Of a DNA stretch of 55,663 nucleotides, positions 1-55,663 are shown piece after piece. Under the pieces are notes generated by a model that did no database searches, was not told where the DNA came from, and worked only from the letters and a program-made list of their open reading frames with translations. Numbering within the stretch: position 1 is the stretch's first letter; each line of letters opens with the position of its first letter. Source of the DNA: an uncultured bacterium. GTDB lineage: Bacteria; Bacillota_I; Bacilli_A; RFN20; CAG-826. The DNA is taken from NCBI GenBank assembly GCA_949285325.1, contig CASDYZ010000032.1, positions 1 to 55,663 of the forward strand. The letters are read 5' to 3'. The translations under genes and the position numbers were made by a program.

Positions 1-175
1 CTTTTTTCTCTTTTATTTCAAAACTACCAAATCCATATATATCAATATCGATATTATTTTTTAAACTTTCACTCATGAGCGTAAATAAAGCATCGACTAT
101 AATTTTAGTCTCTTTTAAAGTCATTCCTTTATTTTCACTTATTGTTCTAATTAAATCTGTTTTATTGATCTTCAT
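1..175 (-). CDS. hup: HU-family DNA-binding protein (3' end outside window)
   Basis: The reading frame starts with ATG at 175 and runs off the window edge, so only about 58 N-terminal residues are seen. They begin MKINKTDLIRTISENKG and continue with an ALFTLMSESLKN helix and the strand IYGFGSFEIKEK, which is the helix-helix-strand start of HU/IHF proteins including the conserved GFGSF turn. HU coats and bends DNA non-specifically. The gene follows gpsA directly (stop of gpsA at 178, 2 bp apart), so it is probably the last member of the cmk-der-gpsA operon, the same position hup holds near gpsA and der in Bacillus. The DNA-binding arm lies outside the window, so HU versus an HU paralogue cannot be settled. 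Confidence 0.85.
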   Translation of the reverse strand, partial: MKINKTDLIRTISENKGMTLKETKIIVDALFTLMSESLKNNIDIDIYGFGSFEIKEKK

Positions 176-177
176 AA

Positions 178-1179
178 TTATTTTTCATCTTTTAGAGGTC
201 TATTCATCAATATTTTAATTAATTCTGAAGGTTTTTTATTTTCATAAATAACAGAATAAAGTTGCTCCACAATCGGCATATCTATATGGTAGATCTTACT
301 TAAATCGTGAACCACTTTAATTGTTTTTAAACCTTCGACAGTTTTATTATTTTCCTTTAAAAATTTCTCACTTGAATCATCCTTACCAATAGCGAGCCCC
401 GCCATAAAGTTACGGGAATGGAAAGAATAACAAGTAACTACTAAATCACCTAATCCAGTTAAGCCCAAATAAGTACTCTCTTTTCCGCCAAAATATTTTC
501 CAAATCTTCTTATTTCATTTAAACCTCTACAACACAGTGCTGCCCTAGCGTTATCTCCATATCCTAGTCCTTCTAAAATACCACTAGCGATCGCGATAGC
601 GTTTTTTAAAGCGACACCTATCTCCGCCCCAACTTCATCGTTATTGACATAAACTCTAAAATAGTCGTTAGAAAATAATGAAGCGATTTTTTTACATAAC
701 TCTTTATCACACGATACTGCACTGACACATGTTAAATCTCTTAAAATTACCTCTTCAGCGTGGCTAGGTCCAATTAAAGACGCGACACCTTTTAAATAAG
801 AATGAGGTATAACTTCTCTTATTAATTCACTCATTCTAATGTTTTTATTAGGATCAAACCCTTTCGCGGTATTAATAAAAACAGTTGGTTCTTTAAGATA
901 ATTTATAGTAGTATTAAGAACCTCTCTCATCGCCGCGGTTGGAACTGATAAAACAATAATGTTTGAAAATTCAACTGCCTCAGATATATCACAAGTCGCT
1001 TTAATTTTATCGCTCAAAACAATTTCATCACCATTTTAACGACTATTTTTATGATTTAAATTAATATCGTTTTTACATTCTTCAATATTTGTATATAAGA
1101 GCACATCGTGCCCGTTGTCAGTTAAAACTTGAGATAATGCGGTGCCCCAAGTACCCGCGCCAACAATACTTATTTTCAT
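178..1179 (-). pseudogene. gpsA: glycerol-3-phosphate dehydrogenase GpsA, interrupted by an in-frame TAA at codon 48
   Basis: GpsA makes sn-glycerol-3-phosphate from dihydroxyacetone phosphate for phospholipid synthesis. Read from the ATG at 1179 (overlapping the der stop as ATGA), the frame encodes the N-terminal dinucleotide-binding motif [15 protein letters not shown], then meets TAA at 1036-1038 and continues in the same frame to 178. The whole frame is 334 codons, the normal family length. Downstream are the usual motifs: SVPTAAMREVL, NTAKGFD, LIGPSHAEEV, the ALKNAIAIASGILEGLG catalytic-lysine region and GLTGLGDLVVTC. Codon 48 aligns with a conserved tyrosine (KDY in Bacillus), so a TAT or TAC to TAA change explains it. 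Restarting at the TTG at 1017 would lose the cofactor-binding motif, so that product should be inactive. A sequencing error or a recent nonsense mutation are the alternatives. Confidence 0.85.
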
Positions 1180-2501
1180 AATTTTTCATTTCTCTTTCTT
1201 AATAATATTTTAATTGGAGTGCCATCAAAATTGAAAGTTTCTCTAAGTCTATTTTCAATATATCGTAAATATGAAAAATGCAAATAGTTAACATCGTTGA
1301 CAAATAAAACAATTGTGGGAGGCGCGCTAGTAACTTGTGAAGCATAATAAATTTTAATTCTACCACCATTAAAATGGGGAGACGGGTTCATCATTTGTGC
1401 GTCTTGCATAACTTCATTTAAAATAGAAGTTTTTATTCTAGTGTGATAAGCTTCATGAACCATGTCGATTGTCTTAAATAAAGTATCGATACGTGCGCCA
1501 GTAAGAGCAGAGACAAATACAAGAGGTGCGTAGGATAAAAATTTATATTCGTTTCTCACGTAGCTACTAAATTCATTCATTGTGTGAGGATCTTTTTCAA
1601 TTAAATCCCATTTATTTACGACAATAATAATTGCTTTTTTTAAATCAGTCGCATATTCAATAACGTGTTTATCTTGGTCTTTAATCCCTTCATTCGCGTC
1701 TATTACCAAAAGCACAATTTCACTTCTTTGAACAGCTTTTAAGGCGCGAATTGCAGAGTATTTATCTATAGATTCATAGATTTTGCCTCTTTTTTTAAGC
1801 CCGGCAGTGTCTATTACTGTATATTTTTTATCTCCCTTTATAAACGGAGTATCAATAGAGTCTCTAGTCGTTCCAGCAATGTCGCTGACGATGACTCTAT
1901 CCTCTTTTAAAATGGCGTTAGTTAACGATGATTTTCCGACGTTTGGTCGACCAATTAAACAGAAAGTAACTGTGTCATCTTCCTCTTTTTCTTCTCCTTG
2001 AGGTAGGGTATCGACAATCTTGTTTAAAAGTTCGCCGACACCGACACCGTGACTAGAAGATACGACAAGTGGTTCGCCTAGCCCTAGAGAATAGAATTGA
2101 TGGGCTAAAGAAAGGTGAAGTGCTTCATCGATTTTATTGACGCAGAAAATATAAGGCTTGCTACTTTTTCTAATCATTTTAGCGGCTAAAATGTCGTCAT
2201 TAGTTAATCCTACTTGCCCATCTACGACAAAAACGATTAAATCTGCTTCGTCTATTGCTAATTCAACTTGGGCTCTTATTTGTTTTTGAAAAGGGGCATT
2301 TTTTAATTCTACCCCACCAGTATCAATTAGTGTAAATGTGTATCCTAACCAATTACATAAAGCGTACTGACGGTCTCTAGTTATCCCTGCTTCGTCATCA
2401 ACTATCGCTTTTCTTTCTCCACAAAGTCGATTGAACAGCGTAGATTTTCCAACATTAGGTGAGCCAACTATCGCAACTATACCTAATCTTTTATTATCCA
2501 C
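1176..2501 (-). CDS. der: ribosome biogenesis GTPase Der (EngA)
   Basis: Double-GTPase needed for maturation of the 50S ribosomal subunit. At 441 residues it has the normal length. The first G domain shows the P-loop GSPNVGKST near residue 13, the switch TRDRQ, DTGG and NKID. The second shows GRPNVGKSS near residue 184, TTRDS, DTAG and NKWD. A C-terminal KH-like domain carries the [11 protein letters not shown] signature and ends in a basic tail RKRNEKL. Its start at 2501 overlaps the end of cmk by 8 bp and its stop overlaps the gpsA ATG, so the three genes are translationally coupled. The cmk-der-gpsA-hup order is the common Firmicutes arrangement. No oddities seen. Confidence 0.97.
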
Positions 2502-3174
2502 GTTTTTCTTTCTCCTTTAATTTTTTATTTATGATATTTATAACTTCTTCCACTACTTCATCGACACTTAAAAAAGATGTATCGAGAAGGACAGAATCAC
2601 TCGCTGGTTTTAAAGGAGCAAAACTTCTATGAGAATCGATGTAATCTCTTTTTCTAACATCAGCTTCTATTTCTTCTAAAGTACATGGGATGCCTTTTGA
2701 TATATTTTCTTCATAACGTCTAACCGCCCTAGTTTCTGGGGAAGCAATTTGAAATATTTTTACGTCAGCATTTGGAAGAACATATGTCCCAATATCTCTC
2801 CCGTCCATGATGACGCTGTTAGATTTAGCCATTTCTCTTTGTTGTTCCACTAACGCAAGCCTTATATCTTTATAAGAGGCGATATATGACACATTTGCGG
2901 AGACAAAAGGTTCACGGATTGGTTTTGTTACATCTTCACCATTACATAAGACAACATCGTTTGGAAGAAGCTGAATCTTAACTTTATTAATGACAGAACA
3001 TGATGCTTTTTCATCTTGACAGTTGATGCCGTTTTTTAAACAATACCACGTAAACGCTCGATACATCGCACCAGTATCAATATAAGTATATCCAAGTATT
3101 TTTGCTACCTTTTTAGCCACGGTAGATTTACCCGCCGCGGCAGGTCCATCAATTGCTACTGAAATGTTCATCAT
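2494..3174 (-). CDS. cmk: cytidylate kinase
   Basis: Phosphorylates CMP and dCMP with ATP in pyrimidine nucleotide metabolism. The protein opens MMNISVAIDGPAAAGKSTVAKK, whose GPAAAGKST is the P-loop of Cmk, followed by YIDTGAMYR (substrate-binding), a VIMDGRDIGTYVLP motif and the lid sequence RKRDYIDSHRSFAPLKPA. From this start it is 226 residues, as usual. An in-frame ATG further upstream at 3252 would add 26 residues of unrelated sequence inside the preceding gene. I chose 3174 (3171 is equally possible) because the AAGGTG ribosome-binding site lies just upstream and the family starts there. It is downstream of the small membrane protein gene and overlaps der by 8 bp. Confidence 0.95.
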   Translation of the reverse strand: MMNISVAIDGPAAAGKSTVAKKVAKILGYTYIDTGAMYRAFTWYCLKNGINCQDEKASCSVINKVKIQLLPNDVVLCNGEDVTKPIREPFVSANVSYIASYKDIRLALVEQQREMAKSNSVIMDGRDIGTYVLPNADVKIFQIASPETRAVRRYEENISKGIPCTLEEIEADVRKRDYIDSHRSFAPLKPASDSVLLDTSFLSVDEVVEEVINIINKKLKEKEKRG

Positions 3175-3188
3175 TATCACCTTCTTCT

Positions 3189-3488
3189 TTAAAAAATCAA
3201 TGTGCCAATATATATGATTAAAATAAGTAACGCTAATAAACCAACTACGCACAAAGAAATGAAAAATATTTTTTGAGTCTTTTGTTTATTAATTAAATTT
3301 TGTTTATCTTTTTCATCTTCCTCTAAAGCAGATAAAACTTCTTCGATTGGGAGAGTAGAAGTCGAGCCAGCAGTGTCTTTAAAATTATTTGTATCAAAGA
3401 CTTTTTTATCATCTTTTTCACTATTTTTTGTCTCTCCGTTTAAGGAAGAACGATATTCTTTATATTTTTCTAATCTTGTCTCTCTCAT
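3189..3488 (-). CDS. small C-terminally anchored membrane protein, unknown function
   Basis: A 99-residue protein I do not recognise. Residues 1-70 are highly charged and low in complexity (EKYKEYRSSLNGETKNSEK, later LEEDEKDKQN), and residues about 74-98 form one hydrophobic helix (FFISLCVVGLLALLILIIYI). This predicts a cytoplasmic tail with a single C-terminal membrane anchor. It is the first gene of the run into cmk, der, gpsA and hup, ending 15 bp before the cmk start, so it is co-transcribed with them. It lies 53 bp downstream of a structured, terminator-ended RNA that could attenuate the operon. No obvious Shine-Dalgarno sequence precedes the ATG, so the exact start is uncertain. Confidence 0.7.
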   Translation of the reverse strand: MRETRLEKYKEYRSSLNGETKNSEKDDKKVFDTNNFKDTAGSTSTLPIEEVLSALEEDEKDKQNLINKQKTQKIFFISLCVVGLLALLILIIYIGTLIF

Positions 3489-3535
3489 ATTCTTTTATTT
3501 ATTGTAATAAAAAAAGAAAATTTTTTATAGGAAAA

Positions 3536-3563
3536 AAATAAAAAAATCTGCCCTAGTGGCAGA
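3536..3563 (-). terminator. intrinsic terminator of the structured RNA
   Basis: The minus strand reads TCTGCC-ACTAG-GGCAGA followed at once by a run of T with one interruption. This is a 6-bp GC-containing stem with a 5-nt loop. It lies upstream of the gene at 3488, so it either ends a separate small RNA or can stop readthrough into the cmk operon. Confidence 0.75.
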
Positions 3564-3680
3564 AGGCCTGAATCTATACCTATTATTTTGTTTTAAGCCC
3601 GCTATTCAATCAAGCGTTTGTTGGCTTTAATAGGCTGTCTAGCACTATTTGTTTCTCTAGACACAAGAAAATAATAGACC
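3541..3680 (-). ncRNA. structured RNA with three-way junction, small RNA or terminating leader of the cmk operon
   Basis: On the minus strand, bases 3668-3677 pair perfectly with 3580-3589 (10 bp, CTATTATTTT with AAAATAATAG). Inside this closing helix are two further hairpins: TGTCTAG/CTAGACA (3657-3663 with 3636-3642), and a composite arm in which AAGCC/GGCTT (3623-3627 with 3595-3599) encloses CGCT/AGCG. The 3' end is an intrinsic terminator. There is no open frame inside. It does not match the riboswitch consensus sequences I know (FMN, purine, SAM, TPP) or the 4.5S RNA core. It could be an independent small RNA or an attenuating leader for the operon starting at 3488. Confidence 0.5.
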
Positions 3681-3709
3681 TATAAATTGCAAATTGCAAT
3701 AAAAATATT

Positions 3710-3738
3710 TTGCAAAAATAATTTTTACTTCTTATAAT
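3710..3738 (+). promoter_or_regulatory. sigma-A-type promoter of the ferredoxin gene
   Basis: A -35 box TTGCAA at 3710-3715 and a perfect -10 box TATAAT at 3733-3738 are separated by 17 bp. The ferredoxin ribosome-binding site (CCGGAGGA) and ATG at 3762 follow 24 bp downstream. Confidence 0.8.
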
Positions 3739-3761
3739 CTAACTATCCGGAGGAAAAAATC

Positions 3762-3938
3762 ATGGGTCTTAAAAAACTCAAGGTTGATCCAAATGTTTGC
3801 ATCGGTTGCGGTGCTTGCTGCGGTACATATCCTGACAGTTTCCAAATCGGTGACGATGGACTTGCAGAAGTAATTAGTGACGAAGTAGACGAAGAAGCAA
3901 TGGCGGTTTGCCCTGTCGGCGCAATCGTAGAAGATTAA
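3762..3938 (+). CDS. fer: single-cluster [4Fe-4S] ferredoxin
   Basis: A 58-residue electron carrier. Cysteines 13, 16 and 19 (CIGCGAC) and Cys50 followed by proline (CPVGAI) are the four ligands expected for one [4Fe-4S] cluster; the usual second CxxCxxC motif is absent, as in Bacillus-type Fer. An additional Cys20 sits next to the third ligand. The protein is acidic (DEVDEEAMAV), typical of ferredoxins. It starts with ATG 8 bp after a strong CCGGAGGA site, has its own promoter at 3710-3738 and an intrinsic terminator just after the stop, so it is a monocistronic gene. The SUF cluster assembly genes a few kilobases away would supply its cluster. Its redox partner is not visible here. Confidence 0.93.
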   Translation: MGLKKLKVDPNVCIGCGACCGTYPDSFQIGDDGLAEVISDEVDEEAMAVCPVGAIVED

Positions 3939-3951
3939 CCTAAAATAAAAG

Positions 3952-3975
3952 AACTAGCTGTTGCTAGTTTTTTTC
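3952..3975 (+). terminator. terminator of ferredoxin gene
   Basis: AACTAGC-TGTT-GCTAGTT followed by a T run: a 7-bp stem with a 4-nt loop directly after the ferredoxin stop. It overlaps the last codons of the convergent riboflavin transporter gene (stop at 3964). Confidence 0.8.
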
Positions 3976-4674
3976 TTTTCCAATCTTGTCAATCATTTGA
4001 TGTAATTTCTTATATAACAATAGAGTAAATATAATAATTACAACATCTTTAAGTGCGTTGAATGGAAGAGCAACAACGAAGAAGAATGTCCACCCTAATG
4101 ATGTACAGGCCGGATTTGCGGCTTGACACATCGCGAGTAAACTTTCTTTAGGTATTTGCATGACTATCATATAAAACTCCACTATTGGGAAAGAGGTAAT
4201 TATAGAAGCAAAGACTGTTTGAATAACTGCTCCACTTATAATAGCAACAATCCCACCTTTAAAACTTCTAAATTTTTTATAGATTAGCCCAGCAGGGACA
4301 ACTAATAACAATCCATATATAAAATCAGCAAGTTCTCCAACGCCTAAAGTCGATGTTAAAGGGAGTTTTATCATCGTTTTAATAAAAATGACAAAGACCG
4401 CGCTGAAGGGTCCATAAGCTAAAGAGGCAATTAAAGCAGGAACTTCATCGAAATGAAATTCTAAAAACGAAGGGAAAAAGGGAAGGGAAAATTGAAAGTA
4501 AGGAACGACATATAAAATTGCAGACATCGCTCCTAGAATTGCGCTTCTTGTAATAAATTTTGATGATATAGGTTTTGTTTTAAAAAATAATTTATTAATT
4601 GACCATAGTAAGACAATAACTACAGTTAGACATCCAACGACAAATCGCACTAATTCGTATTCTTCCATGAGCAT
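3964..4674 (-). CDS. ribU: riboflavin ECF transporter substrate-binding subunit RibU
   Basis: Integral membrane S component that binds riboflavin and works with a shared energy-coupling module (not in this window). The 236 residues form about six hydrophobic segments. The RibU-type signature is present around residues 40-110: RSAILGAMSAILYVV, then FLEFHFDEVPALIASLAYGP and KLPLTSTLGVGELADFIYG. The strongest evidence for the substrate is the FMN riboswitch in its leader at 4718-4823. The start at 4674 has AAGGA 6 bp upstream; an internal ATG two codons later is possible. It is transcribed alone, convergent with the ferredoxin gene. No riboflavin biosynthesis genes are in view, so uptake may be the source, but that is inference. 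Confidence 0.92.
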   Translation of the reverse strand: MLMEEYELVRFVVGCLTVVIVLLWSINKLFFKTKPISSKFITRSAILGAMSAILYVVPYFQFSLPFFPSFLEFHFDEVPALIASLAYGPFSAVFVIFIKTMIKLPLTSTLGVGELADFIYGLLLVVPAGLIYKKFRSFKGGIVAIISGAVIQTVFASIITSFPIVEFYMIVMQIPKESLLAMCQAANPACTSLGWTFFFVVALPFNALKDVVIIIFTLLLYKKLHQMIDKIGKEKN

Positions 4675-4717
4675 AGTTCCTTATATAAATAGAAATTACC
4701 TCAAGGCAAGAAAAAAA

Positions 4718-4823
4718 CTTCTCTCTTCCAGACTATAACTGTCGCTACTTGAATTGCACAAGTTCTGCTAATAAAGCTCGTGGAGTATACCACCGATTAA
4801 GGAATCTCACCTTACCCTGAAGC
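4718..4823 (-). promoter_or_regulatory. FMN riboswitch (RFN element)
   Basis: On the minus strand the leader contains the conserved RFN blocks in order: GCTTCAGGGTAAGGTGAGAT, TTCCTTAATCGGTGGT, CCACGAGC, AGCGACAGT and GTCTGGAAGAGAGAAG. The first and last blocks close the P1 helix. It ends 44 bp before the ribU ATG, with the AAGGA site in that gap, and no clear intrinsic terminator is seen, so control of translation initiation is more likely than attenuation. The variable stem carries a CTTG/CAAG pair rather than a long extra arm. Confidence 0.95.
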
Positions 4824-4857
4824 AAAAATATTATATACCTTAAAAATAAAATGAAAA

Positions 4858-5709
4858 TTATTTTTTTGTATGAGATAGTAATTTTTTTAAAAAAGAATTA
4901 AATTTTTTTGAGTCGTCGAATCTAAATTCGACTCTATTTGCGTTTAGTAAAGTTTTACAATCATATTTGTTATTTAGAATTGTTTCATACGATGAAAAAT
5001 CTAAATTATTTTTCTTCATGAATATAATTTTTTCTGTTTCACGAACCGATAATTTCTTTTCATAAATTTCATCTAAAATTAAATTCATGTCCTCTTCAGA
5101 TAGCGACATAAACGCTCTGACGTGACCGAAAGATATTTTTTTATTTATTAGATCGTTTTGAATTCTAACTGGTAGATGTTTTAACCTAATAATATTTGCA
5201 ATAGAAGGTCGACTCATTTTTAATAAAAGTGATAAATCTTTTTGTGTCAAATGATATTTTTTAATTAATTTATTTAAAATGTAGGATAGTTCAACAATAT
5301 TGACATCTTTGTCTTTTTTAATTTCAAGGGCCATTAAGAAAAGCATTTCTTGCTCTTCAATATTAACAACGTAAACATTTATAGAATCAAAATTAATATG
5401 TCTAGCGGCGTGATATAAAATACGAGGATAAATTACTTCATAACGATTATATTCATTTAAATAGACAATTAATGGGCGGCTGATAGAATGATTTTTTAAT
5501 CTCTCCATCTCTTCATTTAATTTATTCTTATTGTATTTAATGTTTTTATAAATGTGATTGTCATCGATTAAGGAAAGAGAAAGTTGACCTTGATAGGCGG
5601 CGAGATATTCTTTTTCGATATTAGAAATAACATCAGTTGAAGAAAATCTTTCAATCAAGGTAGAAAGAGAGCTTTTTAAAATTTGATTATCGTTATTTTC
5701 TTTCTTCAT
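4858..5709 (-). CDS. parB: divergent ParB/Spo0J-like chromosome segregation protein
   Basis: Partner of the ParA ATPase encoded just upstream (its start overlaps parA by 17 bp). The 283-residue protein has a recognisable central ParB helix-turn-helix region: LTQKDLSLLLKMSRPSIANIIRL near residue 155, then KISFGHVRAFMSLS and LSVRETEKIIF, all in their usual order. The N-terminal domain is abnormal. Where ParB proteins carry the NPxQPR box there is NHIYKN, and the CTP-binding GERRxRA box is replaced by YPRILYHAAR. This suggests loss or change of CTP-dependent clamping. A Noc- or plasmid-type paralogue is possible, but the gene neighbourhood (rsmG, mnmG, parA) argues for the chromosomal ParB. It is the last gene of the operon. 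Confidence 0.85.
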   Translation of the reverse strand: MKKENNDNQILKSSLSTLIERFSSTDVISNIEKEYLAAYQGQLSLSLIDDNHIYKNIKYNKNKLNEEMERLKNHSISRPLIVYLNEYNRYEVIYPRILYHAARHINFDSINVYVVNIEEQEMLFLMALEIKKDKDVNIVELSYILNKLIKKYHLTQKDLSLLLKMSRPSIANIIRLKHLPVRIQNDLINKKISFGHVRAFMSLSEEDMNLILDEIYEKKLSVRETEKIIFMKKNNLDFSSYETILNNKYDCKTLLNANRVEFRFDDSKKFNSFLKKLLSHTKK

Positions 5710-6463
5710 GATCCATTACTTCCTTGGCTAATGAAAAGTAAGCAAGCGCCCCGCTGGAACTTGGACGATAAATTGTAACCGGTAAACCTTTGGCGTTACT
5801 TTCTGGCACAGAGATATTTCTAGGAATTTGTGTTAAAAATGTATTTTCTTTAAAAAGAGAGCGAATTTGCTGAGATATTTCTAAACAAAGACGAGTTTTC
5901 GCGTCATACATTGTAAGTAGAAATCCTTCAATTCCAAGATTTGGATTGTTAGATGATTGGATACGAGAAACGCTCGCCAAAATTTGAGCGACAGCTTCCA
6001 TAGCAAAATATTCACACTGTACAGGAATCAAAACCGAATCGGCCGCACATAAAGAATTTAAAGTTAATAATCCTAACGATGGAGGGCAATCAATAATAAT
6101 ATAATCGTAATTTTTTTTGATTTGTGACATCGCATTTTTTAAAACTAAAAATGGTTGATTAGTCTTATTAATTAATATTGAATCTAGAGAAGCTAAAATC
6201 AATTTAGAAGGAATTAAATCTAAATTTTTATACACTTGGCGTGTCGCTAAATTTATATCGTAATCAAATCCTAACACATCGTAAATAGAATGATTTATTA
6301 AAGTTATATCCACTCCTAAACCACGCGAACAATTACCTTGTGGATCCATATCAACGATTAAAACAGAACGATTAAAATGGGCGAGTGCCGCACCTAAATT
6401 AATGGATGTTGTCGTTTTTCCCACCCCGCCTTTTTGATTGGCAATCGCAATTATTTTACTCAT
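5693..6463 (-). CDS. parA: chromosome partitioning ATPase ParA/Soj
   Basis: A 256-residue deviant Walker ATPase that positions the origin region and regulates replication initiation with ParB. It opens MSKIIAIANQKGGVGKTTTS, giving the deviant Walker A motif KGGVGKTT. DMDPQGN (Walker A') and IIIDCPPSLG (Walker B) follow, and PVQCEYFAMEAVAQ is the typical Soj segment. The start is supported by an AGGAAGG site in the gap after rsmG (15 bp). It overlaps parB, so the two are coupled. Sequence is entirely typical, in contrast to its partner ParB. Confidence 0.95.
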   Translation of the reverse strand: MSKIIAIANQKGGVGKTTTSINLGAALAHFNRSVLIVDMDPQGNCSRGLGVDITLINHSIYDVLGFDYDINLATRQVYKNLDLIPSKLILASLDSILINKTNQPFLVLKNAMSQIKKNYDYIIIDCPPSLGLLTLNSLCAADSVLIPVQCEYFAMEAVAQILASVSRIQSSNNPNLGIEGFLLTMYDAKTRLCLEISQQIRSLFKENTFLTQIPRNISVPESNAKGLPVTIYRPSSSGALAYFSLAKEVMDHEERK

Positions 6464-6478
6464 TGATATCCTTCCTTT

Positions 6479-7180
6479 CTACAGTGGTTTTTTTAAGATT
6501 TGATTATAATTTCGAGGATAAATAGAACTCGAGGATTTATTCTTTTTAAATTCTAGTAAATATCTATCTTCTTTAGATAAAGGTAATTGATATTTAACCT
6601 CTTTTATAAGTTCTAAATTAAGAACATTAATCGCGTTTTGACTATCTATTAATTCACTTTTATAGCCACTTCCTTTGTATGAAATTATGTGACCACTTAT
6701 TTTTATAAAACTTGAACAAAGTTCTAATAATATTTGTAAATTTTTAACCGCTCTAGCAGTCACTATATCAAATTTTTCTCTATTTTGCTTTATAAATTCT
6801 TCAGCTCGGCACGCAAATGCATTGACGTTTGTTAATCCTAACTTATCTTTTACTTCATTGACGTGTTCTATTTTTTTAGATGTGGAGTCGATTAGAGTAA
6901 ATCTAGTGTTAGGACATAAAATCGCAAGCACTAGTCCTGGAAATCCTCCACCAGTTCCAATATCAAGTACGCTTTTATTTTCTAAATCAAAAAATTTAAC
7001 TAAGAAAACACAATCAATTATCATCTTATCAATAAATGTATTTTCATCGTTAATAGCGGTTAAGTTCATCACCTTATTTTTTTCTAAAGTTAAATCGATA
7101 AGATAATCTAATTGATTTATTTTTTCTTGTATTAAATTAAGCTCTATTTTATTAAGACAATCAATCAATATTTGTTTCAT
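6479..7180 (-). CDS. rsmG: 16S rRNA (guanine-N7)-methyltransferase RsmG (GidB)
   Basis: Methylates N7 of G527 (E. coli numbering) in the 530 loop of 16S rRNA using SAM. The 233-residue protein shows the RsmG landmarks: KVMNLTAINDENTFIDKMIIDC near residue 38, the SAM-binding loop VLDIGTGGGFPGLVLAI, TLIDSTSKKIEHV, and FDIVTARAVKNL, with GSGYKSEL further on. The start at 7180 overlaps the mnmG stop (7177) in an ATGA junction, so the two are translationally coupled. The mnmG-rsmG-parA-parB order is the classical origin-proximal arrangement, although dnaA and rpmH are not in view. Confidence 0.96.
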   Translation of the reverse strand: MKQILIDCLNKIELNLIQEKINQLDYLIDLTLEKNKVMNLTAINDENTFIDKMIIDCVFLVKFFDLENKSVLDIGTGGGFPGLVLAILCPNTRFTLIDSTSKKIEHVNEVKDKLGLTNVNAFACRAEEFIKQNREKFDIVTARAVKNLQILLELCSSFIKISGHIISYKGSGYKSELIDSQNAINVLNLELIKEVKYQLPLSKEDRYLLEFKKNKSSSSIYPRNYNQILKKPL

Positions 7181-9054
7181 AATTTCTTTCTTTTCGCGTT
7201 CAAAATAAGCACACTGACATCGGATGGATTTACTCCACTTATTCGCGATGCTTGCCCAATGGTTGATGGTCTAATTTTATCTAATTTACTTCTCGCTTCA
7301 AGGGCTAAACCATCCATATTTAAATAATCAGTATCAGGTTTAAGTTTTAGTTCTTCAAGTTTATGCATATTTTGGGCATCTTTTTCTTGTTTAGCAATGT
7401 ACCCTTCATATTTAATCATTATTTCAACTTCTTCTATTTCAAATTTATCTAAATTTAAGTTATTTAATTCTGGAATAAATGTCATAAGTTTATCTAATTT
7501 TACTTTTGGGCGTTTAACTATTTCACTCGCTAAAACGCCACAACTTAAAGGAACTTCTCCAATATTTATTAAATAATCATTAAGTTCAGATTTCGTCCCA
7601 ATATATATTGTATTTAATAGTTCAATGGCGTTTTTGATATGGTTCTTTTTATCAAGAAATTTTTTATATCTATCTTCACTAATTAAACCTATCTTATAAC
7701 CAATTTCTTTAAGTCGCATATCAGCGTTATCGTGTCTTAATAATAATCTATATTCAGCACGAGAAGATAATAAACGATATGGTTCATCTGTTCCTTTAGT
7801 CACTAAATCATCGATCATAACTCCTATATATGCTTCGTCTCTTTTTAAAATTAATGGATCTTTCCCTTCAAGTTTAAGACTTGCGTTGATGCCCGCTATT
7901 AAACCAAGTGCAGCGGCTTCTTCATAACCACTAGTGCCACAAATTTGACCAGCGATATATAGTCCGTCCCATTTCTTTATAGAAAGAGCTTCATCATAAT
8001 CTTCAGTTTTTAATGCATCGTATTCAATAGCATAAGCATATTTTAATATTTTTGCGTTTTCAAAACCCGGTAAACTTTTTACCATCTTTTCTTGAATATC
8101 TACTGCCATCGAGGTTGAAAAACCCTGAAGGTAAATTGATGAAGTTTGTCTAGATTCAGGCTCTAAAAATAATTGATGTCTTTCTTTATCTTTAAAATTA
8201 ACTATTTTAGATTCAATAGAGGGGCAGTATCTAGGACCAACACTACTAATTAGTCCACCATATAAAGAAGTGTCATCGAGATGATCTAATATAATTTTAT
8301 GAGTTAAAGGTGTAGTGTAAATTAAATAGCAGAGTTCTTGCTCTTTTAAAGGTATAAATTTAGTAGTGTCAAAACTAAATGCATAGTGTCCGTCTGTTCC
8401 GAATTGAGGACTCGATTTTGAAAAATCGATAGATTCTTTTTCAATTCTAGGAGGAGTCCCAGTTTTAAGACGATATATGTGGAGTCCCATTTTTTCAAGT
8501 TCTTTAGAGAGCCCATAGGAGCCTTTTTCTCCGTCTGGACCTTCTTTTTTAACTTCCTTGCCACGATATATTTTTGCCTCCATATATGTACCGGTTGCTA
8601 AAATGACTACTTTTGAAGAAATACGGCGGCCGTCTTGTAATATAACGCCTCTAACTTCATTATTATTTTTGATTAAATCAACAACATTTCCCTCTAAAAA
8701 AGATAGATTTGGAGTGTTTTTGACAAAATTTTGCATGATTTTTGGATATTCGAGTTTATCTTGCTGACTTCTTAAACATCTAACACCTGGACCTTTACCG
8801 GTATTGAGCATTTTCATTTGTAAATACATCTCGTCCGCGGCAATTCCCATCATACCACCTAATGCATCTATTTCTCTGACCACTATCCCTTTTGCGCTTC
8901 CTCCAATAGAAGGATTACAGGGCATATTTCCTATCTTTTTAAAATTTAAAGAAATTAAAAGTGTTTTATGACCTTTATGAGCACAGGCAAAACAAGCTTC
9001 TAATCCAGCATGTCCTCCTCCGACAACGATAACTTCATAATCAAAATTATCCAT
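7177..9054 (-). CDS. mnmG: tRNA uridine 5-carboxymethylaminomethyl modification enzyme MnmG (GidA)
   Basis: FAD-dependent enzyme that, with MnmE, modifies U34 of several tRNAs. From the ATG at 9054 it is 625 residues. The FAD-binding VIVVGGGHAGLEAC is near residue 10, GNMPCNPSIGGSAKGIVVREIDALGGMMG follows with the catalytic cysteine, and TGTPPRI, GTSGYEEAAALGL and the C-terminal SRISGVNPSDVS motif are all present. An in-frame ATG at 9072 would add six residues (MVVLDN) and overlap sufB by 17 bp; neither start has a strong ribosome-binding site, and 9054 matches the family. It follows sufB by 1 bp, so it appears fused to the suf transcript, an uncommon neighbour pair. Confidence 0.95.
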   Translation of the reverse strand: MDNFDYEVIVVGGGHAGLEACFACAHKGHKTLLISLNFKKIGNMPCNPSIGGSAKGIVVREIDALGGMMGIAADEMYLQMKMLNTGKGPGVRCLRSQQDKLEYPKIMQNFVKNTPNLSFLEGNVVDLIKNNNEVRGVILQDGRRISSKVVILATGTYMEAKIYRGKEVKKEGPDGEKGSYGLSKELEKMGLHIYRLKTGTPPRIEKESIDFSKSSPQFGTDGHYAFSFDTTKFIPLKEQELCYLIYTTPLTHKIILDHLDDTSLYGGLISSVGPRYCPSIESKIVNFKDKERHQLFLEPESRQTSSIYLQGFSTSMAVDIQEKMVKSLPGFENAKILKYAYAIEYDALKTEDYDEALSIKKWDGLYIAGQICGTSGYEEAAALGLIAGINASLKLEGKDPLILKRDEAYIGVMIDDLVTKGTDEPYRLLSSRAEYRLLLRHDNADMRLKEIGYKIGLISEDRYKKFLDKKNHIKNAIELLNTIYIGTKSELNDYLINIGEVPLSCGVLASEIVKRPKVKLDKLMTFIPELNNLNLDKFEIEEVEIMIKYEGYIAKQEKDAQNMHKLEELKLKPDTDYLNMDGLALEARSKLDKIRPSTIGQASRISGVNPSDVSVLILNAKRKKL

Positions 9055-9055
9055 A

Positions 9056-10456
9056 TTATCCAACACTACCATCCATATCTAATTTGATTAATTGGTTGAG
9101 TTCAACTGCATACTCCATAGGAAGCTCTTTTGTAAAAGGTTCAATAAATCCCATTACAATCATCTGAGTGGCGTCACCTTCATTTAATCCTCTCGACATT
9201 AAATAAAATAATTGTTCTTCATTTATTTTACTAATTGTCGCCTCGTGTTCGATATATGAAGAATTGTTATATACTTCATTTTTAGGAATAGTATCACTTT
9301 TAGATATATTATCTAAAATAAGGGTGTCACATTCGACGTGAGATTTGCTATTTAAAGCGTCTTTATTAATTCTAACAGTGCCTCGATAATTTACTATTCC
9401 GCCCTTGCGACAAATAGATTTAGATATAATGTTAGATGTTGTATTTGGTGCTTCATGAATCATCCTTGCCCCAGCGTCTTGTTCTTGCCCTTTGCTAGCG
9501 ACTGCGATAGATATACAAGTCCCTTTAGCCCCACTTCCTTTTAATACACAAGCTGGGTATTTCATATTTGCTTGAGAGCCTATATTGCCATCTATCCATT
9601 CCATTTGCCCATTTTCATAAACAAAAGCACGTTTAGTAACTAAATTAACGATATTATTAGACCAGTTTTGAACAGTGGAATATCGGCATTTTGCATTTTT
9701 CATGACAATGATTTCCACCACTGCGGCGTGAAGTGATTCTTTTGAATATATCGGGGCGGTGCATCCTTCAACATAATGGACATCCGCGCCTTCATCAACA
9801 ATAATTAAAGTTCTTTCAAATTGACCAGTTTTTTCGTTGTTAATTCTAAAATAACTTTGCAAAGGTTTATCCAATTTTGTGTTTTTTGGAACGTAAATAA
9901 AAGAGCCACCAGACCAAACTGCCCCATTTAATGCTGAAAATTTGTTATCGTAATAAGGTACGACGGTACCAAAAAATTTCTTAAATAAATCAGGATAAAG
10001 TTTAAGGGCCATGTCAGTAGAAAGAAATATGACGCCTTTTTCTTCTACTTCTTTAAGCATATTGTGATATACAACTTCAGACTCGTACTGGGTTGAAACG
10101 CCCGCTAAAAACTTTTGTTCAGCTTCAGGGATACCGAGTTTATCAAAAGTGTTTCTAATAGTTTGAGGTACTTCATCCCAAGATTGAACCTCCCTTTGAC
10201 TAGGACGGGTAAAATAAGTGTATGAATCATAATCAAGGTAGGATAAATTAACACCAAAATTTGGATTAGGCATATTTAAAAATGCATTTAAAGATTTAAG
10301 ACGATATTCTCTCATCCAATCAGGCTCGCCTTTAATAGATGATATTTCATTTACTACCTCGATAGATAAGCCTTTTCCAGTATTAAAAATAGATGTGTCT
10401 TTATCTTTAAAACCATATTTATATTCTTCATCTAATTTTAAATCTTCTTTTTTCAT
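9056..10456 (-). CDS. sufB: Fe-S cluster assembly scaffold SufB
   Basis: Core scaffold subunit of the SufBCD complex on which [4Fe-4S] clusters are built. The 466 residues contain the typical SufB segments: [18 protein letters not shown] at the start, [52 protein letters not shown], and [14 protein letters not shown] followed by [21 protein letters not shown] and the C-terminal [11 protein letters not shown]. The candidate cluster ligands, including the cysteine in VEGCTAP and the SHVECD cysteine, are present. It overlaps sufU by 4 bp and is the last suf gene, as in the Bacillus sufCDSUB order. Confidence 0.97.
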
Positions 10457-10893
10457 TTATTATCGTCCTCAATAATTTTATTTGCCGCATTCCATCCGAT
10501 AGTCGCACATCTTATTCTTGCCGCCTGTTTTGAAGTATTAATAAAAGCTAGAGCTTCATCTAAAACTGATTCATCAAATGGTTGTTCATGAATCATTTTT
10601 ATATATTCATCAATAATATATAATGCTTGTTCTAAGGTTTTATCAATCAACAAATCGCACATGATATCAGTAGAAGCAGTCGATATAGCGCAAGCCCTTC
10701 CTTCAAAACATGCATCCACCACTATTTTATTATCTATTTTTAAATATACATCGATATCATCAATGCAGTTATCAGAATGCATGTGCAAAGTTTTATAAGC
10801 ATTGATATCATTTGGAAGTCTTTTATTATTTGGATGGGAATAATGATCCATAATAATTTGACGCATAATATCATTAGTCATTGAAATAGGCAT
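10453..10893 (-). CDS. sufU: sulfur-transfer protein SufU
   Basis: Zinc-dependent sulfurtransferase that accepts persulfide sulfur from SufS. In 146 residues it shows the opening helix [18 protein letters not shown] and the zinc ligands: SDNCIDDI (Cys43 and an aspartate two residues later), the motif [12 protein letters not shown] with the second cysteine, and [16 protein letters not shown] with the third. The usual CGD of the first site reads CID here, keeping the aspartate. The start at 10893 was chosen because AAAGGTGG lies about 11 bp upstream; a second ATG at 10881 has no site. It overlaps sufS by 20 bp and sufB by 4 bp. Confidence 0.95.
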
Positions 10894-12103
10894 CTAAAAA
10901 ATCACCACCTTTTTCTAAAGCATTTATAAATATATCTAGTTCTTCTTCATTTGTATAAAAATAAAGTGAGGCTCGACATGTCGCGGGGGTTTTTAAAAAA
11001 TCCACTAACATTTTAGCACAATGTTCTCCACTTCTAAGAGCGATTCCTTTTGAATTTAATAAAGTTGCTTCATCTTGAGCAAAAACTCCTTTTACATTAA
11101 AAGTAATTATTGCTCCTTCAGCGTCCTTGTTATAAACAATGACATTATCTAATTTAGAAATTTTATCTAGTGCGTATTGTTTTAAATATCTTTCTCTTTG
11201 TTCTATATTTTCCATGCCGATAGACATTAAATATTCAACTGCTTTACCTAAACCTATGACGCCTTCTAAATTAAGTGTACCAGCTTCAAATCTATATGGA
11301 GCGTCTAAATAAGATACATCTAAACAAGTGTTGAATGAAATATTGTTTCCTCCGCCATTTAAAAAAGAAGGAATAGAATTTAATAAACTATATTTTCCTA
11401 CTACTACTCCAATACCAGTAGGTCCACACATCTTATGCCCGGAAAAAGATAAAAAATCAATGTCGCTATCTTTAAAATCAATCTTTTTGTGTGGGACAGA
11501 TTGCGCACCATCTACTACAAAAAAAGCACCATAAGAATGAATTAATTTAGAAAATGATTTTAAATCTATTTCGTACCCTAAAACATTACCAATATGAGCG
11601 AGGGCAACAATTTTTGTCTTATGTGTCAATACGCTTTTTAAATTATCTAGAGTGATTCTTCCATTTATATCCAAAGGCACAAATTTAATGTTCGCACCTC
11701 TTAATTTAGCTATCTCAAACCACGGCAAGGAATTGGATGCGTGTTCAGCTTCACTTATTACAATTTCATCCCCTTTTGATAAATAAGTCATCCCTAATCC
11801 AAAAGCGAGCAAATTTATCGACATAGTCGTTCCAGAAGTAAAGACTACTTCATTAACTTCTGAATTTATAAATTTAGATATTAAAGTACGTGATTTTAAT
11901 ACTTCATTATCCATGTTGAAACATAAATCATAATCTCCACGATGGGAATTGCATGTTATATCTTTATAATATCTAACTACTTCATCTATGACGCACTGAG
12001 GTTTAAAAGTTGTTGAGGCATTATCTAAAAATACAAGTCTTTTACCTTGCATTTTTTTATTTTGAAGCATAGGAAAATCTTCTCTAATTTTATTCCAATC
12101 CAT
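10874..12103 (-). CDS. sufS: cysteine desulfurase SufS
   Basis: PLP-dependent enzyme that removes sulfur from cysteine and hands it to SufU. The 409-residue protein carries YLDNAST-type N-terminal sequence (LVFLDNASTTFKP), the TSGTTMSINLLAFGLG loop, the NSLPWFE segment, VDGAQSVPHKKIDFK, the PLP-lysine motif FSGHKMCGPTGIGV and the class II active-site cysteine in RSGEHCAK. A GAGGAA site sits 8 bp before the ATG. The start overlaps sufD by 14 bp. Length and motifs are standard for group II (SufS-type) desulfurases. Confidence 0.96.
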   Translation of the reverse strand: MDWNKIREDFPMLQNKKMQGKRLVFLDNASTTFKPQCVIDEVVRYYKDITCNSHRGDYDLCFNMDNEVLKSRTLISKFINSEVNEVVFTSGTTMSINLLAFGLGMTYLSKGDEIVISEAEHASNSLPWFEIAKLRGANIKFVPLDINGRITLDNLKSVLTHKTKIVALAHIGNVLGYEIDLKSFSKLIHSYGAFFVVDGAQSVPHKKIDFKDSDIDFLSFSGHKMCGPTGIGVVVGKYSLLNSIPSFLNGGGNNISFNTCLDVSYLDAPYRFEAGTLNLEGVIGLGKAVEYLMSIGMENIEQRERYLKQYALDKISKLDNVIVYNKDAEGAIITFNVKGVFAQDEATLLNSKGIALRSGEHCAKMLVDFLKTPATCRASLYFYTNEEELDIFINALEKGGDFLDAYFND

Positions 12104-12875
12104 GTTCTAATTTCCTCTTTAAAATTCTATTAAGTTCTTCTTTGGTCTCATCTAATAAAAATCCAGAGAAAACCGGCTTTATATAACCGTAAGTAATAAG
12201 AGTTTTTGCCTCGAGTTCACTTAACCCACGAGAAGTCAAATAAAACAAGTATTCATCAGATATTTTTCCAACCGCGCCCGAATGGCTTGCTTCGATATCA
12301 TTTTCATCAATTTTTAGAATAGGTCTAGCAATAGTTTGAGCGGTTTCATCAAAGACAAGGCCTCTTACATTTTGTGACGATTTAGATTTTACACACCCAT
12401 TTTTTATGTGAGAAATTCCAATAAAACTAATTTTGGAACTATTTTTACAAACCCCATAACAATTGACTATACCAACAGTGTTTCTACAGTTATGATTGAC
12501 ATTAATTTCAAAATTTTTTATGTCGTTTTCAGTACTGACACTTGAGACAATAACATTAGTTTTTGCCCCGATTCCATTTAGATTAATATCTACATGTAAA
12601 TTGATTTCTTTTTCACAAAAATCTGCAAAATAAAGATTAAATAGAGCGTTTTCAGCTAAATTTATAACGATATGAGTAGATTTTATATTTTTATTTTTAC
12701 AAATTAAAGACAAATTGAAATTACTATCCTTCTCTAAATTAATCGTTAAATTTTCACAGCCCAAAAAATTATCGTCACACTCAAATAATTCATTTTTTGA
12801 ATCGACATTATAAAAGTGAGATAAATTACTTAAACTAATTAATTTTTGTGTTGGTTTATTCAACTCTTTATTCAT
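12090..12875 (-). CDS. sufD: Fe-S cluster assembly protein SufD (short, divergent)
   Basis: SufB paralogue that completes the SufBC2D complex. At 261 residues it is clearly shorter than the roughly 430 residues of Bacillus SufD: much of the N-terminal half is missing. The C-terminal part is conserved, with the beta-helix segment, then ARPILKIDENDIEASHSGAVGKI containing the family histidine, DEYLFYLTSRGLSELEAKTLITYGYI and a final helix. The identification rests on that C-terminal block and on the position between sufC (8-bp overlap) and sufS (14-bp overlap). The middle is rich in asparagine and lysine. Short SufD versions also occur in other reduced-genome Firmicutes, as far as I recall. Confidence 0.92.
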   Translation of the reverse strand: MNKELNKPTQKLISLSNLSHFYNVDSKNELFECDDNFLGCENLTINLEKDSNFNLSLICKNKNIKSTHIVINLAENALFNLYFADFCEKEINLHVDINLNGIGAKTNVIVSSVSTENDIKNFEINVNHNCRNTVGIVNCYGVCKNSSKISFIGISHIKNGCVKSKSSQNVRGLVFDETAQTIARPILKIDENDIEASHSGAVGKISDEYLFYLTSRGLSELEAKTLITYGYIKPVFSGFLLDETKEELNRILKRKLEHGLE

Positions 12876-13704
12876 TTGTCTCTTCTTTCTTTGTCATATC
12901 TTTTACAGCACATGTCCCTAGTGATACATTGTTCGTTTTCACTTCGCCTTCTTTAAATTCTATGCCGTATTCTGATCTTATGAATTCATAACCTTCATTA
13001 TCTATTCTTTTAATGAGGGAAGTATCTCCTTCTAAAGCAATTTTACCATCGATTAAAACCGCACATTTACTCGGTCCAATTAAATCGAATAATCGTGCAT
13101 AATGCGATATTACAAGAATAGTTTTATGTTCACTTTTTTCTTTTAAAATACACTCAGAGACAACTTGTATGGCGTCGACATCTAAACCTGAATCAATTTC
13201 ATCTAACATTATGAAACCAGGATCTAACAAAAGCATTTGTAATATTTCATTTCTTTTTTTCTCTCCGCCAGAAAACCCTTCGTTAAGTCCTCTTTGAATC
13301 ATTTCAAAAGGCATTTTAACTTCTTTGAGTGCGCTGTCGAGCAATTTATAAAATTGATAAGTGGATAGAGGCTTTTCTCTTTTTGAATTAATTGTAGCTC
13401 TTAAAAAGTCGGAATTTGCTACTCCTGGTACTTCAACTGGATTTTGCATCGACAGAAAGATACCTAATTTAGCTCTTTCATCAACGTTTAAATTAGTGAT
13501 ATCAATGTCGTTATAAAATATTTTTCCTTTTGTAATCTTATATCGTGGATGTCCCATGATACTCATTAGTAATGTTGATTTACCATTGCCGTTTGGGCCA
13601 AATAAGGCGAGCACTTCTCCATCACAAATAGTGAGATTGACACCTTTTAATATTTCTTTCCCTTCAACTTCGACATGTAAATCTATGATTTTAATTTCAT
13701 TCAT
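12868..13704 (-). CDS. sufC: Fe-S assembly ATPase SufC
   Basis: ABC-type ATPase that drives conformational change of the SufBCD complex; it is cytoplasmic, not a transporter. The 278 residues show Walker A GPNGNGKST near residue 36, the Q-loop MQNPVEVPG, the SufC-type signature GFSGGEKKRNEILQ, Walker B FIMLDEIDSGLDVDA and the H-loop ISHYARL. It is about 25 residues longer than typical SufC because of a C-terminal extension after residue 250 that ends in a lysine- and glutamate-rich tail. It is the first gene of the suf operon, with a promoter at 13728-13756 and a GAGGTGATGG site before the ATG. Confidence 0.97.
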   Translation of the reverse strand: MNEIKIIDLHVEVEGKEILKGVNLTICDGEVLALFGPNGNGKSTLLMSIMGHPRYKITKGKIFYNDIDITNLNVDERAKLGIFLSMQNPVEVPGVANSDFLRATINSKREKPLSTYQFYKLLDSALKEVKMPFEMIQRGLNEGFSGGEKKRNEILQMLLLDPGFIMLDEIDSGLDVDAIQVVSECILKEKSEHKTILVISHYARLFDLIGPSKCAVLIDGKIALEGDTSLIKRIDNEGYEFIRSEYGIEFKEGEVKTNNVSLGTCAVKDMTKKEETNE

Positions 13705-13727
13705 ACCATCACCTCTAGTGCTTATTT

Positions 13728-13756
13728 ATTCTACAAAATGATACATTTTCTTTCAA
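13728..13756 (-). promoter_or_regulatory. promoter of the suf operon
   Basis: On the minus strand a -35 box TTGAAA (13751-13756) and a -10 box TAGAAT (13728-13733) are separated by 17 bp. Two copies of AAATGATAC (13736-13744 and 13755-13763) flank and overlap the spacer, 19 bp apart, and might bind a regulator; that part is speculative. Confidence 0.6.
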
Positions 13757-13835
13757 ATGATACGATAAAAAATGTAATTTGTGTTGAAAAAATGAATAAA
13801 AGTGCTGAGTTATTAGCCATTTTAATAAAATTTTA

Positions 13836-13864
13836 TTGCATTAAAAAATTGTAATATATAAAAT
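13836..13864 (+). promoter_or_regulatory. promoter of the PrsA-like lipoprotein pair
   Basis: TTGCAT at 13836-13841 and TAAAAT at 13859-13864 are 17 bp apart, upstream of a perfect AAGGAGG ribosome-binding site and the ATG at 13899. The same intergenic region holds the divergent suf promoter. Confidence 0.6.
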
Positions 13865-13898
13865 ATTAACGCTATATATTTTAAGGAGGCAGCAGAAA

Positions 13899-15707
13899 AT
13901 GAAAAAAGGCAAACTAGCTATTGGATTAGTTACTAGTTTCATTGGCGCACTTGCAATGGGTGCGTGTTCTAGCTCTGTAACTTCTAACGATGAGGCTATT
14001 GTTTCTATCAAAGGATACAATGGTGAAACTATCGATGTTATTACTAACGATGTTTACGAACAATATCGTTATACAGATGATGGCATTACTCGTTTCTATA
14101 ACTCAATTATGGAAGTATTAATTCGTTATCAATTCCAAGAAAATACAATTCCTGGAATTAAAACCTATAGCGAAATTGTTACAGACGCAGAAAACAATGT
14201 CAGAAGTGCAAAATCTGACGCTCGTGATACCGCCGAAACAAATAGTACTTCTTACGATGAAGAGTGGGAAGCATATCTTGAAACACAAGGCGTAGAAAAC
14301 GAGGAAGAGTTAAAAGAACTCTTTATTTACAACTTAGAGAAAGAAGAAATTGAAGATTGGTACGCTAACGAAAACGAAGATGCTTTAAAAGCAGAATATA
14401 TCGGTGTAAGCGATACTGGAGAAGCTGTTGAAAGCGATTCTAGTGCTGGACTACCATATCACATTCGTCACGTATTAGTTTCTACAAGCGGAGATGCTAC
14501 TGATTTTACTAGAAGCACTATCACCGCTGACGAAGCGAAAAAATTAGCGACAGTCGTCAAAGAATTTGTCGATGGTAAAATTTCATTTGGTCAAGTCGCA
14601 TATACAAGTTCTGATGACGATGGAAGCGCTAGCAACTACGGTGACGTCGGCATCATGGATTTAACGACTGAATTTGTCAATGAATTCAAATTAGGTATTT
14701 ATGCGTATGATGGCATCTTAAGTAGACAAAATAGAAACGCTACTATCAATAATGGTTTAGGATTAAATGATGAATTTAACGACTCAACTGTTGGTGACAC
14801 TATCGATTCTATCGGTTTAACTTATGTACCATATGCCGCATTTGAAGCAATTGGTGAATATGCCGAAGATGAAAAAGATGACGCTGGTTTAGTTGTTAAC
14901 GATGGCTATCAAGCTTCATATCCTCGTAATATTTATTGGAACAAATACATCAATTTACATAATCCATTCGTTATCTCTAATAACGCTTTAAATGAAAGTG
15001 ACATCAATGGACAAGGTGGTTCATATATCACTGTCACTGATGCAAGTGAAGGACATTCTGGATGGAGATATGTTGAAGGTGTTTGTGAAGATCAAAACCA
15101 AAGAGTGTTAACCGATGAACAAGGTCGCGTCATTATCGGCGTGAGAAGTGAACACGGTATCCACTTTATGATTATGCAAAAATCTATTTATGAATTCACC
15201 GCTGGTGGAGAAAATAGTCAAAACGTTTCATTAAGTGAATATTATACGACCGCTGTTCCAAGCGATGCTGATTACCCAGTCTATGTAAGTGGTGAAACAA
15301 GTACACCAAAAAATACTTATGTCAACTATTTGCATACTGATGATCAATCTATCTTAAAAGATAGAGCGACCGCGGTTAAAAATAAAATCGAAACATTCGA
15401 TTCAACTTATGAATATCGTTTATATGAATATTTTGTCGAACAAAATGTCATTACATTCAACGATACAAATGGAGTTAATTTAGGTGAAGAGATTCAAAAA
15501 ATGATCGATGCAAAACGCGAATATAACAAGTGGAGTGCACAAGATACATTAAATGATTCTTGGGTTGCTTATCTCGAAATGATTCAACGTCAAAACGAGA
15601 CGAGAACTGAACAGAGATTAATTCCTGAAACCTGCGCTATCGGATTTAAAAATGCGAGCACAGATTCTAGATTTGATGTAGGAGGAGAATGTTACTATGT
15701 CGAATAA
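13899..15707 (+). CDS. prsA: PrsA-like foldase lipoprotein with parvulin domain
   Basis: Secreted, lipid-anchored protein of 602 residues that probably helps exported proteins fold. Residues 1-24 are a lipoprotein signal ending AMGACSSS (Cys23), with methionine instead of leucine at the -3 position of the lipobox. Residues about 190-280 resemble a parvulin peptidyl-prolyl isomerase: YHIRHVLVSTSG, then AKKLATVVKEFVDGKISFGQVA, SNYGDVGIMD and EFVNEFKLGIYAYDG. A long N-terminal helical region and an acidic C-terminal half surround it. PrsA is usually about 290 residues, so this is twice the length. Neighbours HIT and YhaM also lie close to prsA in Bacillus, which supports the call. The proline-binding residues of a true isomerase are only partly recognisable, so activity is uncertain. 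Confidence 0.75.
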   Translation: MKKGKLAIGLVTSFIGALAMGACSSSVTSNDEAIVSIKGYNGETIDVITNDVYEQYRYTDDGITRFYNSIMEVLIRYQFQENTIPGIKTYSEIVTDAENNVRSAKSDARDTAETNSTSYDEEWEAYLETQGVENEEELKELFIYNLEKEEIEDWYANENEDALKAEYIGVSDTGEAVESDSSAGLPYHIRHVLVSTSGDATDFTRSTITADEAKKLATVVKEFVDGKISFGQVAYTSSDDDGSASNYGDVGIMDLTTEFVNEFKLGIYAYDGILSRQNRNATINNGLGLNDEFNDSTVGDTIDSIGLTYVPYAAFEAIGEYAEDEKDDAGLVVNDGYQASYPRNIYWNKYINLHNPFVISNNALNESDINGQGGSYITVTDASEGHSGWRYVEGVCEDQNQRVLTDEQGRVIIGVRSEHGIHFMIMQKSIYEFTAGGENSQNVSLSEYYTTAVPSDADYPVYVSGETSTPKNTYVNYLHTDDQSILKDRATAVKNKIETFDSTYEYRLYEYFVEQNVITFNDTNGVNLGEEIQKMIDAKREYNKWSAQDTLNDSWVAYLEMIQRQNETRTEQRLIPETCAIGFKNASTDSRFDVGGECYYVE

Positions 15708-17583
15708 AATTAAATTTGCAGCAATCGCCCTTTTAGGTACGCTCGGCCTCGCTGGCTGTTCTAGTGAAGTTGTTGCTAAACCAGGCGATTACGATGATCC
15801 AATCATCACGATTGGTGATTATGATGAAGAAATTTACAACAACATTATGAGTACTGTTTACGACGGTATTCGTGATGGTGATTTAGCTTCAAATATTTTA
15901 GATGATGTTTTATATCAATATTCCATCAGCGTGTTCGGTCGATACAACAAAGTTGTCAATGCCGACTCAACTGCTGCTACCTTAAAAGATGTCGTCTTTG
16001 ATATTAGAGAACATACCAATCCAGAAACTGGAGAAGTAAGCGGTGCTTCTATCGCAAGTGAATTTATTAAATCTCACAAAGCGTATTGGTCAACCGACAG
16101 CGATGATAATCGTATCAACGATGATGGTGAAGAACCTGTCGTTGTCGATGAAAATGCCGAACCTTCCCAAAGTGAATACGCTCGTGTACTTGCTAAATGG
16201 GAAACTATTGAAAATAGAATTAGTGAAACATTATACACCGATATTTCAAGTGGCAATTATTCAAATAGAAGCATCTTCCACGAAGAAAATTATTTGATGA
16301 CACTTAGAAATTCATTGAATAATGTTGCCAATCCTATGGTGCCTGCAGAAGTCGATGCCGGTTTAACAGAAAGTTTACTCTATCCTGACATTGAAGAAAC
16401 TCAAGTATTCGATGTCGTCGATGGTTATGGACCTCTTCTCCACCGCGAATATTATCAATCAAATTATGCGTTAGACGAAACCGAAAGCGCCAGTGACGCG
16501 AATACGTATATTGAAGATGAAATTATTCCAACTATCTATCGTTCATTGTTAGTTGAACAATATTTATTAGATGAAACATACAATACTTTAGGTAGAAGTT
16601 ATGCTCGTAAAGTAAATATCGTCGCCATCACTGACAATGAAAATTATTTAGATGCGGCTGACTATTTGATGACAACTTTCGTTGAAGAATATGTCAATGC
16701 TGAGCCAAACGCTACAAGTGTCAGTGAATCGACAAATAAAGTTGATCTCGACACCTTCAAAATGTTATCAAACGCTTGGAGAGGTATCGATTTAACTGAT
16801 GATGAAGCTGCTTTATTAGAAAATTCTAATGGCTTTATCGCTGTTGAAGGAGAGCCAGCTGGCACTGTCTCTTATTACCGTGGAACACAGTACGGTAACT
16901 TGATGGAAGATTATGAAAAGATCAATGCTGATCCAAATCTTACCGACACCACTATTGAAAATACATTTACAAATAATGGTGAGTATCCAGTTTCTACTGG
17001 TTTAGAAATTCAAACGAACGAAATTCGTTTAGAAAATTACACTACTAATGGTTGGTATATTAAAAATGGTGGTTTAACTGAATTACCTGAATCAATCCGT
17101 ACAAGATTATTTAATATCGCCGTGGCTAATGCTTTAACAGAAAGCGATGACCAAGAAGCGATTGACCAAGACAGATGGCAATATGAAAATGGTAGTTGGA
17201 CATATAATCCAAATAACGATATCAATTCATATGTTGCAAAAATCAATGGCAAATATTATTTAAAACGTGATACGAGTGAACAAGGTAGCACCGAAAACGA
17301 TATGCTCTTCTACGATCGTGATAGTTCAACATATTACATTATCCAAATTGAGGAAGCAGTCTCTAGTTCTAAATTAAGTAGAACAAGTGACAATCGTTAT
17401 GGCGCAACTCGTGGCGACGATGTCATGGAAGAAATTGTCAATGAAGTTGCAAAAATTATCGCAACTGGTGAATCTTATTCAACCCTTTCAACTGAATATT
17501 GGTTAGAACAAGCTTCCATCGTCTTCTATGACACAATCGTGTACGATTATTTCAAAGAAAATTATCCTGATTTATTCGATTAA
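15697..17583 (+). CDS. PrsA-related surface lipoprotein without a recognisable parvulin core
   Basis: A 628-residue lipoprotein with a textbook signal peptide and lipobox TLGLAGCSS (Cys21). Its start overlaps the previous gene by 11 bp, and its AGGAGG site is inside that gene, so the two products are made in coupled fashion. The mature part is acidic, rich in Asp, Glu, Tyr and Asn, with helical stretches such as DEEIYNNIMSTVYDGIRDGD near the N-terminus, similar in layout to the SurA/PrsA N-domain. I cannot see the IRHILV parvulin motif that the upstream protein has. A chaperone or scaffold partner of the upstream PrsA-like protein is the best guess; the function is not established. Confidence 0.65.
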   Translation: MSNKIKFAAIALLGTLGLAGCSSEVVAKPGDYDDPIITIGDYDEEIYNNIMSTVYDGIRDGDLASNILDDVLYQYSISVFGRYNKVVNADSTAATLKDVVFDIREHTNPETGEVSGASIASEFIKSHKAYWSTDSDDNRINDDGEEPVVVDENAEPSQSEYARVLAKWETIENRISETLYTDISSGNYSNRSIFHEENYLMTLRNSLNNVANPMVPAEVDAGLTESLLYPDIEETQVFDVVDGYGPLLHREYYQSNYALDETESASDANTYIEDEIIPTIYRSLLVEQYLLDETYNTLGRSYARKVNIVAITDNENYLDAADYLMTTFVEEYVNAEPNATSVSESTNKVDLDTFKMLSNAWRGIDLTDDEAALLENSNGFIAVEGEPAGTVSYYRGTQYGNLMEDYEKINADPNLTDTTIENTFTNNGEYPVSTGLEIQTNEIRLENYTTNGWYIKNGGLTELPESIRTRLFNIAVANALTESDDQEAIDQDRWQYENGSWTYNPNNDINSYVAKINGKYYLKRDTSEQGSTENDMLFYDRDSSTYYIIQIEEAVSSSKLSRTSDNRYGATRGDDVMEEIVNEVAKIIATGESYSTLSTEYWLEQASIVFYDTIVYDYFKENYPDLFD

Positions 17584-17602
17584 TATCAGTAAATAATTTA
17601 TT

Positions 17603-17635
17603 AAAACTCTGTGTGTAAAAACATGGAGTTTTTTT
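17603..17635 (+). terminator. terminator of the lipoprotein pair
   Basis: AAAACTCTGTG pairs with CATGGAGTTTT (two wobble pairs) around the loop TGTAAAAA, then a T run. It lies 20 bp after the stop of the second lipoprotein gene. Confidence 0.8.
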
Positions 17636-17699
17636 ATGTCAAAATAAATACCTCCACTATTAAATTGATATATAATATTTATTGAAAGAGGTAATTTAT

Positions 17700-18110
17700 A
17701 TGAATAATAATGATGTATTTTGTAAGATAGTAAATGGTGAAATACCTTGCTATAAATTGTATGAGGATGAATCAGTTCTCGCTTTTTTAGATATATCGCA
17801 AGTTACTAATGGCCACGCCTTAGTCATAAGCAAAAATCATTACGATAACTTTTTATCCACTCCACACGAAGTGATGCACAAAGTAATGGATGTCGCTCAA
17901 CGCATCGGGCAAGCCCAAATTAAAATGCTCGGCGCGAAAGGTGTGAATATATTATCTAATTGTTATGAGGCTGCCGGACAAAGCGTCTTCCACTTCCACG
18001 TTCACGTCATACCTAGATATGGTGAAAACGAAGGCTTAGTAATTGAAATGAAGTCTGGAAATGAGAATTTAAATCTACCAGCCTTGGCAAATAAAATTAA
18101 AATTGACTAA
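17700..18110 (+). CDS. hit: HIT-family nucleotide hydrolase/transferase
   Basis: A 136-residue Hint-type histidine-triad protein, which hydrolyses nucleoside phosphoramidates. Motifs: DVFCKIVNGEIPCYKLYED at the start, AFLDISQVTNGHALVISK, then the active-site triad HFHVHVIPRY preceded by NCYEAAGQSVF. The start was set to the ATG at 17700, 8 bp after a GAGG site; a longer in-frame TTG start at 17682 would include that site and is unlikely. It sits between the PrsA-like lipoproteins and yhaM, which it meets end to end (stop at 18110, yhaM stop at 18111). The same trio clusters in Bacillus. Confidence 0.94.
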   Translation: MNNNDVFCKIVNGEIPCYKLYEDESVLAFLDISQVTNGHALVISKNHYDNFLSTPHEVMHKVMDVAQRIGQAQIKMLGAKGVNILSNCYEAAGQSVFHFHVHVIPRYGENEGLVIEMKSGNENLNLPALANKIKID

Positions 18111-19046
18111 TTATTTAATTTTTGGTTTATAAAAACTTCTTCCGTCAAACGAAAATAATTTTTGAGTAAATTCTCCCTCGTTAACATTTTCGTACGCTTT
18201 ATTTAAACATACCATTTTACTATCGAGTGAATCGATTAAACTTAATAAAAGCGCTTCTTGAGTTAATGGTAATACGGGTGAACCAAATTCAAGCTGTCCG
18301 TGATGGGATAAAATCATATGTTCGAGTAAAGTTACAACTTCTCCTTTTATGCCAAGTGACGAGGCTGTTTCGTGTAAAATCGCCGACATTATAGAAATAT
18401 GGCCAACTAATTTTCCTTCTAACGAATATTGATATAAAATATCGCCTTCTAATTCGACGGTTTTACCGATATCGTGAAGTATAATTCCAGAAATTAATAA
18501 ATCTTCACTTACATCTTTATAAATCGAACATAAATAATGACCGATATCACACATCGTCGTCGTGTGAGTTAATAGACCATGTAAATAGTCATGATGTATA
18601 CTCACCGCGGCGGGATATGTATAAATCTTATCTCTATATTTATTTACAATAGTTTTTACAATTAATTGACACTGACTATTTTTTATTGAATCAATGTATC
18701 TATTAAATTTATCTTTTAACAAATTAAAATCAATTGGGGATGTTTTAACAAATCTTGAAGTATCTATCTCACTTGTCTCAACCTTATCAGCCCCTAATAC
18801 TTTCATCTGTAGACTATTTTTATAAGTTATAACTTCTCCATATACTTCGATGATGTTTCCAGCGGTAAAGATTTCTTCATCTTCACTAGATACTTCCCAC
18901 TTTTTAGCGTTGATTTGACCAGTGTTGTCACGTAGTTCTAAATTTAAATAAGATAAACCGTTATTAGTTACACCTTTAACTTTACTCGCGACGAGCACTT
19001 GCATTTTAATTTTTGTTCCATCCTTTAAAGAAGAAATTGTGTCCAT
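18111..19046 (-). CDS. yhaM: 3'-5' exoribonuclease YhaM (OB-fold plus HD domain)
   Basis: 311-residue exonuclease active on RNA and DNA. Residues 1-90 form an OB fold (TKIKMQVLVASKVKGVTNNG, LELRDNTGQINAKKWE). The HD phosphohydrolase domain follows, with metal-binding HHDYLHGLLTHTTTMCDIGH near residue 160, the core ISGIILHDIGKTVEL, and the distal histidines LLEHMILSHHGQLEFGSP, which is the YhaM-specific layout. The YhaM length in Bacillus is about 314 residues, so this is full. It overlaps recX by one base and converges with hit with no gap. Confidence 0.94.
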   Translation of the reverse strand: MDTISSLKDGTKIKMQVLVASKVKGVTNNGLSYLNLELRDNTGQINAKKWEVSSEDEEIFTAGNIIEVYGEVITYKNSLQMKVLGADKVETSEIDTSRFVKTSPIDFNLLKDKFNRYIDSIKNSQCQLIVKTIVNKYRDKIYTYPAAVSIHHDYLHGLLTHTTTMCDIGHYLCSIYKDVSEDLLISGIILHDIGKTVELEGDILYQYSLEGKLVGHISIMSAILHETASSLGIKGEVVTLLEHMILSHHGQLEFGSPVLPLTQEALLLSLIDSLDSKMVCLNKAYENVNEGEFTQKLFSFDGRSFYKPKIK

Positions 19047-19846
19047 TATTCTTTGTCCTCCATAACTAATTTTATATCGTCAGTTTTATATCCTTTTTGT
19101 TTTAACTTAATAAATATTTTATCATTTAAACTTTCTATTTGTTCATCATTTGACTGATATCTAGTTTTCAATTTTAAATAATCTTTTTTAAGTTGAGATA
19201 TCTCAACACTTCTTTTAGGTTCACTGACAAATTTTAAGGCGTGATCGATGCTTTCGTGATTAAATCCTTGCCTTAATAAATAGGCGTAAATCTTTTCTTT
19301 TTTATTTTGATAAGTTAGCAATTTATATTTATCATTTAATTTCAATACTAAATCCTTAGCTTTTTTATTTTCTTTGGTTTGAGAAAAAGTAATTTTAGAT
19401 GTAATTTCATCAAAAATACCCTTATTATGCAAAGTATTCAATATTTTTTCTTTACCAAAACCTTTATCATTTAAATATGAAACATAATCGTTTGATAAAA
19501 GTTTATCGTCGATAAGATGTTGATTTTTTAATATTTTTATAATCTCATCAACTTGTATCTTATTTAGTTGTTTTTTGTTATATAAATATTCTCTAGCCTT
19601 CCATTCGCTCAGACGCTTTTTACTTAAAACTTTTTTTAAATCAGATAAACTAGATGAAATCGCGATTCTTTCTTTTAGTTTTTTATATTCGCGGTTAGAT
19701 AAGACTTTATTTTCATATAGATAGAAGGAAGAATATGTATCAACATCCATTGTTAATTTTTCATTATTTACTAAAACGACATTAACTTTATTTTTGAATT
19801 TAGAAACTTTTTTAATTTTCTTTTCACCAATATTTTTTGATGGCAC
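19046..19846 (-). CDS. recX: RecA regulator RecX
   Basis: A 266-residue helical repeat protein that inhibits or modulates RecA filaments. Three-helix repeats are visible: SEWKAREYLYNKKQLNKIQVDEIIKIL, DYVSYLNDKGFGKEKILNTLHNKG and EKIYAYLLRQGFNHESIDHALKFV, followed by KLKQKGYKTDDIKLVM. The length matches Bacillus RecX (about 264). The chosen start is GTG at 19846, 9 bp after a perfect GGAGG; a longer in-frame ORF extends to 19885, but that extension lies inside the upstream glycosyltransferase gene and has no site. It overlaps that gene by 23 bp and yhaM by 1 bp. Confidence 0.9.
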   Translation of the reverse strand: MPSKNIGEKKIKKVSKFKNKVNVVLVNNEKLTMDVDTYSSFYLYENKVLSNREYKKLKERIAISSSLSDLKKVLSKKRLSEWKAREYLYNKKQLNKIQVDEIIKILKNQHLIDDKLLSNDYVSYLNDKGFGKEKILNTLHNKGIFDEITSKITFSQTKENKKAKDLVLKLNDKYKLLTYQNKKEKIYAYLLRQGFNHESIDHALKFVSEPKRSVEISQLKKDYLKLKTRYQSNDEQIESLNDKIFIKLKQKGYKTDDIKLVMEDKE

Positions 19847-20999
19847 GTTGATAAACCTCCAATACATTTTTATAAAAATTATCAATCGAATATATATCGA
19901 CTTTTCTTAAAGCGTTTGAAATTATTTTATCTTTTTGTTCTTCATTTAAATTTAATATACGGTAAGCTTTTTCGACAAAAGATTCGTCGTTAGTAAAGAA
20001 ATAACCAGTTTGCCCGTCTATTATCGTCCCACTTAAATTATCGTCGAGTCTAGCCAAAACGATGTCGGACGCCGCCATAGCTTCCATAAAAGTTAAACCT
20101 TGTGTCTCCGTCACACTCGCAGAAGTATATATATCTGCTAAGTGGTAATAAAAAGGCGTGTCACTTGAAGGAACTGGACCGATAAAATCAACTGTATCTG
20201 ATATTCTTAATTCGTGAGTTAATAGTTCTAGTTCAGTTTTAGCTGGACCTCCACCGACGACAATTAATTTAGTTTTTATTTCTGGATAAGTTTCTTTAAA
20301 TTTAGCGTATCCTCTAATAGATACATCCATACTCTTCTCTTTCGCGACACGACCTAAAATTAAAAATATTTTTGTGTCGTCATCTATATTGTGTTCAATT
20401 TTAAATTGTCTAGTTCTTTCAATATCTATTTTTTTTCTATCAAATAGAGAGAAATCAATACCAGTAGGAATGACGTTGACATAGATATCGCTTCCAGTAG
20501 AGCGTAGATATTCTTTAGTTTTATAACTTGGAGTGATGAGCTCTGCACATCCTTTTGCGATCGCTTTTGTATACACTCTCACTACTTTTTTTGCCGCTCT
20601 ATCTAAAAATCCTTTTGTGGCGTAGTATGTGTAATCTTCATAAGAAGTATGATAAGTATAAACAAGAGGAACTTTTAATTTTTTAGAAGCAAGGCGGGCA
20701 AAAACGCCGAGCATGCTATCGGTGTGATAATGGATGATGTCGGGCTTAAATTCTTTAACCATCTCCATCACGCGTTTATCATAAAATTTTGGAAAACGAT
20801 AACCATATAATTTTTTATTTTCAAAACCAGGCATATAAATTATATTATCTTTCACTTCGAGAGGTCCATCACTAGAGCGAGGAGTAACCACTAAGACATT
20901 ATGCCCTCTATCCCTAAACATTTTTACAAGATTAAACACAGATGTCGAAACACCATTTATAAAAGGTGGATATGTGTCAGAAAATACTGCGATATTCAT
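19824..20999 (-). CDS. GT4-family glycosyltransferase, probable diacylglycerol glucosyltransferase
   Basis: A 391-residue GT-B retaining glycosyltransferase. It opens MNIAVFSDTYPPFINGVSTS, the hallmark of the processive and non-processive 1,2-diacylglycerol 3-glucosyltransferase group (LafA, Alr-type). The rest of the family pattern is present: IHYHTDSMLGVFAR, TYHTSYEDYTYYATKG, IPTGIDFSLF, ILGRVAKEKSMDV, the EX7E-like region SASVTETQGLTFMEAMA and IIDGQTGYFF. The start overlaps the stop of the upstream membrane protein gene by one base. The pairing with a flippase-like membrane protein suggests membrane glycolipid or lipoteichoic-acid anchor synthesis. The sugar and lipid specificity cannot be read from the sequence. 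Confidence 0.85.
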   Translation of the reverse strand: MNIAVFSDTYPPFINGVSTSVFNLVKMFRDRGHNVLVVTPRSSDGPLEVKDNIIYMPGFENKKLYGYRFPKFYDKRVMEMVKEFKPDIIHYHTDSMLGVFARLASKKLKVPLVYTYHTSYEDYTYYATKGFLDRAAKKVVRVYTKAIAKGCAELITPSYKTKEYLRSTGSDIYVNVIPTGIDFSLFDRKKIDIERTRQFKIEHNIDDDTKIFLILGRVAKEKSMDVSIRGYAKFKETYPEIKTKLIVVGGGPAKTELELLTHELRISDTVDFIGPVPSSDTPFYYHLADIYTSASVTETQGLTFMEAMAASDIVLARLDDNLSGTIIDGQTGYFFTNDESFVEKAYRILNLNEEQKDKIISNALRKVDIYSIDNFYKNVLEVYQRAIKKYW

Positions 21000-22489
21000 T
21001 AGATTGAATCATCATCCTCATCTATATTGTAATTGATGTATTCAGAAGGTTTATTATTTTCGGCTAAATCTTCTTTATTCTCTTTAACTGTTTTATTCTC
21101 GTTAATTGGAGAAGATTCATCTTTTTTCTTTTTATTATTCTTCTTTTTCTTTCTATTCGGAAAAAGCTTTTCTTGTATTGATTTTCTCGACAATTGTTTA
21201 GTCTCAATAAGTGTGTCAAATTCACTCTTCCTTATTGCGTATGTTTCAGATTGAAGTTCGACAAAAGTTTGATGGCCTGGAAATCCTTTTCGCCCGAGTT
21301 CTTCTTTAGGAGTGCCTCGATAAAACGCGGTTACTATGCCAGCGACAATTAGAGGTAAAGTAAATGTTGCAGTCCTCCAAATAAGAAGAGCGGAGTGACA
21401 AAGAATAATAGAATCAGCGGATGAGGAAATACCGCGGATATAATAAAATCCACTCGATGGATTAGCGGTATTGACAAATAGTTCAGAAAAGAAGTATTCA
21501 CTAACACCAGCAGATCCTGGAATTGGAATCAAACCAGTTACCATTTGGTGGTAATTGCTTAAGAAAACTGAATCCCAGAAGTTAGCAACTTCACTTTGAT
21601 TGCCTAAGCCTATTCCAGCAAAATAAGGAATAGAAAATTTAAGAGTCATATAGACAAAAAATAAGAAAGAAACGAGGATGGTAAAAGGTATATTTGTAAG
21701 TAGTCTTCTAAACTCAATTTTAAAGTTTTCAACTTGAACTCTCAGCGATTCTCGGCTCTTTTCTGGGTTTTTTAACAATTTTATTTTGTGAAAGAACGAG
21801 ATACATGGGCCCATGATGAAGTTGTGGAAGCCCCTCCAGTACGCCATTAAAAAGACGAGGAGAATGACGGAAAGATTAAGGATAAAACCAATGATTGTCA
21901 AAAGCCAAATAGGAATGGAAATATTTGCAAAACCTAAATTGAAAGTTATGTCGTTAATTTGAATGATGAAATCATATTTAATAACAAAAGAAAGTATTCC
22001 ATATAAAATTAAAACGGCTTGATAAATGATAGAATACATCGCCATGATAGAGACGGCAGAACTAATTGGAACACCTTGCTTTTTAAAAGTGTAGGCTTGC
22101 ATGAACTGCCCGCCACTTGAGCCAGGTGTAACTGCGTTATAAAAAGTACCAACTTCGTCACATGCTAGAGCTTGATGAAAACGATATTTACGAGTATATA
22201 ATCGAGCAAAACAGTATAAAATTAATGCCTTAATCAATATACAAACAAAAACAATACCAATAATAATACCGATATAAAGCCAATCGGCAGACGCTAAATT
22301 ACTAATAATTTCTTCAAAATTGCCTGAAATTGTCATGACCACCGCGACAATTGTTAAAATTAAAACAAGAGAAATATTAATTATATATTTTATAGTTCCC
22401 TTTTTCTTTTTAGACGAATGGTTAGGATTTTTCTTTCCTTCTTCGTATTCTTTTATTTGTTGTTCTAATTCTTCTTCTTTGTTTGGCAT
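20999..22489 (-). CDS. MprF-N/AglD-type flippase-domain membrane protein
   Basis: A 496-residue polytopic membrane protein of the lysylphosphatidylglycerol-synthetase transmembrane/UPF0104 group, without the aminoacyl-transferase domain of MprF. About eight hydrophobic helices run from residue 30 to 390. The group's motifs are present: ACDEVGTFYNAVTPGSSGGQFMQAYTFKKQGV, MVTGLIPIPGSAGVSEYFF and ALLIWRTATFTLPLIVAGIV. The C-terminal 100 residues are cytoplasmic, first strongly basic (RKKKKNNKKKKDES) and then acidic. It is the first gene of a five-gene coupled run ending at yhaM and overlaps the GT4 gene by one base, so it may translocate or partner the glycolipid made by that enzyme (inference). 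Confidence 0.8.
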   Translation of the reverse strand: MPNKEEELEQQIKEYEEGKKNPNHSSKKKKGTIKYIINISLVLILTIVAVVMTISGNFEEIISNLASADWLYIGIIIGIVFVCILIKALILYCFARLYTRKYRFHQALACDEVGTFYNAVTPGSSGGQFMQAYTFKKQGVPISSAVSIMAMYSIIYQAVLILYGILSFVIKYDFIIQINDITFNLGFANISIPIWLLTIIGFILNLSVILLVFLMAYWRGFHNFIMGPCISFFHKIKLLKNPEKSRESLRVQVENFKIEFRRLLTNIPFTILVSFLFFVYMTLKFSIPYFAGIGLGNQSEVANFWDSVFLSNYHQMVTGLIPIPGSAGVSEYFFSELFVNTANPSSGFYYIRGISSSADSIILCHSALLIWRTATFTLPLIVAGIVTAFYRGTPKEELGRKGFPGHQTFVELQSETYAIRKSEFDTLIETKQLSRKSIQEKLFPNRKKKKNNKKKKDESSPINENKTVKENKEDLAENNKPSEYINYNIDEDDDSI

Positions 22490-22610
22490 ATTTTCTTTAA
22501 AGAGTTTATCATAGTTTATGATAAATTGTATATAGATACAAAAATATTTTTATTAAGTTGATATTTTGATAAAATTTATTTAGACGTTTTCAAAAGGAAG
22601 TAATAAAATT

Positions 22611-23066
22611 ATGAACAAATTCATGGAAGAAGCTGTCAATGAAGCCTATAAAGGTATAAGAAACGGACACGGCGGACCTTTTGGTGCTGTTATTGTTAAA
22701 GATGGCGAAATCGTTGGTAAAGGTCATAATCAAGTTATTAAAAATCAGGACCCAACTTGCCATGGAGAAATGATGGCGATTCACGATGCTTGTAATAATT
22801 TAGGAACTTTTGATTTATCGGAATGTGAAATTTATACAACTGGTGAACCTTGTCCGATGTGCTTATGTGCAATCATGTGGGCTAATATTGATAAAGTCTA
22901 TTATGGATGTAACATAATAGATACCGAAAAAATCGGTTTTAGAGACGCAAAATTCTATGAGATGAGTAAACCTGAAAATCGCGACAAAATGATTATTGAA
23001 TTAGACCGCGATGAATGTTTAAAACTTTACGATGAATATTTAAAATTAGAACATAAAAACTACTAA
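22611..23066 (+). CDS. guaD: guanine deaminase (nucleoside/tRNA deaminase family)
   Basis: A 151-residue zinc deaminase converting guanine to xanthine. The zinc site is visible: DPTCHGEMMAIHDAC (histidine ligand and catalytic glutamate; HGE rather than the HAE of tRNA adenosine deaminases) and TTGEPCPMCLCAIMWANI (two cysteine ligands). The start ETVNEAYKG-like helix, GGPFGAVIVKDGEIVGKGHNQV and the C-terminal swapped segment KIGFRDAKFYEM match Bacillus GuaD, which has 156 residues. It is followed 5 bp later by a purine permease, which supports the purine salvage role over tRNA editing. AAAGGAAG lies 11 bp upstream of the ATG. Confidence 0.9.
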   Translation: MNKFMEEAVNEAYKGIRNGHGGPFGAVIVKDGEIVGKGHNQVIKNQDPTCHGEMMAIHDACNNLGTFDLSECEIYTTGEPCPMCLCAIMWANIDKVYYGCNIIDTEKIGFRDAKFYEMSKPENRDKMIIELDRDECLKLYDEYLKLEHKNY

Positions 23067-23071
23067 TTTAG

Positions 23072-24553
23072 ATGATTAAAAACTTTTTTATAGATTTAAA
23101 AAATGGAATAGTTTCTGTTTTTAAGGGCAACGCCAAAAAGGAAAACATTTATTCTGTCGATGGAAAAGTCCCACTTCTTCATGGGATAGTTTTTGGTATA
23201 CAACATATCTTTGCAATGTTTATTGCTAATATTGCTCCCATTTTAATTGTATTTGCCTCAATTGGATTGATGAACGCACCTGTTGAATATGCTTCATTTG
23301 CATCTAATGCGATAAGAAGCGCAATTTTTGTTGCAGGAATTGGAACGATAATACAGTTACTATTAGGTGCGAGACTACCGATAGTTATTGGCACTAGTTT
23401 TACTTTCGTCGGATTATTTGCTTCTTTTTATAAAGGGACGCCTAATACATTTTCCCCACAAACAATAGATGCTTATTATACGATAATGGCGTGTATTATA
23501 GTCGGAGGACTTTTTGTAGCAATTATTTCTCCATTTGTTAAATACTGGAGAAAAATTATTAAACCAATAGTGCCTGCGGTTGTTGTACTTGGAATTGGAT
23601 TATCGCTTCTTTCAACTGGTGCAGAATATTTTTTAGGTGGATCCACTATTATTAATTCTTCAATTCCAAATAGCGAATATTTCTTATATATTTTAGTGGC
23701 GTTTTTAACTTTATTAGTTGGCTTGCTATGGTCAATTTTTATTAAAGGTATTTGGAAAAATTTAAGCATCGTAATCGCAATTATTTTTGGATATATTCTC
23801 GCGTTGATTTTTAACTACACTATCGCTCCTGGAATGATAGATTTTTCTGCTTTAAATTTCAATGAATTAACAGATTTCATTAATGTTCCTTACTTCATAA
23901 ATTTTACTAAATTAAGATTTGAAGCACTGCCAATTATATTGACTTGTATCGTTTTTTTAGTCGCTTGTGTAGAGGGGATTGGAGATAGCACCGCAATATG
24001 TAAAAGTGGGTTAAATAGAGACATATCAAATAGGGAGTTAGGTGGCACGCTTTTTGTCGATGGATTTTCGAGTGCACTCGCGGGATGTTTTGGCGCGCTT
24101 CCCCTTACGACATTTGCACAAAACGTCGGCATAGTCACACAGACAAAAATGGTCAATCGTTATACAATTTTTCTCGGTGCTTTATTTTTGGTCTTGGCTG
24201 GTTTTTTCCCTCCGCTTGCTAATTTATTATTAACTATTCCTTATTGCGTTTTAGGTGGCGCGATTATAACTGTATTTGGTTCTATATCTCTTACTGGCTT
24301 GAAGATGATAAAAGAAGAAGGGTTTAGTGAGAAAAATATCACCATAGTATCCTTAGCCATTTGTCTAGGTTTTGGACTAACTTTAGTGACTTCATTATTT
24401 AATAGATTAGAAGATGGAGACACTTTTATGCAAAACTTAAAAATAATAATTTCTAATCCAGTAATTAATATGTTTGTAATCGCCATCATCTTATCTTGGC
24501 TACTACCAGAAGATATGTATATATCATTTAAAAAACAAGACAAAAATAATTAA
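23072..24553 (+). CDS. NCS2-family xanthine/guanine/uracil permease
   Basis: A 493-residue nucleobase:cation symporter-2 protein with 12-14 membrane helices. Family landmarks: FGIQHIFAMFIANIAPILIV near residue 48, RLPIVIGTSFTFVG, PAVVVLGIGLSLLS, the VEGIGDSTAICKSGLNRDISNRELGGTLFVDGFSS block with the NCS2 motif, and ALPLTTFAQNVGIVTQTKMVNRY, with the Q and N-T residues typical of purine transporters. Coupling to guaD (5 bp gap) makes xanthine or guanine the most likely substrate, but uracil or urate cannot be excluded. No terminator is evident after the stop. Confidence 0.9.
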   Translation: MIKNFFIDLKNGIVSVFKGNAKKENIYSVDGKVPLLHGIVFGIQHIFAMFIANIAPILIVFASIGLMNAPVEYASFASNAIRSAIFVAGIGTIIQLLLGARLPIVIGTSFTFVGLFASFYKGTPNTFSPQTIDAYYTIMACIIVGGLFVAIISPFVKYWRKIIKPIVPAVVVLGIGLSLLSTGAEYFLGGSTIINSSIPNSEYFLYILVAFLTLLVGLLWSIFIKGIWKNLSIVIAIIFGYILALIFNYTIAPGMIDFSALNFNELTDFINVPYFINFTKLRFEALPIILTCIVFLVACVEGIGDSTAICKSGLNRDISNRELGGTLFVDGFSSALAGCFGALPLTTFAQNVGIVTQTKMVNRYTIFLGALFLVLAGFFPPLANLLLTIPYCVLGGAIITVFGSISLTGLKMIKEEGFSEKNITIVSLAICLGFGLTLVTSLFNRLEDGDTFMQNLKIIISNPVINMFVIAIILSWLLPEDMYISFKKQDKNN

Positions 24554-24620
24554 AATATTTTAATAATTGACTTTTATTAACGATTTTTGATTAAAATTAA
24601 TCTTTTCTAGTATAAATTAA

Positions 24621-25280
24621 TTAAACTGTATTTTCGGGCAAGACTTTCGCACTTTTTAAATTATAATATTTAGGAAAAGCACTTACGTCTTCACTTCCAA
24701 CAAACGTCAATTCTTTTCTTCCGCCTTGTACACCTAGTGCGACAACTAAACTAATTTCATCAACTAATTTTTTTTCATAAAAACTGCATTAATTTTAGGT
24801 CCACCACAAAGTAGAAAAGTATCAATTCCATAACTTTTAATTTTTTCTAAAAATAATTTTGCATCAAATTCATCTTTTCCTGCAAATATATAACTTATCC
24901 CTTTGCTATTTAAATAAGATATAAATCTTTTATCTACATTTTCTAATAGCACGCATATAAATCTCGATTTATGATTAGCGTAATCAATATAAGGAGAAGA
25001 GAAAAATAATTTCCCCTTCCTATCGAAACTAAAACAGTAAATATCATCTTTGGTAAAATTATCTTTAATTTGTAATGTAGGTTTATATTCATCAAGGTTA
25101 ATCTCCTCAGAAGATAAGTATTCAAATGTCTCTACCACATCCCCAGGCAATTAAGGTTTTAAAAGTAAATTCGTCGTAATATTCGCCTGCAAAATCGCAC
25201 TCAGGATAGCCTTTTAAATCAGTGACTATCTTTCCGTCCATACTAACATACATATTGCAAATAACTTTCGCTCTATTCAT
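24621..25280 (-). pseudogene. RibD C-terminal/dihydrofolate-reductase-like protein, broken by two frameshifts
   Basis: Three pieces in different frames make one normal-looking RibD-C-type reductase of about 219 residues. Piece 1 (ATG at 25280) reads MNRAKVICNMYVSMDGKIV and ends after AWGCGR near 25130. Piece 2 continues as ETFEYLSSEEIN through LLCGGPKINAVFMKK to 24764. Piece 3 continues as LVDEISLVVALGV to the stop at 24621. The second break is at an 8-A run (about 24765-24775), where nine A would restore the frame. The first break needs one base less or two more near 25128-25135. The motifs SMDGKI and GGPKINA are the cofactor-binding parts of the family. Real decay or homopolymer sequencing errors are both possible. 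It is followed on the same strand-order by flavin genes (its upstream neighbours). Confidence 0.8.
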
Positions 25281-25295
25281 ATATTATTTTCCTCT

Positions 25296-25763
25296 TTATT
25301 TTAATAGTGAAGTTATTTCATCTTTATCAATTTTAAAATTCGCTAAATATGAATTGATAATATTTAGATTTGGATACAATTTTTTAATGTGTTTAACGGC
25401 GTATCCAATTGGTGATCCACCACTTGTCGCGAATATGATTATTTTTTTACCAGTCAAATCATAAGTATCTAAAAACGTATCGACAGCGCGTGGCTCTACA
25501 CCCCACCAAATCGGAAAACCGATGAAAACATATTCATACTTAGAAAAATCTTCGTCAATTGACTCAATTTGAGGTCTAGCGTCTTCATCATTCATTTCTA
25601 CTGTCGAACGAGAATGTTTATCCATCCAATCTAAGTCAGTGTCGCTATATGGCGTTTTAGGTTTAATTTCTTTACACGGACAATCTAAAATTGAGGCGAT
25701 TTGATTTGCTTTATTTTCACTGACTCCAGAACAAGAAAAATATAATACTAAAATATTTGACAT
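25296..25763 (-). CDS. flavodoxin
   Basis: A 155-residue FMN-binding electron carrier or flavodoxin-like oxidoreductase. It opens MSNILVLYFSCSGVSENKANQIA, a phosphate-binding loop of the T/SxSGxT type in which the final position is S-E-N. The flavin-flanking segments YVFIGFPIWWGVEPRAVDTFL and IIIFATSGGSPIGYAVKHI are typical of the flavodoxin_4 group. It is encoded 12 bp downstream of the NADPH-dependent FMN reductase-like gene, in the same transcription unit opposite a TetR regulator. Substrate unknown. Confidence 0.88.
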   Translation of the reverse strand: MSNILVLYFSCSGVSENKANQIASILDCPCKEIKPKTPYSDTDLDWMDKHSRSTVEMNDEDARPQIESIDEDFSKYEYVFIGFPIWWGVEPRAVDTFLDTYDLTGKKIIIFATSGGSPIGYAVKHIKKLYPNLNIINSYLANFKIDKDEITSLLK

Positions 25764-25775
25764 AAAATTTGCTCC

Positions 25776-26309
25776 TTATTTTAAATTATTACCTAATTCG
25801 TAAGCTTCATCTAAATAATGTTTTTTAATCATTGAAGGTGTTCCTGCCCCTTTTGCTAAAATCCTTCCTATTTCGTTCATTTTTAAATAAGAAGTTAAAA
25901 TATCGAAATGTTTAGATATAGCTTCCATAACAATATTATCGTCATTCCACGCGGCGGCGATATAAACTACTTTTAAATGTTTAGCGGTTATCTCCCCGTT
26001 TCGTGCGTAAAATCTATCGATGAGCATTTTTAATTGGGCGCTTACCCCAAAATAATAAACTGGGGTGACAAGAACTAAACAGTCACATTTAATAATCTTA
26101 TCTAAAACATAGTTTCCGTCATCTTTTTGCACACAAAGCCAATTCATCCCACATCTATCGCACCCTAAACAAGGATGAAGATTACCACGAGCGATATCGT
26201 AAGTTTCAACACTGTGTCCCGCATCAATTGCCCCTTTTATAAATTTATCGGTAATTGTATTTGATGTACCACTTAGATGTGGTGAACTCTTAATTACCAA
26301 GACATTCAT
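25776..26309 (-). CDS. NAD(P)H-dependent FMN reductase / iron-sulfur flavoprotein-like oxidoreductase
   Basis: A 177-residue flavodoxin-fold protein. The N-terminal MNVLVIKSSPHLSGTSNTITD is the FMN phosphate-binding loop (SSPHxxSxT). Residues 48-60 carry a cysteine cluster, CLGCDRCGMNWLC, characteristic of the FMN_red/ISF-type family, followed by DCLVLVTPVYYFGVSAQLKMLIDRFYA, the conserved TPVYYxxxxxxLKxxIDR motif. The first gene of a two-gene unit with a flavodoxin. It is divergent from the TetR gene and has the double TetR-type operator in its upstream region, so it is likely the regulated target. Quinone, azo or nitro compound reduction is plausible but not shown. Confidence 0.88.
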   Translation of the reverse strand: MNVLVIKSSPHLSGTSNTITDKFIKGAIDAGHSVETYDIARGNLHPCLGCDRCGMNWLCVQKDDGNYVLDKIIKCDCLVLVTPVYYFGVSAQLKMLIDRFYARNGEITAKHLKVVYIAAAWNDDNIVMEAISKHFDILTSYLKMNEIGRILAKGAGTPSMIKKHYLDEAYELGNNLK

Positions 26310-26329
26310 ATTTATTCTCCTTTATTTAA

Positions 26330-26377
26330 TTGACACTTTGTCATTTATATTTTAAAAAGTAATTGACACTATGTCAA
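26330..26377. promoter_or_regulatory. double TetR-type operator between the flavoprotein genes and the TetR gene
   Basis: Two inverted repeats share one design: TTGACA-CTT-TGTCAT (26330-26344) and the perfect TTGACA-CTA-TGTCAA (26363-26377). Their centres are 33 bp apart, about three helical turns, so dimers bound at both would face the same side of the DNA. They lie between the divergent starts at 26309 and 26409. Binding by the adjacent TetR protein is inference. Confidence 0.75.
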
Positions 26378-26408
26378 ATAAAATATATATTAAAAACAGG
26401 TGAGATAA

Positions 26409-27059
26409 ATGTTTAAAAGAGCGAGAAGTAAAGATCAAATCGAACAAAGAAAAAATGAAATCATAAGAGCGATGGACCTTTTATATGAGAAAAAAGAATT
26501 AAGTCAAATTTATTTAAAAGATGTCGCTGACAAATGCTCTATCTCAAGAAGCGCGATTTATTCATATTATAAAAATAAAGAAGAGATATTAATCGATTCA
26601 TTAAATTTACACTACGCCAATTTAAATAAACAGTTTAAAACTTTACTTAATAAGAAATCTTTATCCAAAGAAGAATTAATAGAAAAATTAACTAAAATAT
26701 TTATAGACCATAAGGTCATTTTAAAGTTAATGTCTTCAAATTTAGTGGATATTGAAAAAAGGACAACCTTAGATAAATTAATTGAAATAAAAGAAGAATT
26801 TAAAACTTTTCAAACTAATTTTTATTTACTATTAGAAAAGAATTTTAATATTGACGAAGATCAAGGCAAAAACATATTTTTAGGCCTAGTTACATCGATG
26901 TATGGGTTTTATCCGCTTTCAAACCCTACAAAACTTCAAATTAAAGCAATGCAAAAAACTGGTTGCTATTTTAATACTGATTTAAATATAACTGTTAAAA
27001 ATTCTTTGACGCTTCTATTTAGAAATTTAAATTACAAAATATTCGTTAAATTAAAATAA
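26409..27059 (+). CDS. TetR-family transcriptional regulator
   Basis: A 216-residue repressor. Residues 12-60 form the TetR DNA-binding domain: RKNEIIRAMDLLYEKKELSQI, LKDVADKCSISRSAIYSYYKNKEEIL, with the recognition helix SRSAIYSYYKNK. The rest is a helical ligand domain that I cannot assign to a ligand. A GGTGAGA site lies just upstream of the ATG. The gene is divergent from two flavodoxin-like genes, and the shared spacer holds two matching inverted repeats, so it probably represses those genes and itself. Loss of repression by a quinone or similar electrophile would be typical of such sets, but that is a guess. Confidence 0.9.
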   Translation: MFKRARSKDQIEQRKNEIIRAMDLLYEKKELSQIYLKDVADKCSISRSAIYSYYKNKEEILIDSLNLHYANLNKQFKTLLNKKSLSKEELIEKLTKIFIDHKVILKLMSSNLVDIEKRTTLDKLIEIKEEFKTFQTNFYLLLEKNFNIDEDQGKNIFLGLVTSMYGFYPLSNPTKLQIKAMQKTGCYFNTDLNITVKNSLTLLFRNLNYKIFVKLK

Positions 27060-27090
27060 GCCAGTTAAGTAACCGGCTTATTTTTTTTAT
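27055..27090. terminator. bidirectional terminator between tetR and the NmrA-like gene
   Basis: AATAAGCC-A-GTTA and TAAC-C-GGCTTATT form a 12-bp stem with one mismatch around a 2-nt turn, followed by a T run on the plus strand. It starts within the stop codon of the regulator and reaches the stop codon of the convergent gene at 27087. Confidence 0.8.
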
Positions 27091-28031
27091 TCTTCAGTTG
27101 ATGTTCTTGAACCAATTAAGTGTTCATCCATATGTTCAAATATTTCTTTAACACTTAGTGGTTTTCTTCCAACTAATTTTTCAAAGTCGTTTGTGTATGT
27201 CAACATTTGTCCAAGTCTAATTGCTCTACCAAAAGTAACCATGCCGTCAGAGCAGAATGGGAAATTAGTTGCTGTTTGCGCCCACATTTCTTCAGTAGTT
27301 CTTGGAACACCGATGGAATCAAAGAATTCATATTGTTCATCGTCGCTTATTTCAACATATTTAACGTTGTGTCCAGTTACTTTGTTAGCAATTTCGATAT
27401 ATTCGGCAATGGTTAGAGGCTCAGCCCCATTGACATCGACGACTCTATCCATCCAGTCTGACATCGCCGCGTGTGCAGCAGCAACCGCACAATCATCACG
27501 AGAAATATACGCCATTTTTCCATTTCCCATGTTGTTTGCTAAGACATTATTAGTGTTAGTATAAGCGTTGATATAATTTGAGACCATCGCTTCGGCGTAC
27601 TGCGAATTTCTCATAAATAAATAATGAAGTCCGCTTTCTTTGATATACGCTTCAGTATAAACGTGGTCGTTAACTTCATATGTGTCGATATCTTTTTCGC
27701 CTGCACCGACAATTGAAGTATAAACGATTCTTTTTACCCCAGCCTTAATAGCAGCATCAACGGCCACTTTTTGAACTTTTCTTCTTTTTGGACCAACAAA
27801 AGGCATTGAGATGAGTATCATCGTATCAGCACCTTTAAATGCTTCAACTAAATTTTCACTCTTGTTGAAATCAGCAACTCTAAGAATTACACCTAAACCT
27901 TTATACTCTTTTAGTCCTTTTTCTGTAGGGGCGGTAAAGATTAAAGAAGAATGTTCATACTTATCAAGTAATTCTTTTGCGCATCTTCTTCCAAAATTAC
28001 CATCGACACCATTCAATAAAATAGTTTTCAT
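27087..28031 (-). CDS. NmrA-like NAD(P)-binding oxidoreductase
   Basis: A 314-residue atypical short-chain dehydrogenase. The N-terminal nucleotide-binding loop reads MKTILLNGVDGNFGRRCAKELL (GxxGNFG pattern), followed by ADFNKSENLVEAFKGADTMILISMP, AAIKAGVKRIVYTSIVGAG, FMRNSQYAEAMVSN and YISRDDCAVAAAHAA. This order is that of the NmrA/QOR2-type quinone oxidoreductases that lack the catalytic Tyr-x3-Lys. It is transcribed alone, convergent with tetR. Together with the neighbouring flavoproteins it suggests a redox-stress patch, but the substrate is unknown. Confidence 0.85.
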   Translation of the reverse strand: MKTILLNGVDGNFGRRCAKELLDKYEHSSLIFTAPTEKGLKEYKGLGVILRVADFNKSENLVEAFKGADTMILISMPFVGPKRRKVQKVAVDAAIKAGVKRIVYTSIVGAGEKDIDTYEVNDHVYTEAYIKESGLHYLFMRNSQYAEAMVSNYINAYTNTNNVLANNMGNGKMAYISRDDCAVAAAHAAMSDWMDRVVDVNGAEPLTIAEYIEIANKVTGHNVKYVEISDDEQYEFFDSIGVPRTTEEMWAQTATNFPFCSDGMVTFGRAIRLGQMLTYTNDFEKLVGRKPLSVKEIFEHMDEHLIGSRTSTEE

Positions 28032-28084
28032 TTTTTTCTCCTATATAGTTCTCTATGTCCATTTATAACACATAAACTTATCTA

Positions 28085-28113
28085 TTGTTAATATGTTATT
28101 ATTTTAATAAAAT
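28085..28113 (+). promoter_or_regulatory. promoter of the Gpi18-like gene
   Basis: TTGTTA at 28085-28090 and TAAAAT at 28108-28113 with a 17-bp spacer, 15 bp before the ATG at 28129. The short leader leaves room for only a weak ribosome-binding site. Confidence 0.5.
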
Positions 28114-28128
28114 AAATGAGATTAGTTT

Positions 28129-29499
28129 ATGGAAGTAGAAAACAACAGCTTAAAAGAAAAAGATGATAATAAAACTAATTCTTTTGAAAAAGGATTAGAT
28201 AAAGTCAATACTGGCTTTTTAAATTTTATCCACCGATTTGATTTAATAATTTATTTTGTAATAATTACTATCCTCGCGGTTGTAATGCGTCTATTTTTAC
28301 TACCTAAAGTAAGTGGCGACTATAATATTCTTACCGGTTGGTATGTCAATATATATGAAAATGGCTTTTCTGCCTTAGGCTCGCAGCAAGGCGATTATAC
28401 CCCGGCGTACAATTATATTTTGTATTTTATATCTTTATTTAGATTTAAACCTGGAGTTACCTATATATTACATATATTAGGTGGAGAATATGTGGTTGAT
28501 CCTATTCTATTTTCAATAAAAACTATCTCCATTTTATTTGATTTTGGGATGGCGATTTTTGTATATTTTATTACTAAAAAATTAACTAATTCGAAAACAA
28601 AAAGCGTACTAGCTTACACCTTGACTGTCTTTGGTTTAACTGTATTTTTAAATTCCTCTTTATGGGGGCAGTGCGATTCAATATACGGCTTTTTTATTGT
28701 CGGTTCGATATATTATCTACTAAAAAAACAACACCATATATCGTTTATCATGCTTTCTTTAGCGTTTTGTTTTAAACTTCAAGCAATTTTTGTCCTTCCA
28801 GTCTACATCATCTTATATTTAAAAAAGATGACAAAATTAAGATATTTTTTATATATCCCACTCATGTATTTTATATTTGCTTTACCCGCATCTATCGCAG
28901 CGTTAGACAATTTCTCATATCGACTTGGACAAATATTTTTGGTCTATTTTAATCAAGCTGCAAGAAGTTATAAACAAGTCTCACTTAACGCTGGTACATT
29001 TTATACTCTTATATTTACAAACTTTAAAGAGGAACAATATATTTCATATTTTGCTGTATTCCTCGCTCTTGCAGTAAATGGCACATTGATATTTTTCTTC
29101 ATGAGAACAAAAGCAAAATTGAACAATAACTTAATTGTTAAAATGTTTTTAATTTTCATGATGACTATGCCTTATTTCATGCCACACATGCACGATAGAT
29201 ATTACTATTTAGCGGATGTATTTGTCATCGTTTATGTCATGATAAATGTCAAAAAATTCTACATAGCTATAATGGCAATATTAAATTCGATGATTGGTTA
29301 TATGGTATATTTGTGGAATGTTCCTTTTATAAATGTCGTCCCGCAAGATGGCTCGATTGCTGATTCGACTAAAGCTTTATCTTTCCGCTTTGGTTCTATC
29401 GTATATCTTGTGGCGATAATCATTGTCTTAATAGACTTCTTTAAAGATTTAGAATTAAATACACCAAAAGAAGAAAATCAAATACAAGAGCAATTATAA
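28129..29499 (+). CDS. Gpi18-like polytopic mannosyl/glycosyltransferase (GT-C fold)
   Basis: A 456-residue membrane protein with about ten hydrophobic helices after a charged N-terminus of 35 residues. It has the GT-C layout of Gpi18-type proteins: an acidic loop after the first helix (KVSGDYNILTGWY, with the GDY acidic site), GDYTPAYNYILYFI, SSLWGQCDSIYGFF, SLAFCFKLQAIFVLPVYI and, near the end, MPHMHDRYYYLADVF. Such enzymes transfer a sugar from a polyprenyl-phosphate donor to a lipid or polymer acceptor on the outer membrane face. It is expressed alone, and no cognate polysaccharide genes are nearby, so the acceptor is unknown. Confidence 0.8.
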   Translation: MEVENNSLKEKDDNKTNSFEKGLDKVNTGFLNFIHRFDLIIYFVIITILAVVMRLFLLPKVSGDYNILTGWYVNIYENGFSALGSQQGDYTPAYNYILYFISLFRFKPGVTYILHILGGEYVVDPILFSIKTISILFDFGMAIFVYFITKKLTNSKTKSVLAYTLTVFGLTVFLNSSLWGQCDSIYGFFIVGSIYYLLKKQHHISFIMLSLAFCFKLQAIFVLPVYIILYLKKMTKLRYFLYIPLMYFIFALPASIAALDNFSYRLGQIFLVYFNQAARSYKQVSLNAGTFYTLIFTNFKEEQYISYFAVFLALAVNGTLIFFFMRTKAKLNNNLIVKMFLIFMMTMPYFMPHMHDRYYYLADVFVIVYVMINVKKFYIAIMAILNSMIGYMVYLWNVPFINVVPQDGSIADSTKALSFRFGSIVYLVAIIIVLIDFFKDLELNTPKEENQIQEQL

Positions 29500-29535
29500 A
29501 AAAGACTTGAAAGGTTATCCCTTCAAGCCTTTTTC
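29498..29535. terminator. bidirectional terminator after the Gpi18-like gene
   Basis: AAAAAGACTTGAAAGG-TTAT-CCCTTCAAGCCTTTTT: a long stem (CTTGAA/TTCAAG plus GG/CC) flanked by A and T runs. It overlaps the end of the convergent gene at 29515. Confidence 0.8.
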
Positions 29536-29766
29536 TTGTCTTTCCATATTTTCAACAACGACATCATATATCTCGCCTAATGTTGAACAATATTCTAATA
29601 TTTTCCATGGTTCATTTGTGTGAAAATGAATTTTAATTAAATCTTCATCCCCAACAGCAAGAAGACAATCTCCATCAAAATGATTGGTTATATATTCATC
29701 GATCGCGTCTTCATCTAGACCGTGTCCTTCGATGAGAAGCTGAGTGTCAAATTTATATTTTAACAT
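29515..29766 (-). CDS. free-standing FakA-middle-domain-like protein
   Basis: An 83-residue protein that matches only the middle domain of the fatty-acid kinase FakA (the part between the DAK2 kinase domain and the C-terminal DegV-like domain). Diagnostic sequence: KYKFDTQLLIEGHGLDEDAI, then DCLLAVGDEDLIKIHFHTNEPWKILEY, where HFHTNEP corresponds to the conserved HxHTxxP with metal-binding histidines, and the ending VVVENMERQEKGL. It overlaps the degV gene by one base and is translated after it. Short proteins of this kind are sometimes annotated as kinase to dihydroxyacetone kinase. A complete FakA is not in the window, so whether this is a FakB partner or a remnant is unclear. Confidence 0.8.
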   Translation of the reverse strand: MLKYKFDTQLLIEGHGLDEDAIDEYITNHFDGDCLLAVGDEDLIKIHFHTNEPWKILEYCSTLGEIYDVVVENMERQEKGLKG

Positions 29767-30653
29767 TATTTTTTACCCCTCTTATCTCCCCAGAAAAACA
29801 CTGCAACTGTACCAGGTCCAGAATGTGAACCAATGACTGTTCCGATAGAATAAATCTCGACTATACCTTTCATTTTTGGATAGTTTTTTTCTATCTCATT
29901 TGCGATTATTTTCGCTTGGCTTTCAAAATCAGAATGGGATATATAAATTTTATCGCAGTAATTCTTTCCATCTCTAATATGCTCATTAACGGCGTTAAGC
30001 ATCATCTTTGAGGCTTGTTTAACCCCTAGACACTTCTTTAATGGAATTAATTTACCTTCATCATTAACATCAAGTAATGGACAAATATTAAGTAAATTAC
30101 CTAGTAAAAAACTTGTTTTAGAAATTCTTCCCCCACGATAATAATATTTTAAATCAGTAGAGAAGAACCAGTGATGAACATATAGACGATTATTGATAGC
30201 AAAATCAACGATTTCTTCAAAAGATTTTCCTTCGTCTCTTTGATCCGCCAATTTGTCCATCAATAGACCATATCCACTTGAAGCCGCCAAAGAATCGATA
30301 ATTTCGATTTTTCTATCTTTATATTTTTCTAATAATGTTTCAGCGGCTAATCTGGCGGAATTAATTGTCCCAGTTAAACCACTAGAAAGAGTGACGTGAA
30401 TGATGTCTAAACCCTCTTTTAAAAATGGTTCAAAATATTCAATGAACTCTTCAATGTTAATTTGAGAAGTCTTAGTCATCTCGCCCTTAGCCATACGAGA
30501 ATAAAATTCTTTAAACGGAATAGTTTGACCAAAATCATCTGGGTATTCATTGTCACCTAAATGATAATGGTAACAAATATAATGTAAATTTCTTTGTTCG
30601 TAATGTTCTTTAGTTAAATCCGATGTTGAACAACAAGATAATATAAATGACAT
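29766..30653 (-). CDS. DegV-family fatty-acid-binding protein (FakB-like)
   Basis: A 295-residue DegV protein, the type that presents fatty acids to a kinase for phospholipid synthesis. The N-terminal MSFILSCCSTSDLTKEHY has the serine- and cysteine-rich phosphate-binding strand. KGEMTKTSQINIEEF matches the MTSQPS-type head-group motif, and IIHVTLSSGLTGTINSARLAAE contains the conserved SSGLSGT motif. YYRGGRISKTSFLLGNLLNICPLLDV and SIGTVIGSHSGPGTVAVFFWG complete the family pattern. It is followed with a one-base overlap by a FakA-middle-domain protein. The lipid specificity cannot be read. Confidence 0.9.
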   Translation of the reverse strand: MSFILSCCSTSDLTKEHYEQRNLHYICYHYHLGDNEYPDDFGQTIPFKEFYSRMAKGEMTKTSQINIEEFIEYFEPFLKEGLDIIHVTLSSGLTGTINSARLAAETLLEKYKDRKIEIIDSLAASSGYGLLMDKLADQRDEGKSFEEIVDFAINNRLYVHHWFFSTDLKYYYRGGRISKTSFLLGNLLNICPLLDVNDEGKLIPLKKCLGVKQASKMMLNAVNEHIRDGKNYCDKIYISHSDFESQAKIIANEIEKNYPKMKGIVEIYSIGTVIGSHSGPGTVAVFFWGDKRGKK

Positions 30654-30833
30654 AAATGCCTCCTTTGAACGATAATAATAACATATAAATTATTTGTTTG
30701 TTAATATTTTAATGTTAAATAAAAGTGCGTTAATTAATTTAATTTTACAAAAATAATTAAGATTTAAAGGTTTTTTAAATAAAAATGAATAAATTTATAA
30801 AATTTTTTATTAATAATTTAATTGAACGATTAT

Positions 30834-30857
30834 AAAAAAAGAGCCCGAAGGCTCTTA
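30834..30857 (-). terminator. terminator of the small membrane protein gene
   Basis: On the minus strand GAGCC-TTCG-GGCTC with a UUCG-type tetraloop is followed by a run of T. The gap 30654-30833 upstream of degV is very AT-rich and shows no open frame or other structure. Confidence 0.85.
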
Positions 30858-30869
30858 TAAGGATGATAA

Positions 30870-31097
30870 TTATTGTAAGAACAATTTCTTGGTAAATAAT
30901 ACACAGAAGAAATCGATCCAACCGAAGATGATACCAAGACCGAAGATGGCAATAATTGCGATAACTAGACGGATAATCCCGCGGTTGTTATACCAACTTG
31001 ACCATCTAACAATTAGTTCTACAACGTAGTTAACTCCAGGAATTAACAATAAAATCAATTGAACCCAACGAGGTAATTTTACAAATGCTTTATCCAT
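30870..31097 (-). CDS. small two-helix membrane protein, unknown
   Basis: A 75-residue protein with two hydrophobic segments: WVQLILLLIPGVNYVVELIVRW (about residues 11-32) and IIRLVIAIIAIFGLGIIFGWIDFFCVLF (about residues 40-68). The loop between them is WSSWYNNRG, and a basic N-terminus (MDKAFVKLPRW) suggests a hairpin with both ends inside. An AAGGAGGC site immediately upstream and an intrinsic terminator right behind the stop show it is a genuine single-gene unit. Similar small proteins are common in Bacilli, but I cannot name a function. Confidence 0.75.
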   Translation of the reverse strand: MDKAFVKLPRWVQLILLLIPGVNYVVELIVRWSSWYNNRGIIRLVIAIIAIFGLGIIFGWIDFFCVLFTKKLFLQ

Positions 31098-31161
31098 TTA
31101 AAGCCTCCTTTTTTCTGTCTTAAGTATAACACTTTTTTAAGTAAATAAAAAAGCACATTAT

Positions 31162-31190
31162 TTGCTATAAAAAGAGAAAGAATATAAAAT
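31162..31190 (+). promoter_or_regulatory. promoter of the ferritin gene
   Basis: TTGCTA at 31162-31167 and TAAAAT at 31185-31190, 17 bp apart, upstream of an AAAAGGAG ribosome-binding site. I do not see a clear Fur or PerR box. Confidence 0.6.
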
Positions 31191-31220
31191 TAAGACATAA
31201 AGAAAAGGAGACTATATATT

Positions 31221-31715
31221 ATGAGTAAAATAACAAAACAATTATCAGATATGATCAACGATCAAATCAATGCTGAATTAGAAAGTGCTTATCTATATTT
31301 AGATATGGCAAATTATTATGCATCCAAGAGTTTAGGTGGATTTCAAAACAATTTTGAAAAACAAGCTGAAGAGGAAGTTGAACACGCTTTCAAACTTAGA
31401 AAATATTTAATTGATAATTCAATCGATGTCGTCTTAAAAGATGTCAAAATAACAAAAGTTAATTACAAAGATTTAAGAGAACCTCTCCAAAAACAATTAG
31501 AGCACGAAGAATTTGTCACATCATTAATTTATAAATTGATGGATAAGGCCATTGAAGATAGAGATTACGCGACCATTGAAATGTTAAAATGGTTTGTCAG
31601 TGAACAACAAGAAGAAGAAATATCCGCGAAAGCACTTCTAGATGAATTTGACGCCTTCGCGTCTGATAAAGCACTTTTATACAAATTAAATTCTCGATTA
31701 GGAAAAAGAGAATAA
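31221..31715 (+). CDS. ftnA: bacterial ferritin
   Basis: A 164-residue non-heme ferritin storing iron as a 24-mer shell. The ferroxidase residues are visible: INAELESAYLYLDMANYY (Glu and Tyr), FEKQAEEEVEHAFKLRKYLID (EExxH motif), the loop LEHEEFVTSLIYKLMDKAIEDRDYAT and FVSEQQEEEISAKALLDEF (Glu-Gln pair). The order and length match bacterial FtnA. It has its own promoter and terminator. It may buffer iron for the SUF system, which is general inference. Confidence 0.95.
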   Translation: MSKITKQLSDMINDQINAELESAYLYLDMANYYASKSLGGFQNNFEKQAEEEVEHAFKLRKYLIDNSIDVVLKDVKITKVNYKDLREPLQKQLEHEEFVTSLIYKLMDKAIEDRDYATIEMLKWFVSEQQEEEISAKALLDEFDAFASDKALLYKLNSRLGKRE

Positions 31716-31718
31716 CAT

Positions 31719-31745
31719 AATGCAGCAAGTTCGCTGCATTTTTTT
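31719..31745 (+). terminator. ferritin terminator
   Basis: AATGCAGC-AAGTTC-GCTGCATT, an 8-bp stem, followed by a T run, 4 bp after the stop. Confidence 0.85.
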
Positions 31746-31789
31746 AAATTCAACTTGATATTTGTATTCAATTATTTAAAATAATTGTC

Positions 31790-33211
31790 ATGCGAATTAA
31801 AGATTTACCAATAATCAAAACATTTTATAACAACACTCAAACAATTAAATTAGCAATCCCAGTATTTATTGAATTGATTTTAAATGTTGGAATTGGATAT
31901 GTTAACCAATTTATGTTTGCTTCTATACCATCCGCGACCAACGCGATTGGGCAAGTAAACCAAATTGTTAATATCTTTATAGTGTCTTTTAGTGTTTTAT
32001 CTTCTTCGTCTTTAATATTGATTACTCAGTTAAACGGCACTGATAGCAAAGATAAAATAAGAAAAATATATCCTTTGACTTTATTTTTAAATTTGATCAT
32101 CAGTGTATTTGTCATCTTAATACTATTTTTAATCTCGCCATTTATTTTTAATTGGATGCAAGTTGATGTAGATATAATTGAATTCGCAAAATTATATTTA
32201 TATATAAGCGTCCCATCTTTACTTTTTTATGCATTAAATCAAGCATATTCTTCTTTTTTAAGGGCAAATAAAAAGATGGTACAACCTACCATTATTTCTT
32301 TAACTACAAACATTGTTAATATTGGTATTTGTGCAATTGTGTTATGGGCTATACCAGGATTAGATGTAAAAGATAAATTAATTGGGGCTGGACTAGCGTT
32401 ATTAATATCTAGATTCATATCATTTATCGCCTCATATTTATTCTTTAAATTTAGTGTAAAAGAAAAAATATCTTTAAAAGAAATAAGCCCTTTTCCCACT
32501 CAAATTTTAAAAAGACAACTTAAAATAGGTCTACCAACCGCGGGAGAAACATTATCGTATAATTTATCGCAATTTGTCTTAACAATAATCGTCAACGCTT
32601 CTTGCAGTGTATTAGATCAAAATTTAAGAACATATATAATGACTTTTACTTCTATCATTTATCTATTTGCCAGCGGAAGCGGGATTGCCATGCAAGTCAT
32701 CGAGGGTACGCTGATTGGTAAAAATGAAAAAGATAAAGCATATAAATTAGTATATGATACTGGGGTGATGGCTAGAACTATATCATTAATCATGTCGATT
32801 ATAGTCTTCTCATTAAGTTATCCGATATTTACTAGTTTATTATCTCCCGCGGTAAATGATCCACTTATTAATACTGATAATGTTACTATCTCTCACTGTG
32901 GTTTAACCGCCTTGTACTGCCTTTTAATAAACATTATTTTAGAGCAAGGTAGAGCAACTAATTTAGTGTACGTCAAAGGACTTGAAACTGCGGGTGATAT
33001 CGCTTTTCCTGTCGTAGGTTCAATATGTGCCTCATGGATTTTTACTGTCGGTATTTCAGCATTATTATGTTTAGTATTTAATTTAGGAATTTATGGTGCG
33101 TTTATCGGCGCGTGCTTAGACGAATGCGTTAGAGGCGTCGCTTTTTATATAAGATGGCATAATGGTAAATGGAAAAATATAAATCTATTAAAAGGTATCG
33201 CGAATACTTAA
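31790..33211 (+). CDS. MATE-family efflux transporter
   Basis: A 473-residue membrane protein with 12 predicted helices arranged as two homologous halves, typical of multidrug and toxic compound extrusion exporters of the NorM/DinF superfamily. The N-terminal helix contains AIPVFIELILNVGIGYVNQFM and the first repeat has INQIVNIFIVSFSVLSS-like sequence (GQVNQIVNIFIVSFSV). The mid-protein junction reads LKIGLPTAGETLSYNLSQFVLT, the standard start of the second half. ALVNDPLINTD-type periplasmic loops follow. The substrate cannot be inferred. The ribosome-binding site is weak. It overlaps the convergent gene at 33208 by 4 bp. Confidence 0.88.
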   Translation: MRIKDLPIIKTFYNNTQTIKLAIPVFIELILNVGIGYVNQFMFASIPSATNAIGQVNQIVNIFIVSFSVLSSSSLILITQLNGTDSKDKIRKIYPLTLFLNLIISVFVILILFLISPFIFNWMQVDVDIIEFAKLYLYISVPSLLFYALNQAYSSFLRANKKMVQPTIISLTTNIVNIGICAIVLWAIPGLDVKDKLIGAGLALLISRFISFIASYLFFKFSVKEKISLKEISPFPTQILKRQLKIGLPTAGETLSYNLSQFVLTIIVNASCSVLDQNLRTYIMTFTSIIYLFASGSGIAMQVIEGTLIGKNEKDKAYKLVYDTGVMARTISLIMSIIVFSLSYPIFTSLLSPAVNDPLINTDNVTISHCGLTALYCLLINIILEQGRATNLVYVKGLETAGDIAFPVVGSICASWIFTVGISALLCLVFNLGIYGAFIGACLDECVRGVAFYIRWHNGKWKNINLLKGIANT

Positions 33212-33942
33212 TTATTTACGCTAAACACTTCTTTCTCTCTTTTAGGATATTTATATCGGTAAACACGGTTTAATAGATATATAAAAGGCATACCTAAGTT
33301 AGTTTCGATTAATGAATCTATTATTAAAGTTGAAAAAGAATTCTCATCAACTGTTCTTATTCCATATAAAAGAAACGCACTCTCCCACGCGAATTGAATT
33401 AAAAAACCAAGAGCAAACAAAAAGAATACATTTACTCTTTTTTCTTTTTTAGAAAACAAATTATAAATAATGACAATTAAATAAGAAACAATCAAAATGA
33501 TTGCCATTGGTCCGTGGTATGCATTAGTAGTTCTCATTGTCGCGATATTTCTTTCTCCACCCAATTCACTTATCGCTGGTAAAATAAACCACCAAAGAAC
33601 AGTCATAAATGTTATTAAAGGTGCGTCTTCATCTTTATCAATTAACAACCATATCAAGGCGATATTTGTCCCGCCAGAGGATATTTCATGCCAAAGAAGG
33701 TAAAAGAAATATGTTGCCTCGTTCGCGTTAACTCCGTTTATTAAAACGGTTCTAGACATCGATACATGATAAAAGAAAACATAGTCTACAATAAAATAAG
33801 TGACACCACCTATTAAAAACATAATGAGTGCGGACTTCTTTCTCTTTAAGATTAAAATACAAACAAAAAGAACAAGAAAAATAGTGTCTAATAAAATGTA
33901 TGTAAGGTTTAATTCTCTTGCGGGAATAATATTGTCGCTCAT
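33208..33942 (-). CDS. polytopic membrane protein of unknown function
   Basis: A 244-residue integral membrane protein with six to seven hydrophobic helices (for example LTYILLDTIFLVLFVCILIL near residue 13 and IAMILIVSYLIVIIYNLF-like sequence near residue 150). Polar landmarks in loops include YFFYLLWHEISSGGTNIALIW and ISELGGERNIATMRTTNAYHGPM, which look conserved because they are unusually rich in charged residues for a membrane protein. I do not recognise the family. It is transcribed alone, away from the fructan locus start, and ends convergent with the MATE gene. A possible transport or sensor role would be a guess. Confidence 0.7.
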   Translation of the reverse strand: MSDNIIPARELNLTYILLDTIFLVLFVCILILKRKKSALIMFLIGGVTYFIVDYVFFYHVSMSRTVLINGVNANEATYFFYLLWHEISSGGTNIALIWLLIDKDEDAPLITFMTVLWWFILPAISELGGERNIATMRTTNAYHGPMAIILIVSYLIVIIYNLFSKKEKRVNVFFLFALGFLIQFAWESAFLLYGIRTVDENSFSTLIIDSLIETNLGMPFIYLLNRVYRYKYPKREKEVFSVNN

Positions 33943-34049
33943 GGGTTAATTATATATCAATAATAAAATCAATATGAAACTTTATGTTAAATTTTAACAA
34001 AAATAATAAATAATAAATCTAAAAACAATGTAAAAGTCGAATATTTACA

Positions 34050-35924
34050 TTAAATTTTAGTAAAAATAATTTTATTTAAATCTATGTTAAATGTTTGCTT
34101 ATTTCTTTTAAAACAAGTGTCGTCCTTACCAGCTTTTATACAGATATAATCTTCAAAGCAATCTAAATTTGCGTAAAGTAAAGTGTTATCACCTAGACTA
34201 TCCTCGTTGACACATTTAAATTTCATACATTGATGCTTATTGATTTCTTTTCTTTTATTTACTGGCGTAAAAGCATCATAAGGAATAAATAAATTATATT
34301 CACCTTCATTTAAAGATAAATCACCAATTAACTTAAAATTACCAAAGATTATCTCATTTAAGCCTTTCTTATTTTTCTTAACTAAGCACTTAGTTGTGTT
34401 AGAAATAAATTCAAAACGTGAAACAATTCTATTTTTTAGATTCTCGTCATATAAAGTGATATTTTCTAAAGGTATATATAATTTGATTTTTTCTCCTTCT
34501 TTGTATTCTCCCTTATTAAATTTTACTGCGATATAAGATTTTTTGTGCATAAGAGAGACGTAGAGTAATGACTGTTCTTTAGATTGCTCCACTATCTCAA
34601 TCTTTGCGTCTAAAACTAGATCATCATCTTTACCTTTTTCAAGTTTAAAGGCATTTGTTGGTATCTTTATTAAAATATCGTGACTGCCTCTAAATTCAGG
34701 TAATACTTTATTTTTATCTTCTTCATTTAATTTGATATCGACATTAGCGAAACTAACGACACCTTTATCGTAGTCAATCTTACTTTTTATATAATTTTCA
34801 CTCGATATACCTGAGATTCTTCTCTCATTATCTTTGTCGAATAAATGGACGTGTCTAGTGTGGAATTGGACGAAGATTTTATCTCCTTCTTTTACTTCTT
34901 TTCTCCCGTCGAGTTTAACCACAAGCGGTATGTCAGTATTTTCGATTTGAGTGTAACAAATAATTTCACTACCGAGTTTTTCAATAACGTCAACGATGAC
35001 AGGTACCGCATCTTCATCATCTTCATTCACTTCAAATATTTCTTCAGGTCTAATACCTAAAATAATATCTTTACCGATGTAAGAATATGAAATTAATTGG
35101 TGAATAGTATTGTCGTGAATATGAACTTTAAAAGTAGAATCATTTTTATTTATTACACCGACATATTTATTACCTTCTTTTAATAATTTTGCATTGAATA
35201 AATTCATTTGCGGTGAGCCTAAAAATGATGCGACAAATACATTTGCTGGATGATCGTATAAATTAGAAGGGGTATCGACTTGTTGAACGACACCATTTCT
35301 CATAACGACGATAATTGTACCCATCGTCATCGCCTCAGTTTGATCGTGAGTAACATAGACAAATGTCGTTTTAAGACGTCGGTGTAATTTTGTGATTTCA
35401 CTCCTCATCGACACTCTTAATTTCGCGTCCAAGTTTGAAAGGGGTTCATCTAACAAAAATACTTTAGGCTCTCTAACTATACTTCTACCAAGTGCAACTC
35501 TTTGACGTTGACCACCAGAAAGAGCTTTTGGTTTTCTAGAAAGATATGGTGTTAATCCTAATATTTCCGCTGCATTTTCGATTCTTTTTTTGATTTCATC
35601 TTTTGGGACTTTTGCCATTTTTAAACCAAACGCAATATTGTCGTAAACTGTCATATGTTGATAAAGGGCATAATTTTGGAAAACCATCGTTATATCTCTA
35701 TCCTTTGGAGATACATCATTGACTATTTTATCATCGATATATAAATTGCCAGATGTAATTTCTTCTAGCCCTGCAATCATTCTTAGAGTAGTTGATTTAC
35801 CGCATCCACTAGGACCGACAAAAACGACGAATTCATTATCTTTAATTTCAAGATTTAAATCGCTTACCGCTTTTACTCCCCCTTCATACACCTTGTAAAT
35901 ATGTTCAAATTTTAAGCTAGCCAT
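34050..35924 (-). CDS. MsmK/UgpC-type sugar ABC transporter ATPase with long C-terminal extension
   Basis: Energises import through the permeases at 48787-50636 (inference from co-location). Residues 1-240 form the ATPase: Walker A GPSGCGKST near residue 39, Q-loop VFQNYALYQHM, signature LSGGQRQRVALGRS, Walker B VFLLDEPLSNLDAKLR and H-loop VTHDQTEA. A TOBE/OB domain follows to about residue 370, with the GIRPEEIFEV and FQFHTRHVHLFDKDNERRI-type ending. Normal MsmK stops there; this one has another 250 residues that look like additional OB-like strands (repeated IKLYIPLENITLYDENLKNRI and YNLFIPYDAFTP). Elongated MsmK versions occur in mycoplasmas. It is the last gene of the fructan locus, 3 bp after the DUF624-like gene. 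Confidence 0.9.
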   Translation of the reverse strand: MASLKFEHIYKVYEGGVKAVSDLNLEIKDNEFVVFVGPSGCGKSTTLRMIAGLEEITSGNLYIDDKIVNDVSPKDRDITMVFQNYALYQHMTVYDNIAFGLKMAKVPKDEIKKRIENAAEILGLTPYLSRKPKALSGGQRQRVALGRSIVREPKVFLLDEPLSNLDAKLRVSMRSEITKLHRRLKTTFVYVTHDQTEAMTMGTIIVVMRNGVVQQVDTPSNLYDHPANVFVASFLGSPQMNLFNAKLLKEGNKYVGVINKNDSTFKVHIHDNTIHQLISYSYIGKDIILGIRPEEIFEVNEDDEDAVPVIVDVIEKLGSEIICYTQIENTDIPLVVKLDGRKEVKEGDKIFVQFHTRHVHLFDKDNERRISGISSENYIKSKIDYDKGVVSFANVDIKLNEEDKNKVLPEFRGSHDILIKIPTNAFKLEKGKDDDLVLDAKIEIVEQSKEQSLLYVSLMHKKSYIAVKFNKGEYKEGEKIKLYIPLENITLYDENLKNRIVSRFEFISNTTKCLVKKNKKGLNEIIFGNFKLIGDLSLNEGEYNLFIPYDAFTPVNKRKEINKHQCMKFKCVNEDSLGDNTLLYANLDCFEDYICIKAGKDDTCFKRNKQTFNIDLNKIIFTKI

Positions 35925-35927
35925 AAA

Positions 35928-36824
35928 CTATTCTCCTTTACTTTTGTCTAGACCTTTGTCAATTAATTCCAATGAATATTTTGAATTGATATGTTTGTCA
36001 AAGACGTGATAGGCGTAGAGGCTAAAAGAAATAGCCGAATGGGAAAAACCATAAAACACCAACAACGCCAAAAAAATAAATTGCATTATTAATAAAGGAA
36101 TAAAAAATGTTCCTATAATAAATAACATACTGACGATGACCATCAATAAATTTGATGGAAGTAAAATAATTGATAACAATAAATTATTTTTTGTAGTCGC
36201 AATAAATTTAAATTTATAAATAGAAGCACCGCAAAGAACAAAAAGAGAAAAACTTGCGACGATAACAAAAATAATACTTAGTAAAATAATTAAAATTACT
36301 TTGAGAAAAAATGGTATCTCATCCACTATCGGATAAAAATATATATTCATAAAGTATATGAATGTATAGATGCTAAAAACTACACCACTTAAAAGCGATG
36401 ATTTAATGTTAGATTTTACTCCATTAAAAAAGTCGCTCCACAAAAACAAATCACCTTCTTGAAACACCATCTTTTTAGCGACACTAAATGTTCCGCCTAA
36501 ACCGATAAAAGATAGGATAAATAAAGGTATAGAGAATAAATACTGTAGACATATGAGAGAAAAATTTTGAAATAGAATCATCTTCTCGTCTGGATTTGTA
36601 ATTAGAAATTGTTCTTTTGCGTAATTCATATATACGCCCCAAAGAAATGTAAAAATAACTAGAGGCAGGAAAAATAGACATGTAATTAAAGATAATAAAA
36701 TTAATTTAGAAAATCTATTTTTAAAAATATCAAAATACGCTTTGAAACGATTAGAAGGAAGCTTGCCGTCATTATTTTTAGAATTATCTTTATTGAAGAA
36801 ATTATAAAAACTATTTCTTTTCAT
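35928..36824 (-). CDS. YesL/DUF624-like membrane protein
   Basis: A 298-residue membrane protein with five to six helices. The N-terminal FKAYFDIFKNRFSKLILLSLITCLFFLPLVIFTF resembles the start of YesL-type DUF624 proteins, as does GGTFSVAKKMVFQEGDLFLWSDFFNGVKSNIKSSLLSG, the conserved cytoplasmic part. These proteins are nearly always encoded beside CUT1-type oligosaccharide ABC transporters, which fits here between fructokinase (4-bp overlap) and the ATPase gene. Their molecular role is not established; a regulatory or accessory role in transport is the usual suggestion. Confidence 0.75.
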   Translation of the reverse strand: MKRNSFYNFFNKDNSKNNDGKLPSNRFKAYFDIFKNRFSKLILLSLITCLFFLPLVIFTFLWGVYMNYAKEQFLITNPDEKMILFQNFSLICLQYLFSIPLFILSFIGLGGTFSVAKKMVFQEGDLFLWSDFFNGVKSNIKSSLLSGVVFSIYTFIYFMNIYFYPIVDEIPFFLKVILIILLSIIFVIVASFSLFVLCGASIYKFKFIATTKNNLLLSIILLPSNLLMVIVSMLFIIGTFFIPLLIMQFIFLALLVFYGFSHSAISFSLYAYHVFDKHINSKYSLELIDKGLDKSKGE

Positions 36825-37744
36825 TTTTTATTAACTCCTATAACTTCTTCTAAAGGAGGGACGACACCAATCGCACCTTTTTTTGTTGTGGCTTTTGCCC
36901 CAACAATATTAGCAAATCTAAGCAAATCCCTAATATTTTCTTCATTTTTTAATGCATTTTTATTATTATCAACCTCATATAAAATAAAAGAATAAAATGC
37001 ATCTCCCGCCCCGGTTGTGTCGAGTGCGTCAACTTTTATACTATCGACTTTTATAAGTTTGTCATCGTGATATAAAGCTGAACCTAATTTACCCAAGGAG
37101 ACAAATACATATTGATTTTTATTAAATAAATATTTAAGACCTTCTTCATATTTTTTAACGTTTGATAACAATAAAACTTCTTCTTCACTAACCTTGATTA
37201 AATCGCACTTCTTTATGACATCGATATAATATTGTTTAGATTGATTGGTATCAAAGAAGATATCGCTTCGATAATTGACATCAAAGGATATTTTTATATG
37301 AGGAAATCCTTTAAAATAATCAATCGCGTTTTTGATAAAATCTCGACCTTTTTCACTAGATAAACATAAAGAACCAAAATGAACTATATCAACCTCATTT
37401 AAATTAACATTTTCAATTAGTTCATTTAAATCAAATTGATAATCTGCCCCATCTTCTCTTATAAATTTAAAAGATCTCTCCCCCTTGTCTAAATTGACTA
37501 AAGCAATAGTCGTCTTTAAATTGTTCATTTTTTTAATAAACGTCTTCTTAAAATTTTGTCTAGAAGCAAAATCAATTAATTGTTCACCATATTTATCATT
37601 ACCAACTACACCATTAAAAATAACATCGCCTCCAAAAAAAGCGATATTTGACGCGACATTAAAAGGCGCGCCACCTGGGCGAACTTCTTCTATACTGCCA
37701 TCTTTAAATACATCGACTAATATTTCTCCAATAATCAATATCAT
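36821..37744 (-). CDS. scrK: PfkB-family fructokinase
   Basis: Phosphorylates fructose to fructose-6-phosphate. The 307-residue protein opens ILIIGEILVDVFKDG and carries the first PfkB signature in GGAPFNVASNIAFFGG, the ALVNLDKGERSFKFIREDGAD substrate region, FDVNYRSDIF, VSEEEVLLLS and the second PfkB signature DALDTTGAGDAFYSFILYE with the catalytic aspartate of GAGD. GGAPFN and the D-x-N-x-R motif are typical of fructokinases rather than ribokinases. Its place in a locus with three GH32 beta-fructosidases supports fructose as substrate. It overlaps the next gene by 4 bp and lies 2 bp after the regulator gene. Confidence 0.92.
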   Translation of the reverse strand: MILIIGEILVDVFKDGSIEEVRPGGAPFNVASNIAFFGGDVIFNGVVGNDKYGEQLIDFASRQNFKKTFIKKMNNLKTTIALVNLDKGERSFKFIREDGADYQFDLNELIENVNLNEVDIVHFGSLCLSSEKGRDFIKNAIDYFKGFPHIKISFDVNYRSDIFFDTNQSKQYYIDVIKKCDLIKVSEEEVLLLSNVKKYEEGLKYLFNKNQYVFVSLGKLGSALYHDDKLIKVDSIKVDALDTTGAGDAFYSFILYEVDNNKNALKNEENIRDLLRFANIVGAKATTKKGAIGVVPPLEEVIGVNKK

Positions 37745-37746
37745 TA

Positions 37747-38703
37747 TTAAGCTGTTTCTCCTTTGACAAATGTAGTAGGAACGATGATTTTGGATTCCAC
37801 TTCTTCTTTGTCAATTCTTTTAATGAGAGTAGTTACAACTTGTCTAGCCATATTATTTAAATCTTGCTTAATGGTGGTAAATGTTGGATTTTGAATCCAA
37901 TCTCCCATACAACCATCGTAAGTTATTATTTTTAAATCGCTATTATAATTTAGTTCTCGCGCTACCCTATAAATGGCAAAGCCGAATGAATCGCTCGTCG
38001 TGAATACTGCGTCCAACTTTTTATATTTGTTTAAAAAACGTTTTGAGTGAACATATTCCTCACCGTGCCTAAAATCATCATAAAATATGTATTTTTCTAA
38101 ACCTAATTCATCACAGACATCATTATAGGCGTTATATCTTTCTAAAACTTCAGATGAGACGCTTGGCTTACCACCAATAAAACCGATATTCCTGCAGTTT
38201 AAAGAATATAAATATTTAATCGCTTTAAATGTCGCATCGTAATTATCAGAAGTTATACAAGGCACATTTTTACCAAAAAGTCTATCGATAGTCACAATCG
38301 GTAAAGAAGAATCAAAATTGTTATATTTGTTATGCGTGATAAAAATAATCCCATCAACTTGATTATTTTTTAACATCTTGATGAATTCTTCTTCTCTTTT
38401 TCTATTGTTGTCTGAATCTGTAATCAATAATTTATATCCAAATTCATGCGCGACATTTTCAATACATTCACTAATCTTTGCAAAGAAAGGATGGGAAATC
38501 ATCGGCACACATAAAGCGAGTATAAATGAACGATTAAGTTTAAGTGCTCTACCAAAAGAATTTTGTTCGTAATTTTCTTGTTCAATTACTTTTTTAATCC
38601 TTTCAGCGGCATCTTTAGATACATAACCATTGTTTAAATATCTCGATACTGTCGATTTACTCACTTTTGCTAAATTTGCAATGTCGATGATTGTCTTTCC
38701 CAT
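37747..38703 (-). CDS. LacI-family regulator of the fructan locus
   Basis: A 318-residue repressor. Residues 1-50 are the LacI DNA-binding domain: TIIDIANLAKVSKSTVSRYLNNGYVSKDAAERI, where SKSTVSRYLN is the recognition helix and the hinge follows. The rest is a periplasmic-binding-protein-like sensor (ILALCVPMISHPFFAKISECIENVA, DGIIFITHN, VTIDRLFG, IGFIGG, DAVFTTSDSFGFAIYR). It sits inside the locus between a surface binding protein and fructokinase. The operator-like site at 51999-52012 upstream of the first gene fits the family's centre-CG palindromes, so it likely controls the whole operon in response to sucrose, fructose or an oligofructoside. Confidence 0.92.
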   Translation of the reverse strand: MGKTIIDIANLAKVSKSTVSRYLNNGYVSKDAAERIKKVIEQENYEQNSFGRALKLNRSFILALCVPMISHPFFAKISECIENVAHEFGYKLLITDSDNNRKREEEFIKMLKNNQVDGIIFITHNKYNNFDSSLPIVTIDRLFGKNVPCITSDNYDATFKAIKYLYSLNCRNIGFIGGKPSVSSEVLERYNAYNDVCDELGLEKYIFYDDFRHGEEYVHSKRFLNKYKKLDAVFTTSDSFGFAIYRVARELNYNSDLKIITYDGCMGDWIQNPTFTTIKQDLNNMARQVVTTLIKRIDKEEVESKIIVPTTFVKGETA

Positions 38704-38724
38704 CCTTAATGAGCCTTTCTAATT

Positions 38725-40722
38725 TTAACCTCTATTAGTTTTTTTCTTCTTACTAATATAGATTAACGCAAATGCGATGATACTTAAAGAAAGAACACCA
38801 ACAATTATGATAGTTGAATCTTTAATTGATGAACTTAATTCAAGAGTCGCACGCAATCCATTTGTTGAAAGTTGAGAATTAATATAACTCATCGTGTCAC
38901 TTACTTCACATAAATCAATCTCGGTAGTATAAACTTCGCCACAATAAGAATAATCCATGGAATTAGAAACAATTTCTTGTGCTTGTTCACTTAAATTTGA
39001 GTAAGTAGTTTCAAGCAATTGTTTAACTTCATTATATAATTCAGTATTGTTATCATTTATCATCGAACAATATGTGAAACCATTCTCAGTACTTCTTAAA
39101 GTAGAATAATATTGACTCATGAAATCATATGCTTCTTTCATCACATCGTTTGATGTATTTTCATCATCTAAAGTACTATCTTCTACATATATATCTTTAA
39201 CGACACCATAAAGATTAACATTTTCTCCACTAATAGTGCCATTTTGATTGATAACACCAAGTTTAAATGATGGAAGAGTGTCATAATATGTAACTAATTC
39301 GTCAAAGAATACACACCCCCAATTTCCACCAGTACGGTAGTCAGCTAACGCGATGATAATTTTTTGTCCTAAATAATCACTTAAATCGATTATGTGTCGA
39401 GTCATGGTGTTTAATCGTCCGTTGCCTCTCACTGAATCAACATTATCAAAGAATGCTTTATTAGTTACTTCATAAAGTAGTTCATGATTATCAGCGTTTA
39501 AAACTTGAACTGCAGATGAATTGCCCGCCATCTTGATAGAAATTAATCCGTTTCCGCTCAAAGTGAAAGCTGGAGACAATAAACGATATTTTTCAGTTTC
39601 AACAAAGCCGTTATCCCAACCTCGATAGAATTTATCGTCAGTTTTGTTGTACGGCATGTGTTCAGCCCACGGAGCGTGTTCTTCGCTACTAATCGCGTTT
39701 GCGAATGGAATGTAATAAGGTTGATTTAAAGTGGTTGTAGGGACAGTCTCGCCTTCTTGAACTTCTCCACTATATACAACATCTCTTGCGCTAAAATTGA
39801 GATCATACGCCCAGTCTAATAAATGTCCATCTTCAAAGCCTTCATTTAAATTGGTGATATTTGTTGAATAAGTGCCGTCTTCATTAATTGTTAATCCATT
39901 TGCTCTAACTACACTATATTCATCAGCAGTTCTATAAACATCGATAATATAATCTCTTGCTCTAGTATTATAATTAGCATTCGCGTCAAGCCCTTCACTT
40001 GGAATAGCGTGTTCACCATCATAAGGATTATATGGATAATGTGTAGTGTTATTTAAATCAATTACATTTCTTAAATCTTCGATATGGGCGGCTACACTCT
40101 TAACGACATCATCGATATTTTGATTGACTTGAAGCGCGCCAAAAGTCACCATACCAAAACCACCAGTTCTTTCATCAATTATTTGTAAATATAGTTGTTG
40201 TCCTTGATATTTACTTGGAATTTCAACAACTTTTGTAATCATATTGACAGAAAGATATGGATCATTAAATTGATCGTTAGTGATAGTTTTTACAACTTCA
40301 TCACCTTCAACTGTTTTAATTTCAACTCTATTTTGTGTAGTTTCGCCATTCACTTGAGGTCTTCCGCCTAAGGTGAAGGTGATGTAATCTTCAGTTTGTA
40401 CGAACGACTTGCTTGTAATTGTACCAGTCCAAGTTTCATGTCTATTACCATCGTAGAAATTATCCATCGCATTAAAATAACGATAATTCCAGAATGTACC
40501 ATATCTATCAGTCGTATACGCCGATGGTTTTAATTCCTCTTGCCCTTCACTAAGCTGTGTGCTATGAAAAGTGAAATTTGCATCGTTAAAAGGAATATAT
40601 TTTTCCACTTCTTCTTGAGCAGATACATTTGTTGTAAGAGGGGCATCAACAGTCATAAGTCCGCCGAAGGCAAATGCGGATATAGCCATTAAGCCAGTGC
40701 CTAAAAGTAAATACTTCTTCAT
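38725..40722 (-). CDS. surface-anchored fructan-binding protein candidate (CBM38-like modules, no catalytic domain)
   Basis: A 665-residue exported protein. Residues 1-35 are a signal peptide (AISAFAFGGLMTVDA, cleavage after NVSA likely). Two beta-sandwich modules follow: one around residues 45-195 with FTLGGRPQ and LYLQIIDERTGGFG, one around residues 285-480 with NEGFEDGHLLDW, WDNGFVETEKYRLLSPAFTLSGNG, IIDLSDYLGQKIIIALADYRTGG and VFFDEL. These patterns recur in the neighbouring lipoprotein and in an extracellular GH32 and resemble CBM38. A helical segment with four cysteines (about 540-620) precedes a single membrane helix (TIIIVGVLSLSIIAFALIYIS) and a KKKK tail, so it is anchored by the helix. 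There is no LPxTG motif. It has no GH32 motifs, so a glycan-capture role is inferred. Confidence 0.7.
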   Translation of the reverse strand: MKKYLLLGTGLMAISAFAFGGLMTVDAPLTTNVSAQEEVEKYIPFNDANFTFHSTQLSEGQEELKPSAYTTDRYGTFWNYRYFNAMDNFYDGNRHETWTGTITSKSFVQTEDYITFTLGGRPQVNGETTQNRVEIKTVEGDEVVKTITNDQFNDPYLSVNMITKVVEIPSKYQGQQLYLQIIDERTGGFGMVTFGALQVNQNIDDVVKSVAAHIEDLRNVIDLNNTTHYPYNPYDGEHAIPSEGLDANANYNTRARDYIIDVYRTADEYSVVRANGLTINEDGTYSTNITNLNEGFEDGHLLDWAYDLNFSARDVVYSGEVQEGETVPTTTLNQPYYIPFANAISSEEHAPWAEHMPYNKTDDKFYRGWDNGFVETEKYRLLSPAFTLSGNGLISIKMAGNSSAVQVLNADNHELLYEVTNKAFFDNVDSVRGNGRLNTMTRHIIDLSDYLGQKIIIALADYRTGGNWGCVFFDELVTYYDTLPSFKLGVINQNGTISGENVNLYGVVKDIYVEDSTLDDENTSNDVMKEAYDFMSQYYSTLRSTENGFTYCSMINDNNTELYNEVKQLLETTYSNLSEQAQEIVSNSMDYSYCGEVYTTEIDLCEVSDTMSYINSQLSTNGLRATLELSSSIKDSTIIIVGVLSLSIIAFALIYISKKKKTNRG

Positions 40723-40739
40723 TTTATTTTTCCTCCTTT

Positions 40740-42947
40740 TTAATTACTTCTAGCTTCGAGCCATGGGAGTCTAACTTCCTCGCCGTTTTGAATGACGACG
40801 TCATAGTGCTCGTCTATGTTGATTGTTTGTTCGTGATAGACGTTAATATCATCAAAGAAAGCGACTGCCCAACTTTCTGAAATAACTTCATCACAAATTT
40901 CTATATAAAGGTTTTCACCTAAATATTGACTTAAATCAGCTACATATGTATTCATCGTGGCTAATCGACACCCTTGAGAAATATAAGGGAAATTAACATC
41001 TTGGAAGGCGTAGTTACGATACTCTGCAACAACCTCATTTGTTTCATTTTTAACAGTTAATTTTGAGGAACGTCCACCTAATTTAAATGTGATTTGCCCG
41101 CTTCCATTAAGTGTGAATGTCGTTGACTTTAATGTGTATCCTTCTACTTCAACACTACACGCATTCCACCCGTTAAAGAAATATGTGCCACTTTTATTAA
41201 ATGGGATGGCTTCAGCCCACCAAGTATCATCGCTACAAATCGCATTATCAGTGTTAACATTGCCGTCTAATACGAGCCAACCATCTAAATTACCAGTTTC
41301 AAAACCACCATTTTCAATTTGATTATCGTAAGTCAAATTATCCAAGACATTTAATTTAATAATGCTATCTGTAAAATTGTCGAATGCATCACTAATCTTA
41401 ATATTGACAACGTACTCTCCAACATTTAATTCAAAATTAGAATAGTCACCTTCTACTTCATTTCCGTTATATGTAACAGATGTAATTTCTGTTTTTAAAT
41501 CGTTAGTCGCAGTGTAATCATCACTGTAAGACAATTGTTTAAACAAAACATTTAAATTCATCGTTTGAGGAGAGATTGTTAGTTCTTGTGCTACTCCATT
41601 TGTCTCATCAATGACAGGTGCTTGTCCACCTAGTGGGAAAGAAATACCGCCGTTATATGCGTTTATATAAGCATTTTTTGCTACGTCGTCAGCGACTTCA
41701 TTCGCCCAATTTCTAAGTGACGCTACTCCGTCAATCACTTCTTGTTCACTCAAATTAATGACGAAATCATCAACTTCAATAAATGCAAATCCACCAGTCG
41801 ATACATTATCTACGATTGTGAAATATAAAGTCTTACCAATATATTCACTTAAATCTACATAATAACGGATGAGATTTTGGGCTAAATCTGGATCTTTAAA
41901 AGCGGTGTTATAAACTTTTAATAATTCTTCACCGGTCTCCCCGTCATTAACCGCGACATATGTGCCAGGTTGAGAAGCCGCGCCGATCATAAATGTCGCA
42001 TAAGATTTACCATTTCCTTTATCGATTACTTTAAATCTTTCACTTCTCATTTTACCCGTTTTATCTTCACCACTTGAAAGGTTAGATAAGAAGTATTCTC
42101 CCTCTGCGTGATATTGTCTAGTTTCCCAATATAAACTTGAAGAAGGTACAATCATACTGTCATTTAAGAACGCTTCTCCCGCGATTGGTAACCAATACGA
42201 TGTATCGCCTGTTTCAAATCCCCCATTTCTAAGCGACTCTACTGGAGTAGAAGCGTCGATATCAGCTTGTTGATACATGAGAAGTTGATCTTCTCTTTCA
42301 ACTAGTGCATCGTTTCTTTCTTGTGCGTTCATCAACAATTTAAAATCGTCAAGATTAAAGAAAGAATAATCTTCATAATCAGATTCAGTCGCATTATCAG
42401 TTATCTTAATGTAAATATCTTTTTCAAGATGTTCTCTTAAATCGACGACATGACGAATCATGATAGACCTAATAGTCGTGCCATTAAAATCAGTATTAAC
42501 TAATTTTGTATATTCAGTTTCTCTATCGCCATCTAAATAAAATGTTAAAGGAACATCGTCTTTACCGACTTCATAAAATTCAATATAGCAATCTTCAGTA
42601 TTAGACGCAGCCCCTAATTTTAAGGAGATATTAGCTATCCCACCTAAATGAAATGGGTCACTTGTTAAAGTACCAGTAAATGCTGGTAAAGACATGCTTG
42701 CCCCGGCGTACATATATTCGCCTACTTTTTCACTTTGTTGCCCATCTTCAAAACTAGAAGCATTAGAGACATCTTCTTCACTAAAGCCACCTAAACCTCC
42801 AACAGTCCAACCAACTAAACCATCTTCAAAGCTACCATTTTTGATTTGTGTGTCATATTTAGGCGTCTCTTCACCACTCTCTTCACAACCAGTGACGAGA
42901 AAAGGAATTAATAACAATAAAGGTACAATAATCTTATTTTTCATCAT
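40740..42947 (-). CDS. fructan-binding lipoprotein candidate with three CBM38-like modules and an Ig-like domain
   Basis: A 735-residue lipoprotein; the ATG at 42947 (or 42944) has an AAAGGAG site, and a longer in-frame ORF to 43073 lies inside the GH32 gene. The lipobox is LVTGC (Cys21). Three similar modules occupy about residues 30-205 (NGSFEDGLVGWTVGG, HVVDLREHLEKDIYIKITDN), 235-405 (NGGFETGDTSYW, YYVDLSEYIGKTLYFTIVDN) and 550-710 (NGGFETGNLDGWLVLDG, YVADLSQYLGENLYIEICDE). An Ig-like segment lies between the last two. These match my memory of CBM38 modules found in cycloinulo-oligosaccharide fructanotransferase and Firmicutes GH32 enzymes. No catalytic motif is visible. It overlaps the intracellular GH32 gene by 14 bp and precedes the other surface protein by 17 bp. 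Confidence 0.75.
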   Translation of the reverse strand: MMKNKIIVPLLLLIPFLVTGCEESGEETPKYDTQIKNGSFEDGLVGWTVGGLGGFSEEDVSNASSFEDGQQSEKVGEYMYAGASMSLPAFTGTLTSDPFHLGGIANISLKLGAASNTEDCYIEFYEVGKDDVPLTFYLDGDRETEYTKLVNTDFNGTTIRSIMIRHVVDLREHLEKDIYIKITDNATESDYEDYSFFNLDDFKLLMNAQERNDALVEREDQLLMYQQADIDASTPVESLRNGGFETGDTSYWLPIAGEAFLNDSMIVPSSSLYWETRQYHAEGEYFLSNLSSGEDKTGKMRSERFKVIDKGNGKSYATFMIGAASQPGTYVAVNDGETGEELLKVYNTAFKDPDLAQNLIRYYVDLSEYIGKTLYFTIVDNVSTGGFAFIEVDDFVINLSEQEVIDGVASLRNWANEVADDVAKNAYINAYNGGISFPLGGQAPVIDETNGVAQELTISPQTMNLNVLFKQLSYSDDYTATNDLKTEITSVTYNGNEVEGDYSNFELNVGEYVVNIKISDAFDNFTDSIIKLNVLDNLTYDNQIENGGFETGNLDGWLVLDGNVNTDNAICSDDTWWAEAIPFNKSGTYFFNGWNACSVEVEGYTLKSTTFTLNGSGQITFKLGGRSSKLTVKNETNEVVAEYRNYAFQDVNFPYISQGCRLATMNTYVADLSQYLGENLYIEICDEVISESWAVAFFDDINVYHEQTINIDEHYDVVIQNGEEVRLPWLEARSN

Positions 42948-44373
42948 TTTCTTCTCCTTTAGTTTCTTTATATTCATATTTAATAAAATTAGTAATATTA
43001 ATATTGCTATCATTTTCGTTATCAAAACAAACACCATATTCTCCACATGCAAAATATAGTGCGGAGAACGCATATTTATTGTTGATTAATATTTCGATAC
43101 ATGAATGGTCAATCAATATGTCGAAATGAAGTTTATCGACACCTTCATCAATCAATATTTTTCTAACATTCGCATCACTTCCATCTTGATTAAAAATATA
43201 TTCAAAAGAATCTTCTCTAGAAAAAAGTATAGTTTCATCACTTTTATCGATATAAATATAAAAACCTTTACCATTAGAATTATATAGGCTGATAATCCCA
43301 TTTTTATCGATTTGAATATTAAATTTATAACGCACTATTGGGCTATTTGACTTAAATTCGCATTGATTTTCAACTTTAAAGTCGTCTATTTGATTTATAT
43401 TTTTTACATATTTTTTTAATCCGTCATCATTAAAATATTGATAGATATAATTGTTTTCTACTTTTAAGATTCTAGGCACGATAAACTGACCTGCATAACC
43501 TAAAAATTCGCTAGGGAAATTTCTATCCCACATCGCTTGCCACGCGACGAGGTAGTTAATATTGTCGTGTCTTAAAGTTTGAGAAGCATAAAAATCAAAA
43601 CCATAATCGAGTTGTATCTCGTCGCTTGTAGGAACAAATTTAATGTTGTCAAAATCAAATTTACCAATTAAAGCGATTGTTGAATGTATGTTTTGATATT
43701 TATATTTAGAAGTAGATTTTTTATACTGTGGGGAACAGAATAAAATACATTCGTCATTTTGTTCATTTAAAAATAAAATGTCGCAGCATTCAAGCATGCC
43801 GTTACTTAAATTATTCATTTCAAAAATTGGTCCTAGATAGGTGACATCCTTAAAATCTTTAGTTCTAAATAAGATTAGATGTGAACCATCTTCTTTGACT
43901 TTCGCGCCGACAAGTACATAAAAATAACCATGACGGAAAAATATCTTAGGGTCTCTAAAATTATTAATATCATATATAGAAGGCAAATTATGCCTATCTA
44001 TAAATGGATTTAAATCGCTTTTTATATAATTGAGTCCATCAGTAGAAGAGGCGATACACTGCGTCTGCACTTTATCTTTAACACCTGTATAAACTAAATA
44101 ATGTTTTTTATCAATTTCAGTCGCGGAGCCAGAAAAACATCCATCGCCATTATCGTAAGGTTTATCAGGACATAAAGCGATACCCACTTCATCCCATTTA
44201 ATTAGATCTTCACTGACAAAATGTAGCCAGTGCATCGGCCCCCATTTAGTGTCAAATGGATTGTGTTGGGCGAAAAGATGATATTTTCCATCGAAGAAAG
44301 AAAAACCATTAGGGTCATTAATCCATCCTTTGTGGGCGGTGATATGAAAAATAGGTCGATAATCTTTATTCAT
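42934..44373 (-). CDS. intracellular GH32 beta-fructosidase (sucrose/oligofructoside hydrolase)
   Basis: A 479-residue GH32 enzyme without signal peptide, so it works in the cytoplasm on imported sucrose or short fructans (phosphorylated or not). The five-bladed propeller motifs are present: nucleophile aspartate in KGWINDPNGFSFF near residue 17, HNPFDTKWGPMHW, CFSGSATEI, transition-state aspartate in NNFRDPKIFF and general acid glutamate in GMLECCDILF. The C-terminal beta-sandwich ends in FDILIDHSCIEILIN. Import is by an ABC transporter rather than a PTS, so the sugar arrives unphosphorylated and the name sucrose-6-phosphate hydrolase may not fit. It lies between the extracellular GH32 gene (1 bp gap) and the binding lipoprotein (14-bp overlap). 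Confidence 0.93.
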   Translation of the reverse strand: MNKDYRPIFHITAHKGWINDPNGFSFFDGKYHLFAQHNPFDTKWGPMHWLHFVSEDLIKWDEVGIALCPDKPYDNGDGCFSGSATEIDKKHYLVYTGVKDKVQTQCIASSTDGLNYIKSDLNPFIDRHNLPSIYDINNFRDPKIFFRHGYFYVLVGAKVKEDGSHLILFRTKDFKDVTYLGPIFEMNNLSNGMLECCDILFLNEQNDECILFCSPQYKKSTSKYKYQNIHSTIALIGKFDFDNIKFVPTSDEIQLDYGFDFYASQTLRHDNINYLVAWQAMWDRNFPSEFLGYAGQFIVPRILKVENNYIYQYFNDDGLKKYVKNINQIDDFKVENQCEFKSNSPIVRYKFNIQIDKNGIISLYNSNGKGFYIYIDKSDETILFSREDSFEYIFNQDGSDANVRKILIDEGVDKLHFDILIDHSCIEILINNKYAFSALYFACGEYGVCFDNENDSNINITNFIKYEYKETKGEENDEK

Positions 44374-44374
44374 A

Positions 44375-46429
44375 TTAATTCACCTCAATATCGTGGAAGA
44401 CACCACTGGTAAGATGTGCGCTTCCCCCTTCAGTAAAGAAAGAAATATCTTTTCCTGCTTCACTAGGAAAAATAAGCCCGCTCATCGTGTAATATCCATC
44501 ATTAATAAATAATTCAACACTTGAAACATCGACAAATATCTCAAATTTAATTTTGTTGTCGATTGGTTCAATTCGTGCATATCTGACATTTAGTTCTCCA
44601 TCGTCATCAAAGGAGTCAATATCGACACCACTGTTACGCCTATCAAATACGACCATACCTAAAAAATCATCATAGTAAATATTAGTAGATTCATTTTCGC
44701 TTTGAAGGAGTTTAAAACCAGCTTTCCCACCATTTAAATTAGATACATCAATTTCAACATTTAAATGAATTTTATCGCCTTTAACGTCTAATTTAATTTC
44801 ATTATCACTACATTCGATTTCATTCAAAATAGTCTCGTTTTGATAGTAATTTTGTATTTCTTGTATTGGTTTTTGATAAATATGATTATCTTTTAATTCT
44901 AGTTCTCTAGGCAAGGTAACTTCACCTGCATAGCCATCTATCGCACTAGGATAACTTCTCGACCACATATTCATCCACGCGAGCATTATGGTCCTATCTT
45001 CTTCTTGATAAATCTGAGTGGCATAAAAATCAAAACCTTTATCAAATTCCTCCATGTAGTCGACACCATTATCATTTGTAAATATACCGTTTTCAAAATC
45101 GAGATTACCGATCTGATAAGTGACAGAATGGATATTTTGATATGACGCTTTATCCGCGTCTCTTATAGATTGTGGAGAAGTTATAATAATGTCTTTACCA
45201 TCCATATAGGCATAATTTGGACATTCAAACATCCCGCTTCCTGTAATGGTGGAAGAATAAATACTACCTATCGTTTTCCAATTTAATAAATCGGAGGAAG
45301 AATATAAAAGAAGTTGACCTCCTTCACCTTCTAGTTTCCCACCAATCAACGCGTAATAAACATCGTCTTTAACAAATAAATATGGATCTCTAAAATCAGT
45401 GATTCGCGAATTTAGTCTCATAGATGAATCAATAACTGGGTTCATATTTCTCTTAGTGAAAGATACGCCATCAAAACTAGTGGCGAGAGCTTGTTGTTGC
45501 ACCCCTGTTTCACCTACCGCGGTGTATAGTAGATGCATCTTATCTCCATCTACCACCGCACCTCCAGAAAATACACCATTTTTATCGTAACTTTTATCAG
45601 GTGCAAGTGCGATAGAGGCATCTGTCCACTTAATTAAATCTTTACTTATCGCGTGTCCCCAATACATCGTATCCCAGCTAGGAGAATATGGATTATGTTG
45701 ATAAAACAAATGATAGTAACCATCGTAATAAACAAAACCATTAGGGTCGTTCATCCATCCTATAGTAGGCATGAGATGATATGTGTGTCTATATCTATCA
45801 TTGACTGTGTCTTTGTATTTAAGCGTGTAATTTCTCGCGTCGCTCAATAAAGTTCCATCATCTTCATTCAAAGAAGAAGATATTTCAAAATCATCGACCA
45901 TTATGTAGTTATAACCACTATTAGAAGAATCATTGTCATTAAGTTGAACATATAATTGTTCACCTATATATTCTTTTAAATCGACGACGATACGGTACAT
46001 CCTATTATTCGGTACTTCGTGATTAAAAAATTTATTACTAATTCTTGTTATTTCTTCACCAGTGTCATCTTTATGGATTGACACATAGACTAAATCAGGG
46101 TTTGCCCCTCCTCCAATCAAGAAACTAATTTTACCATTTCCTTTAAGTTTAAATGATGTTGATTTAAGTGTACCAACCGCCTCATTACCGACACTTTCTC
46201 CACTTAAATAAAAATTACCTTCGACGTGAATTTTATCTTTATTTGAATCACTTATCAAAACACAAGTATCGTTAAAAGCGTCCCCACTTATCGTCCAATT
46301 AGAAAGCGTCCCTAACTCAAAATCTCCATTGGTAAAAGTGTAAGGTTTATCACTTGAGGAAGTAGAGCAAGATGAAGAGGAGATAGTTAAAAATAAAATT
46401 AACAAAGGGGCAAATTTATTTTTTTTCAT
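44375..46429 (-). CDS. extracellular GH32 lipoprotein with N-terminal CBM38-like module
   Basis: A 684-residue secreted, probably lipid-anchored enzyme. The signal peptide ends in a serine-rich stretch with Cys21 (SSSSC), a weak lipobox. Residues about 28-185 form a CBM38-like module (TNGDFELGTLSNWTISGDAF, VVDLKEYIGEQLYVQLNDND, VDDFEIS). The GH32 domain starts near residue 210: nucleophile in GWMNDPNGFVYYDG, HNPYSPSWDTMYWGH, FSGGAVVDG, RITDFRDPYLF and the general acid in GMFECPNYAY. The C-terminal sandwich contains FEIFVDVSSVELFIN. This is the arrangement of exo- or endo-levanases and inulinases; specificity cannot be set. The gene overlaps the upstream GH32 gene by one base. Confidence 0.9.
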   Translation of the reverse strand: MKKNKFAPLLILFLTISSSSCSTSSSDKPYTFTNGDFELGTLSNWTISGDAFNDTCVLISDSNKDKIHVEGNFYLSGESVGNEAVGTLKSTSFKLKGNGKISFLIGGGANPDLVYVSIHKDDTGEEITRISNKFFNHEVPNNRMYRIVVDLKEYIGEQLYVQLNDNDSSNSGYNYIMVDDFEISSSLNEDDGTLLSDARNYTLKYKDTVNDRYRHTYHLMPTIGWMNDPNGFVYYDGYYHLFYQHNPYSPSWDTMYWGHAISKDLIKWTDASIALAPDKSYDKNGVFSGGAVVDGDKMHLLYTAVGETGVQQQALATSFDGVSFTKRNMNPVIDSSMRLNSRITDFRDPYLFVKDDVYYALIGGKLEGEGGQLLLYSSSDLLNWKTIGSIYSSTITGSGMFECPNYAYMDGKDIIITSPQSIRDADKASYQNIHSVTYQIGNLDFENGIFTNDNGVDYMEEFDKGFDFYATQIYQEEDRTIMLAWMNMWSRSYPSAIDGYAGEVTLPRELELKDNHIYQKPIQEIQNYYQNETILNEIECSDNEIKLDVKGDKIHLNVEIDVSNLNGGKAGFKLLQSENESTNIYYDDFLGMVVFDRRNSGVDIDSFDDDGELNVRYARIEPIDNKIKFEIFVDVSSVELFINDGYYTMSGLIFPSEAGKDISFFTEGGSAHLTSGVFHDIEVN

Positions 46430-48783
46430 TAATATATCCCCTCCAAATTGTTCATCACAAAACTCGATATAATACTAGAAGTTTCTATTTTTGTATATAA
46501 AGCATCAAAAGAAGAAGGATAACTCCTCAAAGATATAGTTTTTTCATTGTTAAAGACAACTTCGACACAACTTCTATCGACATATAAATCAATTTCAATC
46601 GATGAAGCATCGCTTATTTGTCCACTAAAATCTCCGCCACTCAAAGAAGAATTATTGCCATTTAAAGTGTTGACTGCCCCAACGATGTTATTAGCAGGAT
46701 CAACATAAATAGATGTATATTCACTCTCATCGCTAGTCATCCTCGTCTTAATCGTTAATGGAGAAGAGAGATTTTCAACACTTAATTTAATATTAAACAT
46801 ATCGCTACTTATGTCTTTAATATTCATGTTGATTTCATCTGCGCTTAGATTGACACCATCAAAAACTACTCCACTAGATAAATTAGAGACAACGTCATCG
46901 ATGATAGATATATTTAAATCGTTGGTGTTGGTATTATAGTTAATAACACGTGGTAAACCAACATTATGTGACCAGCCAGAACTTGCTAAATCAATAGATT
47001 CTCTCGACGATTGTAAAATTGAGAAAATAATAGTCTCACCACTCACTGGATCAATAAAACCACTTGGGCCAGTAAAGATATTTTTACCATAATCCATTCG
47101 GCGAGGATCTTTAAAATCTGGAATAAATCTAAATGTATCTTTATTAAATTTACCAATCCAATAGATGATATTATTGTCTGCGGTTGACGCGGGCGCAGGT
47201 GAAATAATAAATATCCATTTATTTGTTTCGTTGTTATTCTCATCTTTTAAAGGAAGTAGGACAGGTAACTCCCATACAGTACCGTATTTAGAGTCACTAT
47301 TATCATAATCAAAGACATGACCTTTATATTCCCAGTTATGAAAATAATCTGTTTTATTCGCATTAGTGTAATAAATGAGGGCGGTGCCTCGAGAAGAGTT
47401 TTCATCCCCACTTCCAATGATTAAATAATAATCATCACCATCTTTATAAATGTGTGGATCTCTAAATTCTCCACTTCTTCCTTGTCCACTTTCTTGAGCA
47501 ATTGCAAGCTCATCATCAATTATCCATTCAGTTAAATATGGATCAGATAAATCTTTAGGTTTAGCCATACCGACATTTTGATTTGAAACTAGACCAGAAT
47601 GAACATAATCACCAGCGGTAAAAAATAAAGTAGGTACACCATCTTTATCGTAAGTAGACGCGCCAGACCACACCCCGTCAGGACATACACTATCAGCGGT
47701 AGGGACGACAACTTCTTTTCTAGGTGTCCAATTAACCATATCTTCACTAGTTAGGTGTCCCCAACAAATACCACGCGCGTCATTGAAATATGGACCATTA
47801 GGATTGAATTGGAAAAATAAATGATAGACACCGTTATAATATATAGGGGCGTGTGGCTCATTCATCCAATGCTCGTATGGACCTCCGTGATATTGTGGTT
47901 TATATACATCAGTCGTAAGTGTATTTTGAATCCAAACATCATTAAAATTAACTTCTTTAATTTCGCCATCAACTAAACAAGTTTCATAATATTCTCTATA
48001 ATCTTTAAAAGTTAAAACTGAATCATAAAACCTAAGTTCATCTAATAGTCCAGAAATAACTCCTTCTGAACAATCTCCCGATGAGGTGGCGACAGTGTTT
48101 TTACCAATTAAAAGTGGTAAGTCGCATCCAACAATTTTAGAAGAGGCAGGTATTTCCATCCTGTTGGCGATTACACCATTGACATATAAAAGCATCTCAC
48201 CATTTACTCCGTCGAAGACTGCAAGGACACTGTTCCATTCATATTGATTTAAAGGTGTACCTTCATCATAAAGTTGATACCATCCACTTTCTGTTCCTAC
48301 TCCAAAAGTGACTTTACCATCTCTTTTGTATCCAAGTTGAAAACCAGAAGCATAACTATCATCTTTATAATATTGACTAGCAATCGCTTGTATTAAATCA
48401 TCTTTAGAATTTTGATCACTCCAATTGTACGCGCGAGGCGCAATCCAAGCGGATATAGAGAAACTATCACCTTCTACTTTATATTCACCACTATCGATGG
48501 AGGCAAAAGTAGAATAGCCATCAAACACCATCGCGTCATCAAATATCCCTTCTTTAAATTGAATGTTTATTGGTGATGGTAGGGTTTGTGATTCTAATAA
48601 GTGATAGCTCATCTTGATAGAATCTATATGTTTAGATGAATCTATTAATAGCGATTCATTATTTTCTTCAAATTTAAAATACGCTTTTAAGTTTTGTTCA
48701 TACGCCATTCCAGTAGAATTAGAACAAGAGACACTTGCCAAAGATAAAAATAATAAAAAACTAATACTCAATATTTTTTTCAT
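46429..48783 (-). CDS. extracellular GH32 lipoprotein with LamG module and atypical nucleophile motif
   Basis: A 784-residue lipoprotein with lipobox SVSC (Cys20). Residues about 30-270 form a LamG/concanavalin-like sandwich (FKFEENNESLLIDSS, DSFSISAWIAP, ELRFYDS). The GH32 domain starts near residue 298 with HWMNEPHAPIYYNGVYHLFFQFNP: the usual WMNDPNG has Glu in place of the nucleophile Asp and HAP instead of NG. The other two catalytic sites are intact: FRDPHIYKDG (stabilising Asp) and TVWELPVLLPL (general acid in WELP rather than WECP). The C-terminal sandwich ends in IEIDLYVDRSCVEVVFN. A distinct GH32 clade with NEPHAP exists as I recall; its specificity, perhaps on branched or terminal fructans, is not known to me. 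Confidence 0.88.
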   Translation of the reverse strand: MKKILSISFLLFLSLASVSCSNSTGMAYEQNLKAYFKFEENNESLLIDSSKHIDSIKMSYHLLESQTLPSPINIQFKEGIFDDAMVFDGYSTFASIDSGEYKVEGDSFSISAWIAPRAYNWSDQNSKDDLIQAIASQYYKDDSYASGFQLGYKRDGKVTFGVGTESGWYQLYDEGTPLNQYEWNSVLAVFDGVNGEMLLYVNGVIANRMEIPASSKIVGCDLPLLIGKNTVATSSGDCSEGVISGLLDELRFYDSVLTFKDYREYYETCLVDGEIKEVNFNDVWIQNTLTTDVYKPQYHGGPYEHWMNEPHAPIYYNGVYHLFFQFNPNGPYFNDARGICWGHLTSEDMVNWTPRKEVVVPTADSVCPDGVWSGASTYDKDGVPTLFFTAGDYVHSGLVSNQNVGMAKPKDLSDPYLTEWIIDDELAIAQESGQGRSGEFRDPHIYKDGDDYYLIIGSGDENSSRGTALIYYTNANKTDYFHNWEYKGHVFDYDNSDSKYGTVWELPVLLPLKDENNNETNKWIFIISPAPASTADNNIIYWIGKFNKDTFRFIPDFKDPRRMDYGKNIFTGPSGFIDPVSGETIIFSILQSSRESIDLASSGWSHNVGLPRVINYNTNTNDLNISIIDDVVSNLSSGVVFDGVNLSADEINMNIKDISSDMFNIKLSVENLSSPLTIKTRMTSDESEYTSIYVDPANNIVGAVNTLNGNNSSLSGGDFSGQISDASSIEIDLYVDRSCVEVVFNNEKTISLRSYPSSFDALYTKIETSSIISSFVMNNLEGIY

Positions 48784-48786
48784 AAA

Positions 48787-49698
48787 TTATTTTAGTCCGG
48801 TAAAACTAACTCCTTCCACGATGTATTTTTGGGCAAAAATATAGACGAGTGCGATAGGTATAGTTGAAAAAGTCAAAGACGCCATTACGACTCCAATATC
48901 TTTAGGAGAAGCAGTATTGACTAACTGTAAGAATACTTGTAGAGGTTGAAAGGCTGGGTTAGGGAACATAAATTGTGCAAAGATATATTCATTCCACTGC
49001 CCCATGAAAGTAAATATTGCTACGGTTGCAAAAATTGGTTTTGAAAGTGGGACTATCATCCTAAAAAACACTCCGACTCTCGAACATCCATCAATTCTCG
49101 CAGCTTCTTCAATCTCGATAGGCATTCCTAAAAAATATTGTCTAAACATATAAGTGTAAAATAAGGAAGCAAAACCTGGTAAAAGATAACCAATGACACT
49201 GACTGGTTCAGTGAGTAAACCTAAATAATACAAAATTAAATATGTCGGGACGATACTAGTTTCAACCGGGATAATCATCAACAATAAAATGATGGTTGTC
49301 ATCGCCTTATTGCCTGGGAATTTAAATCTAGCAAGTGCATATCCCGCTAAAGAATTTATAATTAATACCATAACAATTGTCACCGTGCAGTAGACAATTG
49401 AATTTAAAATAGAACGTCCAAAATATTCAAAAGTATCAAATAACTTAATATAGGATACAAACCATTCACTTATGTTCCATGAAGGTGGTAAAAATGTAAA
49501 GATGCTATTCATTTGAGCATACACTTGCTCGTCTGTCTTAAATGAATTTGATACCATCCAAACAATAGGGAAGAGGAAAATGAACACTAAAAAAGCACAT
49601 AGAAAAGCAATAGATATTTTTATCAACAATTTAGATATTGATATTTTCTTTTTTGGTTTATGTAAAGAATATATGCGGTTAGTATTGATGCTTTTCAT
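48787..49698 (-). CDS. sugar ABC transporter permease (MalG-type)
   Basis: A 303-residue CUT1-type permease with six helices, the second permease of the importer. The EAA motif reads EEAARIDGCSRVGVFFRMIVPLSKPIFATV near residue 205, the site that contacts the ATPase. VWMVSNSFKTDEQVYAQ in the N-terminal part, a basic Lys-rich tail before the first helix, and SLAGYALARFKFPGNKAM are typical of MalG/MsmG. It is 2 bp after the MalF-type gene and 3 bp before the LamG-GH32 gene, so it is central in the operon. The substrate is most likely fructo-oligosaccharide or sucrose. Confidence 0.94.
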   Translation of the reverse strand: MKSINTNRIYSLHKPKKKISISKLLIKISIAFLCAFLVFIFLFPIVWMVSNSFKTDEQVYAQMNSIFTFLPPSWNISEWFVSYIKLFDTFEYFGRSILNSIVYCTVTIVMVLIINSLAGYALARFKFPGNKAMTTIILLLMIIPVETSIVPTYLILYYLGLLTEPVSVIGYLLPGFASLFYTYMFRQYFLGMPIEIEEAARIDGCSRVGVFFRMIVPLSKPIFATVAIFTFMGQWNEYIFAQFMFPNPAFQPLQVFLQLVNTASPKDIGVVMASLTFSTIPIALVYIFAQKYIVEGVSFTGLK

Positions 49699-49700
49699 AA

Positions 49701-50636
49701 TTATGCTTGGTTATCTCCTCCTAATACTTTTCTTAAAGTGAGTGATATTGTCGCGATAATAAAGGTATAGAGTAAGGCGATCGCACTCGAATAACCAACG
49801 TCGCGGTATTCGACACCAGTTTTATAAATGTAAAAGGACATAGTCATAGTCGAACCAAGTGGTCCACCATCAGTCATAATCATCGGTTGAATGCAAATTC
49901 TAAAAGCACCGATAAGCATAGTTATAAAAACAAATACGAGAGTTGGCTTAATTGAAGGGAGGGTGACGTGGATAAATTGTTGCCACTTATTTGCCCTGTC
50001 GATAGAAGCGGCCTCATACATATCTTTAGATATATTTTTCAGCCCACTTAAAATGATGAGCATCTGATATCCTGCACCTTGCCAAGCAGATATAAATATG
50101 ATGCACGGCATAGCTTGATTAGGATCTTCTAAAAAGAGCGCGGGATTTGCCCCTAGTGCGAGTAAAAATGTATTTATAAGTCCTTCTTGAGAATTTAACA
50201 AATTCATCCAAAGCATTGAGGTGACCGCTAAAGAGAGCATAACCGGGACAAAAAATGCCCAACGCAAGAAAGTGTTGAAACGCTTGACGTGATTTAAAAG
50301 AAGTGCGAGTCCTAATGCAGTGCCAAATTGAAGAGGCATGACACCTAAGACAAATATCAAAGTGTTTTTAAGTGCGTTTCTAATTTCTACGTCTTCAAAA
50401 GCTCTTAAAAAATTATCAAAACCGATAAAATTAACTCTATCGAGTCTTAGCATATTCGCGTCAGTAAATGCATAAGTTAATGATATAAATATTGGTAAGA
50501 AAACAAAAATTGCCGCCAGAACGAAACACGGTAGGAGAAAAAGTATACCAGTTACTGCTTCTTTAGTATTGTATTCACTCTTACCAAATGTGAAGTGTGT
50601 TTTCTTTTTTCTAGCGACAATATTGTTAATTTTCAT
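49701..50636 (-). CDS. sugar ABC transporter permease (MalF-type)
   Basis: A 311-residue CUT1-type permease. Six helices are visible; FLLPCFVLAAIFVFLPIFISLTYAF opens the transmembrane part after a basic N-terminus. The EAA loop is MYEAASIDRANKWQQFIHVTLPSIKPTLVFV near residue 215, and the periplasmic start GFDNFLRAFEDVEIRNALKNT is typical of MalF/MsmF. It pairs with the MalG-type gene directly downstream and follows the binding-protein gene by 3 bp. The expected ATPase is the elongated MsmK-type protein at the end of the same locus. Confidence 0.94.
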   Translation of the reverse strand: MKINNIVARKKKTHFTFGKSEYNTKEAVTGILFLLPCFVLAAIFVFLPIFISLTYAFTDANMLRLDRVNFIGFDNFLRAFEDVEIRNALKNTLIFVLGVMPLQFGTALGLALLLNHVKRFNTFLRWAFFVPVMLSLAVTSMLWMNLLNSQEGLINTFLLALGANPALFLEDPNQAMPCIIFISAWQGAGYQMLIILSGLKNISKDMYEAASIDRANKWQQFIHVTLPSIKPTLVFVFITMLIGAFRICIQPMIMTDGGPLGSTMTMSFYIYKTGVEYRDVGYSSAIALLYTFIIATISLTLRKVLGGDNQA

Positions 50637-50639
50637 ATT

Positions 50640-51983
50640 TTATGCTCTGGCGGCATCCACTCTTTCCATTTGTTCTCTAATTTGATTTTCTAAATCGTAA
50701 TTAGACACTAAATTCATGTTTTTGATGTAATTTAAAACTTCTCCATACGCATCTTTTAAAACTGGATATTTAACCATTTGAGGACGTGTATATTGATTAG
50801 ATACGAGATATGAAGCGAGGTCTTGTTCTGGACCACTTTTAAATTCTTCCATAGTATCTAAAAGATTTTTATTAGTTGGGAATGTACCAATCGCGTCATA
50901 CATCATCTTTGATGCAGTCTCGCCAGTTAAATATGTAAGTACGATTGTTGACGCTTCAATATTTTTGCTATCGTTAGTGATACCAAATCCATACGAACCA
51001 CAAGGTGAAGCGACAATATCGCTTTTATTTCCGCTTTCATCTTCATAGACAGGATATGGCATAATTCCATAATTATCTTTAAATGCTGAATCAGATTTTT
51101 TAATTTCTCTCGCATCCCATGGACCATGGATTTGGAAAGGAATTAATTCTTGGGCAAAAGCATTTTCGTTCGTGCCGTTATATACCCAAGATTCACTACC
51201 TGTTAATCCTTCGTTTGAATAAAACATTTCAAGTTGGGCGATGCCTGATATTGCTTCTTGAGTAGTAAGGGCTTCTGTGACGTGATCATCTGTACCAAAA
51301 TTTGCCCCTGCAGAATATACTAGTCCAGAATAAAGATACATATTACCATCAGTACCAAAATTTTGATTTAATGCGATTTGATATTCTAAGCCGGCGTCTT
51401 TCAATACTTGTTGAGCAGTATGAACATCTTTCCAAGACCAAGGATTTTCTAAAGTACCAAAGTCTTCTTCAGTATAGCCAACTTGCTTTAATAAATTTTT
51501 GTTGTAATAAAGTCCGCCTGGAGCTTCCATTCCAGAAAGGAAATACATTTTACCATCGATCGTACCTTGTTTGATAACGCTGTCGACATAGGTGTTTTTA
51601 ACTTCATCACTTAAATATTCATCAAAAGACACAATAATATCGTTGTAAACTTTTGCGGCGACATCACTAGAGTCAACCGCGACGATATCTGGAAGTGAAT
51701 TAGTCATAATTGAGGCATTAATTTTATCTTCTAAAGTCGTACCCCAAAACGACATGGATATGCGAAGTTGAGTGCCATCGCTTGTCGTATAACCGGCGTT
51801 GTTGAAGTTGGTTTGAAGTTGCTTATATATTTTACCTTCATCTTCTGTTTCATTTTTATGAACCCAAACAGTGACGATTTTAACTCCATCTTCTTCACTT
51901 GGTTCTCCACCTCCACATGATGTAAAAACAAATGCACTTGTCAAAACAAGAGACATTAAAATTGGTAGTTTAAATTTTCTCAT
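50640..51983 (-). CDS. sugar ABC transporter solute-binding lipoprotein
   Basis: First gene of the fructan locus and the only one directly behind the promoter and operator. The 447-residue protein has a lipoprotein signal ending FVFTSCGGG (Cys23). The mature part has the CUT1 family pattern: VKIVTVWVHKNETEDEGKIYKQL, LEDKINASIMTNSLPDIVAVDSSD, GTIDGKMYFLSGMEAPGGLYYNKNLLKQVGY, WSWKDVHTAQQVLKDAG and FQIHGPWDAREIKK, with conserved tryptophans in the sugar pocket. An AAGGAG site lies 8 bp before the ATG. Fructan oligosaccharides are inferred from the neighbours. Confidence 0.93.
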   Translation of the reverse strand: MRKFKLPILMSLVLTSAFVFTSCGGGEPSEEDGVKIVTVWVHKNETEDEGKIYKQLQTNFNNAGYTTSDGTQLRISMSFWGTTLEDKINASIMTNSLPDIVAVDSSDVAAKVYNDIIVSFDEYLSDEVKNTYVDSVIKQGTIDGKMYFLSGMEAPGGLYYNKNLLKQVGYTEEDFGTLENPWSWKDVHTAQQVLKDAGLEYQIALNQNFGTDGNMYLYSGLVYSAGANFGTDDHVTEALTTQEAISGIAQLEMFYSNEGLTGSESWVYNGTNENAFAQELIPFQIHGPWDAREIKKSDSAFKDNYGIMPYPVYEDESGNKSDIVASPCGSYGFGITNDSKNIEASTIVLTYLTGETASKMMYDAIGTFPTNKNLLDTMEEFKSGPEQDLASYLVSNQYTRPQMVKYPVLKDAYGEVLNYIKNMNLVSNYDLENQIREQMERVDAARA

Positions 51984-51998
51984 AACTTATTCTCCTTG

Positions 51999-52012
51999 TG
52001 GGAACGATACCA
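51999..52012. promoter_or_regulatory. LacI/CcpA-type operator upstream of the fructan locus
   Basis: TGGGAACGATACCA is a 14-bp centre-CG imperfect palindrome and fits TGNNANCGNTNNCA at every fixed position. It lies 5 bp downstream of the -10 box and before the ribosome-binding site, where a bound repressor would block initiation or elongation. Whether the LacI protein of this locus or a CcpA-type global regulator binds it cannot be told from sequence. Confidence 0.75.
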
Positions 52013-52017
52013 TATAT

Positions 52018-52045
52018 ATAATACAACCACTATAAAATATGTCAA
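52018..52045 (-). promoter_or_regulatory. promoter of the fructan locus
   Basis: Minus strand: perfect -35 box TTGACA (52040-52045) and -10 box TATTAT (52018-52023) with 16 bp spacing. It is followed by the operator at 51999-52012 and the AAGGAG site at about 51991-51996. No other strong promoter is seen within the twelve-gene run, whose largest intergenic gap is 21 bp. Confidence 0.75.
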
Positions 52046-52069
52046 CATTTTTTGTTTATTTACTGTCAA

Positions 52070-52783
52070 AATTTGTTATTTAAAAATTATTTATTTTTAT
52101 TTGTTGTAAATATATCGATATTTTAATGATAGATTTCATATAAAAGCGACTATCAAATAAAAAATAAATTATCAATTTTTAATATCTCTTTTCTCGTTGT
52201 AAAGATATTATCCTTAAATGCTTATAGAAGATAAATAATCAAATAGTTTCTTGATTTTGTTATTTTTAATGTATCGCTCAAATATTTAAAAATATTCTTC
52301 CTCTACTATATTTAGTATTTTTTCTTTATCTTGTTTAATTATACTTTTTGGAAGATAACTACCGTCTTACCACTAAATTATTTTCTAAAAATGTGTTACA
52401 AAGTTAAAATTATTTTCAGTTTGTAACACTTATTTGAATGAATATAGTGTTATTTATCATATAAAAAGAGACGTCTTGATTTTAAATCAAGAGGTGTTTT
52501 CATTATGATTTACAATTAATGAATGATTCGTAACATTTATTTTTTCTTCAAGTATCACTAGTTAAAACGCTTTTCAAATTATTTTCTATATTTAATAGAT
52601 ATTGTTCATTTTGTAACTATAGAATGCCTTGTAATTGTAAACACTATTCTTGTAATGGTTGTTCTAAAAAATCAGAGGATTTGATCACCATTACAAGATG
52701 CAATTCTCAAAAGCCATTAATTATCAGCATAAAAAGAAAAAGCCTAGACATCCATAGAGGTATACTAAGCATAATCTACATAA
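52070..52783. other. gene-poor AT-rich stretch between the fructan locus and tRNA-Leu
   Basis: About 700 bp without a supportable coding region. It holds a long AT-rich hairpin at 52466-52500 (listed separately) and an 11-bp perfect inverted repeat CTTGTAATGGT/ACCATTACAAG at 52649-52659 and 52687-52697. The 70-codon open frame at 52624-52836 runs through the tRNA gene and is not considered real. Confidence 0.5.
52466..52500. terminator. AT-rich bidirectional terminator-like hairpin
   Basis: TCTTGAT-TTTAA-ATCAAGA forms a 7-bp stem extended by partly paired arms (AAAAGAGACG against GGTGTTTT) that give T runs on both strands. On the minus strand it could end transcripts coming from the tRNA gene 280 bp away; the partner transcript on the plus strand is not obvious. 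Confidence 0.45.
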
Positions 52784-52869
52784 TGGTGCCCGAGGCCGGA
52801 CTTGAACCGGCATGGTTATTCACCGATGGATTTTGAGTCCATTGCGTCTACCAATTTCACCACTCGGGC
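52784..52869 (-). tRNA. tRNA-Leu (anticodon CAA)
   Basis: 86-nt tRNA on the minus strand from GCCCGAG at 52869 to an encoded CCA at 52784-52786. The 7-bp acceptor stem is GCCCGAG/CTCGGGC. The D arm contains TGGTGAAATTGGTAGACGCA, typical of leucine tRNAs. The anticodon loop CTCAAAA carries CAA (52833-52835), reading TTG. The variable arm of about 12 nt (CGGTGAATAACCATG) is the long class II arm of Leu tRNAs, and the T arm is GCCGGTTCAAGTCCGGC. No other RNA gene neighbours it; a single tRNA beside broken genes is a common integration setting, but no duplicated att sequence was found. Confidence 0.97.
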
Positions 52870-53417
52870 GTCTAAGATATTTTAAATACACAAATAACAT
52901 TTATCAATATATAAAAAATTTTAATTATTGTTATTAGATAAAATCATTACTACCACTATTTTGAAGCGTGCTATATAAGCATTTTGTTGTTCCCACTATG
53001 TCATATAATTTGTCTTTACTAACTACACTTCACTTAATAAAACCACTATCAATCAACTATTTTAAATGTTGATTATGATATATTTATTTTTTAATTCCAA
53101 AATAGTTATATATATTTTTCTAATTTCAATAAAATCCTACCACCCATTTTTTTATCTTTATATTAAGATAAATTACTTATATTGTATCGATACATTTGTG
53201 TTCTAATGCAAATTTTTGCCCAAAATGACATTTTTTTGCATTACATCAATTTTTAAATTTAACACTATTTCTATTGTAATTTTATTGTTAGAGACACTAA
53301 ACTCGTCTCAAAATTTTAAGAATATTAAAAATCAAGTGATTCCTTTCTATCGTATAGCAAAATTTCAAAATCATGTGTTAATACCAATTTTAAAAATTTG
53401 TCTATTTAAGTTAATTT
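52870..53417. other. gene-less AT-rich stretch upstream of tRNA-Leu
   Basis: About 550 bp with long A and T runs and no supportable gene on either strand. The 85-codon open frame at 53216-53473 is low-complexity, Ile/Phe/Leu/Asn/Lys-rich and has no ribosome-binding site, so I treat it as chance. I see no repeats or conserved structures. Confidence 0.5.
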
Positions 53418-54115
53418 TTAATAAAAAGTTTGGTAATTTTCACTTAAAGATAACTCTTCCTCATTTTCTGTGAAATTATACAAAACTAATATTTCAGGAT
53501 CATATAAACCATCAGCCTCAATTTGATCTGGAATACCTGTATCCGCTAATTTTTGTTCGCTTGACGGAAATGTGTTGTTAAGCCCTAGAGCCTCAAACGC
53601 GAAAATGCTTACTAGTAAGATTGTCTTAAAAAACATATGCACTCCCCTTTTCAAATAATAATAATATCTCGTCTAAGCTATCATAAACTGAGCTAATGGT
53701 CGAAGTATTGATAACTATCTCCCCAATTCCATTACAAGATCATTACACATTAGTTGTAAATTAGAAACGTTTGTCGCTTGTAGTCTATCCCACTCTCCAC
53801 TAAAAGATAAATTTAATGCATTAACCTTATCGGCGAATTCATTTATATTATGAAGGTTCAAGTCAATTGAAAACTCATCGCTATGTATTTCAACAGTCAT
53901 CCTTTGACGCGGAAATACCAAATCGTATCGTTTATTGTTAGCATCCTCCAAATCGATTCCCTCAGATTTAAAACAATAAGTAACATTAAACTTATCACTA
54001 TCAACTACTGGAGTCCAATATCGTTGATAATTATTAGTTTTAAACACACTATAAAAATTAGAATATTCATTGAATGATTCAAAAAAATATATGCCAACAA
54101 CTTTGCTACACCTTC
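53418..54115 (-). pseudogene. remnant of an unrecognised gene, restored by two compensating single-base indels
   Basis: Two open pieces on the same frame (54047 to 53715, and 53654 to 53418) are bridged by a third frame. The first piece ends RYDLVFPRQRMTVEIH..LMCNDLVMELG, and the frame breaks at a GGGG run near 53719, where one extra G would continue it as ELGEIVINTSTISSVYDS. That frame ends at a six-T run near 53630, where one T fewer would restore KTILLVSIFAFEALGLNN. The result is an intact-looking protein of over 200 residues (start uncertain, about 54115) that I cannot assign to a family. The opposite-sign indels in homopolymers suggest decay or sequencing error. No signal peptide should be inferred from the second piece alone. 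Confidence 0.55.
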
Positions 54116-54580
54116 ATTTTTGAAAATATATATTTGATAAGTAGAATATTCTAATAATCCAGGAAAGCAATAATCCATCGCGATAGAACAAAACACAAAC
54201 TTAAATACTTCTAAATCATTTGGTCCGTCTCCAAAATAGATTACTTATTCAAGTTTGAAACCTAGATAATCAACCAGAGCCTGTATAGCACTAATCCTTG
54301 AGCATCCTTTATTCTGCAAGCTTACTGTTTTAGTTGTTTCCCAATAGTAAACATCAAAATTCATTTTTAATCTTTCTAGTTCTACTTTTTCTATGTCAAA
54401 TAAAACTAGGTTATAAAATTTTGAAGTAGCACCTTTGCTTTGAGCAATAAACCCATTTTTCAGCGCTTTTTCTTTTGCTTTATCACTGTTAATAATTTTG
54501 TAAAAAAAATAACCTATAATGCTTACAAATTATAGATGTTCGTCAGAAATGGCACTCAACCTACATATTAATACTTTCGA
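54073..54580 (-). pseudogene. Cof-type HAD phosphatase remnant with in-frame stops
   Basis: The frame from about 54580 to 54073 reads like the C-terminal half of a Cof/YwpJ-type HAD hydrolase: SRISAIQALVDYLGFKLE, a TAA at 54245-54247, then VIYFGDGPNDLEVFKFV and SIAMDYCFPGLLEYSTY, KNEGVAKLL. GDGPNDLE is the motif IV acidic pair that binds magnesium, and IAMDYCFPGL replaces the usual VAMGNA. A second TAA lies at 54530-54532. The N-terminal catalytic DxD part is absent upstream, so this is a truncated and stopped gene. It overlaps the start region of the next remnant, which is in another frame. Both may be debris of one insertion or exchange event near the tRNA. Confidence 0.75.
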
Positions 54581-54584
54581 CACC

Positions 54585-54627
54585 TCAAAAATAAAGGGTG
54601 TTGTTTTTATTTGTTTATTGCAACACC
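54585..54627 (-). terminator. terminator-like hairpin of the Fic gene
   Basis: Minus strand: GGTGTTG (54627-54621) and CAACACC (54603-54597) form a 7-bp stem with a 17-nt AT-rich loop, followed by CTTTATTTTTG. It lies 37 bp after the Fic stop. The T tail is interrupted, so efficiency is uncertain. Confidence 0.5.
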
Positions 54628-54663
54628 TCTAGAGTTCGAAACCGACACGCTATAAAATTTTTG

Positions 54664-55593
54664 TTATATACGAGCATTTAATAAAAACAGGTATTCATTT
54701 TCTGATTCTTCAACAAGATTTTTAATAATTTCAATAAAATCAGAATAGTCATAAGTTGTATGTGCTTTATCTAAAGCATCATAGTATTCAACTCTATCTT
54801 CGTTTTTAATTATAACAGGCGGATATCCATTTTTTATTAACTCAAAATTAAGTAAGAGTCTTGCAGTTCTTCCGTTTCCATCTACAAAAGGGTGTATTTT
54901 TACAAACTCACCATGAAGATAACATGCTCTTACGATAGGGTGTAAATTACTCCACTTTTTATAATTTTCTATTAATTTTTGCATTTCAAAAGGTACATTA
55001 ATATAGTTAGGAGGTATGTGTTTCGCACCACTAATAAAAACATTTTCTTGACGATATTTACCAGCGTTAACAGAATCAATTTCTTTTAATATTAAGTGAT
55101 GAATAGATTTAATGTTATATTCAGTTAAAACACAATCTTTTCGAACAAGTTCTTCAATAAAGTCGATTGCTTCCTTGTGATTTATGGTTTCCAAGTGATC
55201 CTTTAATGGCTTGCCTTTAATTGCAATTCCATTTTCTAAAACCACTTTTGTCTCAGAAAGAGTTAAATTATTACCTTCAATTGCATTTGAATTATAAGTC
55301 CACTCAACAACTAATTTATTTTTGAGTTGCTTGTTCATCAAATTTGAAAATGGTCTAAATGTATCTATCAATTCTTTCTTTTTATCAACTGGTTTAAAAT
55401 CGATTGAATTATAAAATATATTTTCTTTAACTTTATATCTTTTATCAATAGGCTTTGTTGCCTCTACTGGTATCAACCAAGTTTTGCTAACTTTTATTGC
55501 ACCTTCAATTCTACCTTCCGAACACAAAGCTCTGATTCTTCTTTCATTGATTCCCCACTTTTCTACAAAATATAAGATATTTTTTAATTCCAA
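54664..55593 (-). CDS. class II Fic-domain protein with N-terminal HTH-like domain
   Basis: A 309-residue Fic protein, an enzyme family that mostly transfers AMP to protein hydroxyls. The catalytic motif HPFVDGNGRTARLLLNFEL matches HxFxxGNGRxxR fully. The N-terminal inhibitory motif reads SNAIEGNN (S/T-x3-E-G/N), so it is an autoinhibited class II Fic. Residues 1-45 look like a helix-turn-helix/excisionase-type wing (EKWGINERRIRALCSEGRIEGAIKVSKTWLIP). A weaker flap region EYNIKSIHHLIL and KYRQENVFISGAKHIPP precedes the motif. I chose TTG at 55593, 8 bp after AAAGGAGG; the GTG at 55602 lies inside that site. Target and toxin or regulatory role are unknown, and no antitoxin gene is beside it. 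Confidence 0.9.
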   Translation of the reverse strand: MELKNILYFVEKWGINERRIRALCSEGRIEGAIKVSKTWLIPVEATKPIDKRYKVKENIFYNSIDFKPVDKKKELIDTFRPFSNLMNKQLKNKLVVEWTYNSNAIEGNNLTLSETKVVLENGIAIKGKPLKDHLETINHKEAIDFIEELVRKDCVLTEYNIKSIHHLILKEIDSVNAGKYRQENVFISGAKHIPPNYINVPFEMQKLIENYKKWSNLHPIVRACYLHGEFVKIHPFVDGNGRTARLLLNFELIKNGYPPVIIKNEDRVEYYDALDKAHTTYDYSDFIEIIKNLVEESENEYLFLLNARI

Positions 55594-55663
55594 ATAAATC
55601 ACCTCCTTTATTCTGATATCGGCACAATATTATTGTAAAGAAATTGCTATTGTAAGTCAACAC

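Follow-up and report, generated by a model that had tools for sequence, protein, structure and literature searches.

Two enzyme-free surface proteins, here called LP and MP, are probably non-catalytic, membrane-tethered arrays of CBM38-type modules that would hold fructan for the adjacent GH32 enzymes of a cell that itself probably has no wall. Their genes lie in the window, the whole stretch of 55,663 nucleotides that was analysed, within an operon whose enzymes comprise GH32 as the sole glycosidase family, plus a fructokinase. No description of enzyme-free CBM38 arrays in Firmicutes was found in the open-access literature.

The Operon of the Window

The operon runs on the minus strand from 51983 down to 34050, with gaps between genes of -14 to 21 bp. 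Its genes follow in the order SBP, two permeases, LamG-GH32 lipoprotein, module-GH32 lipoprotein, cytosolic GH32, LP, MP, LacI regulator, fructokinase, MusI/DUF624-like membrane protein and MsmK-type ATPase. The features around LP and MP are:

51997..52013, minus strand: probable LacI operator GGTATCGTTCCCACA, half-site GTTCCCACA, directly upstream of the SBP gene
48787..51983, minus strand: ABC importer, two permeases and the SBP lipoprotein (sequence, domain matches)
46429..48783, minus strand: LamG-GH32 lipoprotein (domain and sequence comparison)
44375..46429, minus strand: GH32 lipoprotein with one N-terminal module of the LP/MP family (domain matches, blastp)
45872..46342, minus strand: module of this GH32 lipoprotein, residues 30-186 (blastp)
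42934..44373, minus strand: cytosolic GH32, no signal peptide seen (sequence, domain matches)
34050..38703, minus strand: LacI regulator, PfkB fructokinase, MusI/DUF624-like membrane protein and MsmK-type ATPase (domain matches)

Where the window has the probable LacI operator, relatives carry near-perfect palindromes (TGTGGAAACGTTCCCACA / TGCGGGAACGTTCCCGCA). The catalytic core of a Paenibacillus CFTase-type enzyme shares about 35% identity with the LamG-GH32 lipoprotein (46429..48783). The MsmK-type ATPase (34050-35924) has 624 amino acids and a C-terminus about 250 residues longer than usual.

Architecture and Anchoring of LP and MP

LP and MP are built as follows:

40740..42947, minus strand: LP, a lipoprotein of 735 aa that has an Ig-like spacer besides its three CBM38-type modules and lacks any enzyme domain (ORF, RBS, domain searches)
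42876..42947, minus strand: LP lipoprotein signal peptide, lipobox LVTGC (sequence)
42330..42857, minus strand: LP module 1, class A, residues 31-206 (blastp, profile, tree)
41751..42239, minus strand: LP module 2, class A, residues 237-399 (blastp, profile, tree)
41343..41630, minus strand: putative Ig-like spacer of LP, separating module 2 from module 3, assigned by eye, no Pfam match
40827..41330, minus strand: LP module 3, class B, residues 540-707 (homology, tree, structure model)
38725..40722, minus strand: MP, a surface protein of 665 aa that comprises two modules, a stalk of about 150 aa and a C-terminal membrane helix (sequence, domain searches)
40120..40602, minus strand: MP module 1, class A, degenerate, residues 41-201 (blastp, profile, tree)
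39280..39861, minus strand: MP module 2, class B, residues 288-481 (blastp, profile, tree)
38746..38832, minus strand: MP C-terminal membrane helix, then a KKKK tail, no LPXTG (sequence)

The start of LP was placed at 42947, which has a good ribosome site; a longer open reading frame reaching 43073 was rejected as an artefact that runs into the preceding GH32 gene. Neither protein matched any enzyme family in Pfam or NCBIfam. The earlier note had described five modules on two proteins devoid of enzyme motifs, one anchored by lipid and the other by a C-terminal helix with a basic tail and no sortase motif, and had seen the same module fused to one GH32. This description was borne out at every point, with three modules in LP, two in MP and one in the GH32 lipoprotein. 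Both anchors are conserved, the lipobox being kept in most LP orthologues and the C-terminal helix in most MP orthologues. MP module 1 departs from the shared plan proposed for the modules (NGxFExGxLxxW...FDD), having lost the NG/E/W start and the FDD end.

One Module Family with Two Classes

In all-against-all blastp searches, the six window modules reached E values down to 1e-30, each being joined to one or more of the others at E below 1e-8, and a profile of the six matched exactly six places in the whole genome, all at this locus. By sequence comparison, the six modules are homologous, well beyond chance. A genome scan using LP alone as the query returned no matches, and no PDB chain was matched by LP or MP at the sequence level.

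A midpoint-rooted tree of 205 modules, with moderately supported deep branches (0.74-0.97), divides the family into classes A and B. Class A unites LP modules 1 and 2 and MP module 1 with the module of the GH32 lipoprotein and, from Paenibacillus, the C-terminal modules and the last of the N-terminal ones; LP module 3 and MP module 2 fall into class B, as do the leading modules of the Paenibacillus enzymes. LP and MP each carry at least one module of either class, and MP module 1 is placed together with the first module from most of its orthologues. Across fructan loci, a W577/E579/Y-or-F583/N584 cluster (LP numbering) is retained in class B, with W577 present in 88%, E579 in 74% and N584 in 78%; these three residues are much rarer in mannan loci, whose modules partly differ in the cluster. 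W577, E579 and N584 of class B are candidate contact residues.

Relationship to CBM38

CBM38 corresponds to residues 32-389 of the Paenibacillus (Bacillus) macerans CFTase and comprises two beta-sandwiches that bind levan and inulin (PMC10076258). A scan of named genomes for the modules yielded 77 loci, and those from Paenibacillus, Neobacillus and Halalkalibacter place the modules inside GH32 enzymes of 1310-2266 aa, as N-terminal copies plus one at the C-terminus. LP module 3 is 48% identical to an N-terminal module of a Paenibacillus CFTase-type GH32 (E 8e-52), and profile-profile comparison with hhalign matched the window profile to the Paenibacillus N1 modules with a probability of 100% (E 7e-42). 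The two N-terminal modules of the Paenibacillus nuruki enzyme (L130) span residues 68-234 and 255-388, and the LP and MP modules were assigned to the CBM38 type because this layout coincides with the published CBM38. The proposal of the earlier note that the modules are CBM38-like is supported by these comparisons, which were made by proxy, with Paenibacillus relatives of the same layout in place of the founding CFTase (AAG47946). LP and MP carry both classes, and one module has been modelled as a beta-sandwich, but compared with the tandem pair of CBM38 the two classes are separated or reordered.

Two other families were considered. CBM66 was ruled out by sequence, as the module profiles gave no match to the SacC chains 4azz, 4b1l and 4b1m. 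CBM66 was also missing among the structural matches listed for LP module 3, to which no weight is given as evidence. The CBM66-like part of a 1,188-aa GH32 in related loci matches the same levanase CBM66 chains at 3e-10. A second type of fructan locus encodes a GH32 of 1,000-1,300 aa that has a CBM66-like domain and ends in a membrane helix and a basic tail (L078 2329-5895 and orthologues). Pfam CBM_4_9 (PF02018), weakly matched by 14 of 60 modules, was rejected: the best score, for the whole of LP, was 23.3 bits, under the curated cut-off of 25.9 bits.

Predicted Fold

A model of LP module 3, built from an alignment of 60 modules, predicts a CBM-type beta-sandwich (pLDDT 94.9, pTM 0.89). An earlier model from the six window modules alone reached a pLDDT of 55, and its structural matches were disregarded. 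The best solved matches to the LP module 3 model include a CBM that binds porphyran (Z 12.7, with 129 residues superposed at 3.0 A), CBM61 (Z 12.2), CBM4-2 (Z about 11.6) and CBM16 (Z about 11.2), and nearly the same scores are reached by unrelated proteins that share the sandwich. The predicted fold fits carbohydrate binding and is no proof of it.

Association with GH32 and Distribution of the Pair

The module was found in 39 of 279 genomes of the order. GH32 accompanies it in 36 of these 39 genomes and occurs in 41 of the 240 genomes without the module (Fisher p 2e-20, relatedness ignored); in at least 33 of the 39, module and GH32 share a contig. The association is weaker in an evenly drawn sample of the phylum, with GH32 in 14/19 genomes with the module versus 93/373 without it (p 2e-5, relatedness again ignored). 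The pair of an LP with three or four modules and an MP recurs in two distinct operon layouts, and in gut Clostridia LP-like four-module lipoproteins adjoin GH32 and importer genes.

A Probably Wall-Less Host

The genome of the host (97.8% complete) has no penicillin-binding transpeptidase (PF00905), sortase, MurG C-terminal domain or FtsW/RodA. Among the 279 genomes of the order, PF00905 occurs in 30 and FtsW/RodA, above cut-off, in 21, of which six and two, respectively, belong to the host's own family. An assembly gap is an unlikely cause of the missing genes, since nearly every genome of the family lacks them as well. The loss of peptidoglycan genes in the gut lineages RFN20 and RF39 has been described in a published survey (PMC7301438). 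The absence of these markers indicates that the host is most likely a wall-less bacterium, and to call the system Gram-positive, as the earlier note does, is probably mistaken as far as cell structure goes.

The C-terminal membrane helix occurs in 8 of 30 module proteins from loci of Bacilli-type MAGs, compared with 0/61 module proteins in Clostridia and 0/26 in Paenibacillus and its kin, the groups being those of recorded taxon labels and wall genes having been checked in only part of the Bacilli-type genomes. Every module homologue examined in these sets lacks LPXTG. With sortase also absent from the genome, LP and MP are excluded as sortase-anchored wall proteins. G273, a relative from the same order that has PBPs and is walled, carries a four-module LP, and MP is absent from the stretch read.

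Related Modules in Loci for Other Glycans

The module family is broader than fructan. In G199, G198, G262 and several named MAGs, modules are fused to a GH125 alpha-mannosidase and adjoin GH130, phosphomannomutase (PMM) and mannose-6-phosphate isomerase (PMI) genes. Such mannoside loci also encode a lipoprotein with two modules; within the order, they have in addition a C-terminal-helix protein of two modules. This second, mannoside type of locus, with GH125, GH130, DUF1861, PMM and PMI, combines the module-GH125 fusion with the pair of lipoprotein and C-terminal-helix protein (L086 9750-13746, L087 4264-5949 and L091 3913-7955). In another context, of dextran type, a four-module enzyme-free lipoprotein adjoins GH66 and GH97 genes (L167 3221-11483), and this protein is possibly a dextran-capture version.

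Calcineurin-like/purple acid phosphatases fused to two modules were also observed (L091 12693-15470 and L102 6721-10131), which suggests a phosphorylated glycan substrate such as phosphomannan. Single-module lipoproteins of about 280 aa adjoin a LacI-type regulator in L185, L186 and L187, with no GH in view.

In the 205-module tree, mannan-locus modules form one clade per class, with supports of 0.90 and 0.94. Since mannan-locus modules are set apart in this way in both classes, ligand specificity appears to follow the locus. Homologous modules are used by GH125/GH130 and GH66 loci; therefore, homology alone does not fix the ligand. The fructan capture proposed in the earlier note finds support in the CFTase-type homology, the predicted fold and the operon context, but the specificity would come from the locus and the module subclade and not from the presence of the module as such.

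Proposed Role and Alternative Explanations

According to the favoured reading, the LP array would project from its lipid anchor and the MP array from its membrane helix, the latter presumably staying close to the membrane. Acting together with the surface GH32s, LP and MP may hold fructan chains (inulin and/or levan) by several weak contacts near the two lipoprotein GH32s, much like the action proposed for the Bacteroides levan SGBP (PMC7618045). Fructan binding by the modules, like every step from there onward, is a prediction. Freed fructo-oligosaccharides would enter via the importer formed by SBP, permeases and MsmK, whereupon the cytosolic GH32 would cleave them and the fructokinase would phosphorylate them, with the operon under the presumed control of the LacI-type regulator.

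It is also conceivable, if rather unlikely, that the modules are general, exchangeable glycan-capture units and that the locus sets a ligand for LP and MP other than simple inulin or levan, perhaps a fructan that is branched or mixed, or a polysaccharide of host or bacterial origin. The related clades in mannoside (GH125, GH130, PMM, PMI) and GH66/GH97 loci, again with enzyme-free lipoproteins, point in this direction. However, the separate mannan-locus clade in each class makes specificity look locus-bound, and the window locus offers GH32 and fructokinase as its only enzymes. A role mainly as structural spacers or as docking platforms for surface enzymes, with little glycan binding, is less probable still. 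Beta-sandwich repeats frequently act as spacers and MP module 1 is degenerate, but the conserved class B cluster, kept across fructan loci and partly different in mannan-locus modules, argues for a binding function, as do the fusions of the same modules to GH32, GH125 and phosphatases and the published binding by CBM38 (PMC10076258).

That LP and MP are adhesins on the cell surface that attach to host mucus or to other cells, and are merely located in the operon, is very improbable. Tandem beta-sandwich surface proteins can be adhesins, and no analysis here indicates such a role; against it stand the tight operon with GH32 and importer, the recurrence of the arrangement in Clostridia and Bacilli, and the presence of the same modules inside Paenibacillus GH32s.

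Beyond fructan capture by LP and MP, a wider proposal can be put forward at even chances: that a widespread family of enzyme-free, multi-module CBM38-type capture proteins exists outside Bacteroidetes, that its subclades match the glycan that each locus serves (fructan, mannoside, perhaps dextran), and that in wall-less gut Bacilli it takes the form of a lipoprotein and a C-terminal-helix protein that sit directly at the membrane and make up an equivalent of SGBPs at that level. If true, wall-less gut bacteria with 1-Mb genomes would have a means to retain soluble fructan with neither outer membrane nor wall, and CBM38, known from few enzymes, would extend to many binding proteins that differ in their ligands. 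Because the fructan and mannoside subclades come in pairs, specificity can be tested directly by comparing modules and a few residues.

Comparison with Known Systems

The CBM38 of the P. macerans CFTase belongs, by CFTase-type homology, to the same module family, with a beta-sandwich fold and both classes A and B in the N-terminal set of CFTase-type enzymes. In LP and MP, by contrast, the modules are enzyme-free, spread as 3 + 2 copies and membrane-anchored. CBM66 of Bacillus subtilis SacC is likewise a fructan-related CBM of GH32 systems, but its sequence is unmatched by the LP and MP modules. Precedent for enzyme-free capture outside Bacteroidetes is provided by Ruminococcus bromii Sas6 and similar non-catalytic starch-binding surface proteins, which differ from LP and MP in their starch ligand, their module families and their walled cell.

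In Bacteroides, the levan SGBP is a non-catalytic surface lipoprotein beside a surface GH32 and an importer, and it has been proposed to recruit the polymer (PMC7618045). The earlier note had compared the system to SusD as well as to SusE/F. SusD is a poor comparison because neither SusC nor an outer membrane is present, and no SusD-family domain was matched in LP or MP by Pfam or NCBIfam, the importer of the operon being an ABC system. The comparison with SusE/SusF and the levan SGBP holds as one of function: LP, too, is a lipoprotein that has no catalytic domain, carries CBM-fold modules in tandem and is encoded in a glycan locus, although the window system works with an ABC importer, in place of SusCD and an outer membrane, and places a second protein on a C-terminal helix. 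SusE/F or an SGBP is a fair functional analogy for LP and MP.
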